Virus record (IMG/VR): IMGVR_UViG_3300034159_000041
Coordinates: 1-64,000 of that record
DNA length: 64,000 nucleotides
Origin: a virus
Strand: one strand, 5' to 3'
In this document: piece after piece, positions 1-64,000 of the stretch
Numbering within the stretch: position 1 is the first letter of the stretch
Layout of the letters: every line of letters starts with the position of its first letter
The notes under the pieces: model-generated
The model's database searches: none
Told to the model about the DNA's origin: nothing
Seen by the model: the letters and a program-made list of their open reading frames with translations, nothing else
Translations under genes and position numbers: made by a program

Positions 1-264
1 ATCCGGCTGGGAGGGGATGGGTTCGAGCAGCTTCGCTCAGTGTTCAGAGAACTGATCGGGCGTGATGCAATTGCGCCGAGTGCGCCGAGTGAGTCTATTT
101 CGCAGATGAGCCAAAGCCAGCACGTCGCGGAGTTCGTCGCGGGGGCCAAGTGGTGGGAATACCACAAGACCGGCGCCACGATGTGGCGCTCAGACCAGGA
201 TTTGGCTGAGCAGGAAGCGGTCAGGCGAGCGGCTAGCGCACCTTGCGCTCCCGATCCGTCCTGA
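1..264 (+). CDS. Small phage protein, 5' end cut by the window edge
   Basis: The frame is open from base 1 to the TGA at 262-264, so the true start may lie outside the window; internal starts are GTG 40 and ATG 106. The visible part is a short soluble protein with a WWEY segment. Its last residues (APCAPDPS) nearly match the tail of the next gene (APSSPDPS), reflecting a 30-bp direct repeat at the 3' ends of both genes. No family recognised. It is the end of a rightward unit that converges on the leftward late operon. Confidence 0.55.
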   Translation: MRLGGDGFEQLRSVFRELIGRDAIAPSAPSESISQMSQSQHVAEFVAGAKWWEYHKTGATMWRSDQDLAEQEAVRRAASAPCAPDPS

Positions 265-266
265 CC
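237..266 (+). repeat. Direct repeat copy 1 at the 3' end of the first gene
   Basis: Thirty bases starting CGCACCTT and ending CCGATCCGTCCTGACC, including the stop codon. Copy 2 lies at 496-525 in the next gene and differs at about three positions. It makes two otherwise unlike proteins share a C-terminal AP..PDPS tail. Confidence 0.7.
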
Positions 267-292
267 GTGACCAACAAACACGAGAGAAAACC

Positions 293-523
293 ATGGCAAT
301 GCGAGACTACCGACTGTGCGACGTGTGCGGAAACAAAGCCTTCTATGACGCGCATCTAAACTACGAGCAAGAACGCGACACGCCAAAGGACGAGATGGCG
401 AGGGATTGCGGCTACAAGCTCGACTATCTCGGGGACTGGGCCGTCATTTGCATTGATTGCGCCAAGACCCATAAGACGGTCGTCGTTCCGCTCACCGCAC
501 CTTCCTCTCCCGATCCGTCCTGA
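293..523 (+). CDS. Small zinc-ribbon protein
   Basis: 76 residues with CDVCG near residues 9-13 and CIDC near 53-56, two CxxC pairs typical of a small zinc ribbon. ATG 293 is followed two codons later by another in-frame ATG; a purine-rich GAGAGAAAA precedes it. It is the last rightward gene before the leftward late operon and its 3' end overlaps the opposing gene (stop at 492) by about 32 bp. Function unknown; small phage zinc ribbons often bind nucleic acid or host proteins, but nothing specific is visible. Confidence 0.7.
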   Translation: MAMRDYRLCDVCGNKAFYDAHLNYEQERDTPKDEMARDCGYKLDYLGDWAVICIDCAKTHKTVVVPLTAPSSPDPS

Positions 524-1271
524 CCCTCAGCGCACTGACCGCCCACGCCTCAGCCGCGCCCGTCTTTGACTTGAGGATAAATGCCCAGGATTCCGTCTCG
601 GTGCCCCGCGGCAGGTTGACCGTGCGCTCCTGCGGGTGCGCTCCGGTGCGCCCTGGCACTGCCATCGTGCTCACCCGCTCGACCAGCACGACCTCGCCTG
701 ACGCCTGTCGTTCTCGGACATCGGCCACCGTCACCAACTCCAGGTCGCCATCGGTCTGGATGCGCGGATAGGCGCGCGGCACGTTGCACGTCATTCCCGG
801 AGACAGCGCCATCTTGCCGGTCTTGACGTGCGGGTCGGCCCCCGATTCGATGTCTCCAGCGAGCACTGACAGCCCCGTGGGTGTGGCCACGTACAGCGTC
901 TCGCCATCCCCGAGCACTGTCACCGCGGGAAGCGTCGCAGACGAGAGCGCGAGGGTCTTGGTATTGATGAAGAACAGCAGGCCGCCCGGTAGCGCTTGCG
1001 GCGCAGCGCTCGCCGCCACCCATCCTCCATCGAAGTCAATGCAGTCATCCGTTGCGTTAAGCGACTCGCCCGCGCTGTCGAACAGCAACAGCGCATCGGT
1101 GGTGAACGCCTCAAACCCGCTGCGAAGCGGCCCGCCGTCGATAACGAGTTCATCGTAAAGCCCAACCCCGGTGAGGTCCGCAAAGGTCCATGCCTCATCG
1201 AGCATTTCCGGGAACTCTTCCGCATTGGCAAGCGGGCGCTGTTCCAGTCCGATGGTTGTTGGACAGGTCAT
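492..1271 (-). CDS. Putative virion (tail/tip) protein
   Basis: 259 residues, the last gene of the leftward late operon. The frame is open further upstream, but ATG 1271 overlaps the TGA of the previous gene as ATGA, the pattern used through this operon, and the sequence before it reads as shadow. The protein is beta-rich with short repeats such as LYVATPTGLSVLAG that resemble propeller or sandwich folds. No family recognised. Position after the fibre and SPRY-like genes suggests a tail-tip or virion accessory protein. Confidence 0.75.
   Translation of the reverse strand: MTCPTTIGLEQRPLANAEEFPEMLDEAWTFADLTGVGLYDELVIDGGPLRSGFEAFTTDALLLFDSAGESLNATDDCIDFDGGWVAASAAPQALPGGLLFFINTKTLALSSATLPAVTVLGDGETLYVATPTGLSVLAGDIESGADPHVKTGKMALSPGMTCNVPRAYPRIQTDGDLELVTVADVRERQASGEVVLVERVSTMAVPGRTGAHPQERTVNLPRGTETESWAFILKSKTGAAEAWAVSALRVRTDRERKVR
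496..525 (+). repeat. Direct repeat copy 2
   Basis: Second copy of the 30-bp repeat at 237-266; covers the last codons and TGA of the zinc-ribbon gene and the last codons of the opposing gene. Confidence 0.7.
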
Positions 1272-2002
1272 GTCGGCGTACCATAGATGCGGATACGCAG
1301 CGGGGCGTAGATCGTATCTGGAAGGGCGCTGTTTTCTCCGTGCCAGGTACTTGGACACAGACGAAAATTGACTGTTTCGCCTGCGCCGACCACGCGGTTC
1401 GTTAGCCCAGCAAGCTCAGTGGAAAGGTTGATTGGTGTTGGGAGGGTATTGCCAGCGTCATACCAGCCTTGTCCGACGCTATACTGTGGTAGCAGTTTCA
1501 CATTGAGCGAGTTATTTGCTGCGACTTTAATCCGAATCAATTGCTCACACATTTGCGAGTACGCGGACTGGTTAGACCATTCCCATGTTGGGCACACACC
1601 AATTCCTTGAAGGACTCCTTTTTTCCCACTTCCAAGCAGAATCGGAGGGTTAAGGTCGTTGGTTGCTACTTCGATATGGTTAAGAACAAACGCTGCCCCA
1701 GGATTAGTCCATATAATTCGATTGTTCCATGAGTCATCGTTTGAATACCCCCAAGCGTACAGCCCTTTTGTATCAGCGCTGTTCGGCTGAGGGCTTGATT
1801 TTCCTGGACCAGGACAGCCTGTCCCTCCGGCAGTAGAGCAATCCGATGAGAAATCATTGTAGAACGCAACCCCTGCGGCCGTGCTCCAAACGAACTCACC
1901 GATAATCCCAAGCCCCTCGGTGCAAATGGCCTCAATATCATGCTTCGGCCCGCACGCCTGCGCCAGCGGGAGGTAGCCGTCTGGAATCGTGACAAGACTC
2001 AT
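1268..2002 (-). CDS. Putative tail/fibre-associated protein
   Basis: 244 residues starting MSLVTIPDGYL at ATG 2002, which overlaps the upstream stop (ATGA). It is rich in Asn, Gly, Ser and Trp with several cysteines, like exposed virion proteins. Base composition of about 1480-1880 is clearly more AT-rich than the flanking genes, which suggests module exchange, common in host-range genes. No domain recognised. Confidence 0.75.
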   Translation of the reverse strand: MSLVTIPDGYLPLAQACGPKHDIEAICTEGLGIIGEFVWSTAAGVAFYNDFSSDCSTAGGTGCPGPGKSSPQPNSADTKGLYAWGYSNDDSWNNRIIWTNPGAAFVLNHIEVATNDLNPPILLGSGKKGVLQGIGVCPTWEWSNQSAYSQMCEQLIRIKVAANNSLNVKLLPQYSVGQGWYDAGNTLPTPINLSTELAGLTNRVVGAGETVNFRLCPSTWHGENSALPDTIYAPLRIRIYGTPT

Positions 2003-2760
2003 AGCGCATCATCCAAGGTAAACGTCACCGCATCGCTCAACGTGCACAGCACCGGCACCCACAGCGCCCCGTCGAAGATCCATGTCACCGGCACGGCGTT
2101 GAGTAACTGGCCATCCAGCCACCACTGCACCGACAGCGCATTTTGCGCGATCGCCTGCACCCCGACCCCGATGCGCGTTGGCGTCGCGGCGCCCGCTACC
2201 ACCGTCTCCACCCCATCCATCCAGATCGACCAAACCCCGCCCTCGCGGTACAGCAGTGCGCCCGGATTCGCGCCCTTGCCTGGCTCACTGTCGGTGGCCG
2301 TGAGTACCCCACCCACCCCGAAGCCACCTAGCGTGTCGCCCGCCTCGCTGGCAACGAACTCCCAGTAGGCCCGACAGCCCACGGTCGGCTCCAGGCCCCA
2401 ACGATAGAACACCACGCCAGGGTCGGCATTGGTGGCCCTGGCGCGCGTGCTGTAATAGTTGACGGTGATCGTCGCAGACTTTGGACCAAGGCACCAAGAG
2501 GGCGGCGGCGCAACGAACGGCGGCGGAGAAAACATCTCATGCAGCGTGCTGAATGGCGGCGCCGGCCATGCTCCCGCCGTGATCGACGCGGACGACGCCG
2601 GGCCCCACGAATAGCCGCCAGAAGACGCGCCGCCAGCCGGGACGACGATCATTCCGACCGTCACCATCTGGTCGAACTCGATCACTGCACCCGGCTGGGC
2701 AACCTGCCGCACGTAGGCGATCGTAGCGCCGCCCAGTGGCCCCATCAATGTGCTGCTCAC
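1999..2760 (-). CDS. SPRY/concanavalin-like virion protein
   Basis: 253 residues from GTG 2760 (GTGA overlap with the upstream stop). The middle and C-terminal parts carry a SPRY-like beta-sandwich pattern: YWEF, GGFGVGG, RIGVGVQA and a W-x-DG hairpin. In phages such domains occur in receptor-binding or tip proteins. The next upstream gene has the same type of fold, so two SPRY-like proteins are encoded in tandem. Fold assignment is by pattern only. Confidence 0.7.
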   Translation of the reverse strand: MSSTLMGPLGGATIAYVRQVAQPGAVIEFDQMVTVGMIVVPAGGASSGGYSWGPASSASITAGAWPAPPFSTLHEMFSPPPFVAPPPSWCLGPKSATITVNYYSTRARATNADPGVVFYRWGLEPTVGCRAYWEFVASEAGDTLGGFGVGGVLTATDSEPGKGANPGALLYREGGVWSIWMDGVETVVAGAATPTRIGVGVQAIAQNALSVQWWLDGQLLNAVPVTWIFDGALWVPVLCTLSDAVTFTLDDAL

Positions 2761-3167
2761 GCCGGCACCCCGTTGCGCACGAACTGCGCGACGCCGGCCT
2801 CAGCATCCCAGTACAGCCCCACCACGTCACCGGCCACCAGCGGGGCAGCGCTGCCGACCACGGCCCCGTTGAGGACGAGCCGCCCGTCGCTGAGGTAGTA
2901 GTAGTTGACCGCATCCGCCCGAATGATCGGCCCCGCCGCCCCATCTGAAATGCCAAACGCGACCACCCCCACCACCTCCAGCACCTGCCACACGAACCAG
3001 CGCGGCCCGCGCAGGGTCTCGGGCGGGCTGGTGGTGACCAGCGCATCGTCGGCGAGCACCTGGCCATCGGCTGTTGTCACGGTGGACGAGTCACCCGCCA
3101 CCACCAGATCGAGCGCGCCGGAGGTCGTCGCGAACGCCACCGTGCTTGAGGGCGTCGTGCAACTCAT
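2757..3167 (-). CDS. SPRY-like virion protein
   Basis: 136 residues, ATG 3167 in a TGATG overlap. The whole protein fits a SPRY core: WFVWQVLEVVG, AFGISDG, and the closing GDVVGLYWDAEAG plus VRNG hairpin, close to the G-D-x-I-G-x-x-x-D and F-x-N-G signature. It is likely an exposed virion component that binds a cell-surface ligand; family membership is visible but the ligand is not. Confidence 0.72.
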   Translation of the reverse strand: MSCTTPSSTVAFATTSGALDLVVAGDSSTVTTADGQVLADDALVTTSPPETLRGPRWFVWQVLEVVGVVAFGISDGAAGPIIRADAVNYYYLSDGRLVLNGAVVGSAAPLVAGDVVGLYWDAEAGVAQFVRNGVPA

Positions 3168-3769
3168 CAGGGCGTGAACATCTGGTAGGCGAGCGGGTAG
3201 ACCTGGCCGGCCACGTAGACCTCTGGCGTGACCAGGCGCGACGCCCGCAGCAGGATTGCCGAGCCACCGGCATACTGCTTGGTCGAGTTGTTGGTAATCC
3301 CGACCCCGTAGACCGTTGCCGACACGCCGGCACTGATCGTGATAGTCGCCCGCGTCGTATTGGTCGCCGTCACCCGACTGGTCCCGACCGCCGCGTCAAA
3401 CACGCACTCGGGCCGCGTTGACGCGGTGTAGCCGGTAAACTCGGTGGCGTCGCCACCACTGGCCGCAAACGAGTCACCATCCCAGGCCGCGGTCGGCGTC
3501 GAGTCGCTGGAGAATACAACGAAATACCACGACAGGTCGGCGTTTGACACGACACCAGTTACAAGATCCATGCTCCGCTTCTTTCCTTCCAGCGTCGGCA
3601 TGTTTTTTGAGTATTGCCGCGACAGCCGCACATAGCCGCGCAGGTCCAGCGAGCCGTCCGGCAGCGTCAGCGAGGCCAGCGCCCGCGCCAGCATCTCGGG
3701 ATCGCCTTGCTCGCGCGCCCGGATCAGCGTCGGATGGTCCCACTTCTCATGGGTGAATCGACCGTACAT
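3167..3769 (-). CDS. Putative virion protein
   Basis: 200 residues. Start ATG 3769 is set by a TAATG overlap with the preceding gene; longer in-frame sequence upstream is antisense shadow of that gene. The N-terminus (MYGRFTHEKWDHP) is charged and helical; from residue about 85 the protein is beta-rich with Thr/Ser/Gly repeats like small virion sandwich domains. No family recognised; role inferred from operon position between structural genes. Confidence 0.75.
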   Translation of the reverse strand: MYGRFTHEKWDHPTLIRAREQGDPEMLARALASLTLPDGSLDLRGYVRLSRQYSKNMPTLEGKKRSMDLVTGVVSNADLSWYFVVFSSDSTPTAAWDGDSFAASGGDATEFTGYTASTRPECVFDAAVGTSRVTATNTTRATITISAGVSATVYGVGITNNSTKQYAGGSAILLRASRLVTPEVYVAGQVYPLAYQMFTP

Positions 3770-4719
3770 TAAAGCACCTCCAGCATGGACCCCGGCAGCA
3801 CGCCGGCCGAGGTGGTGAAATCGTCGGCCGCATCCCGAAGGCTGTCGGCGTTGAAGTCGAAGAAGTGAGACATGGAGCCCGGTGTGCGGATCACCCCGGA
3901 CCAGGTGACGCCCGCATCCAGCGCCGTGAACCCGTAGCCGGCGAACGGCTCCGACGCATAGACCGTGACCATCCCCGCAGTGATCACCCCGCCCGGTCGC
4001 ACCTTCCATCCATACCAGGGCGCGCCCCAGTCGCCGGCCGTGATCGGCACCGGATCGAACACCCGCCCGCGCGGGAGTCCAGCGCCAAGCGTGCCCTCAA
4101 AGATGACCGTTTGGCCCCACAATGCGCCGTCCGCAATCGGTTCCCCGCTGGCGTAGTCAGCGGCCCACAGCGCATAGATCGTTCCGGCGTTGTCGGGAGC
4201 GACAACGATTGCCCCCACGCCGAGCGGATGCGTCATCAGCGCCGGTTTGAGCAAGAACTGCACCCCCTGCTTCTGGTAGATCACCCGCAGCACCGCCCCA
4301 TAGGTTACATGGTCCGCGACGGGAAACGCTCCGTCCCAGGTCGCCACCGCCCGCGCCACCACGGCCCCGATCCCGTTGGAGCAGTTCATCCCGACCACCG
4401 CCACGGTTGGGGTATCGGCCGGTCCCCAGAAGACGGGGAGCCCAAACGTACAGGCCGGCACGCCCATCACGGGCGGGCCGATCACCAGCCGCTCCATGTT
4501 CCCATTGACTATCCGCGTGAAGCGCCGCCCGTCTAGCAGCGTTCCGTGCTGCACGAAGAACCCGGCATCGCGTTGCGCCTCAAAGGCGCGGTCCATCAGC
4601 CGTGAGTCCAGCGCAGACGCCCCGAACAACGACCGCACCGGGCTCGGATTACGCAGTACCGAACCCTCGGGACTCATGCGCCGTCGCAAATCCGTGCCTG
4701 GCGGTTTCAGGGCCATCAT
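3769..4719 (-). CDS. Putative virion protein
   Basis: 316 residues, starting at the first of two ATGs (4719) within an ATGA overlap with the upstream stop. It begins with a basic helical segment and continues with a beta-rich body containing many Trp and Gly (WGPADTPT, GAPWYGWKVRPGG). No recognised domain. Its place among structural genes argues for a tail or virion role. Confidence 0.75.
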   Translation of the reverse strand: MMALKPPGTDLRRRMSPEGSVLRNPSPVRSLFGASALDSRLMDRAFEAQRDAGFFVQHGTLLDGRRFTRIVNGNMERLVIGPPVMGVPACTFGLPVFWGPADTPTVAVVGMNCSNGIGAVVARAVATWDGAFPVADHVTYGAVLRVIYQKQGVQFLLKPALMTHPLGVGAIVVAPDNAGTIYALWAADYASGEPIADGALWGQTVIFEGTLGAGLPRGRVFDPVPITAGDWGAPWYGWKVRPGGVITAGMVTVYASEPFAGYGFTALDAGVTWSGVIRTPGSMSHFFDFNADSLRDAADDFTTSAGVLPGSMLEVL

Positions 4720-5510
4720 GCCCCCGCGTAAGAAGCATTCAGCGGTTGCGCACTCGCGCTCATGTTATAGTTGACTGCGGCCAGAAGCGCCTTCAAATGC
4801 TCAGCAAGTGCCCCAGCATAGGCGTAAACGGTCTTTTCGAGCGCCGCGACAAGGAGCGCCTGAATCGCCCTTGCATCGGCCGCCATCTTCTCGGCTTTTT
4901 CAAGCAAGTTTTTATTGTCGGCGTCCCAGAATTTATATGCTTCATCGCGCTCAGCAAGTTGCGCCTTAAACTCATCAAGCTTTTGCGTATAGTAAATTCG
5001 GAGGTCTTCGCGCTGATGGCTTGCTTGAAGCGCGCTTTGCGTCAACGCGGCTGTGTTAATGTCTTGTGCGTACTTCTGATTTATCTGCCTTATAGACGCT
5101 TGCTGTGCCGCATAAGGAAGTCCCATACCGCCCGCTGCCGCTCCTGTTCCAGCATCCCACAGCGCGAGGTCCCGTGCTTGTAGAGCGGCGTCCTGCGAAA
5201 GCGCAAAAGCATCGGTGTAAGCTTGCGTATTTAACAGCGGTCCAGACGGCATTGATGGAGCAGTCAGGGCAACGTAAGGAGACGCTACCAACGTACAAGC
5301 GTAAGTCGCGACATAGGCCGCTACTGCGTCATCAAAAACCGTCCTGATATCCTCAATCGCTGGACCAAGCTGCGCATGAACGCCTTTCGCCATCACGGCA
5401 AAAGCATCGAGCGTATGCCCGAGACTATTCACCATCGCATTTGCATCAAGGTGATAATCGCCCTCTATTTCGTTGAGGTCAGTCCAGCTTGATCCTTCTG
5501 TCCAGCCCAT
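4716..5510 (-). CDS. Helical/coiled-coil virion protein
   Basis: 264 residues, ATG 5510 preceded by a GGGGG ribosome site. The sequence is almost wholly helical with long heptad-like stretches between about residues 125 and 250, Ala-rich and poor in Gly. This could be an internal virion, needle or trimeric stalk protein. The gene is more AT-rich than its neighbours. No family recognised. Confidence 0.75.
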   Translation of the reverse strand: MGWTEGSSWTDLNEIEGDYHLDANAMVNSLGHTLDAFAVMAKGVHAQLGPAIEDIRTVFDDAVAAYVATYACTLVASPYVALTAPSMPSGPLLNTQAYTDAFALSQDAALQARDLALWDAGTGAAAGGMGLPYAAQQASIRQINQKYAQDINTAALTQSALQASHQREDLRIYYTQKLDEFKAQLAERDEAYKFWDADNKNLLEKAEKMAADARAIQALLVAALEKTVYAYAGALAEHLKALLAAVNYNMSASAQPLNASYAGA

Positions 5511-5511
5511 A

Positions 5512-5667
5512 TCAGACCCCCGCTTTCTCAGGAATAAAGCTATTGTCGTCTGGCTTTATCTCAGATAGTTCGGTAATAGGACGGCTGTCAGCAAAGTCAT
5601 CTTCACAGAACAGATAATAATCATCATCTGTTCCTATCATTTCCCAGTCGCTTTTTGTTAAAGTCAT
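5512..5667 (-). CDS. Small acidic protein
   Basis: 51 residues, starting MTLTKSDWEMIG. ATG 5667 follows a GGGGTCTGA that also ends the upstream gene; the stop at 5512 abuts the next start with the same GGGGGTCTGATATG arrangement. Strongly acidic (DDDYYLF, CEDDFADS). The tight operon fit supports it as real. Function unknown. Confidence 0.65.
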   Translation of the reverse strand: MTLTKSDWEMIGTDDDYYLFCEDDFADSRPITELSEIKPDDNSFIPEKAGV

Positions 5668-5668
5668 T

Positions 5669-6886
5669 TCAGACCCCTGCTACCACGATGAACCGCTCGC
5701 CGTCGTGCTCCCATAGCACAATCGACACCTGCTTGCCGGCCACGTCCCAGCGCTGGGACTCCGCCATCGGAGCCAACAGTTGCCCATCTGCGGTCCCGAC
5801 CACCAGCCCATCTTCTGACGCGAACGCTGCGAACGGGAGCCCCTGCTTGAGCAGCGGCAGGCTATCGGCTGGGAGTTTCACGCCGCCGATCGCATAGGTT
5901 CGGTGATCGGCATGGTCGGTGAGCGTCGCTTTCGTGAGGTCCGCCCCGTTGATCCAGACCATCCCCGCCTCGGTCGCCACCCACACCCCGCCCTCCACCC
6001 CGACCGCTCCCAGGATCGGCGCCGGGAGCTGTGTCAGCAATAGTTCAGGGTTATGTAGATGCGAAAACTCTGGATGGCAGATTGCCAGCAAGTCATCCTC
6101 CCACGACACGATGAACCCGCCGCGCGTCGTCAACCCACGGCCTGGCGGGAGCGGGGACAGCCCGATGGTGCGCGCTGGGATACCTGAATTTGGACTGGCT
6201 GTGATCTGCACCGGCAGCAACGCAGGGAGGTAGTCGCCGACCAAAAACGGGAACTTCCGATTAGCCTGGCTACAGTAGGCCCGCACCGACGCACCAGCCG
6301 GCACCTCAGCCACCGTGACAGCGAGCCCCTTGGCCGCGGTCAGCGTCACTACTGCGGATTGCGCACACCCGGACTCAATCCCGTAGGCATCCACGAACGT
6401 CACCGAGACGAGGTAGTTGCCGGTCGGCAGCGCACCATCAATCAGCGTGACCGTGGGCGTCGGGGCTTGCGGCAGCGCGAGAACGGCAACCCCGGACCCG
6501 CTCACATAGCCCGAGCGCGTCCCGTCCGTCCAGCGCAGCAGCCCTTGGTGTGGGGCGAACGCTACCGGCTGGTCGGGCGATACCGTGACGAGGGGCATCG
6601 CGGTGCCCGTCGTGAGGTTGACGCGAAAGAGCGACGCCCCCGCATGGGCGTACAGATCGTCCAGGAACAGCGCCCCCGAGCGCATCCCGGCCAGCACCGC
6701 CAGTGTCTCCAGCCCCGGCCGCGTCTGTACCCGCCCGTCCGCCGACAGCAGGAGGTCCCGGACCTCGCGCACGTACTCCGGTGGAGCGTAACCGTCTTTC
6801 GTAGGGCGCGGCTGGAACGCGGCATGATCCGGTGGCCGGCGCGAGTCTTCCCCGTTCAAGCACGGCAACAGCGGGATCGCATTCAC
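5669..6886 (-). CDS. Putative tail hub / propeller-like virion protein
   Basis: 405 residues from GTG 6886 (GTGA overlap). It starts VNAIPLLPCLNG, then RPGLETLAVL and repeated four-strand-like units (GALFLDDLYAHAG, GGVWVATEAGMVW, EDGLVVGTADGQL) suggestive of a beta-propeller. The layout recalls the P22 gp10 packaged-DNA stabilisation/hub family, which also opens with a short peptide and an RPG-like turn before a propeller. That match is by eye only. Likely closes the portal or forms the tail hub. Confidence 0.6.
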   Translation of the reverse strand: MNAIPLLPCLNGEDSRRPPDHAAFQPRPTKDGYAPPEYVREVRDLLLSADGRVQTRPGLETLAVLAGMRSGALFLDDLYAHAGASLFRVNLTTGTAMPLVTVSPDQPVAFAPHQGLLRWTDGTRSGYVSGSGVAVLALPQAPTPTVTLIDGALPTGNYLVSVTFVDAYGIESGCAQSAVVTLTAAKGLAVTVAEVPAGASVRAYCSQANRKFPFLVGDYLPALLPVQITASPNSGIPARTIGLSPLPPGRGLTTRGGFIVSWEDDLLAICHPEFSHLHNPELLLTQLPAPILGAVGVEGGVWVATEAGMVWINGADLTKATLTDHADHRTYAIGGVKLPADSLPLLKQGLPFAAFASEDGLVVGTADGQLLAPMAESQRWDVAGKQVSIVLWEHDGERFIVVAGV

Positions 6887-7209
6887 CGCCCAGGCGCCCC
6901 CGGCGCGTCGGCGATGATCGCCTCGGCGATGGTGGCAATCCATTCGGGGACCTTGATGTCTTTTCGCCGCATCGTCGCAATCAGGGAACAGCACGCCCAG
7001 ATCGTGCCGAGAAAGCCCCAAAACAGCGTATCTTCGGTGCTTTGGTCCATCTCAAGCCACAGCCTGAGGTTTTGCGTCGTGAACGTCACCACACCCACCA
7101 CGAGCCACCACCAGGACATCGAGCGGACCAGCGGTCTCGCGTCCGGCGCGGCCGTCGCAATCTTTCTTGCCAAGCCGATGACTCCAGGAATTTGACTCAC
7201 GAGACTCAA
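6883..7209 (-). CDS. Putative holin-like membrane protein
   Basis: 108 residues. Start is taken as TTG 7209: AGGAG sits 7 nt upstream and the TTG overlaps the upstream TGA. Two hydrophobic segments are visible, WWWLVVGVVTFTT near residues 33-50 and TLFWGFLGTIWACCSLIATM near 63-82, with a charged tail. Size, two membrane spans and proximity to another membrane protein and to the amidase make a holin plausible; not proven. Confidence 0.55.
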   Translation of the reverse strand: MSLVSQIPGVIGLARKIATAAPDARPLVRSMSWWWLVVGVVTFTTQNLRLWLEMDQSTEDTLFWGFLGTIWACCSLIATMRRKDIKVPEWIATIAEAIIADAPGAPGR

Positions 7210-7757
7210 GGCGTTGCTCCTGTTTTGAAGATCGAACCGACCCACGCAATCCCATATTTCGAGACCACCCAAGCCACCACCGCCGCCGCCGCGATGACCA
7301 ACACCATCGTTGCGCGCGTCATTTTTGATAGATTCGTGGTCGCGGTTTCCGCTTTGGTGGCGGCTAAGTGCGCCTGATCCACCGCGCGACCCGCGACGGA
7401 GCTTCCGTGCATGACGATCGTCATCATCTCTTGATGCTGCGCTTCGTTTTGAGCGCGCGTTGACTTCATTTCAGTCACAATCCCTTTCAGCGCCTCCGTA
7501 TTTTGTTCCATATAGGCGCGCGAGGCTTCGCGATGCTCCGCGAAAATACTGGCAATTTCGTCGGTATGATCCCGACTCATGGCAATGGCTACGCGGATAT
7601 CAGCTAGGTCGCGCTCAAAGCCGTCTTTCCAGCCGCCGATTCTGCGGTTAAAGTCGCCTTGCTTGGCGTTGTGCTCAAACTGCATTGCCCACCGCCCTTC
7701 ATTCGACCGCGCGCAGTCGTCATGAAACGGGCAGTCGGAAATGCTCGGCTCGCTCAA
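7206..7757 (-). CDS. Coiled-coil protein with C-terminal membrane anchor
   Basis: 183 residues. A small CPFHDDCARS cysteine motif at residues 9-18 precedes a long helical stretch (about 40-145) and one C-terminal membrane segment (VLVIAAAAVVAWVVSKYG, about 152-170). The order motif-helix-anchor fits a lysis accessory or injection-related protein; a holin or spanin partner is possible. It overlaps the next gene through TTGA. Confidence 0.65.
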   Translation of the reverse strand: MSEPSISDCPFHDDCARSNEGRWAMQFEHNAKQGDFNRRIGGWKDGFERDLADIRVAIAMSRDHTDEIASIFAEHREASRAYMEQNTEALKGIVTEMKSTRAQNEAQHQEMMTIVMHGSSVAGRAVDQAHLAATKAETATTNLSKMTRATMVLVIAAAAVVAWVVSKYGIAWVGSIFKTGATP

Positions 7758-7760
7758 GAC

Positions 7761-8045
7761 TCAGGCCACTACAGTTGAGTCTGGCACGGTGCAAACCAGA
7801 AACTCCTTGAATCCCGCGAAGGTGCATGTTCCATCTGCCAACTGAGCCAGGCGATCATGAAAGGCGACCTCACCATCAGTGATAGAAAACAGCGCTTTCA
7901 TCGTCGGCAAATTATCATTTGCAGCGGCATGACTCGCCGTTTTTCCTAACGCGGCTAAGGCGTCAATATGCTCTTGCGCTGCTTGAATATGCTTGAGCGC
8001 TTTCAATCCTAGCGCACTCTGCCCGACTTTCGTCATCGCGGCCAT
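7761..8045 (-). CDS. Small helical protein of unknown function
   Basis: 94 residues, helical N-terminal two thirds (KALKHIQAAQEHIDALAALG). It lies between a fibre-associated gene and the lysis-type genes in the late operon. No family recognised. Confidence 0.65.
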   Translation of the reverse strand: MAAMTKVGQSALGLKALKHIQAAQEHIDALAALGKTASHAAANDNLPTMKALFSITDGEVAFHDRLAQLADGTCTFAGFKEFLVCTVPDSTVVA

Positions 8046-8046
8046 G

Positions 8047-8466
8047 TCATTTCCCCTTTGTTAGCGTTTGCAGCGCATCGATTGCGTTGCGTGTTTCTGG
8101 GTCGAGTTTGGCAGCATCTAAGGTTGCCTGCGCTTCACGCATTTCACGTTGCCGCGCAGTAACAGGAAAGATATGCTGCACAAGATGCGCAAAATTTTGC
8201 CTCTCTGCTTCTGCTTCACGTTCAGCGTCGGAACCATTCGGTACTTGATACCAGATACCATCTTGCTCTAGTACCCATTCACTACCAAGTAGGCAGTGAT
8301 CAGATGTCGGTACATGCGCAACATAGCCTGCACTCGCAAGTATCTCGACAGCCAGCGCATCCCCGCCAGTCGCACGCGCAATTAGGGCGGCGGTGTCCTG
8401 GTGGTTGCCAGCGTAGGGTATGAATGGGGGTGGCGGAAGCCTCGTAGATTCGTGTAGGTATAGCAT
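8047..8466 (-). CDS. Putative tail-fibre accessory protein
   Basis: 139 residues, ATG 8466. The N-terminus is proline-rich (PPPPFIP); the C-terminal half is a long charged helix (residues about 80-135). A small gene with a C-terminal helix right after the big fibre gene is typical for fibre-assembly helpers, but no tail-fibre assembly signature is visible. More AT-rich than the head genes. Confidence 0.6.
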   Translation of the reverse strand: MLYLHESTRLPPPPFIPYAGNHQDTAALIARATGGDALAVEILASAGYVAHVPTSDHCLLGSEWVLEQDGIWYQVPNGSDAEREAEAERQNFAHLVQHIFPVTARQREMREAQATLDAAKLDPETRNAIDALQTLTKGK

Positions 8467-8475
8467 TAAAGCACC

Positions 8476-10170
8476 TTAGAGCACCTTCTTCGTGCTTACA
8501 CCACTGACAACCCCATCAAACGGCGACGAGGGGACCATCCGGGTTGACGTTGTTGCTGTTGGCACCAGCGTGTTTGAGTAGGCTCCATTTGTTGCGACAG
8601 CAGCAGATGAGCTAGCTCCGCACCGCGCGATTAGCGTCCCAGCGGTTAATCCCTGTATCGTATACTTTATATTATATATATTATTGACGGCAGGCGCAGT
8701 TGTCATGGTGCTGGAGATAATAGTCGCGGAACCAGGCGTATGCGTTAATACGTCACCCACGATTGTCCAGTTAGCCGCTGGTTGCCAACCACCAGCAACG
8801 ATTAGCTCTGGCCCTAGTGCTGGCTGACACGTTGCCAGTAGCTTAGCGACTATATGCAATTCAAGCGCAGTGAGCGCACGACTGACAACGATCTTGCCAA
8901 ACATGACTTCGAGTGGTGGGTTTACTGTGTAAGCCCCAGCACCGATAGTCTGCCCAGTCAACACCTCAAGCCCATCCGCACGCATCCGCGCAACGGTGCA
9001 AGCAGAGCCAAGGTCTGGAAGAGTTGCTTGCAGCACGTTTGCTGCTGCTGGACTATTGAGGCACGGGATACCTGTTGTGGGTGTTTGCAAATAGGTTAGT
9101 CGATTTGCTACCGTAAGCTGAACAGCGTGCGCCCCAGTAACTTCGCGCATTGACATATTACTTACGCTGCCAAAAAATGCATTGCCGTAAAAGTATAAAG
9201 CCGTGCGTGTTGCGGATGGTATAATGTAAAGCGTATAGTTTCCATCACCACTGACAAGTTGATTTACCCCATAATACGCACCAACAATACCACAACTTCC
9301 AGATACATAATTTGATATAGTAAACTTAAACTCATACAGCATCCCTGGTGTATGGTTGTAACCATGATGTATGTAACTTATACCACCAGCACAAGAAACA
9401 ATACCGCCAGATCGAGTCCAGTTCCCATCAAGGGTGAACGCGCCTAAATCTGCTGCAATAGGATTGGCCCCAAGCACAAGCCCTTTACTTAGATCCTGTA
9501 GTATTGCAACAGTTCCGCCGACGACCGCATTAGCCGTCATTTCGTAATTAGAGAACATGCCGCCGTGCTTAGGCAGCCAAGCCCCGCCAACAGCATTTCC
9601 GCCATTGGCTGCGTAGATTCCACGCATCGCTACCAGCCAATAGTCAGTTGGCAACTCTGCCGGGACCGGAAGGTAATGCCCGAGCAGCCGCCGAATGATG
9701 TCATCTTCATAAGGAGTTGTTGCGCGCGCAACAACGATCTCACCGATGAACGCATTGCCTGCGTAAGTCAGCCGGTACGCACCGTTAATTGTCACCCCAG
9801 TGCGCTTGATGATTCCGCCTGGGGTGGCGGTGAAAACCGTGCAGGATGAGCCTAGATTGCCAAAGGTGGCAGAGAGGGACTGATCAATAGTGGTTGATAC
9901 ACTGAGATAGTTCCGCTTGGTCATTGCGAACTGCGCAAGCACTGGTCTACTTCCAGCAGTCGCTTGAACAGCATGAATGCCACGCCCAGACTGGTCTGAC
10001 ACATATCCGACTGGAGAACTTACCGCAGCCGCAGTAGTTCCGTTAGACAACTGAAACAACTTTCCTGCATCAGCCAGCCAGCAAGCCCCGCCAGTGCTCG
10101 CAAAGATACGCTGCTGTACCGCCGTAAGCAGTTCTTGCTTCGTCAGCCAGTTTCGCGTTCTCAGGCTCAC
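8476..10170 (-). CDS. Modular tail fibre / receptor-binding protein
   Basis: 564 residues from GTG 10170, which overlaps the upstream TGA (GTGA). The protein contains a repeated pair of modules. A: LGSSCTV..IVVARA and LGSACTV..IVVSRA, a lectin-like sandwich each ending in a helix with LL at its close. B: LDGNWTRSGGIV and PAANWTIVGDVL, carbohydrate-binding-module-like jelly rolls. The ABAB order suggests internal duplication. The 8640-9420 part is notably AT-rich, a sign of exchange. Most likely the host-recognition fibre. Confidence 0.75.
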   Translation of the reverse strand: MSLRTRNWLTKQELLTAVQQRIFASTGGACWLADAGKLFQLSNGTTAAAVSSPVGYVSDQSGRGIHAVQATAGSRPVLAQFAMTKRNYLSVSTTIDQSLSATFGNLGSSCTVFTATPGGIIKRTGVTINGAYRLTYAGNAFIGEIVVARATTPYEDDIIRRLLGHYLPVPAELPTDYWLVAMRGIYAANGGNAVGGAWLPKHGGMFSNYEMTANAVVGGTVAILQDLSKGLVLGANPIAADLGAFTLDGNWTRSGGIVSCAGGISYIHHGYNHTPGMLYEFKFTISNYVSGSCGIVGAYYGVNQLVSGDGNYTLYIIPSATRTALYFYGNAFFGSVSNMSMREVTGAHAVQLTVANRLTYLQTPTTGIPCLNSPAAANVLQATLPDLGSACTVARMRADGLEVLTGQTIGAGAYTVNPPLEVMFGKIVVSRALTALELHIVAKLLATCQPALGPELIVAGGWQPAANWTIVGDVLTHTPGSATIISSTMTTAPAVNNIYNIKYTIQGLTAGTLIARCGASSSAAVATNGAYSNTLVPTATTSTRMVPSSPFDGVVSGVSTKKVL

Positions 10171-10658
10171 GATGCAGGCACCAGTAGCGGAAGTGCTGAT
10201 ATCCAAAGCTGGCTAGATGGCCCTGGCACCGTTGATGCCTCAAGCAGATAAATCGCACCGAGTGCCGTTGAGAAGTTCTGGATGATTCCGTTCGGTGTTG
10301 CCACAGCAGTAGGCGTAGTTACCGTCACGCTGCCAGCGGTTGCGTTGTAATGAAATGCGACTTTCGCGCTACCAACGTAACCAGCCGCTGCCGCTACAAA
10401 GCTAATCTGACTAACCGCTGCGGTGCAATCTACCCAATACTCTTTGCCATCCAACGGAACCGTGACAACACCCGCGACAATCGACAACTGCTGCTGCTTG
10501 ATATCATACCCAGTGATGCGCAGCGCCATCCCGCCGCCCGTCGTCGCCTTTTTGCTGACGCCACCCTGGACAACCGGGAACAGATCAGTTGTTGCAATTG
10601 AGTCAGCAGCATCAAGACCCGCTGTCCAGTCATCAAACCCTTTTGGTGCCAGCGCCAT
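10167..10658 (-). CDS. Virion base protein for the tail fibre (putative)
   Basis: 163 residues, ATG 10658. Gly/Ala/Thr-rich beta protein (GGVSKKATTGG, SVTVTTPTAV) directly before the fibre gene, overlapping it by GTGA. The GGVSKKAT segment is typical of phage fibre N-terminal or collar domains that attach to the particle. Probable fibre adaptor; not a named family. Confidence 0.65.
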   Translation of the reverse strand: MALAPKGFDDWTAGLDAADSIATTDLFPVVQGGVSKKATTGGGMALRITGYDIKQQQLSIVAGVVTVPLDGKEYWVDCTAAVSQISFVAAAAGYVGSAKVAFHYNATAGSVTVTTPTAVATPNGIIQNFSTALGAIYLLEASTVPGPSSQLWISALPLLVPAS

Positions 10659-10659
10659 A

Positions 10660-10830
10660 TTATGCGTCCTGTGTCAGATAGAAGTCGCCAGCGTCATCAG
10701 TTAAAACGAACTCACCGACATCATCGGTGATCGCCCCGTCATACGTCTGCCCGGTCCCGGTTCCAGCGGTGATCTCCAGCGGGGCGCTGAAAATGTCAAA
10801 GGGGGCGAAGGGGCGAAAGAGGTCGAACAT
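10660..10830 (-). CDS. Small virion-associated protein
   Basis: 56 residues beginning MFDLFRPFAPFD. ATG 10830 overlaps the amidase stop (TGATG), and the stop TAA lies just before the next start. The C-terminal part (GEFVLTDDAGDFYLTQDA) is acidic and repetitive. It fits exactly between two coupled genes. Function unknown. Confidence 0.65.
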   Translation of the reverse strand: MFDLFRPFAPFDIFSAPLEITAGTGTGQTYDGAITDDVGEFVLTDDAGDFYLTQDA

Positions 10831-11399
10831 CAGGCGGCCCCCGTGACGCTGGCATCAACTGAATTGCGGACCATCTCACGGAATTGCTCATGCACCTCAC
10901 GCGGGGCCATCAGCGGCGCCCACGGCAGCACGTTGATATCCCATTTGCCACGCTGTTGGACGTGGAGCGTATCTTGTACCTCCGCGTGCGAGAGCACCGT
11001 GTGCGCGGTCACCTTGATGCCGTAGTGAGCTGACAGCTTGGCCACCAGCCGCGCGCACGCTTGCCACTGGCGCAGCGTCAACGGCGCCTGGCCGGCATCA
11101 AAGGGTCGCTCGCACGCGCCTTTCATGCACGCGACCGCCACCCCGATTGATTTGGTGTTGAGCCCGCGGGTATGCGCGGCATAGACCCCATCCCCCGTGC
11201 TGTCGTTGCTTGCAATGCTGTGCGCGCCGCGACGGATCGAGCCATCCTCTTGCACAACAAAATGATAGTGCTGGCAATCGTCATCGGTGGCCACGTACCC
11301 GCCAGCCGTCCAATGCACGATGATCCTCGACGGGTGCGCGAGAGGAAGCCAGGCCGCGGGCAGCGTGGCGTCGGGCGAAACGATCTTCGGTGACAGCAT
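10830..11399 (-). CDS. N-acetylmuramoyl-L-alanine amidase (endolysin)
   Basis: 189 residues, Amidase_2/PGRP fold. The core runs from IIVHWTAGG (H29 zinc ligand) through HYHFVVQEDG (44-53) and AAHTRGLNTKSIGVAVAC (74-91) to VLSHAEV (H138) and GKWDIN (D154). These match the two His plus Asp zinc site of T7-lysozyme-like amidases that cut the lactyl-amide bond of peptidoglycan. There is no signal peptide, so a holin is needed; two candidate membrane proteins lie downstream at 6883-7757. Confidence 0.9.
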   Translation of the reverse strand: MLSPKIVSPDATLPAAWLPLAHPSRIIVHWTAGGYVATDDDCQHYHFVVQEDGSIRRGAHSIASNDSTGDGVYAAHTRGLNTKSIGVAVACMKGACERPFDAGQAPLTLRQWQACARLVAKLSAHYGIKVTAHTVLSHAEVQDTLHVQQRGKWDINVLPWAPLMAPREVHEQFREMVRNSVDASVTGAA

Positions 11400-11401
11400 G
11401 A

Positions 11402-11686
11402 TCAGTCGTGATCCACGGCCAGATACCCCGGTCGCCCGCCAATGACCTTAGCCCAGATCGCGCCGGTCGGGAACAAGGCCCGCGTTGCCCCGGCGCCAAG
11501 TTCAAGCATGTGCCCTGGCTCCGTTTCAGGTGGCGCGGTCGCATCGTCCGCCGTGCGAGCGAGGCGTATCGGGGGACGCGATTCGCCAGAATCCGGGTCG
11601 GTTGACGACACGATGAAAGAGGTCTTCGCAACAGCGACCACCAGCACATAGGCGGCATGGGGAAGGAGGGTTACGGTCGCTGTCAT
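11402..11686 (-). CDS. Small virion/lysis-region protein
   Basis: 94 residues with a hydrophobic N-terminus (AAYVLVVAVAKTSFIV) followed by a polar middle and a beta-rich end (RALFPTGAIWAKV). It lies between an adaptor-like gene and the amidase. No family recognised; the first 25 residues could be a strand-rich core rather than a membrane span. Confidence 0.65.
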   Translation of the reverse strand: MTATVTLLPHAAYVLVVAVAKTSFIVSSTDPDSGESRPPIRLARTADDATAPPETEPGHMLELGAGATRALFPTGAIWAKVIGGRPGYLAVDHD

Positions 11687-11701
11687 GGGGGCACCTATGG
11701 A

Positions 11702-12409
11702 TCAAGGATAGAACGCCTGAACGTGCTTGGGCGGGTCGTAGCGCGTGCTGCGGCGCACGTCCGCGTCAGGCCGTTGGCCAAAGTACCGCTCAAACTCCTT
11801 GAGCGCCGTCGCCGCACGGGTAGGGTCGGTCTCATCCATTCCAGGGATCTGAAACACCCGGTACAGCGCCCACTGGATCAGGTGCCGGTGATGGATGGGG
11901 TTGATCTCCGGGTCGCGCCCAACCGGCCCCAGCGGCAGCCGATAGCCCTCCAGGTGCAGCGTGCCGCCCGCGTCTGGCGTTGGGACCAGGCGCAGCGCGG
12001 TATCGGTCTGGATGGCGAGCGTCGGCGTTCCGGTCGCGTCGCGCCAGTCTTGTTCAGGCGCTGGGGTGTAACAGGACGGCGGCCAGGGCGGCAGCCAGGG
12101 CAATCGCGACGGACCATCCAGATATTCGACCGAGACCAGCGTGAGCGGCGTGCGCGTGCTCGTGCTCGCCCCATCCACCATGAACGCAAGGTGGGTCAAC
12201 TCATAGAACGCGAGGGGGTAAACCGCGGTCCCGGCCGTCACCGCAACAGAACCAAGATCGTGAATCAGCCGCGCCCGCACTGCCGCCTCGTCCTCTGCTT
12301 CAGCAAAGAAGCGCGCCAAGGTGTCTGGAGAAACAACCGGGTCTTGCGAGTTGACGTCATCCGCCAGCACCCAGAAGTCCGCGACCAGATCGGCCAGGGT
12401 CACGATCAA
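11702..12409 (-). CDS. Putative head-tail adaptor protein
   Basis: 235 residues. The start is TTG 12409 (TTGA overlap); GTG two codons later is the alternative. It has a helical N-terminus (LADLVADFWVLADDV), a beta-rich middle, and a C-terminal helix pair (HHRHLIQWALYRVF, ATALKEFERYFG) that is usual in phage adaptor proteins contacting the portal. The order capsid-decoration-adaptor supports this. Inference from architecture. Confidence 0.6.
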   Translation of the reverse strand: MIVTLADLVADFWVLADDVNSQDPVVSPDTLARFFAEAEDEAAVRARLIHDLGSVAVTAGTAVYPLAFYELTHLAFMVDGASTSTRTPLTLVSVEYLDGPSRLPWLPPWPPSCYTPAPEQDWRDATGTPTLAIQTDTALRLVPTPDAGGTLHLEGYRLPLGPVGRDPEINPIHHRHLIQWALYRVFQIPGMDETDPTRAATALKEFERYFGQRPDADVRRSTRYDPPKHVQAFYP

Positions 12410-12834
12410 GCACTCGGGGTGATCAGCATCGTCAGGCTGGCCGTCCCGGTCCCGGTCGATCCCCCACCGACCGTGAGGGTCACCACGTCATTGACCGCAA
12501 CGACATTCGCTGCACTCGGGGTGCAACTGTCCACGTCGCCGGCCGCTGAGCTTGCATTGGTGATGGTCAGTACGCCACCCGTGACCGGGGTCGCCCCAAT
12601 CGCCGCGGTAATGGTCGCATCAGCCGTTGCCAGGGCCGCGTTGAGCACCGAATTGATGGTCGCGATCGCACCAGCCACCGGAGACACCCAGCGAATGACG
12701 CCGTTGTCTGCCGCCTTGGTACTGACCGCCCCGAGCGAGACGACCATCGCGGTCTCGTCCTTGCGCGCAAAATCCGCGATGTCGGAAATGGTTGAAGACG
12801 GCTGGGTGCCGGTGTGCTGCGAGCGGTCAATCAT
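12406..12834 (-). CDS. Putative capsid fibre/decoration protein
   Basis: 142 residues, ATG 12834 in a TAATG overlap. After a polar start it is composed of Ala/Thr/Ser/Val repeats (ALATADATITAAIG, VVTLTVGGGSTGTG) that look like a small beta-sandwich displayed on the virion surface. No catalytic motif. Likely a head fibre or decoration protein. Confidence 0.65.
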   Translation of the reverse strand: MIDRSQHTGTQPSSTISDIADFARKDETAMVVSLGAVSTKAADNGVIRWVSPVAGAIATINSVLNAALATADATITAAIGATPVTGGVLTITNASSAAGDVDSCTPSAANVVAVNDVVTLTVGGGSTGTGTASLTMLITPSA

Positions 12835-13256
12835 TACATGCCTCCAAACATATCAATCATATCGCGCACCCGATCGCGCAACGTGTCGCGCGAGTCGGTC
12901 ATCGCGAGCTTTTCGCCGAACCGATCGGCCGCGTACTTGACGAGTCCCGCCTTGTCCAGCCGCTCGATCTGCGCCAGCACGTCAAGGCGTTCTCGGGTCA
13001 GCCTAGCCTGCTTGTCGCGGGCCTCCTTGGCCGCTGTCAAGACATCGACGGTATCATCGGTTGCGGCCGGGAACACCCCATGCGCCTGCTCGAACAGGTC
13101 GCCGTGACGCAGCAACGACTTCGCCAATCGTTCAGGGACCGCGCGCACCTGACCGGATTCAAAGTCGATCCCGCTGCCATGCAGCGAGGACTTATCTTTC
13201 CAGTGAGGCGCGCGCCCGATGTAGCGCACGCGCACGCTCGGTTCAGTGGGGCGCAC
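12834..13256 (-). CDS. Phage head completion-like protein
   Basis: 140 residues from GTG 13256; the open frame upstream runs over the preceding gene and is not needed. An N-terminal beta domain (RVRYIGRAPHWKDK, GSGIDFESGQVRAVP) is followed by a helical tail of about 75 residues. It lies in the head-gene cluster. No exact family is recognised. Confidence 0.65.
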   Translation of the reverse strand: MRPTEPSVRVRYIGRAPHWKDKSSLHGSGIDFESGQVRAVPERLAKSLLRHGDLFEQAHGVFPAATDDTVDVLTAAKEARDKQARLTRERLDVLAQIERLDKAGLVKYAADRFGEKLAMTDSRDTLRDRVRDMIDMFGGM

Positions 13257-13257
13257 G

Positions 13258-13746
13258 TTAGTTTGTCCCGCCCTGCTCGCCGTAAACCACAAAGTCCGTG
13301 ATCGACGCGGCATTCGTTGCCGCGCCGGCCGTGGTCAGGGTCAGCCAGGCGTCTTTCGGGAGCTTCACCGGCGCGGTCGTTGCGGTCTTGCGCACGATGG
13401 CGACGGACGCCAGCGACTGCCCCGCGGCGACGAAATAGTCATCGTCCTGCGGTACGGCCGTCGAATCCTCGCCGTCCGCGTAGGCAAACCCGATCTTGCC
13501 GGTCACGCTCCCGGTCCAGGCATCGGAGATGATGACCAGCAGATCAAACAGCGTGACCCCACCGGGGATGAGCCCGATCCGCACGGTATCGCCGACCGCG
13601 ACCACGGCCGTGGAATCGGACTCAGCGACGGCGCCCGTGCTCAATGTGGTGAGTTTGTAATGGAACGCGGACAGGTTCCCGAATCCGAGAATGGTATCCC
13701 CGAACTTGCGCGTGCCAAATTGGTTCTTGGTAATGGTAGCAGCCAT
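13258..13746 (-). CDS. Putative head decoration/cement protein
   Basis: 162 residues directly after the capsid gene, with AAAGGAG upstream of ATG 13746. Beta-rich throughout, ending TDFVVYGEQGG. Gene order (capsid, then a small abundant beta protein) and composition fit a capsid cement or stabilising protein. No sequence signature beyond that. Confidence 0.65.
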   Translation of the reverse strand: MAATITKNQFGTRKFGDTILGFGNLSAFHYKLTTLSTGAVAESDSTAVVAVGDTVRIGLIPGGVTLFDLLVIISDAWTGSVTGKIGFAYADGEDSTAVPQDDDYFVAAGQSLASVAIVRKTATTAPVKLPKDAWLTLTTAGAATNAASITDFVVYGEQGGTN

Positions 13747-13757
13747 TTCGTGCTCCT

Positions 13758-15038
13758 TTAGTTACGGGCGCCAGTGATCGGCACGACGGAATCGATCGCG
13801 ATGATGCCGTGGTCGGTCCAGTGCTCACCGGCCCCGGTGTTGATCTTCCAGCGGACTTTCCGCAGCGCGCGAACAGCGCCGATCATCAACTCCTTTTTGT
13901 CCTTAAAATCGTATTCCTCGGTTCCCCAGAAGATCGGGCCGTTGTAATCCGGGTGCCGCGCCATGGCCTCGGCGACGCCCTGGCCGCCAAGGATCAGACT
14001 GCGCTCGACGGCATAGGTCGTGCCGAAGGAAGCCGGGACCAACACAGACGACTCGGTTTCACTGGTCAGCGAGGCGCAATACTTGATCTCATCCCCCGCA
14101 TAGAAGCGGATCGCCTTGGGGGTTTTCATTATCAAAAAACCATTCCAGAGCGCCACTTCTCCTAAGAACAGCGGGTGCTCCTTGGCCGTCCTGGCGCGGG
14201 ACATGGCGGCGGCTTGATAGCTGCGGTAGGCTGAGTCGGCCGCGAACTTGTTGTAGACGCTCGGACCCATGAGCATCAGGCGCAGCGGCTCATCCTTGGC
14301 GGCCACGTCGCCCTCAATGACGACGGGCGGCGGCGGCAAACTCATGTTGTCCATGACGTTGCGGATCGCATCCATGACGCCGATGTCCATCACGGAGCCG
14401 GTCGTGGTCGTCAAGTCGCCGCCGTTGGCGGTCACCCCAATGATCGCATCGCCGTCCACCACGAAATGCCGATTCTTGGTCGGTGCCGTGACGGGGTTGA
14501 CCATGATCGACGCGAAATCTGGATGGGAAGCCAGCGGAACGCCCCACTCCAACGTATTATGAAAACCGCGGGCGCCGGCCATGTGGACCAGCGTCGAGTC
14601 ATCGACGTAGCGATTCATGAGTTCCAGCGCGGCCGGGCGAGCGAACCGCACCAGATCGACCGGGGAGCGGATGCGCGACATGGCGTCCCCGGTATCAATC
14701 GGAAACCGCGCCTGGTTGACGCGCATCCGCTCTTTGATGATGTGCAGCGAACTGCCGCGGCCCTGGGCGATGTTGCTGCCCATGATCGGGTACGCGCCGA
14801 TCGGCTGCAAGAAGTTGAACTCAACCTCGTCGCCGATGCCCTTGCCCAAGTCGATGGTCTGGACGATGGGCATACTGGCAGAGGTCTGCATCCGTTCGCC
14901 GCTGACCGCTTCGGACTCCTTCGGCATCTTGCCGCGCAGTTTGCTCATTTTGCCATCGCGGCGCATGTGCTGAATGAACAGGCCCGCGGCCTGCTCGATC
15001 AGATTGGCATCGGCCCCATAGCCTACGCTTGTAGTCAC
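13758..15038 (-). CDS. Major capsid protein (N4 gp56-like)
   Basis: 426 residues from GTG 15038 with AGGAG 10 nt upstream. It resembles the N4-gp56/DUF4043 capsid family: an N-terminal arm, QTIDLGKGIGDEVEF, then GxxPIMGSN, a LMLMGPSVYNKF strand-helix, a LGEVALWNGFLI loop and the C-terminal RSLILGGQGVAEA. HK97-fold protein forming the shell. It follows the scaffold and portal genes in the usual order. Family call by recognition. Confidence 0.85.
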   Translation of the reverse strand: MTTSVGYGADANLIEQAAGLFIQHMRRDGKMSKLRGKMPKESEAVSGERMQTSASMPIVQTIDLGKGIGDEVEFNFLQPIGAYPIMGSNIAQGRGSSLHIIKERMRVNQARFPIDTGDAMSRIRSPVDLVRFARPAALELMNRYVDDSTLVHMAGARGFHNTLEWGVPLASHPDFASIMVNPVTAPTKNRHFVVDGDAIIGVTANGGDLTTTTGSVMDIGVMDAIRNVMDNMSLPPPPVVIEGDVAAKDEPLRLMLMGPSVYNKFAADSAYRSYQAAAMSRARTAKEHPLFLGEVALWNGFLIMKTPKAIRFYAGDEIKYCASLTSETESSVLVPASFGTTYAVERSLILGGQGVAEAMARHPDYNGPIFWGTEEYDFKDKKELMIGAVRALRKVRWKINTGAGEHWTDHGIIAIDSVVPITGARN

Positions 15039-15053
15039 TGGATTTTGCTCCTG

Positions 15054-15863
15054 TTAAAGTCTGCGGGTCATCCAGCGGTCAAGCTGGTCATCGGTTAGGG
15101 CATCGAGGGACCTGATTTGGTCCATGCCGGTTTTCGCCGAGATCGCGGCGAAGGGATCGGTTGCCGGGGCCTGACCGCCGGGGATGTCGGTCAAGCTGTA
15201 AACTGGGGGAGGCGGGGCGGCCGATGCGGTCGGGCGCTTGGATGCGGCGGCGGGAGGGGCGCCGAACTCGCTCATCACGCGCGCCTTCGCCGCTGCCAGC
15301 ATGGCGTTGAAGTCGGTAGGGTCGGCGCCGGGTTCGTTGGCAACCACGCCAATGGCTGCGTTCATCGCGGCGAAAAGGACGGGCGATGACCCGAGCTTGT
15401 CGTTTCCAGGCTCGGCCCAAAAGCGTTGCTGGGCCGCTGACCACGACTGCGCGGCCTGCTGCTGCCTGACGTTGGCCTCATGATCCGCGATGGCCTTGGA
15501 AATCTCGATGGTGCGCTGCTCGGCATCCAGCGGGGCACGCGCCTCCTCGTACTCGCCAAAGGTCATCTCGCCCGCGTCAATGCGCTCCAGCAGGGCCGCG
15601 CGTTCGGTCGCAATCGCTGCCAGCCGTTCGGTTGCGGCGTCGGGCTGGGGCGGGACGTAGGGCGCGGGCTCAGGCTCCGGGGTCGGTTGCGGCTCGGGCT
15701 CGGGGGCTGGCTCAGGCGGCGGGTCGGTCACCGGCTGGTCATCGCCTGGCGCATTCGGATCGGCCGCTTGAGCCGCCCGGTACTCGTCGGGAGATTGCCC
15801 GGCACTGGCCGCCGACAGCAGTTGCGACGGCGACAAGGGATCGGTGGGGGGGACGGTATCCAT
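15054..15863 (-). CDS. Capsid scaffold protein
   Basis: 269 residues between portal and capsid genes. A long Pro/Glu region (residues about 45-72: PEPAPEPEPQPTPEPEP) precedes a charged helical core (80-140) and a helical basic C-terminus (LTDDQLDRWMTRRL), the usual capsid-binding end of scaffolds. Low-complexity acidic sequence and gene order support the call. Confidence 0.8.
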   Translation of the reverse strand: MDTVPPTDPLSPSQLLSAASAGQSPDEYRAAQAADPNAPGDDQPVTDPPPEPAPEPEPQPTPEPEPAPYVPPQPDAATERLAAIATERAALLERIDAGEMTFGEYEEARAPLDAEQRTIEISKAIADHEANVRQQQAAQSWSAAQQRFWAEPGNDKLGSSPVLFAAMNAAIGVVANEPGADPTDFNAMLAAAKARVMSEFGAPPAAASKRPTASAAPPPPVYSLTDIPGGQAPATDPFAAISAKTGMDQIRSLDALTDDQLDRWMTRRL

Positions 15864-15877
15864 GGGTTTCTCGCTTG

Positions 15878-18115
15878 TCAGGCCAGGTTATCGGAAGTCT
15901 CAGGCGTTTCGATCCCGCGCATCGGCGAGTTTCCGTCGCTCGGGATCGGGGGAAACGCGGGGCTCGTGTTCTGCTGCACTTGGGGCGGTGGCAGTTGTGG
16001 AAGCTGCCCAGCAACCACCGCGGCAGGCGTAACGGCTTGTTGCGGCTGCGGGTAGTTGGGATCGACGCCGGCCGGGTCCGGCTCTTGGTAGCCCGCGGAC
16101 TGCATCACGATATCGGCAATCGGGGCCACGGTCGGCATCTGAACGATCTGCGCGCCGGCCTGCATCGCGGAGTAGGCGGCCTGGACCCCGACCTGGACGG
16201 CGCGGGCCAGTATCTCCTTGACCTCGGCTTCGTTCTTGACGGCTTTCAGTTCCAGTTCGCGCGCCTTGAGTTCGTTCGCAACCTCCTCGCGCACCTTCTT
16301 CTCGATCACCTTCGGATCGTCCGCTTCGCCGGCCGCACGTAGGGCTTCCACCAGGTCACGCTTGAAGGGGACATCCATTAGGCTCGCCAAGAACGGCATG
16401 GCGGCGGCCTGGTATTGGCTTGGCAGCGACTTGATGGCCTCGCTCATCGCGCCCAACTGCTGCGCCCGGTAGCTGTTGGTGCTGGGCACGTCTTCCAGGG
16501 AGACCTTGAGACGCACGCGCTGTAGGTCATTGCTCAGGATCGGGAAACCTTCATCATCCAGTTCCGGCTTGTTGAGGGTGATCGTCCGGTCCTCGGTAAT
16601 GGCGTCGCCCTCAACGATGATCTCGGTTTCCGCATTGCCGATGTCCTCCACGATCATGGCCAACAGCAACTCACCGATCTGCGACCGGGCCGCGTTGCGG
16701 TTGTCCATGATGCGGGCGACGGACTGGTTGTCCTGGTCAACCTGGATGGACTCCTGTAGCCCCGACTTCGCCCCGCCAGACTGCGCCCGCAATCGCGCAG
16801 AGGTTGCCGGGGACACGCGGGCGATGGATTCGCGGTTGTCCCTGAGCATCTGGTGTTGCTGGTCGGTGAGTTGGAAGTCGCGCATGACCTCAAACCGCGC
16901 GCCTGGTCTGGCCATGTGCTCGGCGTTCAACTCGACCGCCGAGTCGCGCCGGGCCACCATTTTCAGCAGGTCGGGGGTCGCCATGTCCGTCGCGCCCTTG
17001 GTGAACTCCACCCGCACCACGGCCATGCCCCAGCGCAGTTTCGACGTACCGCTGTTCAACGAGTCCTGCGGGTAGATCATGCGCCGCACGTAGCCGTAGT
17101 GGATTCCGGTATCGTCCTCTATGAAGCCCCAGAACGGGATGTAGGGGAAAAACTGATGGGTATAGGGGGACGGGCCATCGTCCAGCCGATAGGGGCCAAT
17201 CCAAAAGGCGCGACGCACGCGCGGGGCCACGGCCTGCACCACCTTCGCCTTGCCGGTTCGCACCGCGAGCGCATGGACCTCGTTGTGCTGGTCCATCTCA
17301 ATAGCGCGTCCGTCCTTGAGCTTGAGGACCGGAATGGAGACCCAGCGCCGATACCACATTTCAGCGACGCAGGTTTCCTTGGTCGTCGGGTTGAACCACC
17401 GATCTTCAGCTTGCGTCCATGACCGCGCCACGCCCCAGGCGTTTTGCAGCCCGGTACTCGCGCCACCATCGAACACCATTGATGATCCGTTCCACCAGGA
17501 GGGGCCATAGCGCCCAAGGGTGTCGAGAAGCTCCGCGTGCTGGGGGAATTGCAGCTTCAAGCGCTCCGGGCGAACCCACAGCTCGCGTTTGAGCCAGCGG
17601 GCATTGCTGAGCGTCGCGTCGCGCCGACAGCGCATGTCGAATCTGATTTCGTTGCGATGGACCGCGCTACAACGGTACGGGAAACAGAACGGATTGCTCT
17701 CACGCGCCACTTCGACCCAGCCTAGACCGCAGCCGATTTGTGGGCGGAAGGCGTCCGAGCAAGCGCGGTCGGCGCCTGAGTGGCGCTCGGCTTGGTTAAG
17801 CCGGTAATTCAAGGCGTCCGCTACGTCCTGGCCGCCGACCTGACCATCCGCCGTCACCCGCCAGTCAGTTCTTGTTGCAACCTCGTAGCCCTGAAGATCC
17901 TCAAGCGCCGGCCCGATCATGTCATCGATCGCAGGAGGAACGCCAAGGTCTTTCTGCATCTGCATCAGCTTCGAGTCAAGTTGATTGCCGTCCGCGTAGG
18001 CCATTTCTTTATCGGCGGTCGCGCGCCAAGCCGGTTGCTGGTCGATCTCGGCGGCGATGTCCTTCATCTCCTCCGTCGTGAGGGCCAGCGGGTCCAGGCG
18101 GGCGTCGTCGTTCAT
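15878..18115 (-). CDS. Portal protein (P22 gp1-like)
   Basis: 745 residues from ATG 18115 (MNDDARLDPLAL); the frame is open further but runs into the terminase gene. Length is close to the 725 of P22 gp1. The N-terminal half holds the DALNYRLNQ helix, GCGLGWVEV and the RYDVRCRR-like acidic pocket (IRFDMRCRRDATL) characteristic of this family; the C-terminal 150 residues form a helical barrel region with Gln/Ala/Pro-rich end. It would form the dodecameric DNA channel and bind TerL. Confidence 0.87.
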   Translation of the reverse strand: MNDDARLDPLALTTEEMKDIAAEIDQQPAWRATADKEMAYADGNQLDSKLMQMQKDLGVPPAIDDMIGPALEDLQGYEVATRTDWRVTADGQVGGQDVADALNYRLNQAERHSGADRACSDAFRPQIGCGLGWVEVARESNPFCFPYRCSAVHRNEIRFDMRCRRDATLSNARWLKRELWVRPERLKLQFPQHAELLDTLGRYGPSWWNGSSMVFDGGASTGLQNAWGVARSWTQAEDRWFNPTTKETCVAEMWYRRWVSIPVLKLKDGRAIEMDQHNEVHALAVRTGKAKVVQAVAPRVRRAFWIGPYRLDDGPSPYTHQFFPYIPFWGFIEDDTGIHYGYVRRMIYPQDSLNSGTSKLRWGMAVVRVEFTKGATDMATPDLLKMVARRDSAVELNAEHMARPGARFEVMRDFQLTDQQHQMLRDNRESIARVSPATSARLRAQSGGAKSGLQESIQVDQDNQSVARIMDNRNAARSQIGELLLAMIVEDIGNAETEIIVEGDAITEDRTITLNKPELDDEGFPILSNDLQRVRLKVSLEDVPSTNSYRAQQLGAMSEAIKSLPSQYQAAAMPFLASLMDVPFKRDLVEALRAAGEADDPKVIEKKVREEVANELKARELELKAVKNEAEVKEILARAVQVGVQAAYSAMQAGAQIVQMPTVAPIADIVMQSAGYQEPDPAGVDPNYPQPQQAVTPAAVVAGQLPQLPPPQVQQNTSPAFPPIPSDGNSPMRGIETPETSDNLA

Positions 18116-18122
18116 GCCGCGG

Positions 18123-19580
18123 TCACAGGCGCCAGTCCGATGCGGGGAGTTCGGTATAGGTCGGGAGGGTGCCGACGATCTGATCAAAACTTACTGCAAG
18201 CGCGTCTCCGCTGTCCGGCGAGGCCAGCCCGCGCTTCTTCATGTCTTCCTTTTTCTCAAGCTGAATCCGCATCTTAGCATCGAATCCATACTCCGGGCCG
18301 ATTAGGTCGTCTCTTAGTTCCGGGTCGTCCGGGAGCGATGCACCATCCATCAGCCAGTCGCGCATCAAGCCCCAAAGCTCAGCGCGGCGGTTGTAGTATT
18401 TGTCCTCGGCGATGGCCTTCTCGCCGGCCTGGACCGCGACCACCTGGTGGTTGAGTTGCCGCAGCCGATCGACCACGCCCCAGCCCATGCCGGTAGCATC
18501 CACGAAAACGGCGGCCGGGTGATTGGCCTGGATGGACGCCGCGACATGGGCCGCGAATTGCATCGTGTCGGGGATGCTAAAGCGGGTAATCGAAACCACC
18601 GCGCGCCCACGACGCAGCAGAATCACGGACTTGTCACCGCCGTGTCGGGCCACGTCGACACCCATCACCAGGGGGGCCAGCGCGAGCACGTCGGGGTCGA
18701 TCGTGCGGGCCTGGGCAAGCTCGACGGCTTCCGACGAAATGAACTGATTCGACCCAGCGCGCGGGAAGACCCCACGAACGCGAACGCGCACAAAGTCGCT
18801 GTCCTCGCCGTAGTCCTTGATCCACTGCTCTATCTCGGCTTTGTTCGTGATCCGGCACGAGCGGCTATCGACCTGGCGGGTTTGCCAGCGGTTGCGGAAT
18901 TTGCCGAAGCACTCGCGAAACTTGCCGGTGTTGCGTGTCGGATTGCCGAAGACAATCCACATCGCCCCGGCCGTCGTCATCGCCCCTTCGGAAACGTCCC
19001 AGATCACATCTGCGACCGCGGACGCCTCGTCGTAGATCACCAGCACGTCGTCGGCATGGAGCCCGGCGAAAGCCTCGCTGTTCTCCTTGGTCCATGGCGT
19101 CGCGTTGACCGACCATGTTTCAGGTGACTCGACACAGGCAAAGCGGGTCGCCGTCCAGTCGAACCAGTGGCCGTTGATGGCGAGGGCCTTCCATATAGAT
19201 AGCTCGCGCCAGGTCTTCGTTGAAAGCTGGCTCGCGGTGTTGGCCGTGGTCACGCCTGCGAGGTTCGGGCGGGTAGACATGGCCCAGTGGATAATCCACG
19301 CAACGAGTGCGCTTTTGCCGATCCCGTGACCGGAGGCCGTCGCCGACCGATAGGCGGTCTCGCACCCGGACTTGACCCACGCGCCCAGGGCGCGCAGTTC
19401 ATCGCGCTGCCAGTCCTCGGGTCCGTCCGGGAAGCGCTCCAGACGCGTGCCCTTCGCGCCCCATGGAAAGGCGTAGAGCACGTAGCCCAGCGGATCATCA
19501 TAAAAGGATGCGATGTCCTCGCGCAGCATCGCCTCGGCTTTCACATCTGACCGGGCGAAGGCGTGAGCGCGACGGGCCAT
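18123..19580 (-). CDS. Terminase large subunit
   Basis: 485 residues. The ATPase has Walker A SGHGIGKS (83-90) and Walker B VLVIYDEAS (179-187); the RNase H-like nuclease has D309 in MGVDVARHGGD, D361 in VFVDATGMGWG and a final SGDAL. It packages DNA into the prohead with TerS and the portal. Start ATG 19580 overlaps the TerS stop (ATGA). All catalytic motifs look intact. Confidence 0.94.
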   Translation of the reverse strand: MARRAHAFARSDVKAEAMLREDIASFYDDPLGYVLYAFPWGAKGTRLERFPDGPEDWQRDELRALGAWVKSGCETAYRSATASGHGIGKSALVAWIIHWAMSTRPNLAGVTTANTASQLSTKTWRELSIWKALAINGHWFDWTATRFACVESPETWSVNATPWTKENSEAFAGLHADDVLVIYDEASAVADVIWDVSEGAMTTAGAMWIVFGNPTRNTGKFRECFGKFRNRWQTRQVDSRSCRITNKAEIEQWIKDYGEDSDFVRVRVRGVFPRAGSNQFISSEAVELAQARTIDPDVLALAPLVMGVDVARHGGDKSVILLRRGRAVVSITRFSIPDTMQFAAHVAASIQANHPAAVFVDATGMGWGVVDRLRQLNHQVVAVQAGEKAIAEDKYYNRRAELWGLMRDWLMDGASLPDDPELRDDLIGPEYGFDAKMRIQLEKKEDMKKRGLASPDSGDALAVSFDQIVGTLPTYTELPASDWRL

Positions 19581-19990
19581 TAGTCACCATCCTTCCCTAT
19601 TCTTGCACGCGCCGCCAGGATCGACTCAGCCAGGCCACCAAGCAGCGGGGCGTCAGCGTCACCGGAGAGGATTTGGCGGTCCCCGTAGCGCTTGGGGGCG
19701 AGCTTAGACGCGCGCCATTGCCTGGCCCAGATTTGCATCTTCACAAGCTGCCAGTCTTCCACTGTTGCGTCATCAGCCATATCAACGGTCTCATCGACCA
19801 TCGCATCCTGCTGCAAGTCCCGCGCGTGCGCGATAGCATTCCTGAAGTCTTCATTCTTCGCCATCTCCAGGTACACAACGCTAACTGACGGCATGTCATC
19901 CGGAGCGCAAACCTTTCTGATGGACAGCCCGGAGATAAGCCCGTCGGATATCCGATCGACTATTCCGTCATCTGTTGGCTTTGGTCTCAT
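19580..19990 (-). CDS. Terminase small subunit
   Basis: 136 residues. The N-terminal helix-turn-helix (IVDRISDGLISGLSIRKVC..MPSVSVVYLEMAKNEDFRNA) is followed by a helical oligomerisation part ending in the typical WRASKLAPKRYGDR segment. It recognises pac/cos DNA and loads TerL. The N-terminus is slightly unusual because the common GRPSKYTPE-type lead is missing here and instead appears at the start of the upstream GIY-YIG gene. Confidence 0.88.
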   Translation of the reverse strand: MRPKPTDDGIVDRISDGLISGLSIRKVCAPDDMPSVSVVYLEMAKNEDFRNAIAHARDLQQDAMVDETVDMADDATVEDWQLVKMQIWARQWRASKLAPKRYGDRQILSGDADAPLLGGLAESILAARARIGKDGD

Positions 19991-19995
19991 CTTTG

Positions 19996-20565
19996 TTAGA
20001 TGCCAGCAAAAGAACCAAAAATTTCAGGCTTCTCTACCGCCAAAGACCTTAATCTGCACTTTGTTTCTTCATCTACGATCCCTCTGGCTATCATCTGCTT
20101 GAGTCTTCTTGTGTTCCTAAGCAGTGAGCTACTTTTAAGCTTTTCACAAAGCGCTCGACCGTTTTCTCTTCTTGTTTCGTCGCTACAGAAAGGCTCATCG
20201 CCGCCGTCCGCCAGGTTCAGCAACTTTGCCCCTTCTCCGCGGTACTGAGCGATAACTTGACGCTCCGTGGTCTTCCAGTCCCATGAGACGCACAGCACCT
20301 CAACGCACGGCTTTAACCCTTCCAGCGCGAGCTTTCCCATCCAGTCATACAGCGGTGACTTGCGGGTTCTTGAGTCTCGACCGTGCGACTCCAGGCGTTT
20401 TTCTGCGTTGTTCGCCTTCCCGACGTACCTGATTTCTCCGGTAACTGGATGCTTCAGCGCATAGATTTCTGAGAATCCGCTGGGGCGACCTTCGGCCAGC
20501 CGCTCGCAAATCTCCGCGCACACTTCGGGAGTCTTCTTGCTCGGCCGTCCGGGTTTACCTGCCAT
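19996..20565 (-). CDS. GIY-YIG homing-type endonuclease with TerS-like N-terminus
   Basis: 189 residues. Residues 33-61 hold a GIY-YIG core: SEIYALKHP, then RYVGKANN with R57, and a later TTERQVIAQ containing the catalytic Glu. Residues 4-26 (KPGRPSKKTPEVCAEICERL) are the typical lead of terminase small subunits, not of GIY-YIG enzymes. The gene is first in the late operon, 5 bp before TerS. It could be a selfish element that captured the old TerS start. More AT-rich than TerS/TerL. Confidence 0.85.
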   Translation of the reverse strand: MAGKPGRPSKKTPEVCAEICERLAEGRPSGFSEIYALKHPVTGEIRYVGKANNAEKRLESHGRDSRTRKSPLYDWMGKLALEGLKPCVEVLCVSWDWKTTERQVIAQYRGEGAKLLNLADGGDEPFCSDETRRENGRALCEKLKSSSLLRNTRRLKQMIARGIVDEETKCRLRSLAVEKPEIFGSFAGI

Positions 20566-20597
20566 CGCGTCATCTCAAGAATCCGATGTTAAACGCG

Positions 20598-20624
20598 ATT
20601 ATATCAGGTTTTTCGATATGTCAA
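20598..20624 (-). promoter_or_regulatory. Leftward late promoter (sigma70-like)
   Basis: Reading left, TTGACA (20624-20619) and TATAAT (20603-20598) are both perfect consensus boxes separated by 15 bp, shorter than the optimal 17. It precedes the GIY-YIG/terminase operon. The short spacer suggests need for an activator or a weak basal level. Confidence 0.65.
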
Positions 20625-20678
20625 TAGGTGGTGTCGATAATTTTGGGATTTCGATCGGATCAAACGATGCTTGGCGGC

Positions 20679-20706
20679 TTGACGTTTCCGGCAACGCTGC
20701 TATGAT
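20679..20706 (+). promoter_or_regulatory. Rightward promoter (sigma70)
   Basis: TTGACG at 20679-20684 and TATGAT at 20701-20706 with a 16-bp spacer, 46 bp upstream of ATG 20752. Drives the small rightward operon 20752-22477; divergent from the late promoter. Confidence 0.75.
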
Positions 20707-20751
20707 TAACGGTAACAGCAGCACAACGACCAAGCCGAACCGGAGAGAGCC

Positions 20752-20982
20752 ATGAGTAAAAGAACCGAATTCCCGAAGTACGTCAACGAAGCCATCTACA
20801 AAAACGATGATTCGGAAGGTTTCAGCCAGTATGCGTATCTGATGCCCGTTGAAGGCGCCGAAGGATGCTATATCGGCGACTGCTGGGAGTGCGACGCTTA
20901 CGGAAACATCAACCCCGAGTTCTCGAATAGCCCCGTACCACATTACGCATCAGACATTGGGACACTCGTCACCGCTGTTTAG
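20752..20982 (+). CDS. Small acidic phage protein
   Basis: 76 residues; GGAGAG precedes ATG 20752, and a strong promoter lies just upstream, so this is the first gene of a separately controlled unit. Acidic, aromatic-rich (SQYAYLMPVEG, CYIGDCWECDAYG) with three cysteines. No family recognised. Position opposite the late promoter would suit a regulator or early host-takeover protein, which is a guess. Confidence 0.7.
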   Translation: MSKRTEFPKYVNEAIYKNDDSEGFSQYAYLMPVEGAEGCYIGDCWECDAYGNINPEFSNSPVPHYASDIGTLVTAV

Positions 20983-21060
20983 AACTCAGACACCCCACGG
21001 ACGGGGCGCCTGACCATCCAGCCCCCTCCCGCGGGGGCAGCACCCAACCCGGAGACCATC

Positions 21061-21327
21061 ATGAACGCCGTAGCCAAAGAAATATCACGAGAAGTCTATC
21101 GCGGGCTGTTCGACCCGCTGCGTAAGCAAGGGCAAAAGACCCGGACGATCACCCGCTACGTGGTTGACATGGGGGGGATCAATTCGCGCGAGTACGATTC
21201 GATCGATGAGGCAGAGGAATCTGCCCGCGCGGTGAACGAGAACTGCAAGGCGACCGGATACGCAGATGCGGGGGACTGGTTCCGTGCGATGACGCAAGAC
21301 CCCATGGCGGGGGTCGATGATGTCTGA
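21061..21327 (+). CDS. Small phage protein
   Basis: 88 residues preceded by CCGGAGACCATC. Basic N-terminal half (EVYRGLFDPLRKQGQKTRTITRY) and an acidic helical C-terminal half. The 3' end overlaps the next gene by ATGATGTCTGA. No family recognised. Confidence 0.65.
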   Translation: MNAVAKEISREVYRGLFDPLRKQGQKTRTITRYVVDMGGINSREYDSIDEAEESARAVNENCKATGYADAGDWFRAMTQDPMAGVDDV

Positions 21328-21559
21328 GGACGACGACCTCATCGCCCGCCATCACTCAGGCGCCGCGCTCACCCCCGATGAGTGGACGCGCGCCACTGCG
21401 ATCATTACCGCAACCGAGCGTGCAAACGCGCAGGCCAAGCGTTTCGCCAAATTCAAGGAGAATCAGAAAGCCTTGGGGCGTATCAGGCGCGATTACTTCG
21501 CGACCGTGGATGAGCACGAGACCTTAACCGCGACACTGCGCGATCTGCGCACCAAGTGA
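21317..21559 (+). CDS. Small helical phage protein
   Basis: 80 residues, two adjacent ATGs at 21317 and 21320 inside the end of the upstream gene. Highly charged helix (TATERANAQAKRFAKFKENQ). No family recognised; coupled to its neighbour by overlap. Confidence 0.65.
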   Translation: MMSEDDDLIARHHSGAALTPDEWTRATAIITATERANAQAKRFAKFKENQKALGRIRRDYFATVDEHETLTATLRDLRTK

Positions 21560-21567
21560 GATAGAAA

Positions 21568-21789
21568 ATGAAATACACTTTCGAGTCACGCACCGAAGCC
21601 CATACGGTATCTGGTAGCCGCATCCTGATCCCCGATCAAGTTGACGCCGATCAGCGGTATTTCGCCGACTTCGACGCAAGCTTTCCCGCTCGCCGCATTG
21701 ACGGGACGCGCTGCCGGGCGCGCCTGGTCCCCGACGCCTATGACCTCTACGGGTCTGGTACGGGGGATACGGTGGTGAGGATCGTCTAA
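21568..21789 (+). CDS. Small phage protein
   Basis: 73 residues, mixed alpha/beta with a conserved-looking DFDASFPARRIDGTRCRARLVPD segment split over residues 34-57. TAATG overlap with the next gene. Function unknown. Confidence 0.65.
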   Translation: MKYTFESRTEAHTVSGSRILIPDQVDADQRYFADFDASFPARRIDGTRCRARLVPDAYDLYGSGTGDTVVRIV

Positions 21790-22019
21790 TGGAAACCTTC
21801 GCCGCCGGACTTCCCGCACCGGAGATCGCAACGATGACTAAGCGATATGAAGTTAGGAAAGTCGCACAGGTCGATAAGTGGCCATGGCATGTTTACGACA
21901 CCGAAACCGGAGAGTATTTGCCGATCGGATACCCGACACCGGAGCCGGCTCAGGAAAAGGCGGACTGCTTTAATAGGGGACATGAGCGGTTTGTGGCTCG
22001 TTTGAGCGAAAGCCAATGA
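21789..22019 (+). CDS. Small phage protein
   Basis: 76 residues from ATG 21789. An internal ATG (METFAAG..MTKRYEV) could be the real start. The core KWPWHVYDTETGEYLPIGYPT is a short beta-sheet sequence resembling small phage proteins that annotate host or phage metabolites, but no named family is recognised. Confidence 0.6.
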   Translation: METFAAGLPAPEIATMTKRYEVRKVAQVDKWPWHVYDTETGEYLPIGYPTPEPAQEKADCFNRGHERFVARLSESQ

Positions 22020-22477
22020 AAACATTCTCCGGATGGACTGAATCCCGCCTCTGTCTATCGGCCTACCTGGTCCCCGGCGACCGCGTAGACGGGGCGATCC
22101 TTGACTACGTGCGCGACACGGTGCCACCGATCCGCTCGGGTGACTGGCTCGCGCTGGGCGAGCCGTTCAGCCGCGACAGCATGGGTCGCCCGACGTACCT
22201 CGCATTTTACGAAAACTTCTACCGCGGCCCGCTCGCGGTGGAACAAATGACATGGAAACTCGTCCCAGACAAAATGTTTTTGGCAGCGACCGACGCGGCC
22301 GAACAACTGCGCGCCGCATACGACAGCGGGGACCAGGATCGGCTGCGTGAAGCCGATCGCGAATACATCAGGCTCACAGACGAGATGTGGTGGCGCGACT
22401 GGTCCGAGGATCAGCGCAAGGAGTGGTCGGAAATGTGCCGTAGACTGGACCCGCTGGCCGTGGGGGACATGCCATGA
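22016..22477 (+). CDS. Phage protein of unknown function
   Basis: 153 residues, ATGA overlap at 22016. Beta-rich N-terminal half (SAYLVPGDRVDGAILDYV) and a helical, acidic, Trp-rich end (EMWWRDWSEDQRKEWSEMC). It ends the small rightward operon 10 bp before the converging leftward operon. No family recognised. Confidence 0.7.
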   Translation: MKTFSGWTESRLCLSAYLVPGDRVDGAILDYVRDTVPPIRSGDWLALGEPFSRDSMGRPTYLAFYENFYRGPLAVEQMTWKLVPDKMFLAATDAAEQLRAAYDSGDQDRLREADREYIRLTDEMWWRDWSEDQRKEWSEMCRRLDPLAVGDMP

Positions 22478-22487
22478 CAGGCGCCGC

Positions 22488-22994
22488 CTATCCAACGAGC
22501 GTCATGTGCGCTTTGCAATAATCTCGCGTGCGCTCGATCCCGGCTGCCGCCATCGCGTCGGACATCCACGTCGGCGGCTTGCCGCCACGGTATTCACCAC
22601 GGCCTTCGGGATCGCGCCACACGCGCCGCTTGCCTCCCGTTGCCGCTGCCCCCTCGGCGGCCTTGCGCGGCTTGCGGGCGCGCTTGGGCGCGCTCTGCGG
22701 TTGCGCCGCTGGCAGCAGCCCAGCCAGCGCGGTGACGACCTCGCGCAACGGGAGAACGCGGGCGTCGGCCCCTTCCTGGACCGCTGCAACGAACTGCGCC
22801 ATGTCGCGCGATTGCGCCTCAGCGAGTTGCGCGCGAAGATTCGACGCCCGGTTTTCGGCCTCTTTGATGCCGATGAGCAGGGCTTTCGTGGTCGGGGGAA
22901 CAGCGGCTTCATCCTCGTCGTCGGCTTCGCCAAATATCTGGTCGTAAGGGGGGGCGGCTGCGCCTGGCACAGCGTATTGCGCGTAATGGTCCAT
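22488..22994 (-). CDS. Putative DNA-binding protein with H-NS-like C-terminus
   Basis: 168 residues from ATG 22994; the frame upstream is shadow of the next gene. A helical middle (IKEAENRASNLRAQLAEAQSRD, about 46-68) could oligomerise, a Lys/Arg/Pro-rich linker follows (APKRARKPRK), and the end RVWRDPEGRGEYRGGKPPTW resembles the H-NS/StpA DNA-binding motif (YRDP..W.G.G..P.W). Such a layout, coil-linker-AT-hook-like domain, fits xenogeneic silencer mimics. It is the last gene of the early leftward operon. Similarity is by eye. Confidence 0.6.
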   Translation of the reverse strand: MDHYAQYAVPGAAAPPYDQIFGEADDEDEAAVPPTTKALLIGIKEAENRASNLRAQLAEAQSRDMAQFVAAVQEGADARVLPLREVVTALAGLLPAAQPQSAPKRARKPRKAAEGAAATGGKRRVWRDPEGRGEYRGGKPPTWMSDAMAAAGIERTRDYCKAHMTLVG

Positions 22995-23047
22995 TGCATC
23001 TATCTCATGTGTGGTGGTGGAGCGATTAGTATTGCGCCACGAGCGCC

Positions 23048-23626
23048 TTACCGCAACCCTTGCAGTTTCTTTCGCATCATCCTTCCAATCACCACCGTCT
23101 CTATCACTGACCAGCCATACGCGTCCTCGTCGGCGTCGTCCTCGTCTGGCGTCTCGGAGTCCGCGCTGCGCAGCACCGCAACCTGGTCCTCCAGGTCGCT
23201 GATCTGCAACTGCGCCTGGCACAGGTCACGCGCCAGGCGGGAGCAATCCGCCCTGGCCGCGTCGCGCTCCTCGGCGAGCCGCGCGCTGGGCTCGTAGCGG
23301 GCCTTCCTTGCGGTATCGCGCTCAGCTTTCGCAAGAGAAAAAAGTCGCTCCAACCTGACCACTTCGCCGCTGAGGTGGTCGCGCTCCCGAGTCAATTTAT
23401 CGCACTGCGCGGACAGCAGATCGCGAGCGGTGTCGGCCGCGTCTCTTTCTTTTGTGAGCACTTTCGTTGCTTGGCGAGCCGCCTGCACCACCTCGTCTTC
23501 GTCCATCCGCACCAATCCAGAGGAAATGAGCGCGCGGACCAGGCGCCCGATGACCTCGGGGTCGGGCCGGTCGCCCTCGCCCCAGCAGTCGCCGATTAAA
23601 CTGACCAGCGCGGCCGTGTCTTTCAT
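23048..23626 (-). CDS. Coiled-coil protein
   Basis: 192 residues from ATG 23626 (ATGA overlap). A helical head (LVSLIGDCWGEG..VIGRLVRALISSG) is followed by about 110 residues of heptad-rich coiled coil with Arg/Glu/Ala and an acidic tail (SETPDEDDADEDAYG). It follows a single-span membrane protein. No family recognised. Confidence 0.65.
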   Translation of the reverse strand: MKDTAALVSLIGDCWGEGDRPDPEVIGRLVRALISSGLVRMDEDEVVQAARQATKVLTKERDAADTARDLLSAQCDKLTRERDHLSGEVVRLERLFSLAKAERDTARKARYEPSARLAEERDAARADCSRLARDLCQAQLQISDLEDQVAVLRSADSETPDEDDADEDAYGWSVIETVVIGRMMRKKLQGLR

Positions 23627-23790
23627 CGCGTCCGCCGCCCGTCGTCGCGACTGCCCCAGCGTGCCGCGTCGAGCAATTCGAGCCGTCTGCGGTGTCGACT
23701 TTTCGCCGTGTGACGGGCAACCAGCCACGCGAGGGCCACCACGACCATGCTTCCGACCAACAGGAACAAAGCGAAGTGTGAGAACTCCAT
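23623..23790 (-). CDS. Small single-span membrane protein
   Basis: 55 residues from ATG 23790; AAGGGTAGGAT precedes it and also holds the upstream TAG. One hydrophobic span (ALFLLVGSMVVVALAWLVA, about 7-25) followed by a strongly basic tail (HTAKSRHRRRLELL). Typical of small phage inner-membrane proteins; function unknown. Confidence 0.65.
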   Translation of the reverse strand: MEFSHFALFLLVGSMVVVALAWLVARHTAKSRHRRRLELLDAARWGSRDDGRRTR

Positions 23791-23797
23791 CGCGATC

Positions 23798-24250
23798 CTA
23801 CCCTTGGAGAAGTTGTTGAAGAACCTTAATTGCGCTGAGATCGCGCACCTGTGCCGACGTGAAGACCAGGACCCGCCAGCCAACGGCCGTCGCCAAATTT
23901 GCCTTTTCACAGTCGCGACGCATCCCGGCCGCGGTTTGGTGTCCGCCCATCCGGCCCCCTAACCCAAGCCCCTGGACCTCGACCCCAATACGGACCTGCG
24001 GCCACGCGAAGTCCAGACGAAATTTCCTGTCCGGGTGGAAACAGAACTCACGCACCGGCACCGGCAACCCTTCTGCCCGGATATGCAGCGCGAGGGTTTC
24101 CTCGGCGCGGCTCTTGGGCTGAGGGGCCTTGACCGTGGGCTTGGGCTTGGGGTCCGCGCCGGGGGCCTGGAAGCGCCGGCTGGCTTCCAGCGCCTTGGGG
24201 TCTGCGGCCGGCTTGCGCTGGAACGCGGCTGGTCGGCGTTGGTAAGTCAT
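23798..24250 (-). CDS. PD-(D/E)XK (DUF559/Vsr-like) endonuclease
   Basis: 150 residues from ATG 24250. Residues 70-93 read as a nuclease core: HPDRKFRLDFAWPQ with D80, then VRIGVEVQG with E91, followed by GGHQTAAGMRRD and a closing GWRVLVFT strand, as in DUF559/Vsr-like restriction-fold proteins. The N-terminal 45 residues are basic, Pro-rich and disordered-looking and their DNA is duplicated at 27346-27390. Possibly a junction or nicking nuclease for phage recombination. Confidence 0.75.
   Translation of the reverse strand: MTYQRRPAAFQRKPAADPKALEASRRFQAPGADPKPKPTVKAPQPKSRAEETLALHIRAEGLPVPVREFCFHPDRKFRLDFAWPQVRIGVEVQGLGLGGRMGGHQTAAGMRRDCEKANLATAVGWRVLVFTSAQVRDLSAIKVLQQLLQG
24146..24190. repeat. 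45-bp duplicated segment, copy 1
   Basis: Forty-five bases inside the 5' part of the nuclease gene match 27346-27390 at 42 positions, in the same orientation and exactly 3200 bp apart. It encodes the ALEASRRFQAPGADPK peptide in both places. Confidence 0.75.
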
Positions 24251-24253
24251 CAA

Positions 24254-24484
24254 TCAGCCGCCATTGCCTGCTTCCCCGTCGTCCAGCCCCAACGCATCCA
24301 GCAGCACGACGATTTCCGCCATCTGCACCGGCGGCCACTCGTGGGGCAGGTAGGCGTTTTGCATCCGTCTGAGCCGCCGCACGATGGCGAGCAATGAGTC
24401 ATCGTCCTCCTGATCCGGGGCCTGACCAGGGAGCGGGAAGCCGAAGTCGTTACGGGAATCGGTGGCGGCGGTGGTATTTGGCAT
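24254..24484 (-). CDS. Small phage protein
   Basis: 76 residues, acidic, with a helical segment DDSLLAIVRRLRRMQNAYLPHEW and PPVQMAEIVVLLDALGL. It overlaps the nuclease start closely. No family recognised. Confidence 0.6.
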   Translation of the reverse strand: MPNTTAATDSRNDFGFPLPGQAPDQEDDDSLLAIVRRLRRMQNAYLPHEWPPVQMAEIVVLLDALGLDDGEAGNGG

Positions 24485-24512
24485 TGGTCAAAGTCCTGCT
24501 GGTTAAATGCTG

Positions 24513-24713
24513 TTAGGCGGCTTCTGGTTTGCTCCAGGTCTTGGCGCGACACGTATCACACCATCCCACGGCTTGCACGAGATGGGGCTTGCTCTTGTCG
24601 GTCGCCCCTGACGCTTGAATCAGCCTCATGACTGCTCCACACCATTCACAGTGCCATTGCCTAGCCTTCGATTCAAAACCGATTGGTGCCACGGGCGTTT
24701 TACTGGTTTGCAT
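24513..24713 (-). CDS. Small zinc-ribbon protein
   Basis: 66 residues from ATG 24713 (MQTSKTPVAPIG). CEWCG and CDTCRAK form two CxxC pairs about 30 residues apart, a zinc ribbon. The start follows the TAG of the upstream gene by 8 bp. Function unknown; one of several zinc-binding small proteins in this operon. Confidence 0.65.
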   Translation of the reverse strand: MQTSKTPVAPIGFESKARQWHCEWCGAVMRLIQASGATDKSKPHLVQAVGWCDTCRAKTWSKPEAA

Positions 24714-24721
24714 TGTTGAGC

Positions 24722-25090
24722 CTACAATGGATTGCCGTTTAGGCCATGCTGCTGTAGACACGCCACGGCTACGGCTGCTATTTGAAGAACCTCGGCCAGC
24801 GCACTATCGCGGCCTTCCGCGTTCATGATCCATCCGGATTTCGCTTCATCAAGTTCCTTCTCCAGCACCAGCAGATACCCGGCGATGGATTGCTGTTTCG
24901 TGCTGAGCGGCCCCCATTTTTCATCCTGGTGCGCGCGCTCTGCCACAATCGCGGTAAGCACCTGATCGAATTTCCATGCCTCTTCGATCAATACTTTACA
25001 GTTTCCAAACGCAACCTCGTCCAGCAGGACCGCGAGGCGCAGTCCCAATTGGTGCAAGGGGTGGCCGATCGGGGGCGTGGTGTCGCTCAT
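24722..25090 (-). CDS. MazG-like phage protein
   Basis: 122 residues. The core IVAERAHQDEKWGPLSTKQQ, GYLLVLEKELDEAKSGWIM and LAEVLQIAAVAVACLQ follows the E-R-x-x-Q-x-x-K-W ... E-L-x-E-A ... x-Q-x-A-A-x-A helix pattern of phage MazG-like or all-alpha NTP pyrophosphohydrolase relatives. That superfamily removes pyrophosphate from nucleotides. Catalytic Glu/Asp residues seem present but were not verified by alignment. Confidence 0.65.
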   Translation of the reverse strand: MSDTTPPIGHPLHQLGLRLAVLLDEVAFGNCKVLIEEAWKFDQVLTAIVAERAHQDEKWGPLSTKQQSIAGYLLVLEKELDEAKSGWIMNAEGRDSALAEVLQIAAVAVACLQQHGLNGNPL

Positions 25091-25476
25091 TGCGGAGTCT
25101 GCGGCGGCTGCTGCGCCTGATACAGCCGCTCAGCCAGCAGGAACCCGAACATGGGCCATGCTTGATCGATAGCATCCTGACGGGCCATCTTACGGCCAAG
25201 CTCGGCATTGTGATTATCCTTATGCACCAATGAGGTGTTGGCGCCGACCAGCACGATGCCGTTGCGCAGGACAATGGTGCAAATCGTCACGCGATTCAGT
25301 TTTGACTCATATGCGAAAATATCCTCTTGGCGATCGCGGTGTTCTGCGGTGATTCCCTGTCCTGCGGTGAAGTAATACTCACCTTGGATCGCCGCCTCAA
25401 TGTCGGCCAGCGTCACCCGCGGCGCCACGTCAGCGCCCGCGGCCTGGATGTCGTTCTCGATGTCTTGGTCGGTCAT
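25087..25476 (-). CDS. Phage N4 gp49 / Sf6 gp66 family protein
   Basis: 129 residues from ATG 25476; the upstream open frame is shadow. It has the typical TLADIEAAIQGEYYF lead, VTICTIVLRNGIVLVG, HNAELGRKMARQDAID and WPMFGFLLAERL blocks of the Phage_gp49_66 family. The family is common in phage early regions and its role is unknown. It overlaps the MazG-like gene by four bases. Confidence 0.85.
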   Translation of the reverse strand: MTDQDIENDIQAAGADVAPRVTLADIEAAIQGEYYFTAGQGITAEHRDRQEDIFAYESKLNRVTICTIVLRNGIVLVGANTSLVHKDNHNAELGRKMARQDAIDQAWPMFGFLLAERLYQAQQPPQTPQ

Positions 25477-25480
25477 GCTT

Positions 25481-25813
25481 TCACTCTCTCTCTCGGTTGT
25501 GGTGGAACTGTTTACCAAGCGAATCCTGGTGTTCAACCGGCCGAACCTCGCTCTCCCAACGGCGGAGAAATGACGCTTCGCTGTCGTCATCGGATACCAG
25601 CCAGTCGATGCGCTGGACCATCTCGGACCCGCGCTTGAGCCAATGGACGGTTTCTCTGAACTTGGCGATGGTTTCGGCGCAGTAGCCGCGGCCGATAGGG
25701 TCGCCCCGCTCATTTAGTTCGTCGCTGTCGTTGGTAGCAACAAGAAACATTTCGATCTGGTTTGCAATGTCGTCCAGCTTGTGCTGGTGGTAATCGAAGT
25801 ATCCGCCGCTAAT
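25481..25813 (-). CDS. Small phage protein, possible AUU start
   Basis: The certain part is 89 residues from ATG 25750 (MFLVATNDSDEL). In the same frame the coding-like sequence YFDYHQHKLDDIANQIE continues upstream to codon ATT at 25813, placed 6 nt after a perfect GGAGG (25824-25820); no ATG, GTG or TTG lies at that spot. An AUU start, known from infC, would give 110 residues. The protein is helical and acidic; no family recognised. Confidence 0.55.
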   Translation of the reverse strand: MSGGYFDYHQHKLDDIANQIEMFLVATNDSDELNERGDPIGRGYCAETIAKFRETVHWLKRGSEMVQRIDWLVSDDDSEASFLRRWESEVRPVEHQDSLGKQFHHNRERE

Positions 25814-25885
25814 TTTACACCTCCGACTTTGTTGGTTCGGATATTGATCTGTTGCGGTTGAAGGGCGGCAGGTTCGCGCCAGCCC

Positions 25886-26071
25886 TCAAGGTCTGGCGCC
25901 CAGGCCGGCAAGCTCGTCGGCCGCGAACTCCTGCTCCAAGCGGGACGCCTCGCGGATATCTTCGATCCGCCGCCGCACGATCCCGGAGCGCAGGGCCTCG
26001 GGGTGACAACCGCCGCGGCTCTCAGGAGGCGCTGGGAGGCTTGTCGGCGCGGCGGGCGCTTGGCGGCTCAC
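25886..26071 (-). CDS. Small basic/helical protein
   Basis: 61 residues from GTG 26071, overlapping the upstream TGA (GTGA). C-terminal half is a convincing helix (IVRRRIEDIREASRLEQEFA). The first 25 residues are Pro/Ala-rich. Supported mainly by the overlap; may be a chance frame. No family recognised. Confidence 0.45.
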   Translation of the reverse strand: MSRQAPAAPTSLPAPPESRGGCHPEALRSGIVRRRIEDIREASRLEQEFAADELAGLGARP

Positions 26072-26937
26072 AGTCCGCACCCCCCAGCGCAGTAGACCGC
26101 ATCCTCCAGGTCCAGGGTGTCCTGCCCTTCGCCCAGCGGCACGGCGTCAAGCGGGCGCAACGAGCGATGCAGATAGGCCGCCCCCCGCATCCCCGTCGTG
26201 GCCCGGATGGCGGTGTCGAACTCGACCACCTGGGTCCACTCATCGGGGCGGTTGCGTTTCATCTCGCCCCATTCGCGATCCGAGCGATTGGGGCACCCCA
26301 GACACGCGCTTTTGCCAAGCGCGTGATGCGGATAGTGCCGCTCCCACCAGGCTTGACAGTCCGACCGTGACATTTTCAGTGGGGCGATGAGCGGGAACAC
26401 GTTATCGACCCACCGATCCCGGCTCGGGGCGGCCCGGCGCGCCTCGTCGGTACTGATGCCGATCCAGACTTCACAGGATGCCTCGGGGATGCGCTGGCGC
26501 GACTGATAGCCCAGCAGTTCGCGTTGCTTGGCGCGCAGCGGGGCGAGCTTGTATTCGGCGGTGCATTGCCGGCGAATGCGGCCCTCGACCGGTCCGCCCG
26601 TGTCAACGAACAGGGGCATCGTGGCATAGCGCCCGGTGCGCCCAACCAAATCGGCGACCTTGACGTTCTCGCCGGAGTCGGCCGTGCGGGCAATCATCAT
26701 GTCCTCGCGGATGTTGCCGGCGGTGACCCGGTGAAACGGGATGCCGGCTTTCTCGCACTTGCGCTCGCACCACGCGACATGATTCATCGTGCGCTCGCCG
26801 TCCCATCCGGTATCGGCAAACAGCACATGGTCCGGGCGCTCCAACTCGTCGTGGATCGCCAGCAGGAGCATGACGCTCGACTGGACCCCGCCGCCTAAAG
26901 ACAAAAATTTCATTGTGTGGCTCATTGTGTGGCTCAT
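26068..26937 (-). CDS. PP-loop PAPS-reductase-like protein
   Basis: 289 residues from ATG 26937 (other in-frame ATGs at 26925 and 26913 come from a 12-bp tandem repeat). The PP-loop is SLGGGVQSS near residues 12-20, followed by VLFADTGWDGERT and a C-terminal CLGCPNRSDREW cysteine motif with CGGCGL at the end. This is the adenine nucleotide alpha-hydrolase superfamily used by PAPS reductases and by phage and DNA-modification proteins. Substrate unknown; sulfur or base-modification chemistry is possible. Confidence 0.8.
   Translation of the reverse strand: MSHTMSHTMKFLSLGGGVQSSVMLLLAIHDELERPDHVLFADTGWDGERTMNHVAWCERKCEKAGIPFHRVTAGNIREDMMIARTADSGENVKVADLVGRTGRYATMPLFVDTGGPVEGRIRRQCTAEYKLAPLRAKQRELLGYQSRQRIPEASCEVWIGISTDEARRAAPSRDRWVDNVFPLIAPLKMSRSDCQAWWERHYPHHALGKSACLGCPNRSDREWGEMKRNRPDEWTQVVEFDTAIRATTGMRGAAYLHRSLRPLDAVPLGEGQDTLDLEDAVYCAGGCGL
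26914..26937 (-). repeat. 12-bp tandem repeat at a start codon
   Basis: ATGAGCCACACA occurs twice in tandem on the minus strand, so the PAPS-reductase-like gene has three possible in-frame ATG starts (26937, 26925, 26913). Slippage here would only change the N-terminus by MSHT units. Confidence 0.7.
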
Positions 26938-27161
26938 GGTGCGAACCGCTCGCGCAGGGCGTCGAGTTGCTCTTGCGTCAGCGGGATGCCCCAGCCCCGC
27001 GCCCCAAGCACGTACCCCTTGGCACGCAACTGCTCCGGCGTCAGGCAGGAGCGGCCGTAGTGCGGATGCGCCGCGGTGTGCGACCCAACGCGGTGCGCGT
27101 CGAACCCGGACAGCGCCGTAAATTTCTCTTTGCAGGCTGGGCAGCCCCACGGTTCGGTCAT
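26934..27161 (-). CDS. FDXHR-family zinc-binding protein
   Basis: 75 residues. WGCPACKEKFTALSGFDAHRVGSH has the CPxC, FDxHR and His of the FDXHR zinc-binding family, and the end carries RSCLTPEQLRAKGY as usual for that family. Small phage protein of unknown role, probably nucleic-acid binding. It overlaps the PAPS-reductase-like gene by ATGA. The 130 bp upstream (27162-27291) show no gene. Confidence 0.82.
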   Translation of the reverse strand: MTEPWGCPACKEKFTALSGFDAHRVGSHTAAHPHYGRSCLTPEQLRAKGYVLGARGWGIPLTQEQLDALRERFAP

Positions 27162-27291
27162 GATGCGCCTCTGTGAGCTTTTGCATGTGCCTTTTCAGGC
27201 TACCACGCGCCAGGTTGGTAGGCTACCCGCCATACCGCCCTCTCAGCGCGGCTACGACGAACGCCAGGGACTATCACGGCGGGTCGGCGCC

Positions 27292-27453
27292 TCATGGCGT
27301 GCCCTCATCGGCGCGACGTGGGGGCCTTGGAGTCTTGGGACTTGCCTTGGGGTCCGCACCGGGAGCCTGGAAGCGCCTGCTGGCTTCCAGTGCCCGCGGG
27401 TCGGGTGCAGGCTGGATCTTCGGGCGCCGCTTCCAGGGGGGTAGGCGCTTCAT
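27292..27453 (-). CDS. Short basic protein sharing the N-terminus of the DUF559-like nuclease
   Basis: 53 residues from ATG 27453 (MKRLPPWKRRPKIQ), ATGA overlap with the upstream gene. Residues 17-36 read DPRALEASRRFQAPGADPK, the same as residues 17-35 of the nuclease at 23798-24250, and then the frame ends without any nuclease core. It may be a remnant of a duplicated nuclease, or a real small basic protein. The DNA similarity is 42 of 45 bases. Confidence 0.55.
   Translation of the reverse strand: MKRLPPWKRRPKIQPAPDPRALEASRRFQAPGADPKASPKTPRPPRRADEGTP
27346..27390. repeat. 45-bp duplicated segment, copy 2
   Basis: Same orientation and 42/45 identical to 24146-24190. Confidence 0.75.
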
Positions 27454-27701
27454 GGCGCCGGGTCCTCTGCCGCGACCCCCCAAATCTCCCAACGTCGCGG
27501 AGCAACCTCTGTGACCCCGCGGCAGCGACGTAACATGCGCCCGGCGACGCCCGAGCCGACGTGCATCGTCTGCCCCTGGGTATTACTGCGCCGACTGTCT
27601 GGCCACATCTCCTCGGCCACCGTGCCCGCAGAGACGACGCGCTGCCCGCGGCGATACAGCCGCCGCAGCACGTCAGTGAGGCGCTGCTGCGGGTCGCTCA
27701 C
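27450..27701 (-). CDS. Putative winged-helix protein
   Basis: 83 residues from GTG 27701 (GTGA overlap). LTDVLRRLYRRGQRVVSAGTVAEEMWP resembles a helix-turn-helix, followed by HVGSGVAGRMLRRC and a beta pair RGVTEVAPRRWEI, the general shape of a winged helix. No family recognised; could be a small regulator or replication accessory. Confidence 0.55.
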   Translation of the reverse strand: MSDPQQRLTDVLRRLYRRGQRVVSAGTVAEEMWPDSRRSNTQGQTMHVGSGVAGRMLRRCRGVTEVAPRRWEIWGVAAEDPAP

Positions 27702-27946
27702 GGCGCCCCCTCGGCATCCAGGTCGGCCGACAGTTCGGCTGGATCGGGGGGCGGCACAGGACGCTGTAGGAGGCCACCTGGAGCCGTGGCGCGCGGCGGG
27801 GTGTCTCGCTCAGGGGTTGGGCACGCAATGGCGTCTACGGGGCTGCCAGGGGCGCGCAGCGCGCGGCAGCGGATGGCGCGCAGCATGGCCGCGACATCGC
27901 GCGAGTTCAGGGGCGCCCAATCGGGGGTTGGCGGGAGGCGGGTCAA
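27698..27946 (-). CDS. Small phage protein (UUG start)
   Basis: 82 residues from TTG 27946, which overlaps the upstream TGA (TTGA); the longer open frame upstream is shadow. LNSRDVAAMLRAIRCRALRAP is a clear helix; the C-terminal part is Pro-rich and acidic at the end. No family recognised. Confidence 0.55.
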   Translation of the reverse strand: MTRLPPTPDWAPLNSRDVAAMLRAIRCRALRAPGSPVDAIACPTPERDTPPRATAPGGLLQRPVPPPDPAELSADLDAEGAP

Positions 27947-28236
27947 GCTTGCTCGCCCTCGTCCTCGTCCTGGGGCACGTCGGGAATCCGGTCCCACTGC
28001 CACCCACGTACAGCCCATCTCAACATCCACAGCGAGCCGTCGTCGCACAGGACTTTGGTATCGGTCGTGCCGTCGCCATCGGGCGCAATGGCAATGGGCT
28101 TGCGGGCTGCTGGTGGCCGATTGCTTGCGCTGGTGATCCCTTCCATCGTCACGTCGACCTTGCCTTTCATCGCGCACTCCTGATCGCGCGCTCTGATCGC
28201 TTCGGGAGACCAGTAATCATCCTCAGCAATGCTCAT
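27943..28236 (-). CDS. Small phage protein
   Basis: 97 residues from ATG 28236 (ATGA overlap). Contains YWSPEAIRARDQECAMKGKVD and a beta sheet TKVLCDDGSLWMLRWAVRGWQWDRIP, ending in an acidic tail. It resembles small accessory phage proteins of unknown function. Confidence 0.65.
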   Translation of the reverse strand: MSIAEDDYWSPEAIRARDQECAMKGKVDVTMEGITSASNRPPAARKPIAIAPDGDGTTDTKVLCDDGSLWMLRWAVRGWQWDRIPDVPQDEDEGEQA

Positions 28237-28415
28237 GCTTTGCGCCTCTCGTTGGTTGCAATCATCCGCTCGACCGCCCCCGGCTGCGGGTTCGGCGGCG
28301 GCGCCGGGTTCAGAAACAGGGCCGGGTTTTTTCCGTTGGCCTCGCACCAGGCGCGGATGGTGGCCGGGGTCCATTCCCGTGGGCCGCTTCGTTCAAAGTT
28401 CCGTGGCTCGCTCAT
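28233..28415 (-). CDS. Small phage protein
   Basis: 60 residues from ATG 28415 (ATGA overlap): GPREWTPATIRAWCEANGKN is helical, then a Pro/Asn-rich stretch and a basic end. Unknown function. Confidence 0.6.
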   Translation of the reverse strand: MSEPRNFERSGPREWTPATIRAWCEANGKNPALFLNPAPPPNPQPGAVERMIATNERRKA

Positions 28416-28660
28416 GGCTGGACTTCCTGCTGGCTCGCGTAGATCGAACCGGCCTGGCCTGGTGCGTTTGATCCGGTGCAATCGAAATCATGATCGCTGG
28501 CCTTGGGGCAGCGCTTATTCCCGCAGATCGGACAGAGGCGCATCCTGCAATCCTCACCCCATGCCAGCACATCGCCTTTCGCCAGGGCGTCATCCTGGCG
28601 CGCGCTGGCGCATTTGTGGCAGTCGCAAGGCGCGGGGGTCGGCTCGGGGGTGGGGGTCAT
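28412..28660 (-). CDS. Cysteine-rich zinc-binding phage protein
   Basis: 82 residues, ATG 28660. CDCHKCASAR at residues 12-21 and CPICGNKRCPKASDHDFDC at about 43-61 make a two-part zinc site; CPxCGNKRCPKASDH is a recurrent signature of phage early-region proteins. It follows the P-like replication gene. Role unknown, probably nucleic-acid or protein binding. Confidence 0.72.
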   Translation of the reverse strand: MTPTPEPTPAPCDCHKCASARQDDALAKGDVLAWGEDCRMRLCPICGNKRCPKASDHDFDCTGSNAPGQAGSIYASQQEVQP

Positions 28661-29262
28661 GCGGCGGCCTCCTGCGGGGTCGGGTTGGTCGCTGGCACCT
28701 CAATGGCGAGGTGACGGCAGGAGGCCACGAAGCGCGCCTCCATCGCGGGGGTCCAGGTGGTGTTGCTGACATTGCGCGGGGAGCGGGTCACGCTCGCGGC
28801 GGTTGGGTCTTTGCCGGACAACTGGTCGTGCAGGGCGGCCAGGTGACGCAGACCGACCGCCTTGCGATCCCCCCAGGTACTGCGCTCCAGGAGCCCCGCC
28901 TTGTCGCGCTCGGCCCGCTCGGCATACGCGCGCTGCTCGGGGGTGCTGCCGCCCTCGCACGCTGAGCGGAACTCGGCGATGCTCGGGGGCCAGGCCATCG
29001 TCGTGCGACAGCGGTCAATCCCGGTCTTGATCTGCTCCCCGGTCAGCCCCGCGATCCCCTCCGCCCACTCGCCCGCCAGTACCCGGTACTGGATGCCGTC
29101 AATCGACTCGGCCCACTTCGCCCCCCAGATCGCGTGAAACTTGAGCAAGAGCGCTGCGACCCACTTACTCGGCACCGTTGCGACAGGCTCGCTCGAACTC
29201 CTCGTAGAGCTTGCTCCCAACCCGTGCAGTGCGGTCGCCGCGTGATTCGTGATGTGATCCAT
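28657..29262 (-). CDS. Replication protein P-like helicase loader
   Basis: 201 residues from ATG 29262 with GGAGG 7-8 nt upstream; its 5' end overlaps the DUF1376 gene by about 98 bp. The core WVAALLLKFHAIWGAKW, EWAEGIAGLTGEQIKTGIDRC and MAWPPSIAEF matches phage lambda P-like replication proteins that bring host DnaB to the initiator. Paired with the DUF1376 initiator as O/P pairs usually are. Confidence 0.8.
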   Translation of the reverse strand: MDHITNHAATALHGLGASSTRSSSEPVATVPSKWVAALLLKFHAIWGAKWAESIDGIQYRVLAGEWAEGIAGLTGEQIKTGIDRCRTTMAWPPSIAEFRSACEGGSTPEQRAYAERAERDKAGLLERSTWGDRKAVGLRHLAALHDQLSGKDPTAASVTRSPRNVSNTTWTPAMEARFVASCRHLAIEVPATNPTPQEAAA

Positions 29263-30310
29263 TGCCGTTGCCTCCGGGGGCGGGTTGATTGAGTGGGAAC
29301 AGACCAGCCCATCCCGAGCGGACGGACTTCTCAACGATGGCGACCTGATCCTGCGGCGGCTGTCCTGACAGGACTTTGGCGTTGAGTCGCATCGTGTCAG
29401 GGGTCCAATCCCTGGGCTTGACGCTGCCGCGGTGCCGGTCGAACAGGCTCCAGGCGTCCGGGTCCACGTCGGCGGGCAGCACGAAGGGGTCTTGCTGTCG
29501 CTTCCCGCGACGTGGGCGCGCATCGGCAGGCGGGTCCGCAACGGGGGGCTTAGGGGGTTCTCCCCCTTCTGCATGGCTGTGGATCTGGATGGCAGGCGTT
29601 AAGCAGGCATCCAAGCAGGCATCAGACGCCTGGTTAAGCAGGCGTTCAAGCAGGCGTTTTTTCCAGCCATCAGGGCGCAAGTCTTTAGTATTCGGACCTT
29701 TACTTGAATTACACTTACTGCATAGTGGCTGAATGTTGTCTATTCCATCACTACCACCTAGGAATATGGGTAATATGTGATCTTTGACCAGAAAAATGCC
29801 TCCCAGGCGTTCAACGCCCGGCGTTCCGCACATCACGCAGCGCGCCCCGCAGATATCGACCAGCGTCACCCACTCGACCGCCGTGTGCGTGCCCTTCTTG
29901 CGCGCCTCGCTCAACCGCTGGGAGCGCGTCGGGCGCAGGTCTTTCTCCTGCGCTTCGCCGCCCCACTTGCCGGCCGCGCCCTTGATGCCACGGTCGATCT
30001 TTGCGGTTTGCGCCGTCTCTGCCCATTCCATCTCGCGTTCCGCGCGAAAGTGCCTGAACAGCAGGCCATGCTCAGGGTCATCAAACGGCTTGAAATACTC
30101 GTGCAGGACGGTCTTGATCGCCGCCTGCTCACTCGCACTCATCGCGTGACAGATTCGATAAACCTTTTCCATGTCCCCCGGCAACGGCCGCCCGTGCTGA
30201 TAGACGAACTCCAGCAGCCGCATGTACGCACCGAGTTGCATCAGGTCCAGATGTGACGTGTCAGCGATCCAGTCGGACCAGAAAAACCTGACGTAAGGGG
30301 TCTTTTTCAT
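29165..30310 (-). CDS. DUF1376 replication protein with embedded HNH nuclease domain
   Basis: 381 residues. Residues 5-95 are a DUF1376 domain (YVRFFWSDWIADTSHLDLMQ, GAYMRLLEFVYQHG), a lambda O-like N-terminal part. Residues 145-205 form an HNH domain: CVMC (158-161), KDHILPIFLGGSDGI with H178, and PLCSKCNSSKG (C197, C200). Residues about 290-345 (RDWTPDTMRLNAKVLSG) resume replication-protein helices. The HNH lies where a linker is expected. Either a functional nicking initiator or a domesticated homing insertion. Confidence 0.8.
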   Translation of the reverse strand: MKKTPYVRFFWSDWIADTSHLDLMQLGAYMRLLEFVYQHGRPLPGDMEKVYRICHAMSASEQAAIKTVLHEYFKPFDDPEHGLLFRHFRAEREMEWAETAQTAKIDRGIKGAAGKWGGEAQEKDLRPTRSQRLSEARKKGTHTAVEWVTLVDICGARCVMCGTPGVERLGGIFLVKDHILPIFLGGSDGIDNIQPLCSKCNSSKGPNTKDLRPDGWKKRLLERLLNQASDACLDACLTPAIQIHSHAEGGEPPKPPVADPPADARPRRGKRQQDPFVLPADVDPDAWSLFDRHRGSVKPRDWTPDTMRLNAKVLSGQPPQDQVAIVEKSVRSGWAGLFPLNQPAPGGNGNGSHHESRGDRTARVGSKLYEEFERACRNGAE

Positions 30311-30612
30311 GTTCTGCCACCGTCGTGAACATGGCAGTACATCCCGCTATCGTATTTTTCCTTCCATGTTCCAACCGATTGGTCTGGGGGATTGCATAAA
30401 CGCTTGCATCGACGCCCTTTTGCCGTCAACTCCGCGCACCTGACGCGCCCCTCCTGCTCCACATAAACCGCGTGGTCTGCTTCAGACAAACCAAGCAGGC
30501 TCGCTTCAAACTGTTGCGGATTCGCCAGATACTGCGTCAACGCTTCAAGCGGTTCGACAAATGATTGAGCCCCGCCAGGAACTGCGACCTCGATCACTAA
30601 ATAGGCGCTCAT
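30307..30612 (-). CDS. Small zinc-binding protein
   Basis: 101 residues from ATG 30612 (GGGGGCG upstream); the long open frame before it crosses the intergenic region and an opposite-strand gene. The end RVRCAELTAKGRRCKRLCN and MYCHVHD is the C-x-A-x-T-x-x-G-x-x-C ... C-x-x-H zinc pattern seen in small phage and bacterial proteins. Overlaps the DUF1376 start. Role unknown. Confidence 0.65.
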   Translation of the reverse strand: MSAYLVIEVAVPGGAQSFVEPLEALTQYLANPQQFEASLLGLSEADHAVYVEQEGRVRCAELTAKGRRCKRLCNPPDQSVGTWKEKYDSGMYCHVHDGGRT

Positions 30613-30697
30613 GTCGGCGCCCCCGTGCAAAACCTGAAAAGATGCGGTAAACTTGCTGTCAGCATTGATCGATACCTTGAATATCGGTTGGTGATAC

Positions 30698-30732
30698 CCG
30701 GCCCGGTGCTCCAACACCTGGCCGGTTTTTTT
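30698..30732 (+). terminator. Rightward intrinsic terminator without an upstream rightward gene
   Basis: CCGGCC pairs with GGCCGG and GGTG with CACC across a six-base loop, followed by seven T residues (30726-30732). Nothing coding rightward precedes it, so it could end a small RNA or block antisense transcription into the RHH gene region. Confidence 0.6.
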
Positions 30733-30843
30733 ATGTCTGCGATTCCCGTCTGCGCCGTTTTGGTGCGTACCTCTTTGGGTCTTGCTTTGCGCGACTGGAT
30801 GATTTAGTGTACTTTGTGCGTTATACAAATACAAGGTGAAGTC

Positions 30844-31065
30844 ATGCCAAAGCCCGCTAAAATCCTCCTGACCGTCCGTGTGGAATCCACCTTGAAAGAA
30901 CGCCTTATGTCCCGTGCCGACACCGAAAACCGCACGCTGTCGAACCTCGTGGACACCGCCTTGCGGACGTACTTGGGTGAGGGTGCGATCCAGCCACGAG
31001 CCCCCCGCCGCCCGCGCGCCCCGGCAGCCAGTAGCGAGTCGCAGGCGCTGGTCGGGCTCGGCTAG
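30844..31065 (+). CDS. Ribbon-helix-helix regulator
   Basis: 73 residues from ATG 30844 with AAGGTGA upstream; earlier in-frame ATG 30814 lacks a ribosome site. KILLTVRVESTLKERLMSRA (strand-helix) and TLSNLVDTALRTYLGEG form an RHH/CopG fold; the tail is basic and Pro-rich. It is the only rightward gene inside the leftward early operon, so it is likely transcribed on its own and may repress locally. Confidence 0.72.
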   Translation: MPKPAKILLTVRVESTLKERLMSRADTENRTLSNLVDTALRTYLGEGAIQPRAPRRPRAPAASSESQALVGLG

Positions 31066-31126
31066 GGGCATGGCAGCGCCCCCGTGCGCGCCCGTGCCGC
31101 GATGGGTGCCGGCGCGGGGGCTGGCG

Positions 31127-31351
31127 TCAGCCATTGGCGCCATCCTCGAAGAAATTGAAAACAGCAACGCACGGCTCGCACTGATCGAAAGTCCCGAACC
31201 CATGCCGGCAAAATCCATATCCCGGTTCTAATCTTTCTCCGCAGGTAGGGCAAAGGCCATCTTCTGCCTTTTTCACGGGTTCGTCGGTCCGCTTTCCAGC
31301 AATGTGACCGATGGCGCTGATCGAATCCTGACTAATGCTTATCGGCATCAT
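31127..31351 (-). CDS. Small zinc-ribbon protein
   Basis: 74 residues from ATG 31351 (second ATG 31348), GAGGGCAGG directly upstream. LCPTCGERLEPGYGFCRHG and QCEPC form a four-plus-cysteine zinc ribbon. Lies just downstream of iscB. Unknown function. Confidence 0.65.
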   Translation of the reverse strand: MMPISISQDSISAIGHIAGKRTDEPVKKAEDGLCPTCGERLEPGYGFCRHGFGTFDQCEPCVAVFNFFEDGANG

Positions 31352-31496
31352 CCTGCCCTCATAATTGGAAAAACGCCCGGCGCGGGAGTTTCCCCCCGGC
31401 CGGGGAATACCACCGAGAGGAAAGGATGTCAGGCGATCCCAGCCCGCAGTTGCGTAGCCTTGCGGAGCACGATGGCGAAAACTCAGCGGGGCCATC
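31352..31496 (-). other. Non-coding spacer with hairpins downstream of iscB
   Basis: About 145 bp, no gene. Two structures are visible on the transcribed strand: CCGCA/TGCGG flanking a 12-base loop near 31440-31462, and a CCCCGGCCGGGG palindrome followed by a CCCG-CGC-CGGG stem and T run near 31370-31405, which could terminate transcription or be the right end of the IscB element. Confidence 0.4.
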
Positions 31497-32822
31497 TCAA
31501 TTCGTCGTCGCCGTTGAGATTCGAGCGGCCTGTCCGTAGGCATAGCCGTCGCCTCGCTGAACCAGCGTGAAGCGACTCCACGGGGCCGAGATATTGGCCC
31601 CCTCCCTGGTCTTGATGTCGAGTTTCCCGGTCGCGCGAATACCGGTCAGGCGCCCGGTATGCGCCCCTGCATACTTGCCGCGCGGCTGGTCGAGCGTCAC
31701 CAGGTCGCCGGTTTGGAAACCCTGGACGCGCTTGACCCGGCCAGCCCCGCCGCGGGGAAAGCCGAAGCGGTCGGACGTGACCACTTGGCGCTGCCCGCGC
31801 CCGGTCGCCGTGATGGTCAACGCGCTGGCCTGCGGATCGAGATTAACGTGTGCGCCGTCTTCACCGACGCAGGCGGCGTCGATCCAATGGTCTTTCGGAT
31901 AGTCCTGGTTGGTACGGTTGAACTTGGTGCGCCCGCCCGACCAGAACGACACCGGGAGACCGACCTCCTTCAAGGCGTCGCCAATGGCGTAGCGGGTCGC
32001 GTTGACCGCCGCGGCATCCTTGAGCGGGGCCTTGAGCCGCGCCTTGACCTTCGCCAGCACCGCGGGCCGGTCAGCCAGGAACACCTCAACCGACTGCGCG
32101 CCCTTGCGCTGGTTGCACGGCACGCAAGCCGCGACCAGGTTGCTCGGGCGATTCGATCCGCCGCGGGCGCGCGGAACGACGTGCTCGATCTCCAGCGGCA
32201 CCCCCTTGGCAGCGCAGTAGGCGCACTGGTGGCCGTCGCGGGTCAGCACGTACTGCCGGACCTCGACCCCGGCCAGCGTACCCTGTTGGTAGCCGACGCC
32301 TTCGATGCTGGGGTCCTGCATGAGTTGCATGTCGAAGCGCACCAACTCGACCGCCGCCGACGTGATGGGGGCGCGCGACAGCAGGCGGTCGTACCAGGTG
32401 CGCACGTTATCGACGCGCGAGCGCAAGGACGGCGGCAACCAACCCGCGGGACGGGTGCGGTTGTCAAAGCGCGGTGCCCGATAGCGGGTCTTGCGCCCGC
32501 GCCGCCCGCAGCGAATCACTCGCCGGTCGGTGAGGCGCTGGCGCACGGCCTCGCCGCGATGCTCCAAGTTGGCCGCCCACAGCGCCACGCGGCCCTGCTG
32601 CGGGAACTCCCCGACCAAGGCCAGGCCGGTCGTCTTGCTGCCCGGATCGACGTTGAATGCGACTGGCTGCACGTCGCCGTCGTCGCGGTCAAGCAAGATG
32701 ATCGTGAACGGTTGCGTGCGGTAGACCGCCGCCCGCCCGGCTTGCAGCAAACGCCGAGCGCGGGCGGGCCGGCACGGCATCAGCGGTTTCTTGGTGGAAC
32801 TGAGGACAAACACTGTATTCAT
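31497..32822 (-). CDS. iscB: RNA-guided nuclease IscB
   Basis: 441 residues, complete. Residues 11-16 KKPLMP are the PLMP domain that names the family. RuvC-I is FNVDPGSKTTGLAL with D59; an Arg-rich bridge helix spans 104-122; RuvC-II is AAVELVRFD with E159; an HNH domain (C200-x-x-C203, H214, N228, C233-x-x-C236) is inserted; RuvC-III is KDHWIDAAC with H312 and D315. The C-terminal PLMP-distal beta part (about 345-425) should bind target-adjacent DNA. All catalytic residues are present, so it should cut DNA guided by the omega RNA directly upstream. Confidence 0.93.
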   Translation of the reverse strand: MNTVFVLSSTKKPLMPCRPARARRLLQAGRAAVYRTQPFTIILLDRDDGDVQPVAFNVDPGSKTTGLALVGEFPQQGRVALWAANLEHRGEAVRQRLTDRRVIRCGRRGRKTRYRAPRFDNRTRPAGWLPPSLRSRVDNVRTWYDRLLSRAPITSAAVELVRFDMQLMQDPSIEGVGYQQGTLAGVEVRQYVLTRDGHQCAYCAAKGVPLEIEHVVPRARGGSNRPSNLVAACVPCNQRKGAQSVEVFLADRPAVLAKVKARLKAPLKDAAAVNATRYAIGDALKEVGLPVSFWSGGRTKFNRTNQDYPKDHWIDAACVGEDGAHVNLDPQASALTITATGRGQRQVVTSDRFGFPRGGAGRVKRVQGFQTGDLVTLDQPRGKYAGAHTGRLTGIRATGKLDIKTREGANISAPWSRFTLVQRGDGYAYGQAARISTATTN

Positions 32823-33083
32823 CGGTTGCTCTTGTTGGTTTACACCACGCCCGAAGGCGTAACGGTCTCCTCGCCCAGATATCCGACGGTTTTCAGTAAA
32901 CGCACTGCCGTAGGTCGCGCCCGTGCTGTTTAACGTCTACCCGCAGCGCATGAAACTGGAGAAGCATTTCATGGTGCCTATCTATTCGTCGGTATCGACT
33001 GCCCCGAAGGGCGGGCTGGTTGAATCTCATGATCCCGCTTCCCCGTCACGACGACGGGGGAGCGGCATCAAGGCGACGACTCA
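32823..33083 (-). ncRNA. HEARO / omega RNA for IscB
   Basis: The 260 bp directly upstream of iscB, read leftward, carry the conserved order of the HEARO RNA: a 12-bp stem CGCTCCCCCGTC / GACGGGGAAGCG (33064-33036), then GGGATCATGAGATTCAACC, CAGCCCGCCCTTCGGGGC, a long middle, CCTACGGCAG, TGGGCGAGGAGACC and ACGCCTTCGGGCGT just before the start. No protein is coded. The guide should be the roughly 16 nt before the first stem (about 33080-33065: GTCGTCGCCTTGATGC). Confidence 0.85.
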
Positions 33084-33084
33084 A

Positions 33085-33396
33085 CTACGCCGCTGGCGTA
33101 TTGGCTGAAACAGCGTCAGCCAGCGCCTGGGTCTGTGATCCAAGGCGCTCGGAGAGGTCGGCGAGGGCATCGGGGTCGGAGCTTGCGATGGCGTCGTCAA
33201 GCTGTTGCTTCAGGCCCTGCAGCAGCGTGATCGCAGAGCCGGTCACGGTGGCGTTGGCTTCGACTTGTTCGGTGAGGGCGGTCAATTGGTCGGACATTTG
33301 GGTCAGTCTCTGGTTGATGGATGAAAGGACCTGATCAATCGCCGTGAGGCTTTCGAGCAGGCGGTTAGGAAGCAAGAAGAAGTCGAGCAGGCTCAA
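33085..33396 (-). CDS. Coiled-coil phage protein (UUG start)
   Basis: 103 residues from TTG 33396 (TTGA overlap). An N-terminal LSLLDFFLLPNRLLES segment precedes 80 residues of heptad helix (QVLSSINQRLTQMSDQL, LTEQVEANATV). Its 3' end touches the omega RNA guide region, so the IscB element sits immediately after this gene. No family recognised. Confidence 0.65.
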   Translation of the reverse strand: MSLLDFFLLPNRLLESLTAIDQVLSSINQRLTQMSDQLTALTEQVEANATVTGSAITLLQGLKQQLDDAIASSDPDALADLSERLGSQTQALADAVSANTPAA

Positions 33397-33590
33397 GCAG
33401 GGGGCTCCGTGGTGAGCGCATCGGCCCATTCGCGCAACAGGGCCACCGCGCCATGTAGTTCGGCCGCGTGCTGGGGCCAGGGATCGGCGGTGATCCGCGC
33501 CATGTCTTCGGCCACAGAGGACAGGCTGTCGGCGTGAATGCGTAGCCTGACGGCGATGCTGAAGGGGTTGGTGCGGTCGCGTGGGCTCAT
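33393..33590 (-). CDS. Small helical phage protein
   Basis: 65 residues from ATG 33590 (ATGA overlap): IAVRLRIHADSLSSVAEDMARI and AALLREWADAL helices. Unknown function. Confidence 0.6.
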   Translation of the reverse strand: MSPRDRTNPFSIAVRLRIHADSLSSVAEDMARITADPWPQHAAELHGAVALLREWADALTTEPPA

Positions 33591-33817
33591 GCGGCCGTCT
33601 CCCTGGCTGGGTAGCGCGGAAGTAGCGTCCACTGCACGGGGGGGCGTTCTAGCTCCTCTTCGGTGGCGTCAGTCCACGTGCCGTCACGCCAGTAGCAGCA
33701 CACCATCATGTCCGGGATTGCGGGAAGGTCATCATCGAAGAAGCCCAGGACCGGCACGCCCGACGGTGGCAAGTCGCCAGTCTCTACTCGGTGCCACTCG
33801 GCCACGGGGTTGGTCAT
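33587..33817 (-). CDS. DUF551-like protein
   Basis: 76 residues. WHRVETGDLPPSGVPVLGFF and the closing RDGTWTDATEEELERPPVQWTLLP follow the DUF551 pattern (W-x-P/V ... P-x-x-G-x-x-V-L; ... P-x-x-W-x-P-L-P). Family function is unknown; frequent in phage early regions. ATGA overlaps on both sides. Confidence 0.8.
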   Translation of the reverse strand: MTNPVAEWHRVETGDLPPSGVPVLGFFDDDLPAIPDMMVCCYWRDGTWTDATEEELERPPVQWTLLPRYPARETAA

Positions 33818-34065
33818 GCGGCCACCTCCTTGCTTGGGGCGGCAAGCGACGCCGCGGTAATCCGCTCGGGGCAGGGCTCAGACGCCGGCAAATTGGCGCG
33901 ACGCAACGAGCCGGCCCACCGGGCGTGCAGCGGGTCGTCCTCGCCATCTTGGAAGCGTGCGCATCCACTGCGCTCCGCCCCGCAGGTCTGGCCCAGGCAC
34001 CGCAGCGCGCCGACTGGCAGGCTTGTCCTGGGGGCGAACAGCAGCGCGCCGGGTGGGGCATTCAT
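33814..34065 (-). CDS. Small cysteine-rich protein, paralogue 1
   Basis: 83 residues from ATG 34065 (ATGA overlap). Contains RCLGQTCGAERSGCARF and the tail LPASEPCPERITAASLAA. The next upstream gene repeats the same pattern (RCLGMTCKERTGCLRF; LPAAEPCPKRITAAQLAA), so the pair arose by tandem duplication. Four cysteines suggest a metal site. Unknown function. Confidence 0.65.
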   Translation of the reverse strand: MNAPPGALLFAPRTSLPVGALRCLGQTCGAERSGCARFQDGEDDPLHARWAGSLRRANLPASEPCPERITAASLAAPSKEVAA

Positions 34066-34271
34066 GCGGCGCGCTCCTTGTCGTTGGCGGCCAACTGCGC
34101 CGCGGTGATCCGCTTCGGGCAGGGCTCGGCGGCCGGCAGGGAGGCCGGGCGGAGAGTGCTGGCCCACGGGGTTTTTTTGGGATTGATGTCGCGATCCGAG
34201 AAGCGCAGACAGCCGGTACGCTCTTTGCATGTCATGCCCAAGCACCGAGCAATGTTGGCTGGCAGGATCAT
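34062..34271 (-). CDS. Small cysteine-rich protein, paralogue 2
   Basis: 69 residues from ATG 34271 (MILPANIARCLGMTC), overlapping the upstream stop as TGATGA. Paralogue of the downstream gene; cysteines C10, C15, C21 and a late EPCPKR match one to one. More divergent N-terminus. Unknown function. Confidence 0.65.
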   Translation of the reverse strand: MILPANIARCLGMTCKERTGCLRFSDRDINPKKTPWASTLRPASLPAAEPCPKRITAAQLAANDKERAA

Positions 34272-34513
34272 CGACGCTCCCAGCGACACGCCGCGCACGA
34301 TGGCGCAGCAACGGGCGGTCGCCGCCGCTGGCTCGCTTGCAGATTCGCAAGGACGTCGTGCGTGATCTGCTTGACCAGCCCGCAGCAGCGCGTTTTGACT
34401 TCGTAAATTGTGTCGCATTGGCGCCGCTCGGCCGCGACGACGGCGAGGATCACCACGTTGGCGACCGTCTCGCCGACCTTGAAACGGTCCCAGGCGCGCG
34501 TGGTTATGGACAT
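34268..34513 (-). CDS. Small phage protein
   Basis: 81 residues, ATG 34513. FKVGETVANVVILAVVAAERRQCDTIY is a helix with CCGLVKQ and a C-terminal CAACRW, so a zinc site is possible. Unknown function. Confidence 0.6.
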   Translation of the reverse strand: MSITTRAWDRFKVGETVANVVILAVVAAERRQCDTIYEVKTRCCGLVKQITHDVLANLQASQRRRPPVAAPSCAACRWERR

Positions 34514-34550
34514 GCGCCCCCCTGTCCAAATGGCGCAGCGTGACGCTTGG

Positions 34551-34715
34551 TTATGCGCCCGGTGGCGGTTTGCGACGCATTGCGCAAACCACCGCCCGCT
34601 CGACCCATTCGGTCACCGTGACTTGCGCGATTTGCGCGGCCAACAGGAGTTCCAGTTTGAGTTCTGGCGTAATGCGGATGTCGAGTTTTGCGGTTCTGAG
34701 CGGTTTTTGTGTCAT
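34551..34715 (-). CDS. Ribbon-helix-helix (Arc/CopG-like) protein
   Basis: 54 residues from ATG 34715; ATG 34760 in the same frame would add 15. LRTAKLDIRITPELKLELLLAAQIAQVTVTEWVERAV is a compact RHH: strand, helix, turn, helix. Two GTCATGAC palindromes overlap the two candidate starts and could be autoregulatory operators. Confidence 0.68.
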   Translation of the reverse strand: MTQKPLRTAKLDIRITPELKLELLLAAQIAQVTVTEWVERAVVCAMRRKPPPGA

Positions 34716-34763
34716 GACGGTCTTGCTTTTCCCCTTGGAAATAAATAAGCTTCGTGTCATGAC
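34711..34763. promoter_or_regulatory. Two GTCATGAC palindromes
   Basis: GTCATGAC at 34711-34718 and TGTCATGACA at 34755-34764, centres 45 bp apart, at the 5' end of the RHH gene. Candidate binding sites for the encoded regulator. Confidence 0.4.
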
Positions 34764-34866
34764 AGGGAAACCACACAGTCGATCCAGCAATCACGCGCTT
34801 CATCGGTGCGATCAACCAACGGTTGCGATCGCGATTCAATTGGCGCAGTCGCATGATTGCGCTTTC

Positions 34867-35073
34867 TTAACAGAAACGGAAAAAGCGCAGCCGCTGGGGA
34901 GCGGGCGCACGCGGCAACGACAAGGCAAGGACCGCAAGAATAAACGCATGATCGGCGACAGGCGGTGGCACGCCCATATCGCAACTCACGCGCTGGTAGA
35001 TAAAGTGGCGCTCGATCAGCGCCAGCACGGCGTCGGGATCGACCGCGGCGCCGGTCTGCGCATGGGCGTTCAT
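34867..35073 (-). CDS. Small phage protein
   Basis: 68 residues from ATG 35073 (ATGA overlap with the Cro-like gene). VDPDAVLALIERHFIYQRVSCDMG and DHAFILAVLALSL are helices; basic C-terminus RFFRFC. Unknown function; second gene of the leftward early operon. Confidence 0.6.
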   Translation of the reverse strand: MNAHAQTGAAVDPDAVLALIERHFIYQRVSCDMGVPPPVADHAFILAVLALSLPRAPAPQRLRFFRFC

Positions 35074-35354
35074 GAGGCGGCGCACCCGCAGACGGGGGCC
35101 GGCGTGGTGCGGTGCGCTTCACGGTGGCGCTCCGCGGGTGGATCGTCGGGTGCGTTTCCAAAAATATCCGGGCGCAGTTCATGCACGGAGACCGCCCCGT
35201 TGGTCGCCGCCTGGATCGCCAGGCAGCGCGTTGGCGAAAACGCGCGCCTGTTCGTGACCATTTGATACAAATAGTGTTTAGAAATACTTAAGGCCCGCGC
35301 CAGCGCGAGACGGCCGCCATGCGGAAGGGCATCGTAGTAGGTGCGAATATCCAT
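35070..35354 (-). CDS. Cro/YdaS-like DNA-binding regulator
   Basis: 94 residues from ATG 35354. YYDALPHGGRLALARALSISKHYLYQMVTNRRAFSPTRC is an HTH of the YdaS/Cro type, followed by CLAIQAATNGAVSVHELRPDIFG, the standard end of that family. First gene of the leftward early operon, divergent from the CI-like gene. An operator (35365-35378) covers its -10 region, so it probably regulates itself and the CI gene. Confidence 0.82.
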   Translation of the reverse strand: MDIRTYYDALPHGGRLALARALSISKHYLYQMVTNRRAFSPTRCLAIQAATNGAVSVHELRPDIFGNAPDDPPAERHREAHRTTPAPVCGCAAS

Positions 35355-35361
35355 GCAGCAA

Positions 35362-35390
35362 AATATAGCCTTAGCTACACATCTTTGCAA
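35362..35390 (-). promoter_or_regulatory. Leftward early promoter with operator O1
   Basis: TTGCAA (35390-35385) and TATATT (35367-35362) with an exact 17-bp spacer. The 14-bp operator GTAGCTAAGGCTAT (35378-35365) lies in the spacer and touches the -10, so a bound repressor blocks it. It should transcribe the whole operon 35354 to 22488. Confidence 0.75.
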
Positions 35391-35412
35391 TAGCCCAGGC
35401 TTCTCTGCCGGC

Positions 35413-35428
35413 TGTTATGGTGCCGGCA
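35413..35428 (+). promoter_or_regulatory. Extended -10 promoter for a leaderless CI-like mRNA
   Basis: TGTTATGGT (35413-35421) is an extended -10. Transcription would start about 7 nt later, at or next to ATG 35428, and no ribosome site precedes that ATG; the mRNA may be leaderless as lambda cI from PRM. Confidence 0.45.
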
Positions 35429-36003
35429 TGACAAGAAAAGACCGCTTGCAACAGTTGATTGACTCCCGCGCCGAGGGCAACCAGGCCGCGTTTGCCGGCA
35501 TGGTCCACCGCACCCCGCCAGTCATCTGGCAATACCTGAGCGGACATCGCGAGATGGGCGAGAAGTTCGCACGGCATATCGAAAGATGCTTGCGGCTGCC
35601 CACTGGTTGGATGGATCAGGCCAACGACACCCCGGCGAGCGCGGCCAACGACCCCGCGGCAGACGCCCCGTCCCACCCCCTCTCGCCCGCGGCGCTCATT
35701 GACGATCTGTTGGTGGTCACCGGCACGGTGAGCGCGGATGCCCGCGATGACCTGCTGCTGTTGCTCACCCGCTACATCAAAACAGACGATCAGGACCGCA
35801 AAGAGAAAATCGCGCGGATGCTCAACGATCTTTCGCCCGCCGTCCCTCACCGCCGCCCCGGCGCCAGCATCAGCAAGGCCAGTTCCTGCCCGCCGCACAG
35901 ACGGCGTTGGGATGAGGTGTATGCGCGCGAGACGGCGGCGGCCCACGACGCCGAGCAGGCCATCCTTAAAGCGAGGCAAGCGCGCGACCTGGACCGGGAT
36001 TAG
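35428..36003 (+). CDS. CI-like repressor without peptidase domain
   Basis: 191 residues from ATG 35428; the frame upstream runs through the intergenic switch region. The N-terminal 70 residues (KDRLQQLIDSRAEGNQAAFAG, RTPPVIWQYLSG, LRLPTGWMDQ) form an HTH of the phage repressor type ending with the usual LGLPxGWMD-like segment. No S24 peptidase follows; instead a helical linker and a basic tail. So it is not inactivated by RecA cleavage in the usual way. It faces the Cro-like gene. Confidence 0.8.
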   Translation: MTRKDRLQQLIDSRAEGNQAAFAGMVHRTPPVIWQYLSGHREMGEKFARHIERCLRLPTGWMDQANDTPASAANDPAADAPSHPLSPAALIDDLLVVTGTVSADARDDLLLLLTRYIKTDDQDRKEKIARMLNDLSPAVPHRRPGASISKASSCPPHRRRWDEVYARETAAAHDAEQAILKARQARDLDRD

Positions 36004-36026
36004 CGTCCTCGCTTGGTGCCCGCCGC

Positions 36027-36047
36027 CCCGCTGACGCGGGTTTTTTT
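36027..36047 (+). terminator. Intrinsic terminator after the CI-like gene
   Basis: CCCGC pairs with GCGGG around TGAC, followed by seven T residues, 24 bp after the stop. Confidence 0.8.
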
Positions 36048-36060
36048 GTGCCCGTAAAAT

Positions 36061-36103
36061 GTAGCAGACGCTATTGACATGACGGTGTAGCAATTGCTAC
36101 TCT
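36061..36103 (+). promoter_or_regulatory. Rightward early promoter with two operators
   Basis: TTGACA (36074-36079) with a -10 TACTCT at 36098-36103 (18-bp spacer). Operator O2 GTAGCAGACGCTAT (36061-36074) overlaps the -35 and O3 GTAGCAATTGCTAC (36087-36100), a perfect palindrome, overlaps the -10. These match the O1 site of the leftward promoter. The promoter would drive 36150-45001. Confidence 0.78.
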
Positions 36104-36149
36104 TTCTCCCATCGGCCAGCCGCCCCGGCCGGCCCCACGGGAGACCCGC

Positions 36150-36416
36150 ATGATGTACCACCCAAACCTCGTGCTCGACGCCGACGACGCCGAGGACTTT
36201 GCCGCCGAGGAACTGCGCTCAGAACTCGACGATCAGCCCTTTCGTGATGCTGTTTTGAGGGTGATTGACGGGCTCGACTGGAGCCAGCAGATCGACTTCT
36301 ACGGTCTGATCCGCACCAGCATGGGACGGCTGGCCCACCGCGCCGCCCTGGGCGCCAAGGCCCAAGCGCAGGCCGATCGGGCGGCCGACCAGGCGTGCTA
36401 TCGCCGGGCCGCCTGA
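36150..36416 (+). CDS. Small phage protein
   Basis: 88 residues, first gene of the rightward early operon, ATGATG at 36150. Acidic N-terminus (DADDAEDFAAEELRSELDD) and a helical end rich in Ala/Gln. Position after the switch suggests antitermination or anti-repression, but no family is recognised. Confidence 0.65.
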   Translation: MMYHPNLVLDADDAEDFAAEELRSELDDQPFRDAVLRVIDGLDWSQQIDFYGLIRTSMGRLAHRAALGAKAQAQADRAADQACYRRAA

Positions 36417-36417
36417 G

Positions 36418-36870
36418 ATGACCAAATGGACCAACGAAGAGGACGCCCTACTGCGCGCGTTGCCCCAGCCAATCACGCGCATTGCCGCCCGCGAGGCCCT
36501 GCGCGCTGCAGGCTTTCAAGGGCGTAGCGACAACGCACTCAGCGACCACCTTCACCGCCTGGGCCTGCAGCGCCCCGAGCGCCCCGGCCCTTGGAGCGAG
36601 GCCGAAGACGCCGCCCTGCGGGCGCTGGTAGCGCAGGGCCGATCTGGGAAAGACCTGGTTGACGCCCTGGCCGGCGTCGGTGTGATGCGCACCGCCAAGG
36701 CGATCAGTACGCGCGTTGAGCGCTTGGCCGCGGCGGCGCCGGTCACGGTCGCTCCCCTCACCCCCGCTGTCCGTGCCGCCCAGGTGGCGCGCGATTTCGC
36801 GCTGATCAACAGCGTGGTGGCGCGGGTCTTCGTCTCCGCCGACCTGCCCCTTGAGTCCCACCATGTTTGA
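36418..36870 (+). CDS. Myb/SANT-like DNA-binding protein
   Basis: 150 residues. Two Myb-type units: KWTNEEDALLRAL (3-15) and GPWSEAEDAALRALVAQGRSGKD (about 57-79), each W-x-x-x-E-D-x-x-L-x-x-L followed by helices. The C-terminal part is Ala/Val rich. A probable transcription or replication regulator in the early rightward operon. Confidence 0.72.
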   Translation: MTKWTNEEDALLRALPQPITRIAAREALRAAGFQGRSDNALSDHLHRLGLQRPERPGPWSEAEDAALRALVAQGRSGKDLVDALAGVGVMRTAKAISTRVERLAAAAPVTVAPLTPAVRAAQVARDFALINSVVARVFVSADLPLESHHV

Positions 36871-37060
36871 CGCCCGCGCCATCATCCAAGCCGCCCGCGC
36901 AGAGGGCGTAACCCTGGCCATGGGCGCGCCCGGAAAAATCAAGGTCCTCGGGGAGTGGGCGGCCGTTGCCCGCTGGGTGCCCTACGTCATGGACCACAAG
37001 CCCGGCTTGCTGTGGCAGCTTGCCAACCTGGATGAACACCCGCGCCCGTCACTGCGCTAA
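36863..37060 (+). CDS. TubC-docking-like small protein
   Basis: 65 residues from ATG 36863, overlapping the upstream stop by 8 bases. DARAIIQAARAEGVTLAMGAPGKIKVLGEW then VMDHKPGLLWQLAN follows the helix-strand-strand-helix of TubC N-terminal docking-like domains, common as isolated phage proteins. Function in phages unknown. Confidence 0.65.
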   Translation: MFDARAIIQAARAEGVTLAMGAPGKIKVLGEWAAVARWVPYVMDHKPGLLWQLANLDEHPRPSLR

Positions 37061-37074
37061 CCGGAGCCCCCGAC

Positions 37075-37374
37075 ATGCAGACCCTGACGATCGCTGACGA
37101 CATCCACCTGGTGAGCGTCGTGCAGCGCAAGTTTATGAAAGTTTACAAGGTCCCTGACTGCGAGGACGTCCCAATGACAGAAGCCGAAATGATTGCCTGG
37201 ATCGACCACGCCGACCTCGAAGCGCTGCTGTCGCGCTGGCGGTTCGAGCCAACCGGAAGCCCTTGGTTCGTCGGCGCCGTCGCAGAACACTACAGCGCAA
37301 CAATGAAACAGCGCCAGGCCGAAGTCGGGCCAGCCGCCTGGACGGACGCAAGCAAAAATGTGGGATGGGGCTGA
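37075..37374 (+). CDS. Small phage protein
   Basis: 99 residues. MTEAEMIAWIDHADLEALLSRWRFEPTGSPWFVG looks like a helical domain after a beta start. Coupled to the next gene by TGATG. No family recognised. Confidence 0.65.
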   Translation: MQTLTIADDIHLVSVVQRKFMKVYKVPDCEDVPMTEAEMIAWIDHADLEALLSRWRFEPTGSPWFVGAVAEHYSATMKQRQAEVGPAAWTDASKNVGWG

Positions 37375-37658
37375 TGAGAATCAAACTGTACGGCAAGACC
37401 TTCGCGGTCACGATGCAGACATCAAACTATAGCAACGGGCGCATCGCCATCGTGTTTTACAACGCTGAGACGGGCGAGCCGGTGGTCAAGGCGACGACCA
37501 ATCTCGTCGGAGAGGAGATCGCGTACAACGAGATCGCGGTCGCCAATGTTGATGGTCTGTACGACGAGTTAGTGCGCCTGAAGGTCATTACGGGAAACCG
37601 CCGAGTGGTGCGCCCGGCCGGATCGCATGTCGATTTCACCATCGCGACGCTTTCATAA
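37374..37658 (+). CDS. DUF4313-family protein
   Basis: 94 residues from ATG 37374 (TGATG overlap; earlier in-frame sequence is shadow). MRIKLYGKTFAVTMQTSNYSNGRIAIVFYN and GEPVVKATTNLVGEEI match the DUF4313 pattern. Unknown role; common in phages and mobile elements. Confidence 0.8.
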   Translation: MRIKLYGKTFAVTMQTSNYSNGRIAIVFYNAETGEPVVKATTNLVGEEIAYNEIAVANVDGLYDELVRLKVITGNRRVVRPAGSHVDFTIATLS

Positions 37659-37701
37659 GAAATCTGGAAAGAAACCCTGCTTTGCGACTGAGTAAACCAA
37701 T

Positions 37702-38181
37702 ATGAATGACCCGCTCCCTACCCCTGTGGCCAACCCGGCGAACCAGGTGCCCGCACCGACCGCCTACCTTGCCGGAACCGTGGACTTCGAGAAACTTCGC
37801 CAGAAACTGTCCAGCCTTCAGCGCCTCGTTTTCGTCTGGCCTGATGGGGCTTGGGAGGAGTGTAACAACGCAGGAAGCCAGCGTCGGGACGTGTTTGACG
37901 CGACCCCGATGTACTTTCCGGCATCCCTCGTCGCCGTCGGTGAGGGATGCATCACCGCCCTGATTGACGAGGCGACGATCCCGCCAGCCAAGCCGACCCC
38001 CGTTTACCTGGGCGACTCGGTGCGGGCGCGGTTCGAGGGCAAGACGCTTGTCTTGACTACCGACAACGAAGTCACCGTTAACGATGATGTCACCGGACCC
38101 AACAACGCCATCTATCTGGAGCCCGAGACGCTTGACGCCCTGCTGCGGTTTATCCGCAAGGCGAACCACGGAGAAGTCTGA
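37702..38181 (+). CDS. Phage protein of unknown function
   Basis: 159 residues. An N-terminal helix FEKLRQKLSSLQRLV and a beta-rich C-terminal half (GDSVRARFEGKTLVLTTDNEV). TAATG-type coupling with the next gene. No family recognised. Confidence 0.65.
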   Translation: MNDPLPTPVANPANQVPAPTAYLAGTVDFEKLRQKLSSLQRLVFVWPDGAWEECNNAGSQRRDVFDATPMYFPASLVAVGEGCITALIDEATIPPAKPTPVYLGDSVRARFEGKTLVLTTDNEVTVNDDVTGPNNAIYLEPETLDALLRFIRKANHGEV

Positions 38182-38396
38182 TGAACATCACCGACGTGAC
38201 TCCAGGACAGCGCGTGCTCTATATCCCGCATCATGCTGGGGGAAAGCGCAAGCATCCCGATTGCGAAGCGGGCGCCGTGTCGAGCGCAAACAACCACGTC
38301 ATTTTCGTGCGGTTCGACGCCCAAGTGCAGCGCTTCGGGTGGGACGGCACCACTAGCCAGGCGTGCGACCCCGAGTCACTGGAGCCCCTTGCATGA
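38181..38396 (+). CDS. Small SH3-like phage protein
   Basis: 71 residues with VTPGQRVLYIPHHA, GAVSSANNHVIFVRFD and SLEPL, the order of a small SH3-like barrel (GQxVxYIPxHA..H..CExGxVxS), frequent in phage accessory proteins. Unknown role. Confidence 0.65.
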   Translation: MNITDVTPGQRVLYIPHHAGGKRKHPDCEAGAVSSANNHVIFVRFDAQVQRFGWDGTTSQACDPESLEPLA

Positions 38397-38812
38397 ACGA
38401 CCTGACCCCTATCCCCGACGCCAACCCGGATGAACCGTTCGCCCCTGGCAGTCTTAACCAGATGGAGCAATTCGCTCGCTCCGTGGTGCGAGCACAGGTC
38501 GAGCGCGACCATGAAGCGGCCGAGCAGCGGGCGCGCGAAGCCCAGGCCCAGGCCATCCGCGAACGCGAAGAAGCCGCCAAGCGCCAGCAGGAAGCCATCG
38601 CCGCCGAACGCCAGCGGGTGGCGGACGAAGCCCGCGCCCAGGCCGCAGACGACGCCGCGCGGGCACAGGATCGCGAGAACCGGGCGCAGAAGCATCGGGC
38701 CATCGTGCAGGCGCTGCTGGGCCTGGAGATCGGGCTGAGCGAGGCGCAGGCCAAGGATATCGTCAAAGCCCTCGCGTCCGGTGCGCTCCCGGCCGTGACG
38801 ATTGGATACTGA
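38393..38812 (+). CDS. Coiled-coil phage protein
   Basis: 139 residues from ATG 38393 (ATGA overlap). Residues 25-105 are a long charged coiled coil rich in Glu, Arg, Ala and Gln (EAAEQRAREAQAQAIRERE), with a small helical C-terminus. Sits directly before the exonuclease gene, with which it may be coupled. No family recognised. Confidence 0.68.
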   Translation: MNDLTPIPDANPDEPFAPGSLNQMEQFARSVVRAQVERDHEAAEQRAREAQAQAIREREEAAKRQQEAIAAERQRVADEARAQAADDAARAQDRENRAQKHRAIVQALLGLEIGLSEAQAKDIVKALASGALPAVTIGY

Positions 38813-38813
38813 C

Positions 38814-39497
38814 ATGGGAATCACCATCCACCGCGATCTGCTTCAGGGTTCCGACGAGTGGCACGCCGCTCGGTGCGGGCTGCTGACGGCCAGCGAGATG
38901 CACCTGATCGTCACGCCGACCATGAAGCCGGCAGCCAACGACCGCGAGCGCACGCACCTGTACGAACTGCTGGCCCAGCGCATCACCCGCTACGTCGAGC
39001 CGACCTACTACGGCTACGCGATGATGCGGGGCCACGAGGACGAGATGGAATCCGCATCGATCTACGCGCAGCATTACGGCGCGGTCGATCGTGACGTGGG
39101 ATTCATCACCAATGACCGCTGGGGCTTCACGCTCGGGTACTCACCCGATGGGCTGGTCGGGGATGATGGGCTGATCGAGTGCAAGTCGAAGTGCCAGAAG
39201 CTTCAGATCAAGACCATCCTGGCGAACGAATGCCCAGACGAGCACATGGTTCAGGTCCAGGCGGGGCTGATGGTGTCCGAGCGGGAATGGTGCGATTTCG
39301 TCTCGTACTGCGGGGGGATGCCGATGCTGACGGTACGGGTCTATCCGGACCCCGTGTTGCAGGCCGCGATTGCTGCGGCGGCTGGAGCCTTTGAGCAGCG
39401 GCTAAGCGAAAAATTGAGCGAGTATCGGGCGCTGCTGGAATCATCCGACGCGCGCCTGGTGCCGACAGAACGACGAATTGAACAAGAGATGTATTAA
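38814..39497 (+). CDS. YqaJ-like recombination exonuclease
   Basis: 227 residues from ATG 38814. GSDEWHAARCGLLTASEMHLI (12-32) is the YqaJ start; the PD-(D/E)XK site is GYSPDGLVG (D112) and LIECKSKCQ (E122, K124), followed by HMVQVQAGLMV. It would resect double-strand ends 5'-3' for single-strand annealing, with the next gene as partner. All key residues are visible. Confidence 0.88.
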   Translation: MGITIHRDLLQGSDEWHAARCGLLTASEMHLIVTPTMKPAANDRERTHLYELLAQRITRYVEPTYYGYAMMRGHEDEMESASIYAQHYGAVDRDVGFITNDRWGFTLGYSPDGLVGDDGLIECKSKCQKLQIKTILANECPDEHMVQVQAGLMVSEREWCDFVSYCGGMPMLTVRVYPDPVLQAAIAAAAGAFEQRLSEKLSEYRALLESSDARLVPTERRIEQEMY

Positions 39498-39498
39498 A

Positions 39499-40290
39499 AT
39501 GAATGATATGTCATCAGTCATCGTGCCGCGCTCAGACCAGACCAATAGTGATGATCTGTTGTCAGGACCGCGAACGATCACGATTACCGGCGTCGATATC
39601 CGCCCCGGCACTGAACAGCCCGTGTCGGTGCATTACCAAGGCGACAACGACCGCCCGTGGAAACCCTGCAAGTCGCAATGTCGCGTGATGGTCGCCCTCT
39701 GGGGTCCGGACGCCAACGTCTACACCGGGCGGCAATTGACCCTCTACTGCGACCCGAAAGTGAAATGGGGCGGGGTCGAAGTCGGCGGCATCCGCATCAG
39801 CCACGCCTCGCACATGGAGGCCGACCGGACCCTGAGCTTGACCGTGACCAAGGGTCAGCGCAAGCCGTTCGTGGTGCGCCGGATGGAAACGGTCTCGCTG
39901 GGCTCCGTGCTGACGTTGATTGCGGGCGCGACGACGCTCGATGCACTGACGGCAGCGGCATCGCAGGCGGCGGCACTCGCGCCCGACGACAAGGCCAAAG
40001 CGCGGGCCGCGTATGCCAAGCGTAAGGCGGCCCTGGAATCGCCGCCCGCGACCACGGAGCCGACCCCGGAGCCTGACCACGAGCAGCAGCCCCAACAAAC
40101 AGAAGGGTTTGACGCGGAAACCTCGCGCCTGATCGACCTACGCGACGCCCTGGGCTGGGATTCCGCGACGCTCAGCGAGTACCTCACCGATCACCACGGC
40201 AGCGCCGACGCGCACCGCGACCCGGCCAAACTGCCGGCGATCGTGGCGGAGCTTGACCGGCTCTATGAGCAGACGGCAACGAAGAATTAG
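39499..40290 (+). CDS. Recombination-module partner protein
   Basis: 263 residues from ATG 39499. SGPRTITITGVDIRPGTEQPV, PWKPCKSQCRVMVALWGPDANVYTGRQ, DPKVKWGGVEVGGIRISHASH and KGQRKPFVV are the blocks of a phage family that is regularly found next to YqaJ nucleases; a DNA-binding OB-like role is likely but not established. The C-terminal 130 residues are helical and acidic. A terminator follows at 40300. Confidence 0.75.
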   Translation: MNDMSSVIVPRSDQTNSDDLLSGPRTITITGVDIRPGTEQPVSVHYQGDNDRPWKPCKSQCRVMVALWGPDANVYTGRQLTLYCDPKVKWGGVEVGGIRISHASHMEADRTLSLTVTKGQRKPFVVRRMETVSLGSVLTLIAGATTLDALTAAASQAAALAPDDKAKARAAYAKRKAALESPPATTEPTPEPDHEQQPQQTEGFDAETSRLIDLRDALGWDSATLSEYLTDHHGSADAHRDPAKLPAIVAELDRLYEQTATKN

Positions 40291-40299
40291 CCTCAGCAT

Positions 40300-40321
40300 C
40301 CCGGCCTAAGCGCCGGGTTTT
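40300..40321 (+). terminator. Intrinsic terminator
   Basis: CCCGGC pairs with GCCGGG around a 6-base loop, then TTTT; ends the recombination module but the operon may read through. Confidence 0.7.
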
Positions 40322-40335
40322 CATAGGAAAAGATT

Positions 40336-40587
40336 ATGACTCTGCATATCGAATCAGGACATCCAACGCAAGGCGATGTCGCGCAAATTGGCGGCAATCT
40401 CGTCAGGTTCGTTACGGAAGATGGGCGCTGCATGTTTGAGGTCACCATCGGCAGCGACGGGACATCAATCGACGTTCGTGGCGCCGGAAGAACCAAGGTT
40501 GACGGCGAGCTCTATTCCGAGGCGATCCAGGTCAGGCCAATCGCCAGTAATGCGATCACGGTCCATGTGTGTCGCCATACCGACTAA
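40336..40587 (+). CDS. Small phage protein
   Basis: 83 residues, beta-rich: GGNLVRFVTEDGRCMFEVTIGSDG. ATG 40336 follows AGGAAAAGATT. Unknown function. Confidence 0.62.
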   Translation: MTLHIESGHPTQGDVAQIGGNLVRFVTEDGRCMFEVTIGSDGTSIDVRGAGRTKVDGELYSEAIQVRPIASNAITVHVCRHTD

Positions 40588-40609
40588 ACGCCGTATTTCT
40601 ATAGGAAAA

Positions 40610-40873
40610 ATGATGACAGCAAACGCCAATCGCGTGTCAAAATCCCGGTGCCCAACCTGCAATGAGGTCCTCGACGCCGCCACCCGCAGTGATGGCGGCG
40701 ACGCGATGCCGAGCGCCGGTGATTATTCGGTCTGCTTCTATTGCGGCAGTTTCCTGACATTCTTGCCGGACATGCAACTGCGCCTGCTTTCTGTTGAGGA
40801 AGTCGCCGCACTGGATGATGAAACCCGCATCGCCATGGTGCGGGCGCGTGAAGTGACCACGAGGACAAGATGA
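40610..40873 (+). CDS. Small zinc-ribbon protein
   Basis: 87 residues from ATG 40610 (second ATG 40613), AGGAAAA upstream. CPTCNEVLDAATRS and CFYCGSFLTF form a zinc ribbon; helical C-terminus. Overlaps the next gene by ATGA. Unknown role. Confidence 0.68.
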   Translation: MMTANANRVSKSRCPTCNEVLDAATRSDGGDAMPSAGDYSVCFYCGSFLTFLPDMQLRLLSVEEVAALDDETRIAMVRAREVTTRTR

Positions 40874-41184
40874 AAACCCTGATCAACCTGCGCCTCACCC
40901 CGCGCGGTGAGGACGACCACCCACGCAACACCACGCCCGTTGAAGCCGACCCGATCGGCCACGGGCTGGCCCTGCACCCGTCGATCAACGTCGATGGGGC
41001 TTGGCAGGTGTCGGACATGACGACGGGGATGAGCGTCGGGCTGCCGGAGATGACGCGAAAAGACGCGCGCCTGTCGGCCCGGATGCGCCTGGTGCGCGCC
41101 TGTCGCGACGGGCTGGGGGCTACCGTTGATGAGGTGCTGGAGCGGGCGCGGGCGAAACAGGCAGAGCGCGGAGTCGCGCAATGA
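40870..41184 (+). CDS. Phage protein of unknown function
   Basis: 104 residues; starts with a beta sequence (INLRLTPRGEDD, GLALHPSINVDGAWQVSDMTTG) and ends in helices (RMRLVRACRDGLGATVDEVLERA). Coupled at both ends by ATGA. No family recognised. Confidence 0.65.
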   Translation: MKTLINLRLTPRGEDDHPRNTTPVEADPIGHGLALHPSINVDGAWQVSDMTTGMSVGLPEMTRKDARLSARMRLVRACRDGLGATVDEVLERARAKQAERGVAQ

Positions 41185-41522
41185 ACAGTATTGTCGATGA
41201 AAAAACAGTTTACGTCGCCTACTCCAATACAGACTGCACAGAGGGCCGCGGGAGCGATATCCCAGTTGCCGTATGTGAGTTGGAGGAGACCGCGAAACGG
41301 CTGGCTCACAAGCGGTACATTCAAGGCTCAGACGGCCCGGTGCGACCCGCAGTGTTGCGTAGAATCGGTGCTGAGTGGTACGCCCCAGAGGCGTGCTACC
41401 GGGTCATCAGTCCAACCAAGGAAGACCGCGCCGTGCAGAAAATGATTGACGCCAAACGCGCGGCTTTGGATAAAGCAAAAGCGGCGGGACTCAGTGACGA
41501 AGATATTGCGGCGTTGCTATGA
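41181..41522 (+). CDS. Phage protein of unknown function
   Basis: 113 residues. Beta N-terminus (KTVYVAYSNTDCTEGRGSDIPVAVCE), a helix ETAKRLAHKRYIQG and a helical Lys/Ala-rich end. ATGA overlaps both sides. No family recognised. Confidence 0.65.
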   Translation: MNSIVDEKTVYVAYSNTDCTEGRGSDIPVAVCELEETAKRLAHKRYIQGSDGPVRPAVLRRIGAEWYAPEACYRVISPTKEDRAVQKMIDAKRAALDKAKAAGLSDEDIAALL

Positions 41523-41725
41523 GCGGCCAACAGTGGACCGGCAACACCACCGACCGCTCGGGCGTGGCGATCTTCAGCGAGGGCGACGTGACCGTTGAGG
41601 TCCCGCTGTTGGATGTGAGGTTTTTCAATGACCTGACCCGGCTGATAACTGAGGCACGCCGGATCAGCGCCACGGCGGAGCGCGAGCGGGTCTATTCAGC
41701 AATCGAGCGGGCGCTAAAACCATGA
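41519..41725 (+). CDS. Small phage protein
   Basis: 68 residues, GVAIFSEGDVTVEVPLLDVRFFNDLTRLITEARRIS: a strand pair and a helix. Unknown function. Confidence 0.62.
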   Translation: MSGQQWTGNTTDRSGVAIFSEGDVTVEVPLLDVRFFNDLTRLITEARRISATAERERVYSAIERALKP

Positions 41726-42060
41726 CGAAAGATGAAATCAAAGCCATCGCGCTGGCCCACGGGTTCACGCTGCGCACTCAGCCGGATGGGACGCAGGACC
41801 TCAATCCCTACGTCTATGCGTTTGCCGAGGCGCTGCTGATGAGCAAATGGCAACCCATCGCGACGGCACCGAAAGACCAGCCAACGGCAATCATCGTCGC
41901 CGAGAAGAACGGCGGCGGAATGGCCTGGGCGTCAAGTGCGTACTGGATCGAGCGCGGCTACTGGTCAGACGGCGTTGAGCGGCTGCGCGACCCCACCCAC
42001 TGGATGCCGATGCCAACACCCCCGACGCACGGGCTGGCGGTGAGCGCGGGGCTTGAGTGA
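41722..42060 (+). CDS. DUF551-like protein
   Basis: 112 residues. N-terminal 35 residues (TKDEIKAIALAHGFTLRTQPDG) form a small unit, then MSKWQPIATAPKDQPTAIIVAE and DPTHWMPMPTPP give the DUF551 W-x-P-I-x-x-A-P ... HWMPxPxPP pattern. A second DUF551-like protein lies at 33587-33817. Confidence 0.8.
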   Translation: MTKDEIKAIALAHGFTLRTQPDGTQDLNPYVYAFAEALLMSKWQPIATAPKDQPTAIIVAEKNGGGMAWASSAYWIERGYWSDGVERLRDPTHWMPMPTPPTHGLAVSAGLE

Positions 42061-42254
42061 TGTGGACCCAACAAGGTTTCGCCGTGATCAGCGAAGTCCG
42101 CGCCGAGGGCGCCGATGGGTGGATGCCGTTCGTCCATGCCTTCGTGCCGTCGCTGCTGCTGGCGGACGATGCTGAGACGGACGTGCGCGCGCTTCCGGAG
42201 AGCCACCGGGTCGGGCTGCGCGTGGTGCCGGCGACGCTGAGCGTTGAGTGCTGA
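42060..42254 (+). CDS. Small phage protein
   Basis: 64 residues from ATG 42060 (TGATG overlap). FAVISEVRAEGADGWMPFVHAF and LPESHRVGLRVVPAT; beta-rich. Unknown function. Confidence 0.6.
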   Translation: MWTQQGFAVISEVRAEGADGWMPFVHAFVPSLLLADDAETDVRALPESHRVGLRVVPATLSVEC

Positions 42255-42318
42255 GCGCGGTGAACACGCAACCGCCACACCGCGATCCGTGAATCATGGC
42301 CGTTGAAAGGAGTATCCA

Positions 42319-42537
42319 ATGGATATTACGAAGAGCCCAGACTCCGACCCGCTGAGCGGTGCGCCGCAGCAGCCGGACGCGACCCGAGAACTGCGCGTGA
42401 TCCTGCGCCTGCCTGGCCTCACGGTCAGACAGATCAGGGACGCCGCGCTGGCGCTGCCGGTGCGCCGGTCGCAGCATCAATGGATCATGGATGCGATTGC
42501 TGAGAAGTTGTCACGTGACACGGGGGCGTCGCTGTGA
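42319..42537 (+). CDS. Small phage protein
   Basis: 72 residues, AAGGAG upstream of ATG 42319. LRVILRLPGLTVRQIRDAALALPV and a basic helical end. Overlaps the PPCR gene by ATGA. Unknown function. Confidence 0.62.
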   Translation: MDITKSPDSDPLSGAPQQPDATRELRVILRLPGLTVRQIRDAALALPVRRSQHQWIMDAIAEKLSRDTGASL

Positions 42538-43163
42538 TGACCAGCGACCGTGAGGCGTGCCGCGCTCTTAATCCAATGGTGAGTGTTCTTTTTGCCAGCG
42601 CAGACAGTGTTTATAAGACGCTTCCAGGCGTTGACGTTTGGGACGCTGAGCGCGACGCTTTGACCTGGCCTGGTGGGACGCCAGTGGTCGCGCATCCCCC
42701 GTGCCGAGCCTGGGCCAGCCTGCGCTTTCACGCGCGCCCGCGGCCCGGAGAACGCGAGTACGCCCCGTGGGCCGTGGGCCGCGTGCGTGAGTTCGGTGGG
42801 GTGCTGGAGCACCCGCACAAGTCCAGGCTCTGGCCAGAGCATGATTTACCGACCGGGATCAAGGCCGACGCGTGGGGCGGATGGACGTTGACCGTTGATC
42901 AGCATTGGTTCGGCCACCGCGCACGAAAGCGCACGCGCCTCTACATTTGCGGATGCGCCCCGCACGCGGTACCAGCGATGCCGTTACGCATCGGTGAACC
43001 AACCCACACCGTCGGGCTCTGGAGCGGACGTGACAAAACGCGGTGCCGTCCATCGATCGGCAAGCGCGAGTTTGAGGCGACGCCACCCGCGTTCGCCCGC
43101 TGGCTGGTTGAACTGGCGCGACGCTGCGCCGGAGTGGGGGCGCCGCAGAAAGTTGCGAACTGA
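42534..43163 (+). CDS. PPCR-motif protein related to DNA cytosine methyltransferases (putative)
   Basis: 209 residues, ATGATG at 42534. VVAHPPCRAW (52-60) looks like motif IV of C5-methyltransferases, FGGVLEHPHKSRLW like the following motif, and QHWFGHRARKRTRLYICG like motif VIII. It is short and lacks an obvious SAM-binding Gly loop, so it may be a divergent or degenerate family member. Might modify phage DNA or antagonise restriction. Family is common in phages without a known role. Confidence 0.6.
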   Translation: MMTSDREACRALNPMVSVLFASADSVYKTLPGVDVWDAERDALTWPGGTPVVAHPPCRAWASLRFHARPRPGEREYAPWAVGRVREFGGVLEHPHKSRLWPEHDLPTGIKADAWGGWTLTVDQHWFGHRARKRTRLYICGCAPHAVPAMPLRIGEPTHTVGLWSGRDKTRCRPSIGKREFEATPPAFARWLVELARRCAGVGAPQKVAN

Positions 43164-43245
43164 CATAAGGCGCATTATCGGCAATCGCTCGCGGACAAGA
43201 ACGCGCCAGCCGCTTGCGTGGGAATCCGGACGGAGACGAAAACAG

Positions 43246-43437
43246 ATGAATCGAGAAGAAATCACACAGAGCATCGATAAGCCAGCCGGCATGAGCGCAG
43301 AGGATGAACTTGCATGGGCGCTGGCTGGCCTGCTTCGGTGGCCGCTGCCAGGCGGGCGTGACATCGCCGCGCTGTTGCCTGGATGGCTGATCGATCATGC
43401 CCGCGATGCGCTCACGCGTTACCGTGACTGCGCCTAG
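43246..43437 (+). CDS. Small helical phage protein
   Basis: 63 residues from ATG 43246 (CGGAGACG upstream). MSAEDELAWALAGLLRWPLPGGRDIAALLPGWLIDHARDALTRYRD is helical. Unknown function. Confidence 0.62.
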   Translation: MNREEITQSIDKPAGMSAEDELAWALAGLLRWPLPGGRDIAALLPGWLIDHARDALTRYRDCA

Positions 43438-43492
43438 CGAACAGGGCCAAAGCGGGCGCCTCGTCCTGAAGAAAAACACCCGGAGAACACCG

Positions 43493-43681
43493 ATGTGGAT
43501 CGTTGAACTCTACGACGGCAACCAGTGGCTCGCGCCCTGGCAAGGCGACCCCGGCCGGACCTGTGTGCGCGACAATGCCAAGCGCTACCCCACGGAACAT
43601 GCCGCGATCTGCGCCTTGGCCCGTGCCAAGCGGGTGTTTCCGCGGCGCGACTATACTCAGGCGCGGGTCGTGCCGGAATGA
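43493..43681 (+). CDS. Small phage protein
   Basis: 62 residues from ATG 43493 (CCGGAGAA upstream). MWIVELYDGNQWLAPWQGDPGRTCVRDNAKRYPTEHAAICALARAKRV: beta hairpin then helix. Coupled to the next gene. Unknown function. Confidence 0.62.
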   Translation: MWIVELYDGNQWLAPWQGDPGRTCVRDNAKRYPTEHAAICALARAKRVFPRRDYTQARVVPE

Positions 43682-43929
43682 CCGACACCCATCCAGTGCA
43701 GACTCCTGGCCGTCGCGGGGAGAGGGCGCGCGCTCCAACAGCGGTCACGCTGGCCGCCTATGAGGTCTACTGCGCCCTCTACGGCCCGCAGGAAGCCATG
43801 ATTACCGGAGACTGCCGCGGCGGGTTCTCGACCGCAGAATTGATCGCGTTCCTGTATGCGCGCGCGTTTCCTCGCGAGCAGTGGCGCGCGAAAGTTGACG
43901 AGGCATTTGCTGGGATGGAACGACTTTGA
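43678..43929 (+). CDS. Small phage protein
   Basis: 83 residues from ATG 43678 (ATGA overlap). A disordered start then AAYEVYCALYGPQEAMI and ELIAFLYARAFPREQWRAKVDEAF helices. Unknown function. Confidence 0.62.
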   Translation: MTDTHPVQTPGRRGERARAPTAVTLAAYEVYCALYGPQEAMITGDCRGGFSTAELIAFLYARAFPREQWRAKVDEAFAGMERL

Positions 43930-44312
43930 CAGAAGAATTTTTAACCCTCGTCCTCGATCAACTGCGCGCCATCCGCGCGGACCTGGCGGAGATCACGCCC
44001 CGGCTGGAGCGCATCGACGGGCAACTCGCCGCGATCGCGCAGACCCTCGCGCTGGATAAATCGGGGGCACGACGCGCGCCGATGACATGGGATGAATTGC
44101 CAGCGATAACGCGAAGTGTGCTAATGAAAAATGGAATTAGCACGCTTGCCGAACTCGCCGAACGATCGCCAGTGGATTTGCTCAAGCTGCCGTATTTTGG
44201 CAAAAAGAGCTTAAAGGCTGTAGAGAAAATGTTACACGAACACGGGCTTACGCTGTTGACAAAGCGCAACACCTATCCAGGTTTGGTGGAAAAAAATGCA
44301 ACTGACAACTGA
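43926..44312 (+). CDS. RNA polymerase alpha-CTD-like protein
   Basis: 128 residues from TTG 43926 (TTGA overlap). Residues 3-48 are a coiled coil (LVLDQLRAIRADLAEI). Residues 56-110 match the C-terminal domain of RNA polymerase alpha: ITRSVLMKNGISTLAELAE with R63, then DLLKLPYFGKKSLKAVEKML with GKKS at 92-95, residues that in E. coli (R265, G296-K298-S299) contact DNA. N268 equivalent seems absent. It may dimerise and bind UP-element-like DNA or compete with the host domain. Confidence 0.75.
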   Translation: MTEEFLTLVLDQLRAIRADLAEITPRLERIDGQLAAIAQTLALDKSGARRAPMTWDELPAITRSVLMKNGISTLAELAERSPVDLLKLPYFGKKSLKAVEKMLHEHGLTLLTKRNTYPGLVEKNATDN

Positions 44313-44535
44313 AGACATGAAGATGCTCGCCGCACTGGAGCGGCGCATGGATTGCGGAGAGCAACCATACGTCGTCACCGACGGCGGGCGCATGGCGTTT
44401 CCTGCGTCGCTCCTCGATGAGTGCGGGATCGTGTCCGGGCAAACGGTGTCGCACCAAATGACCATCACCCTGATGGAGATGAACCTTGCGAACCTGCAAG
44501 CGCAAATTGCCATCGAGAGCGCCAGGAACGCTTGA
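44296..44535 (+). CDS. Small phage protein
   Basis: 79 residues, ATG 44296 inside the end of the alpha-CTD-like gene. DMKMLAALERRMDCGEQPYVVTDGGRMAFPAS and a helical end. Unknown function. Confidence 0.62.
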   Translation: MQLTTEDMKMLAALERRMDCGEQPYVVTDGGRMAFPASLLDECGIVSGQTVSHQMTITLMEMNLANLQAQIAIESARNA

Positions 44536-44698
44536 TCGCCTAGCGAGGGGTAGCAGGACCTCCGCCGCCCCCGTCGTGCGGCGGTCCCCCGAGCCACCCG
44601 GATGCGAAGCGTCGCAAGCTTGCGAGACCCTCGACCCTGGGCGCCCGGTGACATCATTCATGCGCCGGGGTTGTCCTGGCACACCCAAGGAGACCCTG
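44536..44698. other. 163-bp intergenic region with a strong hairpin
   Basis: No gene seen. CCGCCGC and GCGGCGG flank an 9-base loop near 44562-44584 without a T run. Could be a terminator needing Rho, an attenuator or a structured leader for the next gene. Confidence 0.4.
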
Positions 44699-45001
44699 AT
44701 GAATTTCGCTGTCATTTCCCGCCACGCCCCAACCGCTGGCCAGCACGCTCTGGCCGAAGCCCAAGGCCATACCCTGACCCACGTCGGGGACGCCGATGCG
44801 TTCAGCGTGAACGCCGGCTTCGTCCACGACAAAGGCCCGTTTGAGGGCGTGGTGGTGGTCCACCCGGCCGCCGCGCTGCGCCTGGCCCCGCAGTTCGCGA
44901 TCGGCGTGTTCGAGAACGCCAACCGCGCCCCGGTGGGCGCCCCGCCGCAGTTTGAGGCGGTGTCGTTGCAGGTCTTCGATCTGCGCGCCGACCTGGCGTG
45001 A
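44699..45001 (+). CDS. Small conserved phage/plasmid protein
   Basis: 100 residues from ATG 44699 with AAGGAGACCCTG upstream. MNFAVISRHAPTAGQHALA, DADAFSVN, FEGVVVVHPAAALRLAP and VGVFENANRAP follow a pattern seen in phage and plasmid proteins of unknown function. Ends 38 bp before the stop of the giant convergent gene. Confidence 0.68.
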   Translation: MNFAVISRHAPTAGQHALAEAQGHTLTHVGDADAFSVNAGFVHDKGPFEGVVVVHPAAALRLAPQFAIGVFENANRAPVGAPPQFEAVSLQVFDLRADLA

Positions 45002-45038
45002 GCGACTGGCCAGGGACGGCTGCTTGGTCGCGCCTAAC

Positions 45039-48000
45039 CTAACCCCCGAACGCCGCGGCGGCCTCCTGGCGCAGTTCCGGAGACAGCGCCTTCAGGAACC
45101 GCTCGCTGTTGGTTAACTTCAACGCGCGGATGCGCGCCCGCAACTGCGCCGGTTTCCACTCAATCGGCGTGTCCGGGTTGGTGCGGTTCCAGTCGGCGAT
45201 GTCGCGCTGTGCCTTGGCGACCCCGGCCTGATCCCGCTTAACCGCGGCCTGCGCCATGTTGCCCATGTAGGTCTGCTCCATCTTCTTGCGCAGGCTGTCG
45301 CGCTCCAAGATGCTGTATTTCTGCTCATTGAACTGCGCGACGCGGGTCGGGTTGAACCCCAAGAACTTGAACGCCGCCTCGGTGCGCGACACCGGGATCA
45401 GCGGGGTGCCGAAGCGATCCACCGCATCCCCGCTCACCATGGCCGTGGTGCCGTCAACAAAGCCCTTGAGCGCCCGCGGCAAGAGGGCATAGCCGGCCCG
45501 GTCCCACTGCCCGCGCGCCGCCTGCTCGACGGCGGTCCCCACATCCTTGACCACGCCCGCAGTTGGCCCCCACAACTCCGAGACCTCGCGCGTGCTGCCC
45601 AGGCTGGAGGGCTTGAGGATCCCGGTCGCGGGGATCAGGTTGCCCATGCCGACGCGACTGGCGATGTCAAACGGCAGTCCGGCCCGGCTGATCCCGTTCA
45701 CCACCACCGGGCCGATGGCCTCGCCCAGCAGTTTCTCGGCCCAGGTGTTGAGTTCCTGGCGGGTCTGCCAGTTCTTCCCCCACCACTGCATGATGGTGTC
45801 AATCAGGTCCTCGGCGTCTTCTTCCCCAGGCAGGCCCCCGAGACCGGCCCCGACCACCAGGGCGGCAAGCATCAGCGCCCGCTGCTTGGTCGGGACGCGC
45901 GAGAGCAATTCCATGTACTGCACGGAGAACATGCGAAACGTGAAAAGAGGAGCGCCGATCCCGCGCGCCCACGGCGGCCGGTTTTCCTTGCGCATCACAA
46001 ACTGCGTGCTGTTGACGCCATCCTCGGCGTACTTGAATGCGGCCTCACCTTTCAGCCCGTTGCCTTCTGCCTGGCGGTAGGCCGCGACGAACGTCACCTG
46101 TCGGTTCACTTGCTCGGCCAAACTGAAGAACGACCCCCACACCGTCATGGCAAACTGCGCGTTCGGGCTCGACATGATCCGGCCGCCCCCCAGGGTGCCG
46201 CCGCGGGCGGTGGCCATCAGGTTGTAGACCCCCTGCGGTGCGATCAGCCCCTCAAGTTCAGCGCGGGCGTAGGCGTCCCCGAGCGCGGTCCCGGTGGCCG
46301 GTGGACCCTTGAACACCTGCGCATAGGCGTCCTTGAGTAGCTGCGTCACGTTGCCCGGCTGCTGGGTCATCCAGGGGGCGGTGACCATCGGGACTTGCGA
46401 AAGGTTGGTCACGGCCGATGCCACGGACGCGCCGAGATACCACGCAAACAGGAACTGGCGCAAGCCGGCGAACTCTTCGTTCGGGTCGGCGAGGTAATCC
46501 CGTAAGTTGATCGCGTAGGTCCGCAAGTCGCCGTTTTCCTGCTTGATCGCGTCGATGGCGTACCCCACGTCGCCCGCGTTCAAGTTGTTGCTGGAGAGCC
46601 GGGCGTTGCTGACGATGTAGGAGGCCAGCACGCGCTGCGCCTCGGTCGAGTACCCGGCGATGCCTTCGCGGTGCAGCAGACTTTTCAGCGCGCTGGACTC
46701 GGCCGCCGCCAACCGGATGTACTCTTGCATCAGGTCGGCGAGGTTCTTGCCGTCGTCGGTGCTGGTGTCCATGTGGTCGGCGAACAAGCTCAGGGTGTCC
46801 ATGTTCAAGCCGCGGAAGAGTTTGTAGCCTTCCTCGGACGTGATCCCATGCACCACCTCCTGCCCGGCCCCCTTGGCCTCACTCATGGCCTTGTAGGCGG
46901 CCATCTGTTCGGCCTCGCTCGCGTACTTGGCGAAGTAGATCACCGCGCGCTCGTTGGTGTCGGGGTCGGTCTGCCAGACGGTCACCGCCCACTTGCCGAA
47001 GCGCTTCAGCGGGAAGTAGCCCTCGGCCTTGAGCTTTTCTACCTTCTCGGCAATGCCATCGATAGACGCCTGAGTGGAGTCGATCTTGTTGCGCAGCGTC
47101 GTGGCCTGCTCGAACCCAAGTTCCGCCGCCTCCAGGTTCTTACGCGATTGGTGCAGGCCAGACTGCGCGTCGTCCTGCGCCTCCTGCGCCCGCTGGAGCG
47201 CCGCGTAGGCGGATGGGTAGTCAGCCTTGCCGGCCGCATCCAGCGCCTGCTGTGCGGCGCGGGTCGCCTTCTTGGCGGCATCCAGCGCCTGTTCGTCGGC
47301 GTCGCGCTCCGCGGTCATCGTCTTGACCATGTTCTGCGCGGTCACGACCGCCTCGGCCACGTCTTCCCGGATCGCGGAGAGCACTTGCTCGGCATTGCCG
47401 GCCGCCGCGGTGACGTGCTCATCCATGATCTGCCGCGCCAGCCGCCCGGAGAGGGCGTGGCGCTCACGCTTGGGTAGGTCCGCGTGCAGCACCTCCAGCA
47501 GCGAGCGCATGGCCCCGACCTGGAAGGTCTGCGCCGACGTATCGAGCGACTGGTGCGTGGCCTTGAGCGCCTGGTTATAGCTTTCGATCTGCCGGTCGGA
47601 GCGACCGCGCGCCTTGAGTTCTGCGACGCTCCAGCGGTGCTTGTTGAGGGTGCCTTCGTTCAGGTCGGTCTGCACCCCGTGCAACTCGCGCGGGCTCATG
47701 GCGGAGCGCACCTGTTTTGCCGACGCCCACGCCGCGCCCATGCCCTTCTCCATCTGGGTGAACCAGTGCGGGGCCAGCGATTCGGCCTGCATGGCAAAGG
47801 TGGAGTTGTCATCAGACTGCCGGGTCAGCCCGTCGTAGACCGGCTTGAACTGCGGTTCGCGAATAGAGAGGTTGCGCGGTGTGCCCACGGACTTATCCCA
47901 CGCGCGGACCTTGGCGGAGGTCTGGCGGCCGGGGATGCCCGCGCCGTAGGGCATGAACCGATCGAGCACGTCGGCGATGCGCGACGCCAGGGTGCGGGTT

Positions 48001-51000
48001 GCCCCCGGAGCCACCCCCGCCCCGCCGATGGCGAAGCGGATGTCGGGGTCGGCGGATTCGTCCAACCGTCCGGAATCTCCGGATGGTTCGGCCTGCCCGC
48101 GGCCGGTGGCGAGGCGGGCGTTGGCGTCGCGCGTGCCCGTCCCCATCCCAAAGCGCCCCCGCAACTGCGCCCGTACCCGGTCATCCCCGGTGCGGTTGTA
48201 TTGAGCCACCCCGGCGACGATCTCGCGCAGGTCGGCATTGTTGAGGTGGATCACGAGCCCGAGCTTGCGCAAGAAAGCGCGGATCGCGTTGTAGACCCGC
48301 AGCAGGAATGGCTGGTCCTTGCCGTGGTTGACCTCGGCCAGATGGGCCAGGAACTCGTCAGCGGCCTCGCGGCGCTGGGCGAGGCTTTCCATGGACAAAC
48401 CGCGCGCATCCGCGTAAAGCTGGACATCAGCGTTGCGGTCCTTGATCAACTCATCTAAGAATGGGTTCAGGGTTGGCCCGAAAACAGACCGCGCGCCGGA
48501 ATGCCACCCCTCATGCGCAAGGACCGTGACCATCGCGTCGCGCACGTCCGCCACATTGTCAGCGACCACCCAAAGCACGCCCTTGGTCGGGTTGCCCTCT
48601 GCGTCTTTCGGCCCAGCCAGGAACACGGCTTTCCCGCGGGCGGTCGGATCAACACTGCGCGCCCGCGCCAGCCCCTCCAGCGTCGCGGCCGGTAGATCCC
48701 CCTCCGTCTGCACCACCCGCAGCGTCGCGGCCCCAGACAGCCCGCGGAGCTTGCCAAACAGCGGTTGCAACTTCGCATCAAGGAAAGCCCGCGTGAGCCG
48801 GGGGAGCGCGGCCGATCGCGGGCGGGTTTGGGTTGCGCGGCCGAGCGTGCCGCCGATGGACCAGCGGGGTTCAGGGGCATCACCTCTCTGTGCCGCGTCA
48901 CTGCGCGCCCGCTGAGCCTTAGCCGTCGCACCCAGCCCCTCCAGCACCTGTTCACCAATCCCGGTCGGCCGGTTCATCCGTTCCCACAGGCTCAGCGCCT
49001 GCCAGTCGTCCGCCGCCGCCCGCCGCACCGTGGCCCCGTGCGCCTTCAACTGCGCCAGGTCCTCGATGTTGATCCACCGCGGGGCCTGGGGCGGTTTGTT
49101 TTCCCACTCCACCACCCACACCCCGGCCGGTAGCGCATCGGCCGCCGCCACGTTCGCTCCAGACGGCGCCACAAACGGATGCTCGGTGTACTTGCGCTCG
49201 CCGTTGGCGTCGCGTAGATCCAGGTACGACACCCGCCGCGCCCGCTCGCCATCGAGCACATGCACGAAATACCCGTCATCGGCCCATTGGTGCCCCTCGA
49301 CCACTACCTCCTTGGTCTGCGGTCCTCGACTCTGTATAGGCTTCGTCGTTACACTTGCCCCCCCGGTGCCGGCGCCGGCCATTCCCCCGTGATCTGGTGT
49401 CTCGGGGTTTAGTTGAAGAACGTAGGCCAGCGTATCGACCGGCGCCCCATGACGCAGCCAGGCCGGCGCCGGCACCGGGTTGCGCGCCATGTCGGCTTCG
49501 ATCTCATCCAAGCGGGTTTGCTTGCGCTCCAGGTCCTTGGCGCGGGCGAACGGTTGATCGGCCAGTTCCTCCAGCTTGGGACGGTCGGCTCGCAGGGTCG
49601 CGGCCTCGGCGCGGACTTGCCGCCCCGTGCCCCGTAGCCCGCGCAAGGTGTCGGCGACGGCGCCATAGACCCCGTAATGCACGACCGAATCAGTGAGCGA
49701 CACCAGTTGCAGATAGACGTTTTCTTTGCCGACATGGCGCCCTTCCAACGGGAACCCAAAGACCTCGCCGACCGGATGCCAGCCGCTTTTTACCGGCATC
49801 CGCTGATACAGCGTCTGGAACGCCTCGCCGAACGCATCCCGCGTGGTGAAGTGATCATTCAACAACCGCGCATCAAACGGCTTCGTCGTCGGCTCTTTCG
49901 GTCGCTCGCGCCCCTCGGCCTCGGCCGCTTTCACCGCCGCCTGCACCCGCTTCGCCAGTTCGCGATCGGGCTGCTTGTTGCCCCAGCCATCGGCTCGCAC
50001 CGCCGCCCGCTCAGCCGCGGTCAGGTTCAGGTCCAGCCCATCGACATAGACCGCGACCTCTTCGCGGTAGGCATCCTGCTGCCGCTCCCCGGCCGCCGCC
50101 TCGGCTTGCTCGAACAGGTCGGCATCCGCGTCATAGCGCTTGGCCTGCGCCTCTTTCTCCGGCACCAGGCGCTCATTGCGGGCCAACTTCTCACGCGCCT
50201 CCACCACCCCCTGCGCGTGGGTGCGCTCGCGCCGCTGGAGCTTCTGCACATCCACCGTCAACTTCTGCCGCTGCAACAGCCGCGGATCGCCCACCGCCTC
50301 GCTCAGCGTCTCGGCATAGCCGCCGCCCTCATCGTCGCTGACCGCATCGCCCTCAATGACCCTGGTGTCTGCATCCGCGTGCAGGAACGCCTTGATGAAC
50401 CGATCCTTCACCGCGAGCACCTGCCAGCGCTTGCCGTCGATGCGCTCGGTGATGTAGCGATACTCCAGCACCGTGTTCCAGGTGTTGCCCTGACGCCAGC
50501 CGCGCCCGTTGCGCTGTTCCAACTCGCCCGGCATCCATGGGGCGTCCAAGTGGTGCATGGCACGCAGCCGTTGCTGCATGTTCACGCCGGTGCCCAGGGT
50601 CTCGGTCTGCCCGATCACGATGCGCACCGTCCCGGCGTTGACCGCATCGGCCACCGCCTTTTTCTGCTCGGGCGTCACCCCGCCCGCGACGATTGCGATC
50701 TCGTGCGCCGGCACGCCCTCGGCCAGCAGCTTGGTACGCAGTTCTTTGGCGAGGTTATGTCCCGGAACCTTCACCTTAGCGACCGTGCGCGTGTCGGAAT
50801 AGCCCTTGTCCATGAACACCACCTGAGCGGCCTGGGGCTCGCCGCGGTAGTGATGCAGGAGGTTACGGACCGCGCGGTTCACCTTGCTCTCGGGATGCTC
50901 CGGCAGGCTCAGGTCCTCCATGCGCGCATCCATCCCCGCCCGCGCCGCCGCGCCCTCAATCATGATCGGCGAGTGCGGATCGCCGGTCTTCATCCAGTCC

Positions 51001-54000
51001 AGCCGCTGTTTGCCACCCGCTGACCGCCACTCGGCCGCGAGTTGCTGGAGCCGCGCGAGGATCGCCGCTTGCTCCGGGCTCATCTCCGCCACGTCCATGA
51101 CCACCCGCTTGTACGGTCGCCCGACCGGGTTCTCCTGCCGCCCGTTCTGCAAGGCGTCGATCTCGTCGGCCGTCAGGTCGGCATCGGCCAGCGTCTTACC
51201 GCTCGCCGTCTTGCGCGGCGTGAACTCCGGCATCTCGTCGGCGAACACCACATCCATGTACGGACTCATCATCCGCCGCAGCTCGGCCACGTTGATGAAC
51301 CCGGCCAGCTTGGTGACCGGCTGATAATCCCCGGCCGCCGTAAACTCCACATCCGACACGCCGCTCGCAAAGGTATTGAACCAGCTATCCCACTGGTCAA
51401 TGCCGTCGCGCGCCATGTCCTGCTGCATGACATAGCGCTGCATGTGGAAGATTTCGGCCAGGGTGTTGGTGATCGGCGTGCCGGTGAACAAATGCACCCC
51501 ACGCCCGGCGTGCTGCCCCTTGATGTAGTCGGTGAGGAACTTCAGGGCCACCGAGCGATTGCTGATCTGCTTTTGCAGCCCGCGCATTTTCATGCGCGTC
51601 GCCATCGGGGGCTTTTTGAAAAGATGGGCCTCATCGACAATCAGCATGTCAACGCCCAAGTCCTCAAACGCAATCGCATCCTCCCGGCTCGACTGCTGCG
51701 CCTGCTTCTCGATCTGCGCCTTGATGCGCAGCCGCGCCTGCGCCAGTTCCTTGGCTGTCGGGTTGCGTAGCTTCTTGATGGCGTCCTCATCGTCCAGCAT
51801 GTCCTTATGCACCGCCCGCCCGAATCCCGCCTGGTTTGCGTCGCCCTCGTCCATCGCCTCCCAGAAAGCCGACTCCAGGGCCGCGATATCCTCGGCCGCC
51901 AAGGCGCTCAGCGTCTCCTTTTTCAGCGTCAGCCGGTCCAGCAGGCTATGCGGCATCACCACCGCATCCCAGTCGTCGTTGCGGATTTGCGCCATGGTTT
52001 CCTTCACGCGCGAGGAATCCAGGTTGTTGACGTACAACACCTTAGCCCCTGGATACATCTCCTGAATCTCCGCCGCAACGCTGGCACTGTTGGCGTTGTG
52101 GGCCAGGATCAACGGCTTTTGCGCCAACCCGAACCGCCGCGACTCGACTGAGATACCGCCAATGGTGTAGGTCTTGCCCGTCCCGACCTCATGGGCATAC
52201 AACCCCGACCCTTGCACCAACCCCCGCCAGATCGCGTTGCTTTGGTGTGACCGCAGGTCAAACTCGTTATCCCCGCGCTGGAGCGCCATCCCATCAAACG
52301 CCAGGAAGGACCCGTCGAACTGCGGATCGGCAATCGCGTTCATCACCTCGTTGTAGTCGCGCTCCAGGGCCACCTTGCGCTCGGGTGACTTCCACACCCA
52401 TTCCTCGAACGCCTCGCGGATCGCCCCGGCCCGTTCGTTGGCCGCGGCACTGAACGCCTCGCGGGTGTAGGTGTTGCCCTCTGAATCCTTCGCGGTAAAC
52501 TTCATGGTCCCGTTGTTGAAAGCCGCTTCCAGCAACTGCCGCAAGCGCACCGTCCCGCTATCGCGCTCGCGCAACACGGGCTTGCCCTCGCCATCCAGCA
52601 GAGGAACGTCTTTTCCGGTTGCCGCGTCCTTGGTTGTGACTTCCTCAAACGCCTTGACCTCGCTCCACCGCAACGCCGTTGGCGTGTCCTGATGGGCATC
52701 GCTGGGCTTCACCACCCACCGATTGATCCGCCACTCCAGTTCCAGGTTTTCCGCAACGTCGGCATTCCCAATGATCACCTCAGCCACGAAGTCGCGGTAA
52801 TGCTTGGCGCCCACCCACTGCGCCCCCAGCTTGGCCTCGATGTTGAAGTACGGCACATCCTTGGGGATCACCTTCTCCAGATGTTCGATGTTGCGGGCCA
52901 TCTCCTCGCCCTGCTCCGCCGCCGCTTGTGCCTCGCGTAGCTTGCGCCGCACGTTGCCGCCCAGGTAGACATCAGAGGGTTCATAGCCGCCGCCCGGCAG
53001 CCGATAGACCGCGCCCGCCGTCACCAGGTCCTGTTCGGCCTGCTCCACCGGCACCCCGGCCGCCGTGGCAATCCGCGCCATGTCGATGTGCAGCCCCTGG
53101 TTGCGTTCCACCACATAGGCATCGCGCACCGTGGGCCTGTCGATCTTCGCCGACGTGCGCACCACCGAGCGGTGCAGGATCGGCATCGGCTCGATGACGC
53201 CATCGCGCACCCGCTCCAGGGCCATCAGCGACGGGTAGAAGGGGTCCTCGGCCTTGTCGAGTAGGCGGATACCCTCGGACTCCCGCACCGGACCGTGCGC
53301 GTCGCGGAACGCCTCGTACTGCTCGCGCAGGGTCTTGCGCAACGCCTCGGTGTCGGGCGCCCCGTCGCGCTCTGCGTCGATCAGCCGTCCGTAGGCCTTG
53401 CGCAACCCCACCAGCCCGCGCAGTTGCGCGTCGCGCTTGGCGGTCTTCTTGGCGTCCTTCACCTGCCACGGCACCACGTCGTGCAGGTTCACCAGCCGCT
53501 CGCCCTGCGTCTGGTAGAGGTCACCATCCGCACCGATCACCACGGCGCGCGAGCGCTCCGTGGTGTTGTTGGTGATGTAGCGGATGTGTTTCGCGTTGTT
53601 CGCCGGGGTATAGGTCCCCGTCGTCATCTCATCGGCCATCGCCGCCAGACGCTCAGGGAAGTCGTCCCCGCGCTCAACGATCACCCCGGCCCGTCCGTAG
53701 GTCGTGCCGCTGCCCCATCCCAGTTCACCCAGGATGTTGTCGCGGTTGAGCAGGTAATACCGATTGATCGCCGCCTTCTGCCCGTCCGCCCCGAGGTCCA
53801 GGTCCTCGGTCTGCGTCCACGCTGATGATTGCGGGTCAGTGTTTTCCGTCTCGCGCTTTTTCAGGATGATCAGGTCGGTCACCACCGCGGTACCGGCATA
53901 TTCCTTGAACGCCCCAGACGGCAGCCGATAGGCCGCCACCAGATCGGCCTTGCGCGCCAGCGCCTGGCGCACCGCGTTGCCCTTGCCGTCCAGGCTGTAG

Positions 54001-57000
54001 CGGCTGGTGATGCCAACGACCAAGCCGCCGGCCCGCACCTGATCCAGCGCTTTCAGGAAAAAGTAGTCATGCAGCGAGGGCGACAGTTTGTTGTAGCGTC
54101 GATCAGCCGGCCCGGTGCTGGCGAACGGCCAGTTGCCGATCACCAGATCGTAGAACCCGTCCGGGGTCTGCGACTCCTGATAGGGCTTGTTGCTGATCGT
54201 CGCGTTTGGGTAGAGGTGCTTGAGAATGCCCGACGAGAGTTCGTCAAGCTCAATGCCGGTCAGTTGGCTGGCGTCCTGGACTGCCTTCGGCATCATCGCA
54301 AAGAAGTTGCCGACCCCCGCCGCAGGTTCGAGCACCCGTCCGCCCTGGAAGCCCAATCGCTGCACCGCCGCCCAGATCGCTTGTACGGTCGGCGGGTCGG
54401 TGTAGTGGGCATTGATGATACTGGCCTGCGCCGCCTTCCATTCGGACTCGCCCAGGTGCCCGCGCAGCCAATCATCCTCGTTGCGCCAGCCCTCGCGCTC
54501 GACGGTGCGCTCCCAGGTCCCCTGGAACAGTTCCTGCCCGAAACTCCCCCACCCGGTATAGCCGGCCAGGATGTCGCGCTCGTCCGCCGTCGCGTTCCGC
54601 CCGGCCTCTTCGAGTTCCCGATAGACTTCGATCGCCCGCCGATTCTTGTTGAACCGGACCTTCGGCGTTCCGCCGTAGATGCGTTCGGGTTCATCCGCGT
54701 GGAAGTTCTCCGCGCGGGCCGCCAGGTCTAGGGTCGTGCTTGGTTCGTCTGGGGTGACCGGCTCGACAGTGCCGCCTGCGCCCGTCTGATCTTCTGCGCC
54801 TGCACCCGCACCGACAGCGGCACCCGCGCCCGTGCCGCCATCTCCAGCAGCGGCGTTAGGTCCCCGTCCGGGTCGCTTGGATCCTCGGGGCCTTCCGGGT
54901 CCACGATCAACCAGTCCTTGTTCGCTTCCTCCCGACTGTCCGGCCAGCCCATCCCCGCTTTCTGGTTCGCCTCGCTCGCCGCGAACCGGCGGCTCTCGAT
55001 CAGGTGCGCGAACTCCGCCAAAATCCCCGCCTGTTCCAATCGTGCCACCATCCGCGGGCGAATCTGCCGCCACAGGGCGATCATCTCCCGTTCCTTCTGG
55101 CCCCCGATCGGCCAATCCGTCTCGGCGATCCGGGCGCTCTCCTGCTTGATCTGGCGTATCAGTTGGCGGTCCATTGGTCGGTTCCGGTTGTGGTTCTGCT
55201 GTCAGTGTAGCCGGTTGCTGCGTGAATATCCGTGCCAACTCCGCTTTTACCGTCTGCGGATCATCCATCCCGTCAATACTAATCCCCGCATCCTCCATCA
55301 TGTCCCGCGCGCCGTTGTACCACGAGCGCAGATAGGGGCGCAGTTTTGGCAACGGCTCGCCCAGGTCCTCGGCAATGCGCTTGGCGAACGCGGCAAACGA
55401 ACGCGCCCCCGCTTCCAAATGGAACGCGGCCAATTCCGCGCCGATGGCGAGAATCTCCGGGTCGATGCCGGCGTTGAGTTGTGACAGCTTGGCCTTGAGT
55501 CGCTTGCGCAGTTCTGCGGCGCGGTCGGCCGTGACCAGGGTGTTGCTGGCACCGTAGGCGGGGGCTGGCTGGGGTTGCTCGGGGGGCTGCGCTGGGGCGG
55601 CCTCGGCCGGCGTCTTGGCGGCCGGCGTCTTGGCGGTCGGCGGTTCAGGCGTGGCCGGGGTCGCGGCTGCCGCAGGCTCGGGAGCGGCCGGCGTGGCACC
55701 ATCGGGGCCAGCGTCAGGTTGCGCGCTCACCTTCTTGGCAACCTGCCACGTTGCGCCGACCTGACGTTGTGCAGCAACGATCCGCGCCAAGGCAACCGAC
55801 GTGCCGGAGCCGGTCGCGCTCACGAAATGCAGTTCCGCATCACCGTAGCCGCGCGCCGTCACCGACTCCAGCACATACGGCTTATCCGGGGATAGGTAAT
55901 CCATCTGCCCGGACGCAAAGTCCGAGAAGGTCACCGTATCCCCTGGTGCCGCGCCCATCACCGAAGCGACCTTCTGCTGCGCCGCGCGTTGCTTGTTGGG
56001 TAGTTTTGGCTTTTGCGCCTTGGCACCCGCCGCGGCGCCCTCGGGGGCTGGGGTCGGAGCGGAGTTCGCAAAGTCAATCAGGTCTTGCGGAATCTCGCCG
56101 TACTTTGCGCCGATGTAGGTAGAACTGACCAACTGGCCCTGATGGAATCGATCAAACCCATGTTCTGCAATCCACTTTAAGTGCTGCTGTCCTTCCGATA
56201 TCTGCGGCTGATACTCGGTCGTCAGCGCCTCGTTTGACTCTCCTGCGTCTCGGCGCTCCCGGCCCTGACGGCGCAGATCAGCCAAACGCGCACGAACCTT
56301 TGTTTCCAGGTCGTTCAGTTCAATCTCTCGCGCAGAAGGCGGGACCGGCTTGCGTCGCTCGGCTTCGTCTCTGGCTTTCTGTTCTTCGCGCGCCTTTTTC
56401 TGGTCTTCCCTGCGCTGATCGGCCTCTTGCTGTTGGCGCTCGACCAACTTCGCGTGCGACTGCGACGCCCGAGCATCACGCAAGGCGGAGTATCCCGACG
56501 CAAGCTCATGACGAAGTTGAGCGATCTGTGGTTGTACGCGGGCGGCTGCGGCGCGACGCTCGTCAATGGCCCCTACCGTCTGGAAATGCCCCTGATCGTC
56601 GGTGATGAATCTCCCATCTTCCGCGTCGTATCCGGTCACATTGGCGACGCCTTCCAGAAGACGAGCGGCCTCCTTGATATGACGATTGCGCAAGTCGTTC
56701 AGTGGTGCGGTATCTGGCAATCTCCCAGCAGCGACGTCGGAAGAGAACGCTTTTAGCCAGTCGTCATACGATCTTGCTGCAACCGTCAAGGATTCCTTGT
56801 CAGTTGGGGCGGGCGTTGTCGGCTCCGGCGTCAATTCCTTGACGGTCGGCGTCGGCTGGGTGACAACCGGCGTCTCGACAGTAGTTGCCCCTGCCGCATC
56901 ACGCGCCGCCTTGCCTTCCTTCCAGCCTTGGCGCCGCGGAACTAAAGAGGCCGCTGGCTCAGGCTTACCGGCCAGGCCGTCAGCGTAGCCGGCGTCGCGG

Positions 57001-60000
57001 GCGGCTTGGGCTTTGGGGGAGAGCGCGGGCGTCGGCTTTGTGCCGGTCGTTGGCGGCTCCGGCGCGGTAACCTCATCGCTCAGATCGACAACAGCAAACT
57101 TTGACGGTCGAATTGAGTTGGTCGCCTTCGCGTTGAGGTGGCTGTCGCGCTCGGAGTCGTCAGCGACCTTCTGGGCGTGGTCACGATCCTGCAAGACCGC
57201 ATCCTTTCCCGTGATCCCATCCTTTAGGAACCGTCCGGTTCTCAGGTTTCTGACCTTGAACCCGGTTGGCATGGGGGCCGGTGTGCCGCCGCCCTTCGCC
57301 GCTGGTGTCTCTCCTTGGTCCGCTGCCGGCGCAATCCGCTGGTCCTGCACCTGCCACCCAATGACGCCCGTCTCTTGGTCAACATAGCGCGACACCACGC
57401 CAAGATTCACCAGGTGACGCATCATGCGCTGCTTGTCCGCAGTGTCTTCCGGATGCGGCAACGCGCGCTCAAGCGGGTTCCGCGGGTCAAAGAATCGCGT
57501 GTTCCACTCGCGCGCCTGGTCAACCAGTCGCCGCTGCTTCTCATTCAAGGCCACCGGCCGCGCTTTCTGTTCGGCGTCCTTATCCAGCCGCGCGGACGCT
57601 TCCCGGTCCTCAAGAACCTTGATCCACGGCCCTGGTCTGGCGCGAACAGATCGCTCTAGGTCGTCAACCGACTCAGTTCTGAACTCGGCCAATCGCCCAG
57701 CCAACTCCCGAGCCGTGAGCGACTTTGCGCCAACCTGATACCGTCTGCCGTTTTCTTCCTTCGTTGGTTCCTTGCCTTGGTCCGCTGCCGGCGTGTCAGG
57801 CGCTCCCGGCGCTGCTCCGGTGTCTCGGGGGGGCTTAACCTCGGGGGTCGGCGTGGGGCTCGGGGGCGGGCTGCTGGGGGCATTGGGGTCCTCAGTGGGG
57901 GTCGGCTGAGTCGGAGCCGGCTCGTTGATGTTCGTCCACCAGTCATCCAACCGCTTGCGCACCGCAGGGTCTGCAATCGGGGAACCTGGCGGAACCTTCG
58001 GGTCATAGCCTTTACCCGTCTGCTTCGTCCCCGCACCTGGTAGCACCGCGCCGACGTTGGAGCCATAGAGCGCACCGGCCGCTCGTGCTTCGTCCTGGCC
58101 TTGCAGGGTGAGGGGTCCGGGCGCCGTGGTCAGGCCGGCGTTGGGGTCCATGCCTCCCAGCCCGGACGGACCACCTTGCGGACCACTGGGACCGGGTGTC
58201 CGTCCAGCGCCTTCAGTTGGATATCCAAGATCGTCAACCCCGGACCCTGGTCGAAGGGCACCGGGTTGGACGGCCGCCCCATCAGCGCCGCGAACCGCAG
58301 CGACTCCGACGTTTGTTCCGCTCGCCGCCCCAGGTGCCGGACCAGCCGGAGGTACAGGACGCGCGCCCCCGCCCACCGCTTGGCCTGCTGGCGGGCCTGC
58401 TTGTCCCGCGCCCGCTGCTTGTTGGACTGCGTTCTGGCTGACATTGGGTGGTCCTGCAGTTTGTGCTGCGCGGGTTAGGGGGCCGGTCTTCGGTCGGTTG
58501 GCAAGCGCCGCCGCGGTCGCCGCTGCAACCCGCTGCAGGTCCTGCGGGTCGGTCTCTGCTGCGGTTGCATCGACCGCGGCTTGCTTAGCCTGCGCGTCGG
58601 TCAGCGTCGGGTTGGCGACCGCGGCACGCGCCGCCACTTCACGATAGGCGGCGTCCTGGTCGATAGCGACCGGGAGGTTTGCGGCCACCGATGCGCTGGC
58701 GTAGGCGCGGAAGATGCGCGCGAGTTCCGGGTCTTCCTGCTGGACGGATCGCGCAACGGTATCCACCACCGCCTGCCGCTCTTGCGGGGTTCCTGCCGCG
58801 GGGTCGGTCAGTAGCCGGTTGGCCTCGCTGCGCCGGTACGCGCCGAACGCATGAGCGCCGCCAGCACCAAACGCCGTCATCACCAGCGTCGGGACCACGA
58901 CGCGCTTGGCATCGTCCCATGTTGGCATCGCCCCGGCACCGTACAGCGACTCGACGCCCTGCTCGCCGGCCTGTTGGCCCATCTCCGTTGCGATTTCAGC
59001 CGGCGCCACCTGAAACGCGATGTCTTTTGCCGCCCGCAGAATGGCTCCTTGGTTGGTCGCCGCGCGCTGCACCACGTCGGCGCTCGCATCCGCACCGGCC
59101 ATGCCCAGACGTTTGGCGATGGCGCTGGTCACCCCGAGCTTCAGGCTTGGGGGAATGAGCGCGCCAGCCTTGGCCAGCAACAGCGTACTGACCACTTCTC
59201 CAGCGCCTTCGATGCTGGCGTTGATCAAGCCGGCATGCATCCCGGCCTCGTGGGCATCCTCGGGAGAGAGTCCGGCCTTGATGTTGGCGTCCGTGACCTT
59301 GCGATAGGTTTCCTCGCCCTGCTGCCCGGACATCCCAAGAATCCCCAGCACCCCGCCGATGGCCGCGCCGCCGATCGCGCCGACCGCTGCACCTGGACCC
59401 GTCCAGGCGGTCAGGCCGGCGCCAATCGCCGCCCCCGTCGCCGCGGGTCCGAGCGACGGCACCAGGCTTTCCCCGGCTTCGGCGAGACTACCCCACGGAT
59501 GCTCTTGCGCTTGGCTGGTCAAGGACTCTTTCATCCAGTCCGGGGCCGCCTCGGCACGCGCCGTCTTCTCGGCGTCCAGCCGCGCCAACTCGTCGGCCGT
59601 GGCGGGCGGGGCCAGTCCCAGGGCGCGGCCGAAGAACTGCCCTGACTCTTGAACCGTTTCCGGAAGGTTGCGGACACCTCTGGCAACGCTGCGCCCCAGT
59701 TCCTTGACACCACCAACAAAGCCCTCGTTGGCGTGCAGTTCGTTGAGTCGCGCCAGATGCTGCGGAGCGGTTTCGTTGGGAAGGATACCGGGTTGCGTCA
59801 GGTCGGGTTTCTGCGCGAGCGGCGGCAGCGGGGGCGGAACCGGAGGCGACCCGACGACGTTGAGTTGTTCGACCGGCTCCAGCGAGGCCAGGGCCGCGTC
59901 GCGCCAGGAAGGGGCCTTGCTCGAGGCGGGCTGCTCCAGCGACGCGAGGGCCGCGTCACGCCACGATGGGGGGGGCGGCAAGGGCTTGAGGACCGGCGCA

Positions 60001-60068
60001 CCAAGGCCCAGCGGGGGCGTTGCCGGAAGAGGGGCAAGCAGCGGGTCAAGGTCAAATGCGCCGGGCAT
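45039..60068 (-). CDS. Giant polyvalent protein: methyltransferase, SNF2-like helicase, zincin
   Basis: 5009 residues, uninterrupted. N-terminus: two copies of PSWRDAALASLE (about 30-65) and a Gly-zipper (about 215-250, GAAVGAIGGAAIGGVLG) that may insert in a membrane. Pro/Ala-rich linkers follow. Methyltransferase about 1800-2050: VLEPAAGVGNF (about 1913) and VIGNWPFAS (about 1978). Helicase about 2550-3250: AHEVGTGKTYTI (2628), VDEAHLFKK (2811), TGTPITNT (2863), RNGRGWRQGN (3188). Zincin: AHEGWH (about 3851) with a downstream Glu. Coiled coils about 4200-4330 and a hydrophobic segment near 4736. Relatives: P1 DarB and other polyvalent proteins injected with DNA to block restriction. Confidence 0.88.
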   Translation of the reverse strand: MPGAFDLDPLLAPLPATPPLGLGAPVLKPLPPPPSWRDAALASLEQPASSKAPSWRDAALASLEPVEQLNVVGSPPVPPPLPPLAQKPDLTQPGILPNETAPQHLARLNELHANEGFVGGVKELGRSVARGVRNLPETVQESGQFFGRALGLAPPATADELARLDAEKTARAEAAPDWMKESLTSQAQEHPWGSLAEAGESLVPSLGPAATGAAIGAGLTAWTGPGAAVGAIGGAAIGGVLGILGMSGQQGEETYRKVTDANIKAGLSPEDAHEAGMHAGLINASIEGAGEVVSTLLLAKAGALIPPSLKLGVTSAIAKRLGMAGADASADVVQRAATNQGAILRAAKDIAFQVAPAEIATEMGQQAGEQGVESLYGAGAMPTWDDAKRVVVPTLVMTAFGAGGAHAFGAYRRSEANRLLTDPAAGTPQERQAVVDTVARSVQQEDPELARIFRAYASASVAANLPVAIDQDAAYREVAARAAVANPTLTDAQAKQAAVDATAAETDPQDLQRVAAATAAALANRPKTGPLTRAAQTAGPPNVSQNAVQQAAGAGQAGPPAGQAVGGGARPVPPAGPAPGAASGTNVGVAAVRGADGAAVQPGALRPGSGVDDLGYPTEGAGRTPGPSGPQGGPSGLGGMDPNAGLTTAPGPLTLQGQDEARAAGALYGSNVGAVLPGAGTKQTGKGYDPKVPPGSPIADPAVRKRLDDWWTNINEPAPTQPTPTEDPNAPSSPPPSPTPTPEVKPPRDTGAAPGAPDTPAADQGKEPTKEENGRRYQVGAKSLTARELAGRLAEFRTESVDDLERSVRARPGPWIKVLEDREASARLDKDAEQKARPVALNEKQRRLVDQAREWNTRFFDPRNPLERALPHPEDTADKQRMMRHLVNLGVVSRYVDQETGVIGWQVQDQRIAPAADQGETPAAKGGGTPAPMPTGFKVRNLRTGRFLKDGITGKDAVLQDRDHAQKVADDSERDSHLNAKATNSIRPSKFAVVDLSDEVTAPEPPTTGTKPTPALSPKAQAARDAGYADGLAGKPEPAASLVPRRQGWKEGKAARDAAGATTVETPVVTQPTPTVKELTPEPTTPAPTDKESLTVAARSYDDWLKAFSSDVAAGRLPDTAPLNDLRNRHIKEAARLLEGVANVTGYDAEDGRFITDDQGHFQTVGAIDERRAAAARVQPQIAQLRHELASGYSALRDARASQSHAKLVERQQQEADQRREDQKKAREEQKARDEAERRKPVPPSAREIELNDLETKVRARLADLRRQGRERRDAGESNEALTTEYQPQISEGQQHLKWIAEHGFDRFHQGQLVSSTYIGAKYGEIPQDLIDFANSAPTPAPEGAAAGAKAQKPKLPNKQRAAQQKVASVMGAAPGDTVTFSDFASGQMDYLSPDKPYVLESVTARGYGDAELHFVSATGSGTSVALARIVAAQRQVGATWQVAKKVSAQPDAGPDGATPAAPEPAAAATPATPEPPTAKTPAAKTPAEAAPAQPPEQPQPAPAYGASNTLVTADRAAELRKRLKAKLSQLNAGIDPEILAIGAELAAFHLEAGARSFAAFAKRIAEDLGEPLPKLRPYLRSWYNGARDMMEDAGISIDGMDDPQTVKAELARIFTQQPATLTAEPQPEPTNGPPTDTPDQAGERPDRRDGLADRGPEGTGDDRPVAADSPADGGTIGTGGDFGGVRAPDREPPVRGERGEPESGDGLAGQSGGSEQGLVDRGPGRPRGSKRPGRGPNAAAGDGGTGAGAAVGAGAGAEDQTGAGGTVEPVTPDEPSTTLDLAARAENFHADEPERIYGGTPKVRFNKNRRAIEVYRELEEAGRNATADERDILAGYTGWGSFGQELFQGTWERTVEREGWRNEDDWLRGHLGESEWKAAQASIINAHYTDPPTVQAIWAAVQRLGFQGGRVLEPAAGVGNFFAMMPKAVQDASQLTGIELDELSSGILKHLYPNATISNKPYQESQTPDGFYDLVIGNWPFASTGPADRRYNKLSPSLHDYFFLKALDQVRAGGLVVGITSRYSLDGKGNAVRQALARKADLVAAYRLPSGAFKEYAGTAVVTDLIILKKRETENTDPQSSAWTQTEDLDLGADGQKAAINRYYLLNRDNILGELGWGSGTTYGRAGVIVERGDDFPERLAAMADEMTTGTYTPANNAKHIRYITNNTTERSRAVVIGADGDLYQTQGERLVNLHDVVPWQVKDAKKTAKRDAQLRGLVGLRKAYGRLIDAERDGAPDTEALRKTLREQYEAFRDAHGPVRESEGIRLLDKAEDPFYPSLMALERVRDGVIEPMPILHRSVVRTSAKIDRPTVRDAYVVERNQGLHIDMARIATAAGVPVEQAEQDLVTAGAVYRLPGGGYEPSDVYLGGNVRRKLREAQAAAEQGEEMARNIEHLEKVIPKDVPYFNIEAKLGAQWVGAKHYRDFVAEVIIGNADVAENLELEWRINRWVVKPSDAHQDTPTALRWSEVKAFEEVTTKDAATGKDVPLLDGEGKPVLRERDSGTVRLRQLLEAAFNNGTMKFTAKDSEGNTYTREAFSAAANERAGAIREAFEEWVWKSPERKVALERDYNEVMNAIADPQFDGSFLAFDGMALQRGDNEFDLRSHQSNAIWRGLVQGSGLYAHEVGTGKTYTIGGISVESRRFGLAQKPLILAHNANSASVAAEIQEMYPGAKVLYVNNLDSSRVKETMAQIRNDDWDAVVMPHSLLDRLTLKKETLSALAAEDIAALESAFWEAMDEGDANQAGFGRAVHKDMLDDEDAIKKLRNPTAKELAQARLRIKAQIEKQAQQSSREDAIAFEDLGVDMLIVDEAHLFKKPPMATRMKMRGLQKQISNRSVALKFLTDYIKGQHAGRGVHLFTGTPITNTLAEIFHMQRYVMQQDMARDGIDQWDSWFNTFASGVSDVEFTAAGDYQPVTKLAGFINVAELRRMMSPYMDVVFADEMPEFTPRKTASGKTLADADLTADEIDALQNGRQENPVGRPYKRVVMDVAEMSPEQAAILARLQQLAAEWRSAGGKQRLDWMKTGDPHSPIMIEGAAARAGMDARMEDLSLPEHPESKVNRAVRNLLHHYRGEPQAAQVVFMDKGYSDTRTVAKVKVPGHNLAKELRTKLLAEGVPAHEIAIVAGGVTPEQKKAVADAVNAGTVRIVIGQTETLGTGVNMQQRLRAMHHLDAPWMPGELEQRNGRGWRQGNTWNTVLEYRYITERIDGKRWQVLAVKDRFIKAFLHADADTRVIEGDAVSDDEGGGYAETLSEAVGDPRLLQRQKLTVDVQKLQRRERTHAQGVVEAREKLARNERLVPEKEAQAKRYDADADLFEQAEAAAGERQQDAYREEVAVYVDGLDLNLTAAERAAVRADGWGNKQPDRELAKRVQAAVKAAEAEGRERPKEPTTKPFDARLLNDHFTTRDAFGEAFQTLYQRMPVKSGWHPVGEVFGFPLEGRHVGKENVYLQLVSLTDSVVHYGVYGAVADTLRGLRGTGRQVRAEAATLRADRPKLEELADQPFARAKDLERKQTRLDEIEADMARNPVPAPAWLRHGAPVDTLAYVLQLNPETPDHGGMAGAGTGGASVTTKPIQSRGPQTKEVVVEGHQWADDGYFVHVLDGERARRVSYLDLRDANGERKYTEHPFVAPSGANVAAADALPAGVWVVEWENKPPQAPRWINIEDLAQLKAHGATVRRAAADDWQALSLWERMNRPTGIGEQVLEGLGATAKAQRARSDAAQRGDAPEPRWSIGGTLGRATQTRPRSAALPRLTRAFLDAKLQPLFGKLRGLSGAATLRVVQTEGDLPAATLEGLARARSVDPTARGKAVFLAGPKDAEGNPTKGVLWVVADNVADVRDAMVTVLAHEGWHSGARSVFGPTLNPFLDELIKDRNADVQLYADARGLSMESLAQRREAADEFLAHLAEVNHGKDQPFLLRVYNAIRAFLRKLGLVIHLNNADLREIVAGVAQYNRTGDDRVRAQLRGRFGMGTGTRDANARLATGRGQAEPSGDSGRLDESADPDIRFAIGGAGVAPGATRTLASRIADVLDRFMPYGAGIPGRQTSAKVRAWDKSVGTPRNLSIREPQFKPVYDGLTRQSDDNSTFAMQAESLAPHWFTQMEKGMGAAWASAKQVRSAMSPRELHGVQTDLNEGTLNKHRWSVAELKARGRSDRQIESYNQALKATHQSLDTSAQTFQVGAMRSLLEVLHADLPKRERHALSGRLARQIMDEHVTAAAGNAEQVLSAIREDVAEAVVTAQNMVKTMTAERDADEQALDAAKKATRAAQQALDAAGKADYPSAYAALQRAQEAQDDAQSGLHQSRKNLEAAELGFEQATTLRNKIDSTQASIDGIAEKVEKLKAEGYFPLKRFGKWAVTVWQTDPDTNERAVIYFAKYASEAEQMAAYKAMSEAKGAGQEVVHGITSEEGYKLFRGLNMDTLSLFADHMDTSTDDGKNLADLMQEYIRLAAAESSALKSLLHREGIAGYSTEAQRVLASYIVSNARLSSNNLNAGDVGYAIDAIKQENGDLRTYAINLRDYLADPNEEFAGLRQFLFAWYLGASVASAVTNLSQVPMVTAPWMTQQPGNVTQLLKDAYAQVFKGPPATGTALGDAYARAELEGLIAPQGVYNLMATARGGTLGGGRIMSSPNAQFAMTVWGSFFSLAEQVNRQVTFVAAYRQAEGNGLKGEAAFKYAEDGVNSTQFVMRKENRPPWARGIGAPLFTFRMFSVQYMELLSRVPTKQRALMLAALVVGAGLGGLPGEEDAEDLIDTIMQWWGKNWQTRQELNTWAEKLLGEAIGPVVVNGISRAGLPFDIASRVGMGNLIPATGILKPSSLGSTREVSELWGPTAGVVKDVGTAVEQAARGQWDRAGYALLPRALKGFVDGTTAMVSGDAVDRFGTPLIPVSRTEAAFKFLGFNPTRVAQFNEQKYSILERDSLRKKMEQTYMGNMAQAAVKRDQAGVAKAQRDIADWNRTNPDTPIEWKPAQLRARIRALKLTNSERFLKALSPELRQEAAAAFGG

Positions 60069-60095
60069 GGGAAGGGCCTCAGTTTTTGGACTTTG

Positions 60096-60143
60096 GGCTA
60101 CGCCAAAATGGGTAAAAATCCCGTGCGTCGAGGCGTAGCCTCG
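60096..60143. promoter_or_regulatory. Inverted repeats upstream of the giant gene
   Basis: GGCTACGCC (60096-60104) and its complement GGCGTAGCC (60132-60140) lie 27 bp apart; the second is part of the palindrome CGAGGCGTAGCCTCG (60129-60143). They sit 28-75 bp before the ATG and could be operators or a leader hairpin. Confidence 0.45.
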
Positions 60144-60195
60144 CGCGCGTCTTCTGATATCACTCTAATACAATGTAATGAAGCGCGCGCGTTGA

Positions 60196-60268
60196 TCACT
60201 CGCTGTCCCGTGCGACTTCACGCGCTATCCCGTGCCGCACTCACTCGCTATCCCGTGAGTTATCCACA
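60196..60268 (+). other. Candidate TrfA-type origin: three iterons and a DnaA box
   Basis: Three 17-bp direct repeats: TCACTCGCTGTCCCGTG (60196-60212), TCACGCGCTATCCCGTG (60218-60234), TCACTCGCTATCCCGTG (60241-60257). Starts are 22 and 23 bp apart, the spacing of RK2 iterons. A perfect DnaA box TTATCCACA follows at 60260-60268. The AT-richer 60158-60182 could be the melting region. It overlaps the 3' end of trfA. Confidence 0.82.
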
Positions 60269-61122
60269 GCCTTGGTCAGCGTGACGAGGTGCTTGTCGAC
60301 GCTCCACGCAGACAGGAAACCGACCGCCTCAAGCTCCGCGAGGGCTTTCTTCAGCGTGGTCTTGGCGTTAACTCCGGTCAGGCCGGCCAGACTGATCAGG
60401 GTCTCCGATTGGTGTGGACCGGGGTCGCGATGCGAGGACAGGTAGGCGTGCAGGCTGCGGGCGGTGGGGCTCTTGAGGGCGCGGCGCTGAGTCAGATCAA
60501 GCGAAGACCAGGCGGATCGGAACAGAACGACAAAGCGCTCGTTGACGCTCAGGGTGTAGCGCTTCGTTACCTTGTCCCTGGCGCTGTCATTGATGAGATG
60601 GCCGTTGTATTCGTGGCCGTGGTCGTTGATGGTCACGGAACCGTCGACCAAGCGCTTGATGACCGAGCGTAGCCAGTCGTGGTCGCTCTTGCCCGTGTGA
60701 CGCCCCAAGGCCAGCAGCATGTCATTGGCAGCAAAGCCCACCGAGCCCGACTGCCCGCGCATCCGATGCCAAATCTCCAGCAACACATCCAGATCGCTTT
60801 GGTCGAACTGCTCACCGCGAAACGTCACCGTGACGCCCGTGACGCTGAACAGCGTCTCGTCCCAAAGCAGGCGCCGCTTGACGCGCCCCAGGGCCGGGAA
60901 CAAAGCCGAGCGGAACGCCGATGAGGGCGCAGCGCGCAAGGCATGGTTCCAAAACGGTATCTGCAGCAGATTGACGGGAGGGGGCGGTGGGGGCGGCGCG
61001 GGCTGTTCGACAGGCGGCTTTTCGACTGGCCGCTTTTTGGGTCGTGCAATGGCGCGCTCGCCCACGCCAGCCATTTTGCGCCCGAGCGGGTTTAGGGTAG
61101 GATTATCTTCAGCCGACATCAT
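60241..61122 (-). CDS. trfA: TrfA-family replication initiator
   Basis: 293 residues from ATG 61122 (a second ATG at 61119) with GGGAG a few bases upstream; the longer open frame has no ribosome site. After a basic, Pro-rich start, NLLQIPFWNHALRAAPSSAFRSALF, GEQFDQSDLDVLLEIWHRMR, LLALGRHTGKSDHDWLRSVIKRL and RRALKSPTARSLHAYLSSH match TrfA of broad-host IncP plasmids, a winged-helix iteron-binding initiator. Iterons and a DnaA box lie at its 3' end. Confidence 0.88.
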   Translation of the reverse strand: MMSAEDNPTLNPLGRKMAGVGERAIARPKKRPVEKPPVEQPAPPPPPPPVNLLQIPFWNHALRAAPSSAFRSALFPALGRVKRRLLWDETLFSVTGVTVTFRGEQFDQSDLDVLLEIWHRMRGQSGSVGFAANDMLLALGRHTGKSDHDWLRSVIKRLVDGSVTINDHGHEYNGHLINDSARDKVTKRYTLSVNERFVVLFRSAWSSLDLTQRRALKSPTARSLHAYLSSHRDPGPHQSETLISLAGLTGVNAKTTLKKALAELEAVGFLSAWSVDKHLVTLTKAVDNSRDSE

Positions 61123-61204
61123 GCAACTCCCGTGATGAAAGGTTAGGACCGGCCGGGGCTCTATCCCCGGCCGGTCTGCCAATTCTAAGCGATTCCCGCC
61201 CATC

Positions 61205-63955
61205 CTAGCCCTGCAACATCGCCCGCTCGGCCTGCTTGGCTTTCGCCAGGTCCTGCTGAACCAGCGTATCGGCGTGCGCCGCCAGTTCTTCCTCGGTCAG
61301 TTTCGGGTTCTCCAGTTGCAGTTGCGCGATGATCGCTGCGCGTGGGCGGATGTACTGCTTGGCGATCTGGGCATACGTCTGGATCAGGTCAGGTCCGGGG
61401 ACATCCGCACCCATCGCCTTGGCCTTGTTCATGACGCGCGTCAGGGCTTCACTGGCCCACGCCTGACCATCGGCACTCAGCCCAGGGTCTTGCGTGGTAG
61501 GGTTCGCCTTGCCCGCCGCCCGCAACTCACGGGGCACCGACGCCTGGTACGAATCCCAGCGGCGCGTTGCGTCTTTCTGCGCAGCCCCGCCTGCCGTGAT
61601 CGTCGCCTCGTCCAGCTTCGCCTGTAACTTCGCCGCCTCGGTGCCCGCCGCCCTGCCCCGCTCCTCGGCCGCAAACCCCATCTGCGCGGAGGGCGCCGGA
61701 CCTTGCGCCATGGCCCGCTGCACGCCCGCAGGAGCCGCGCCACGTTGGTTCGGCGGCAGGGCATAGAACGCCCGCGCCCCGGCCAGGTCTGCCTCCTCGC
61801 GGCCCGTTTGGGCTTTCAACGCCTGATACTCGCCCGCTCCCATGTTGGACACGTCGAGCCCGTTGTAGAAGTCCTGCGCCCCCGCCGCTCCCTGGCCATA
61901 CTTCGCGATGTCCTCATCGAGCCCCTTGGGCGTGGCCCCGCGCGCACTGTCGGAGAAGATCGCCCGCCCGTACTCGTCGCGCTGCGCTTGCGGGACGTCA
62001 TAGCCATAGATCCCCTTGCCCCCTTCGTAGTCGGTGCGCTTGGTGACGCGAGGCGGGAGGACTTCCGGGGCGGTGCTGGGGCCGCGCGTCAGGTCCGCAA
62101 TGCGCTGGTCCTGGGGCGAGAGCGGTGGCCGGGCGCGCGTCTGGTCGATCACAGAGAGGAATCGCGGGTCTTGCACCGGGGGAGCGGCTGGGGCGGCTGC
62201 TTGTGCCGCGCCAACGGGGCTCAGGGCCACCGACACGGGAGCAACGCTACGCTCGCGCACCGCCTTCACAGCCTCGCTCAGCGGGGCATTCATGATGCGC
62301 TGGTCGGTCCCTGGGGCGTTGGTGCGCCCGACGACAGCGGGGTCGGTGACCAAGCCGCGCTGCTGTGCGAACGCCTGCGCCGCCTGGGGTGTCGGGGCTC
62401 CGGGGGCGGAGAATGCTTGCTGTGGTTTTTGTGGTCGCGGAGTTCCCCACGTCAAATCACCGTAGGCGTTGCCACGGTCGGCGGCCTGGTCGGCGCGTGC
62501 CTGGCCTGGGTTGAACAGCGGGACCAGCGGGGCGGGCTGCGACAGCGCCTGTGCCACGTCGGCACGTACAGCAGGCTCTGCTGCGTCCATCCGCAACTGC
62601 CGCATGTACTCCCCATCGGCGCGCGGGGCTGCTGACGGGGCCGTCCCATACATTCCTGCAACCGTTGGTGGACCGACGTTAGGACGGCCCCGCGGGTCTA
62701 CGCTCACCCCGGTGTCCGTCACCATGCTGAACTGCTCCGGCATCGCGGTGTTGCTGAATGGCTGGAGTTGGGCTACTTCACGGTTACGCATCTGGGGGGC
62801 GACGGCTGCCGGCAGTGCGCGCGGCATGTTCAGTGCAATCTGCGCCCCCTCCCGCGTGTTCGGCACCGGGAGACTGCGCATTTCTGCGTCCCCAACCTGC
62901 GGAACGGTTGCCCCCGTCTGCCCATAGACCGCGCGTTGCCGCTGCTCTTGGGTGGCTGCTGCAAGTTCTTCAGGAGTCAGCATCCCACCGCGCGCAAACC
63001 CCGGCTTCACCTTCCCGCCCACCGGCACCGGCGTCGGCCCCGGCTCTTTGCCGGTGGTCGCGCGCACCGCCTCATCCAGAATTGGCGGCCCGCCCATCGC
63101 CTGCGCGGTTTCCCCCGGTAGCACGTACTCAGCCGGCCCTCCAGGTGGTGAGTCGAGCATCGCCGGCACCTGATCCTTGCCGGGTCGGCTGGCCACCGGG
63201 ACCGGGCCGCCGCGCTTCATGTTCACGGGCACGGGATGCACGGGCTGCACCGCCCCTCCGCCCCAGTAACCGGGAAGCCGTGGGGTGAGGTCCAGGCCGG
63301 TTCCGAAAGACGTCGCGCCAACCAGTGCGCCGGGAGCACCTGGAGCACCCGGTACCGCCCGAAACGCATCGGTCGCAGCGCTCAGGCCGGTGTTGATGGT
63401 GCCAAGCTGCGCACCGTCAATCTTCCCGGCCCTGAAATCAGCGAGCGCCTGCCCGCGCTTGTTGATCCCAAGGTCGAACGTCGCATCGCTGCGCTGTTGT
63501 CCGGTCAGCGGGTTGGCCTGCGGTGCGGCCGGTTGCATCGGCTGGCCCACCTGCGGGGCCTGGGGTTGCTGCGCCAGCGTCTGCAGCCCACCGAGCCGCC
63601 CCATCAGGTCGGCTCTCTCGGCGCCCCGGTCCTGCTGCTGGAAGAAGCTCCGCGTCACGCCCCGGTTCTCGTCACGCACGAACTGGTCGGTGTCTCTCTT
63701 GGCATGGGCCAGCGCCTGCGCTTCAGCCGACTGGAAGGGGCCGTTCTGCCAGTCCCTCGCCTCGGGCATCACCAAGCCGCCGCGAGCATAGCCGGCCACC
63801 TGTGCGAAAGCGGCTGCTGGAGTCGCCCGCTTCGATAGGTTTCGCCGATCAATCGCCTGGCCGCCATCGGCGTTACCTTGCGGTGGGGCGAAGGCGGACG
63901 CGCCAGAACGCGGGGCGAGCTTCCTGGTGTGGGCTTTGACTTTGACGGTTTTCAT
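61205..63955 (-). CDS. Large virion (ejection/tape-like) protein
   Basis: 916 residues. Low in cysteine, rich in Ala/Gln/Pro/Gly. Contains KRGGPVPVASRPGKDQVPAML and YVLPGETAQAMGGPPILDEA, the G-x-V-P-G-x-x-x-D-x-V-P-A-x-L-x-P-G-E-Y-V-L/V-P pattern of phage tape measure and N4-like internal proteins. C-terminal 150 residues are helical (IIAQLQLENPKLTEEELAAH). It is likely packaged and ejected. It lies before trfA with only a short gap. Confidence 0.68.
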   Translation of the reverse strand: MKTVKVKAHTRKLAPRSGASAFAPPQGNADGGQAIDRRNLSKRATPAAAFAQVAGYARGGLVMPEARDWQNGPFQSAEAQALAHAKRDTDQFVRDENRGVTRSFFQQQDRGAERADLMGRLGGLQTLAQQPQAPQVGQPMQPAAPQANPLTGQQRSDATFDLGINKRGQALADFRAGKIDGAQLGTINTGLSAATDAFRAVPGAPGAPGALVGATSFGTGLDLTPRLPGYWGGGAVQPVHPVPVNMKRGGPVPVASRPGKDQVPAMLDSPPGGPAEYVLPGETAQAMGGPPILDEAVRATTGKEPGPTPVPVGGKVKPGFARGGMLTPEELAAATQEQRQRAVYGQTGATVPQVGDAEMRSLPVPNTREGAQIALNMPRALPAAVAPQMRNREVAQLQPFSNTAMPEQFSMVTDTGVSVDPRGRPNVGPPTVAGMYGTAPSAAPRADGEYMRQLRMDAAEPAVRADVAQALSQPAPLVPLFNPGQARADQAADRGNAYGDLTWGTPRPQKPQQAFSAPGAPTPQAAQAFAQQRGLVTDPAVVGRTNAPGTDQRIMNAPLSEAVKAVRERSVAPVSVALSPVGAAQAAAPAAPPVQDPRFLSVIDQTRARPPLSPQDQRIADLTRGPSTAPEVLPPRVTKRTDYEGGKGIYGYDVPQAQRDEYGRAIFSDSARGATPKGLDEDIAKYGQGAAGAQDFYNGLDVSNMGAGEYQALKAQTGREEADLAGARAFYALPPNQRGAAPAGVQRAMAQGPAPSAQMGFAAEERGRAAGTEAAKLQAKLDEATITAGGAAQKDATRRWDSYQASVPRELRAAGKANPTTQDPGLSADGQAWASEALTRVMNKAKAMGADVPGPDLIQTYAQIAKQYIRPRAAIIAQLQLENPKLTEEELAAHADTLVQQDLAKAKQAERAMLQG

Positions 63956-63962
63956 CCGATTC

Positions 63963-64000
63963 TCCGCGAGAAACCCCGCCGTTCAGGGCGGGGAGGATGT
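63963..64000 (-). other. Edge hairpin resembling an IS200/IS605-type end or terminator
   Basis: Read leftward: ACATCCT, then stem CCCCGCC / GGCGGGG around CTGAAC, then TTTCTCGCGG. It precedes the large virion gene. It may terminate an upstream leftward gene; its CATCCTCCCCGCC-CTGAAC-GGCGGGG form recalls ends of TnpB-carrying elements. The rest is outside the window. Confidence 0.4.

What the first reader, a model, noticed from the sequence alone, without database searches (positions are those of the whole stretch)
31497..33083. Complete IscB with HEARO/omega RNA embedded in a phage early operon
All RuvC (D59, E159, H312, D315) and HNH (H214, N228, zinc cysteines) residues are present, and the RNA directly upstream has the conserved HEARO order including a near-perfect 12-bp first stem. 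IscB systems are usually carried by IS200/IS605-type bacterial transposons; here it sits inside a coupled phage operon, between two phage genes, with no transposase. It may act as phage-borne guided homing or interference.
Basis: partly seen in the sequence, partly recalled or inferred. Interest (0 to 1): 0.88.

Follow-up and report, generated by a model that had tools for sequence, protein, structure and literature searches.

The report
Phage-borne IscB element with misread guide
A phage carries an intact IscB RNA-guided DNA-cutting enzyme with its guide RNA as a compact 1.7-kb insertion just behind a widespread small phage gene, and its guide (not the one first proposed) matches the end of that gene, as expected of an element that cuts copies of its own site that lack it.

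Summary
In detail: 31497-32822(-) encodes an intact 441-aa IscB (NCBIfam guided_IscB, E 1.7e-127; all RuvC, HNH and zinc residues kept), preceded by a HEARO/omega RNA. That RNA scores 76.7 bits, under Rfam's cut-off of 83, because Rfam's alignment drops the 5' arm of helix P1. The arm is GUUGAGUC (33085-33078), pairs perfectly with GAUUCAAC and covaries in 11 relatives. The real guide is ATACGCCAGCGGCGTA (33101-33086), the last 16 nt (through the TA of the stop) of the upstream gene. That gene belongs to a large phage family ending in ANTPAA*; two uninterrupted homologues in other viral contigs hold the identical 16-mer. Right ends of relatives place the element at about 31415-33085 (1,671 bp; relatives 1,652-1,707), and joining the flanks restores a stop codon. 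Lack of transposase is normal for IscB. The clade mixes bacterial and viral copies; two viral ones carry CRISPR-like mini-arrays. Best reading: a non-autonomous IscB element whose guide records its insertion site, working as retention or homing element. Cleavage is untested.

The parts
31497..32822 (-). iscB, 441 aa: PLMP, RuvC-I/bridge (RRXRR), RuvC-II, HNH, RuvC-III, C-terminal region
32859..33085 (-). omega (HEARO) RNA; P1 5' arm GUUGAGUC 33085-33078 pairs with GAUUCAAC directly before CCAG
33086..33101 (-). Predicted guide ATACGCCAGCGGCGTA = last 16 nt of the upstream gene through the TA of its stop codon; it contains an inverted repeat TACGCC-AGC-GGCGTA
   Evidence: position just 5' of P1, as in relatives whose P1 could be placed; only match in the window within 2 mismatches
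33085..33297 (-). Host gene flanked at its 3' end: 70-aa phage protein ending ...AVSANTPAA*; the G of TAG is the first base of the RNA
31415..33085 (-). Inferred whole element, 1,671 bp (right end uncertain by about 3 nt)
   Evidence: left end = RNA start; right end by alignment to right ends of bacterial copies of the same clade, which are 1,652-1,707 bp long
31411..31414 (-). Right flank GGTG: candidate target-adjacent motif; fits R-N-N-G seen at the other sites of the clade mapped with the shared right-end motif
   Evidence: small sample
31373..31405 (-). Strong hairpin (-25.4 kcal/mol) followed by CGTTTTT: terminator-like, probably native to the phage, just outside the element
   Evidence: not flagged by the simple scan
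31127..31351 (-). Next phage gene downstream (74 aa, CxxC zinc-ribbon-like, MMPISISQ...); right flank of the insertion
   Evidence: no relative found

Best explanation
This is a non-autonomous IscB (OMEGA) mobile element in a phage genome. It consists of the omega RNA, iscB and a short right end, about 1,671 bp, and sits exactly at the stop codon of a small phage gene. Transcription from the upstream gene reads the last 16 nt of that gene into the 5' end of the omega RNA, so the guide records the insertion site. IscB with this RNA should cut double-stranded DNA in which the 16-mer is followed by the native right flank (an uninterrupted copy of the site) and spare its own locus, where the RNA scaffold has displaced that flank. 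The cut is repaired from the element-bearing copy, so the element is kept and spreads among co-infecting or newly replicated phage genomes. Shown by sequence: intact nuclease, structured and covarying RNA, guide position, element ends in relatives, and uninterrupted homologous target genes in other phages. Inferred: expression, loading, cleavage, target-adjacent motif and copying by recombination.
For: Intact protein. RNA with P1 conserved by compensatory change. In relatives P1 begins GTC/GTT and the bases before it differ from copy to copy, so the variable 16 nt, not the scaffold, is the guide. Same-clade bacterial copies have the same build, 1,652-1,707 bp, at unrelated sites, and the region after the window's iscB aligns to their right ends in one register (L447 z 4.3). 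Joining the window's flanks at 31415 gives GCGGCGTA|GGTGG, which restores TAG; in L020 the same treatment restores a reading frame ending in a natural ATGA stop/start overlap. The upstream gene belongs to a phage family whose C-terminus ANTPAA* is conserved (34 family-like members in a truncated scan), and two uninterrupted members, L294 and L297, carry the identical 16-mer at the same place. TnpB elements of the same kind use a site-recording guide for retention and gene drive (PMC11870625).
Against: No empty allele of this very site was found: the downstream gene has no relative in the collections searched. The two exact targets L294 and L297 are followed by GATT and ATAA, not R-N-N-G, so they may not be cleavable. 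Their 16/16 identity may reflect a conserved protein end plus codon chance. L440 (Chromatium okenii) does not align to the window's right end. No transposase is present to move the element by itself, and no promoter was recognised near it.
Confidence: 0.7

Rival explanations
1. Recent passenger: an ordinary bacterial IscB insertion that landed in a phage genome through a transposase supplied in trans. Its guide serves only donor-site retention, and it does nothing for the phage.
For: The nearest relatives include multi-copy bacterial elements in Chromatiaceae and Competibacteraceae; two of the bacterial relatives' genomes have clear Y1 transposases and a third has weaker matches; the element is intact at both ends.
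Against: The window's IscB is at most about 65% identical to any relative found, so there is no sign of a very recent transfer from a sampled host; the reading frame stays intact; other viral members of the clade exist (L002, L004, L100).
Confidence: 0.2
2. Phage weapon: IscB with its guide attacks competitor phages that carry the uninterrupted ANTPAA gene, excluding them rather than copying the element.
For: The target gene family is widespread in phages and the target end is conserved, with 0-5 mismatches to the guide across members ending in ANTPAA*. Sister viral IscBs carry CRISPR-like arrays, which fits use against several targets.
Against: Most family members differ at 3 or more of 16 positions and lack the inferred flanking motif; a single guide equal to the insertion site is what any IscB element has by default.
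Confidence: 0.1

Closest known systems
IscB / OMEGA systems (OgeuIscB and relatives; NCBIfam NF040563)
   Same: Protein architecture, catalytic residues, omega RNA directly upstream, guide at the RNA's 5' end
   Different: Host is a phage; the sequence is at most about 65% identical to relatives found; cleavage untested
HEARO RNA (Rfam RF02033)
   Same: Full-length match over the model, same order of helices, conserved CCAG and GGCGAGGAGAC motifs
   Different: First stem is extended and diverged in this clade, so the score is under Rfam's cut-off (76.7 against 83)
TnpB elements of IS200/IS605 acting as gene drive or retention system (PMC11870625)
   Same: RNA-guided nuclease whose guide records the insertion site and cuts the empty site
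   Different: IscB instead of TnpB, guide at the 5' instead of the 3' end, no TnpA in the element, phage instead of plasmid
Phage homing endonucleases (free-standing HNH type)
   Same: HNH nuclease gene sitting at the edge of a conserved phage gene without destroying it
   Different: Specificity comes from an RNA guide, not from the protein
CRISPR-associated IscB
   Same: Two of the nearest viral relatives (L002, L004) are of this kind
   Different: The window has a single guide and no array

Membership tests
IscB | RuvC split by bridge region and HNH, with all catalytic residues | tested here: met
IscB | N-terminal PLMP region and RRXRR motif | tested here: met
   KPLMP at the N-terminus; RRXRR Pfam E 9e-67
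IscB | RNA-guided cleavage of double-stranded DNA next to a target-adjacent motif | not testable with these tools
   needs biochemistry
HEARO / omega RNA | Covariance-model match to RF02033 at Rfam's gathering score | tested here: not met
   76.7 bits against 83; E 8.6e-16 and full-length, and the deficit lies in the 5' stem that Rfam's alignment drops; some relatives also score under the cut-off
HEARO / omega RNA | P1 helix supported by covariation, lying directly 5' of IscB | tested here: met
IS200/IS605-type IscB element | Defined left and right ends shared with other copies | tested here: met
   left end exact; right end by alignment, uncertain by about 3 nt
IS200/IS605-type IscB element | TnpA (Y1) transposase in the element or genome | tested here: not met
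   none in the 66.6-kb record, which may be incomplete; absence is common (PMC9755519)
IS200/IS605-type IscB element | Empty site identified | tested here: inconclusive
   uninterrupted homologues of the upstream gene exist but none shares the downstream flank
CRISPR-associated IscB | Repeat-spacer array feeding the omega RNA | tested here: not met
   no repeats upstream in the window
Homing endonuclease element | Biased inheritance into element-free alleles | not testable with these tools
   needs mixed-infection experiment

The most novel reading that the evidence does not exclude
Phages use IscB as an RNA-programmed homing system: the element has settled at the end of a gene family common in phages, so its guide can address homologous sites in other phages, and in sister viruses the same clade of IscB has grown a small CRISPR-like array at the RNA's 5' end, giving several guides.
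Probability: 0.3. Interest if true: 0.65.

Novelty: new member of a known kind. Interest (0 to 1): 0.47.

Why it matters
It gives a concrete, testable case of an RNA-guided nuclease acting as a selfish or homing element in a phage, with a named guide, target gene and predicted motif. It also corrects how to read the guide in this IscB clade, where Rfam's alignment misplaces the 5' end. The array-bearing viral relatives bear on how single-guide IscB could pass to multi-guide systems such as Cas9.

Tried and rejected
Right end placed before ATGA at 31362: first favoured because ATGA or ATGG follows the right end in Rhabdochromatium, Vreelandella, Ectothiorhodospira and Ktedonobacter copies, then dropped because the window's own clade has another right end and an R-N-N-G flank, to which the window aligns at about 31417. 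Search for an empty allele through the downstream gene: nothing. Search for the upstream gene in named phage records: nothing at E 0.01. DNA similarity of the whole neighbourhood to named phages: only fragments. Spacers of the array-bearing relatives L002 and L004 against named phages: no match. The 60 stretches with an exact 16-mer match in IMG/VR are mostly unrelated genes; only L294 and L297 are homologous sites.

Full report
What is there. The ORF at 31497-32822 on the minus strand encodes a 441-aa IscB. NCBIfam's guided_IscB model scores 424.9 bits against a cut-off of 175, Pfam finds RRXRR and HNH, and solved IscB proteins are the leading PDB matches. In an alignment with five relatives of 50-64% identity, the RuvC residues D59, E159, H312, D315 and the HNH/zinc residues C200, C203, H214, N228, C233, C236 are all invariant. 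The record is a phage: portal, terminase, major head and head-closure proteins lie on it. It carries one IscB and no Y1 transposase.

The RNA. Rfam's HEARO model matches 32859-33063 with 76.7 bits and E 8.6e-16 in a 501-base search. That is under the curators' 83, so a standard scan misses it. The printed alignment shows why: the 5' arm of the first helix is dropped. Folding 33085-32859 gives a perfect 8-bp P1, GUUGAGUC with GAUUCAAC, directly before the conserved CCAG. Only one place within the 120 nt searched pairs 8 of 8, and shuffled sequence does so in about 1% of trials. In 11 relatives P1 is 100% paired, with seven cells changed on both sides, and none of 500 shuffles reaches that.

The guide. 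In relatives the RNA begins with GTC or GTT of P1, and the bases before it differ from copy to copy, as guides should. It is scaffold. The guide is ATACGCCAGCGGCGTA, 33101-33086.

The target gene. Those 16 nt are the end of a 70-aa gene, 33085-33297. The first base of the RNA supplies the G of its TAG stop. Two members from other viral contigs, L294 and L297, contain the identical 16-mer with no insertion. Others differ at 1-5 positions. Because the amino acids are conserved, exact DNA identity in two members may owe something to chance; my estimate, not a computed figure, is that about one such case could be expected.

The ends. Several bacterial genomes hold copies of the same clade. Their right ends share a short hairpin and a CTCGCTYC-like end, the elements are 1,652-1,707 bp long, and the base pattern after the end is R-N-N-G at the sites mapped with this motif. 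The region after the window's iscB aligns to these right ends in one register in most comparisons, ending at about 31417, with z up to 4.3; several of the single comparisons are weak and L440 does not align there. This places the right end at 31415 or 31414 and the element at about 1,671 bp. Rejoining the flanks gives GCGGCGTA|GGTGG, which restores the stop codon TAG. The strong terminator-like hairpin at 31373-31405 is then native phage sequence. A first idea that the end lies before ATGA at 31362, drawn from other IscB groups, was dropped.

Kinship. In a tree of 108 IscBs the window falls in a ten-row clade (SH-aLRT 97) with proteins of Competibacteraceae, Chromatiaceae and a Methylumidiphilus MAG, and with viral contigs L002, L004 and L100 (L003 shares its contig length and IscB content with the Allochromatium contig of L041 and may be a bacterial contig classed as viral). 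IscB occurs in at least about 79 IMG/VR contigs, so phage carriage as such is not rare. Lack of TnpA is normal by published surveys (PMC9755519).

Mechanism. The parts fit a non-autonomous element whose RNA records its insertion site and whose nuclease cuts the uninterrupted site, as shown for TnpB elements in plasmids (PMC11870625). In a phage this amounts to retention and possibly homing. Cleavage, the target-adjacent motif and copying are inferred, not shown. The two exact targets found in other phages lack the inferred R-N-N-G motif, so cross-phage homing to them is not predicted with confidence.

Related observation. L002 and L004, in the window's clade, and L149, elsewhere in the tree, carry CRISPR-like repeats (three to five copies, the outermost degenerate in L004 and L149) whose last copy forms the 5' arm of P1. 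In L002 the array begins inside the end of a terminase-like ORF. CRISPR-associated IscB is known from earlier work (own knowledge; a 2025 paper is listed in the references of PMC12991159), but I found no paper in the library on such systems in phages.

Noticed in passing
L002:5606-5790; L004:1375-1530; L149:5515-5765: CRISPR-like mini-arrays (three to five repeats, spacers of about 30-37 nt) directly in front of viral IscB genes, with the last repeat serving as the 5' arm of the omega RNA's P1. Spacers of L002 and L004 have no match in named phages.
   Followed up: partly
L002:4595-5611: A terminase-large-subunit-like ORF ends inside the first repeat of the array; the array plus iscB may interrupt the terminase gene. 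The contig ends too soon to see whether it resumes.
   Followed up: partly
L100:5640-5745: The omega RNA of a 110-kb phage contig begins just after a tRNA-like sequence, and iscB is followed at once by a sliding-clamp-like gene, without a recognisable right end.
   Followed up: no
window 33085-33297 and members: Large family of small phage proteins with an almost unchanging C-terminus ANTPAA (in some members followed by a tail); function unknown. In the window the DNA encoding it is an inverted repeat, TACGCC-AGC-GGCGTA.
   Followed up: partly
window 45039-60068(-): A 5,009-aa ORF whose C-terminal part matches giant phage proteins, including DarB-like antirestriction.
   Followed up: no
window 29165-30310(-): Primosomal DUF1376 protein with an HNH domain inserted in its middle, residues about 158-205; possibly another homing-type nuclease insertion close to iscB.
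   Followed up: no
L010:5715-6380: Omega RNA with a truncated iscB in a viral contig, followed by a DnaB-like gene: a decaying copy.
   Followed up: no
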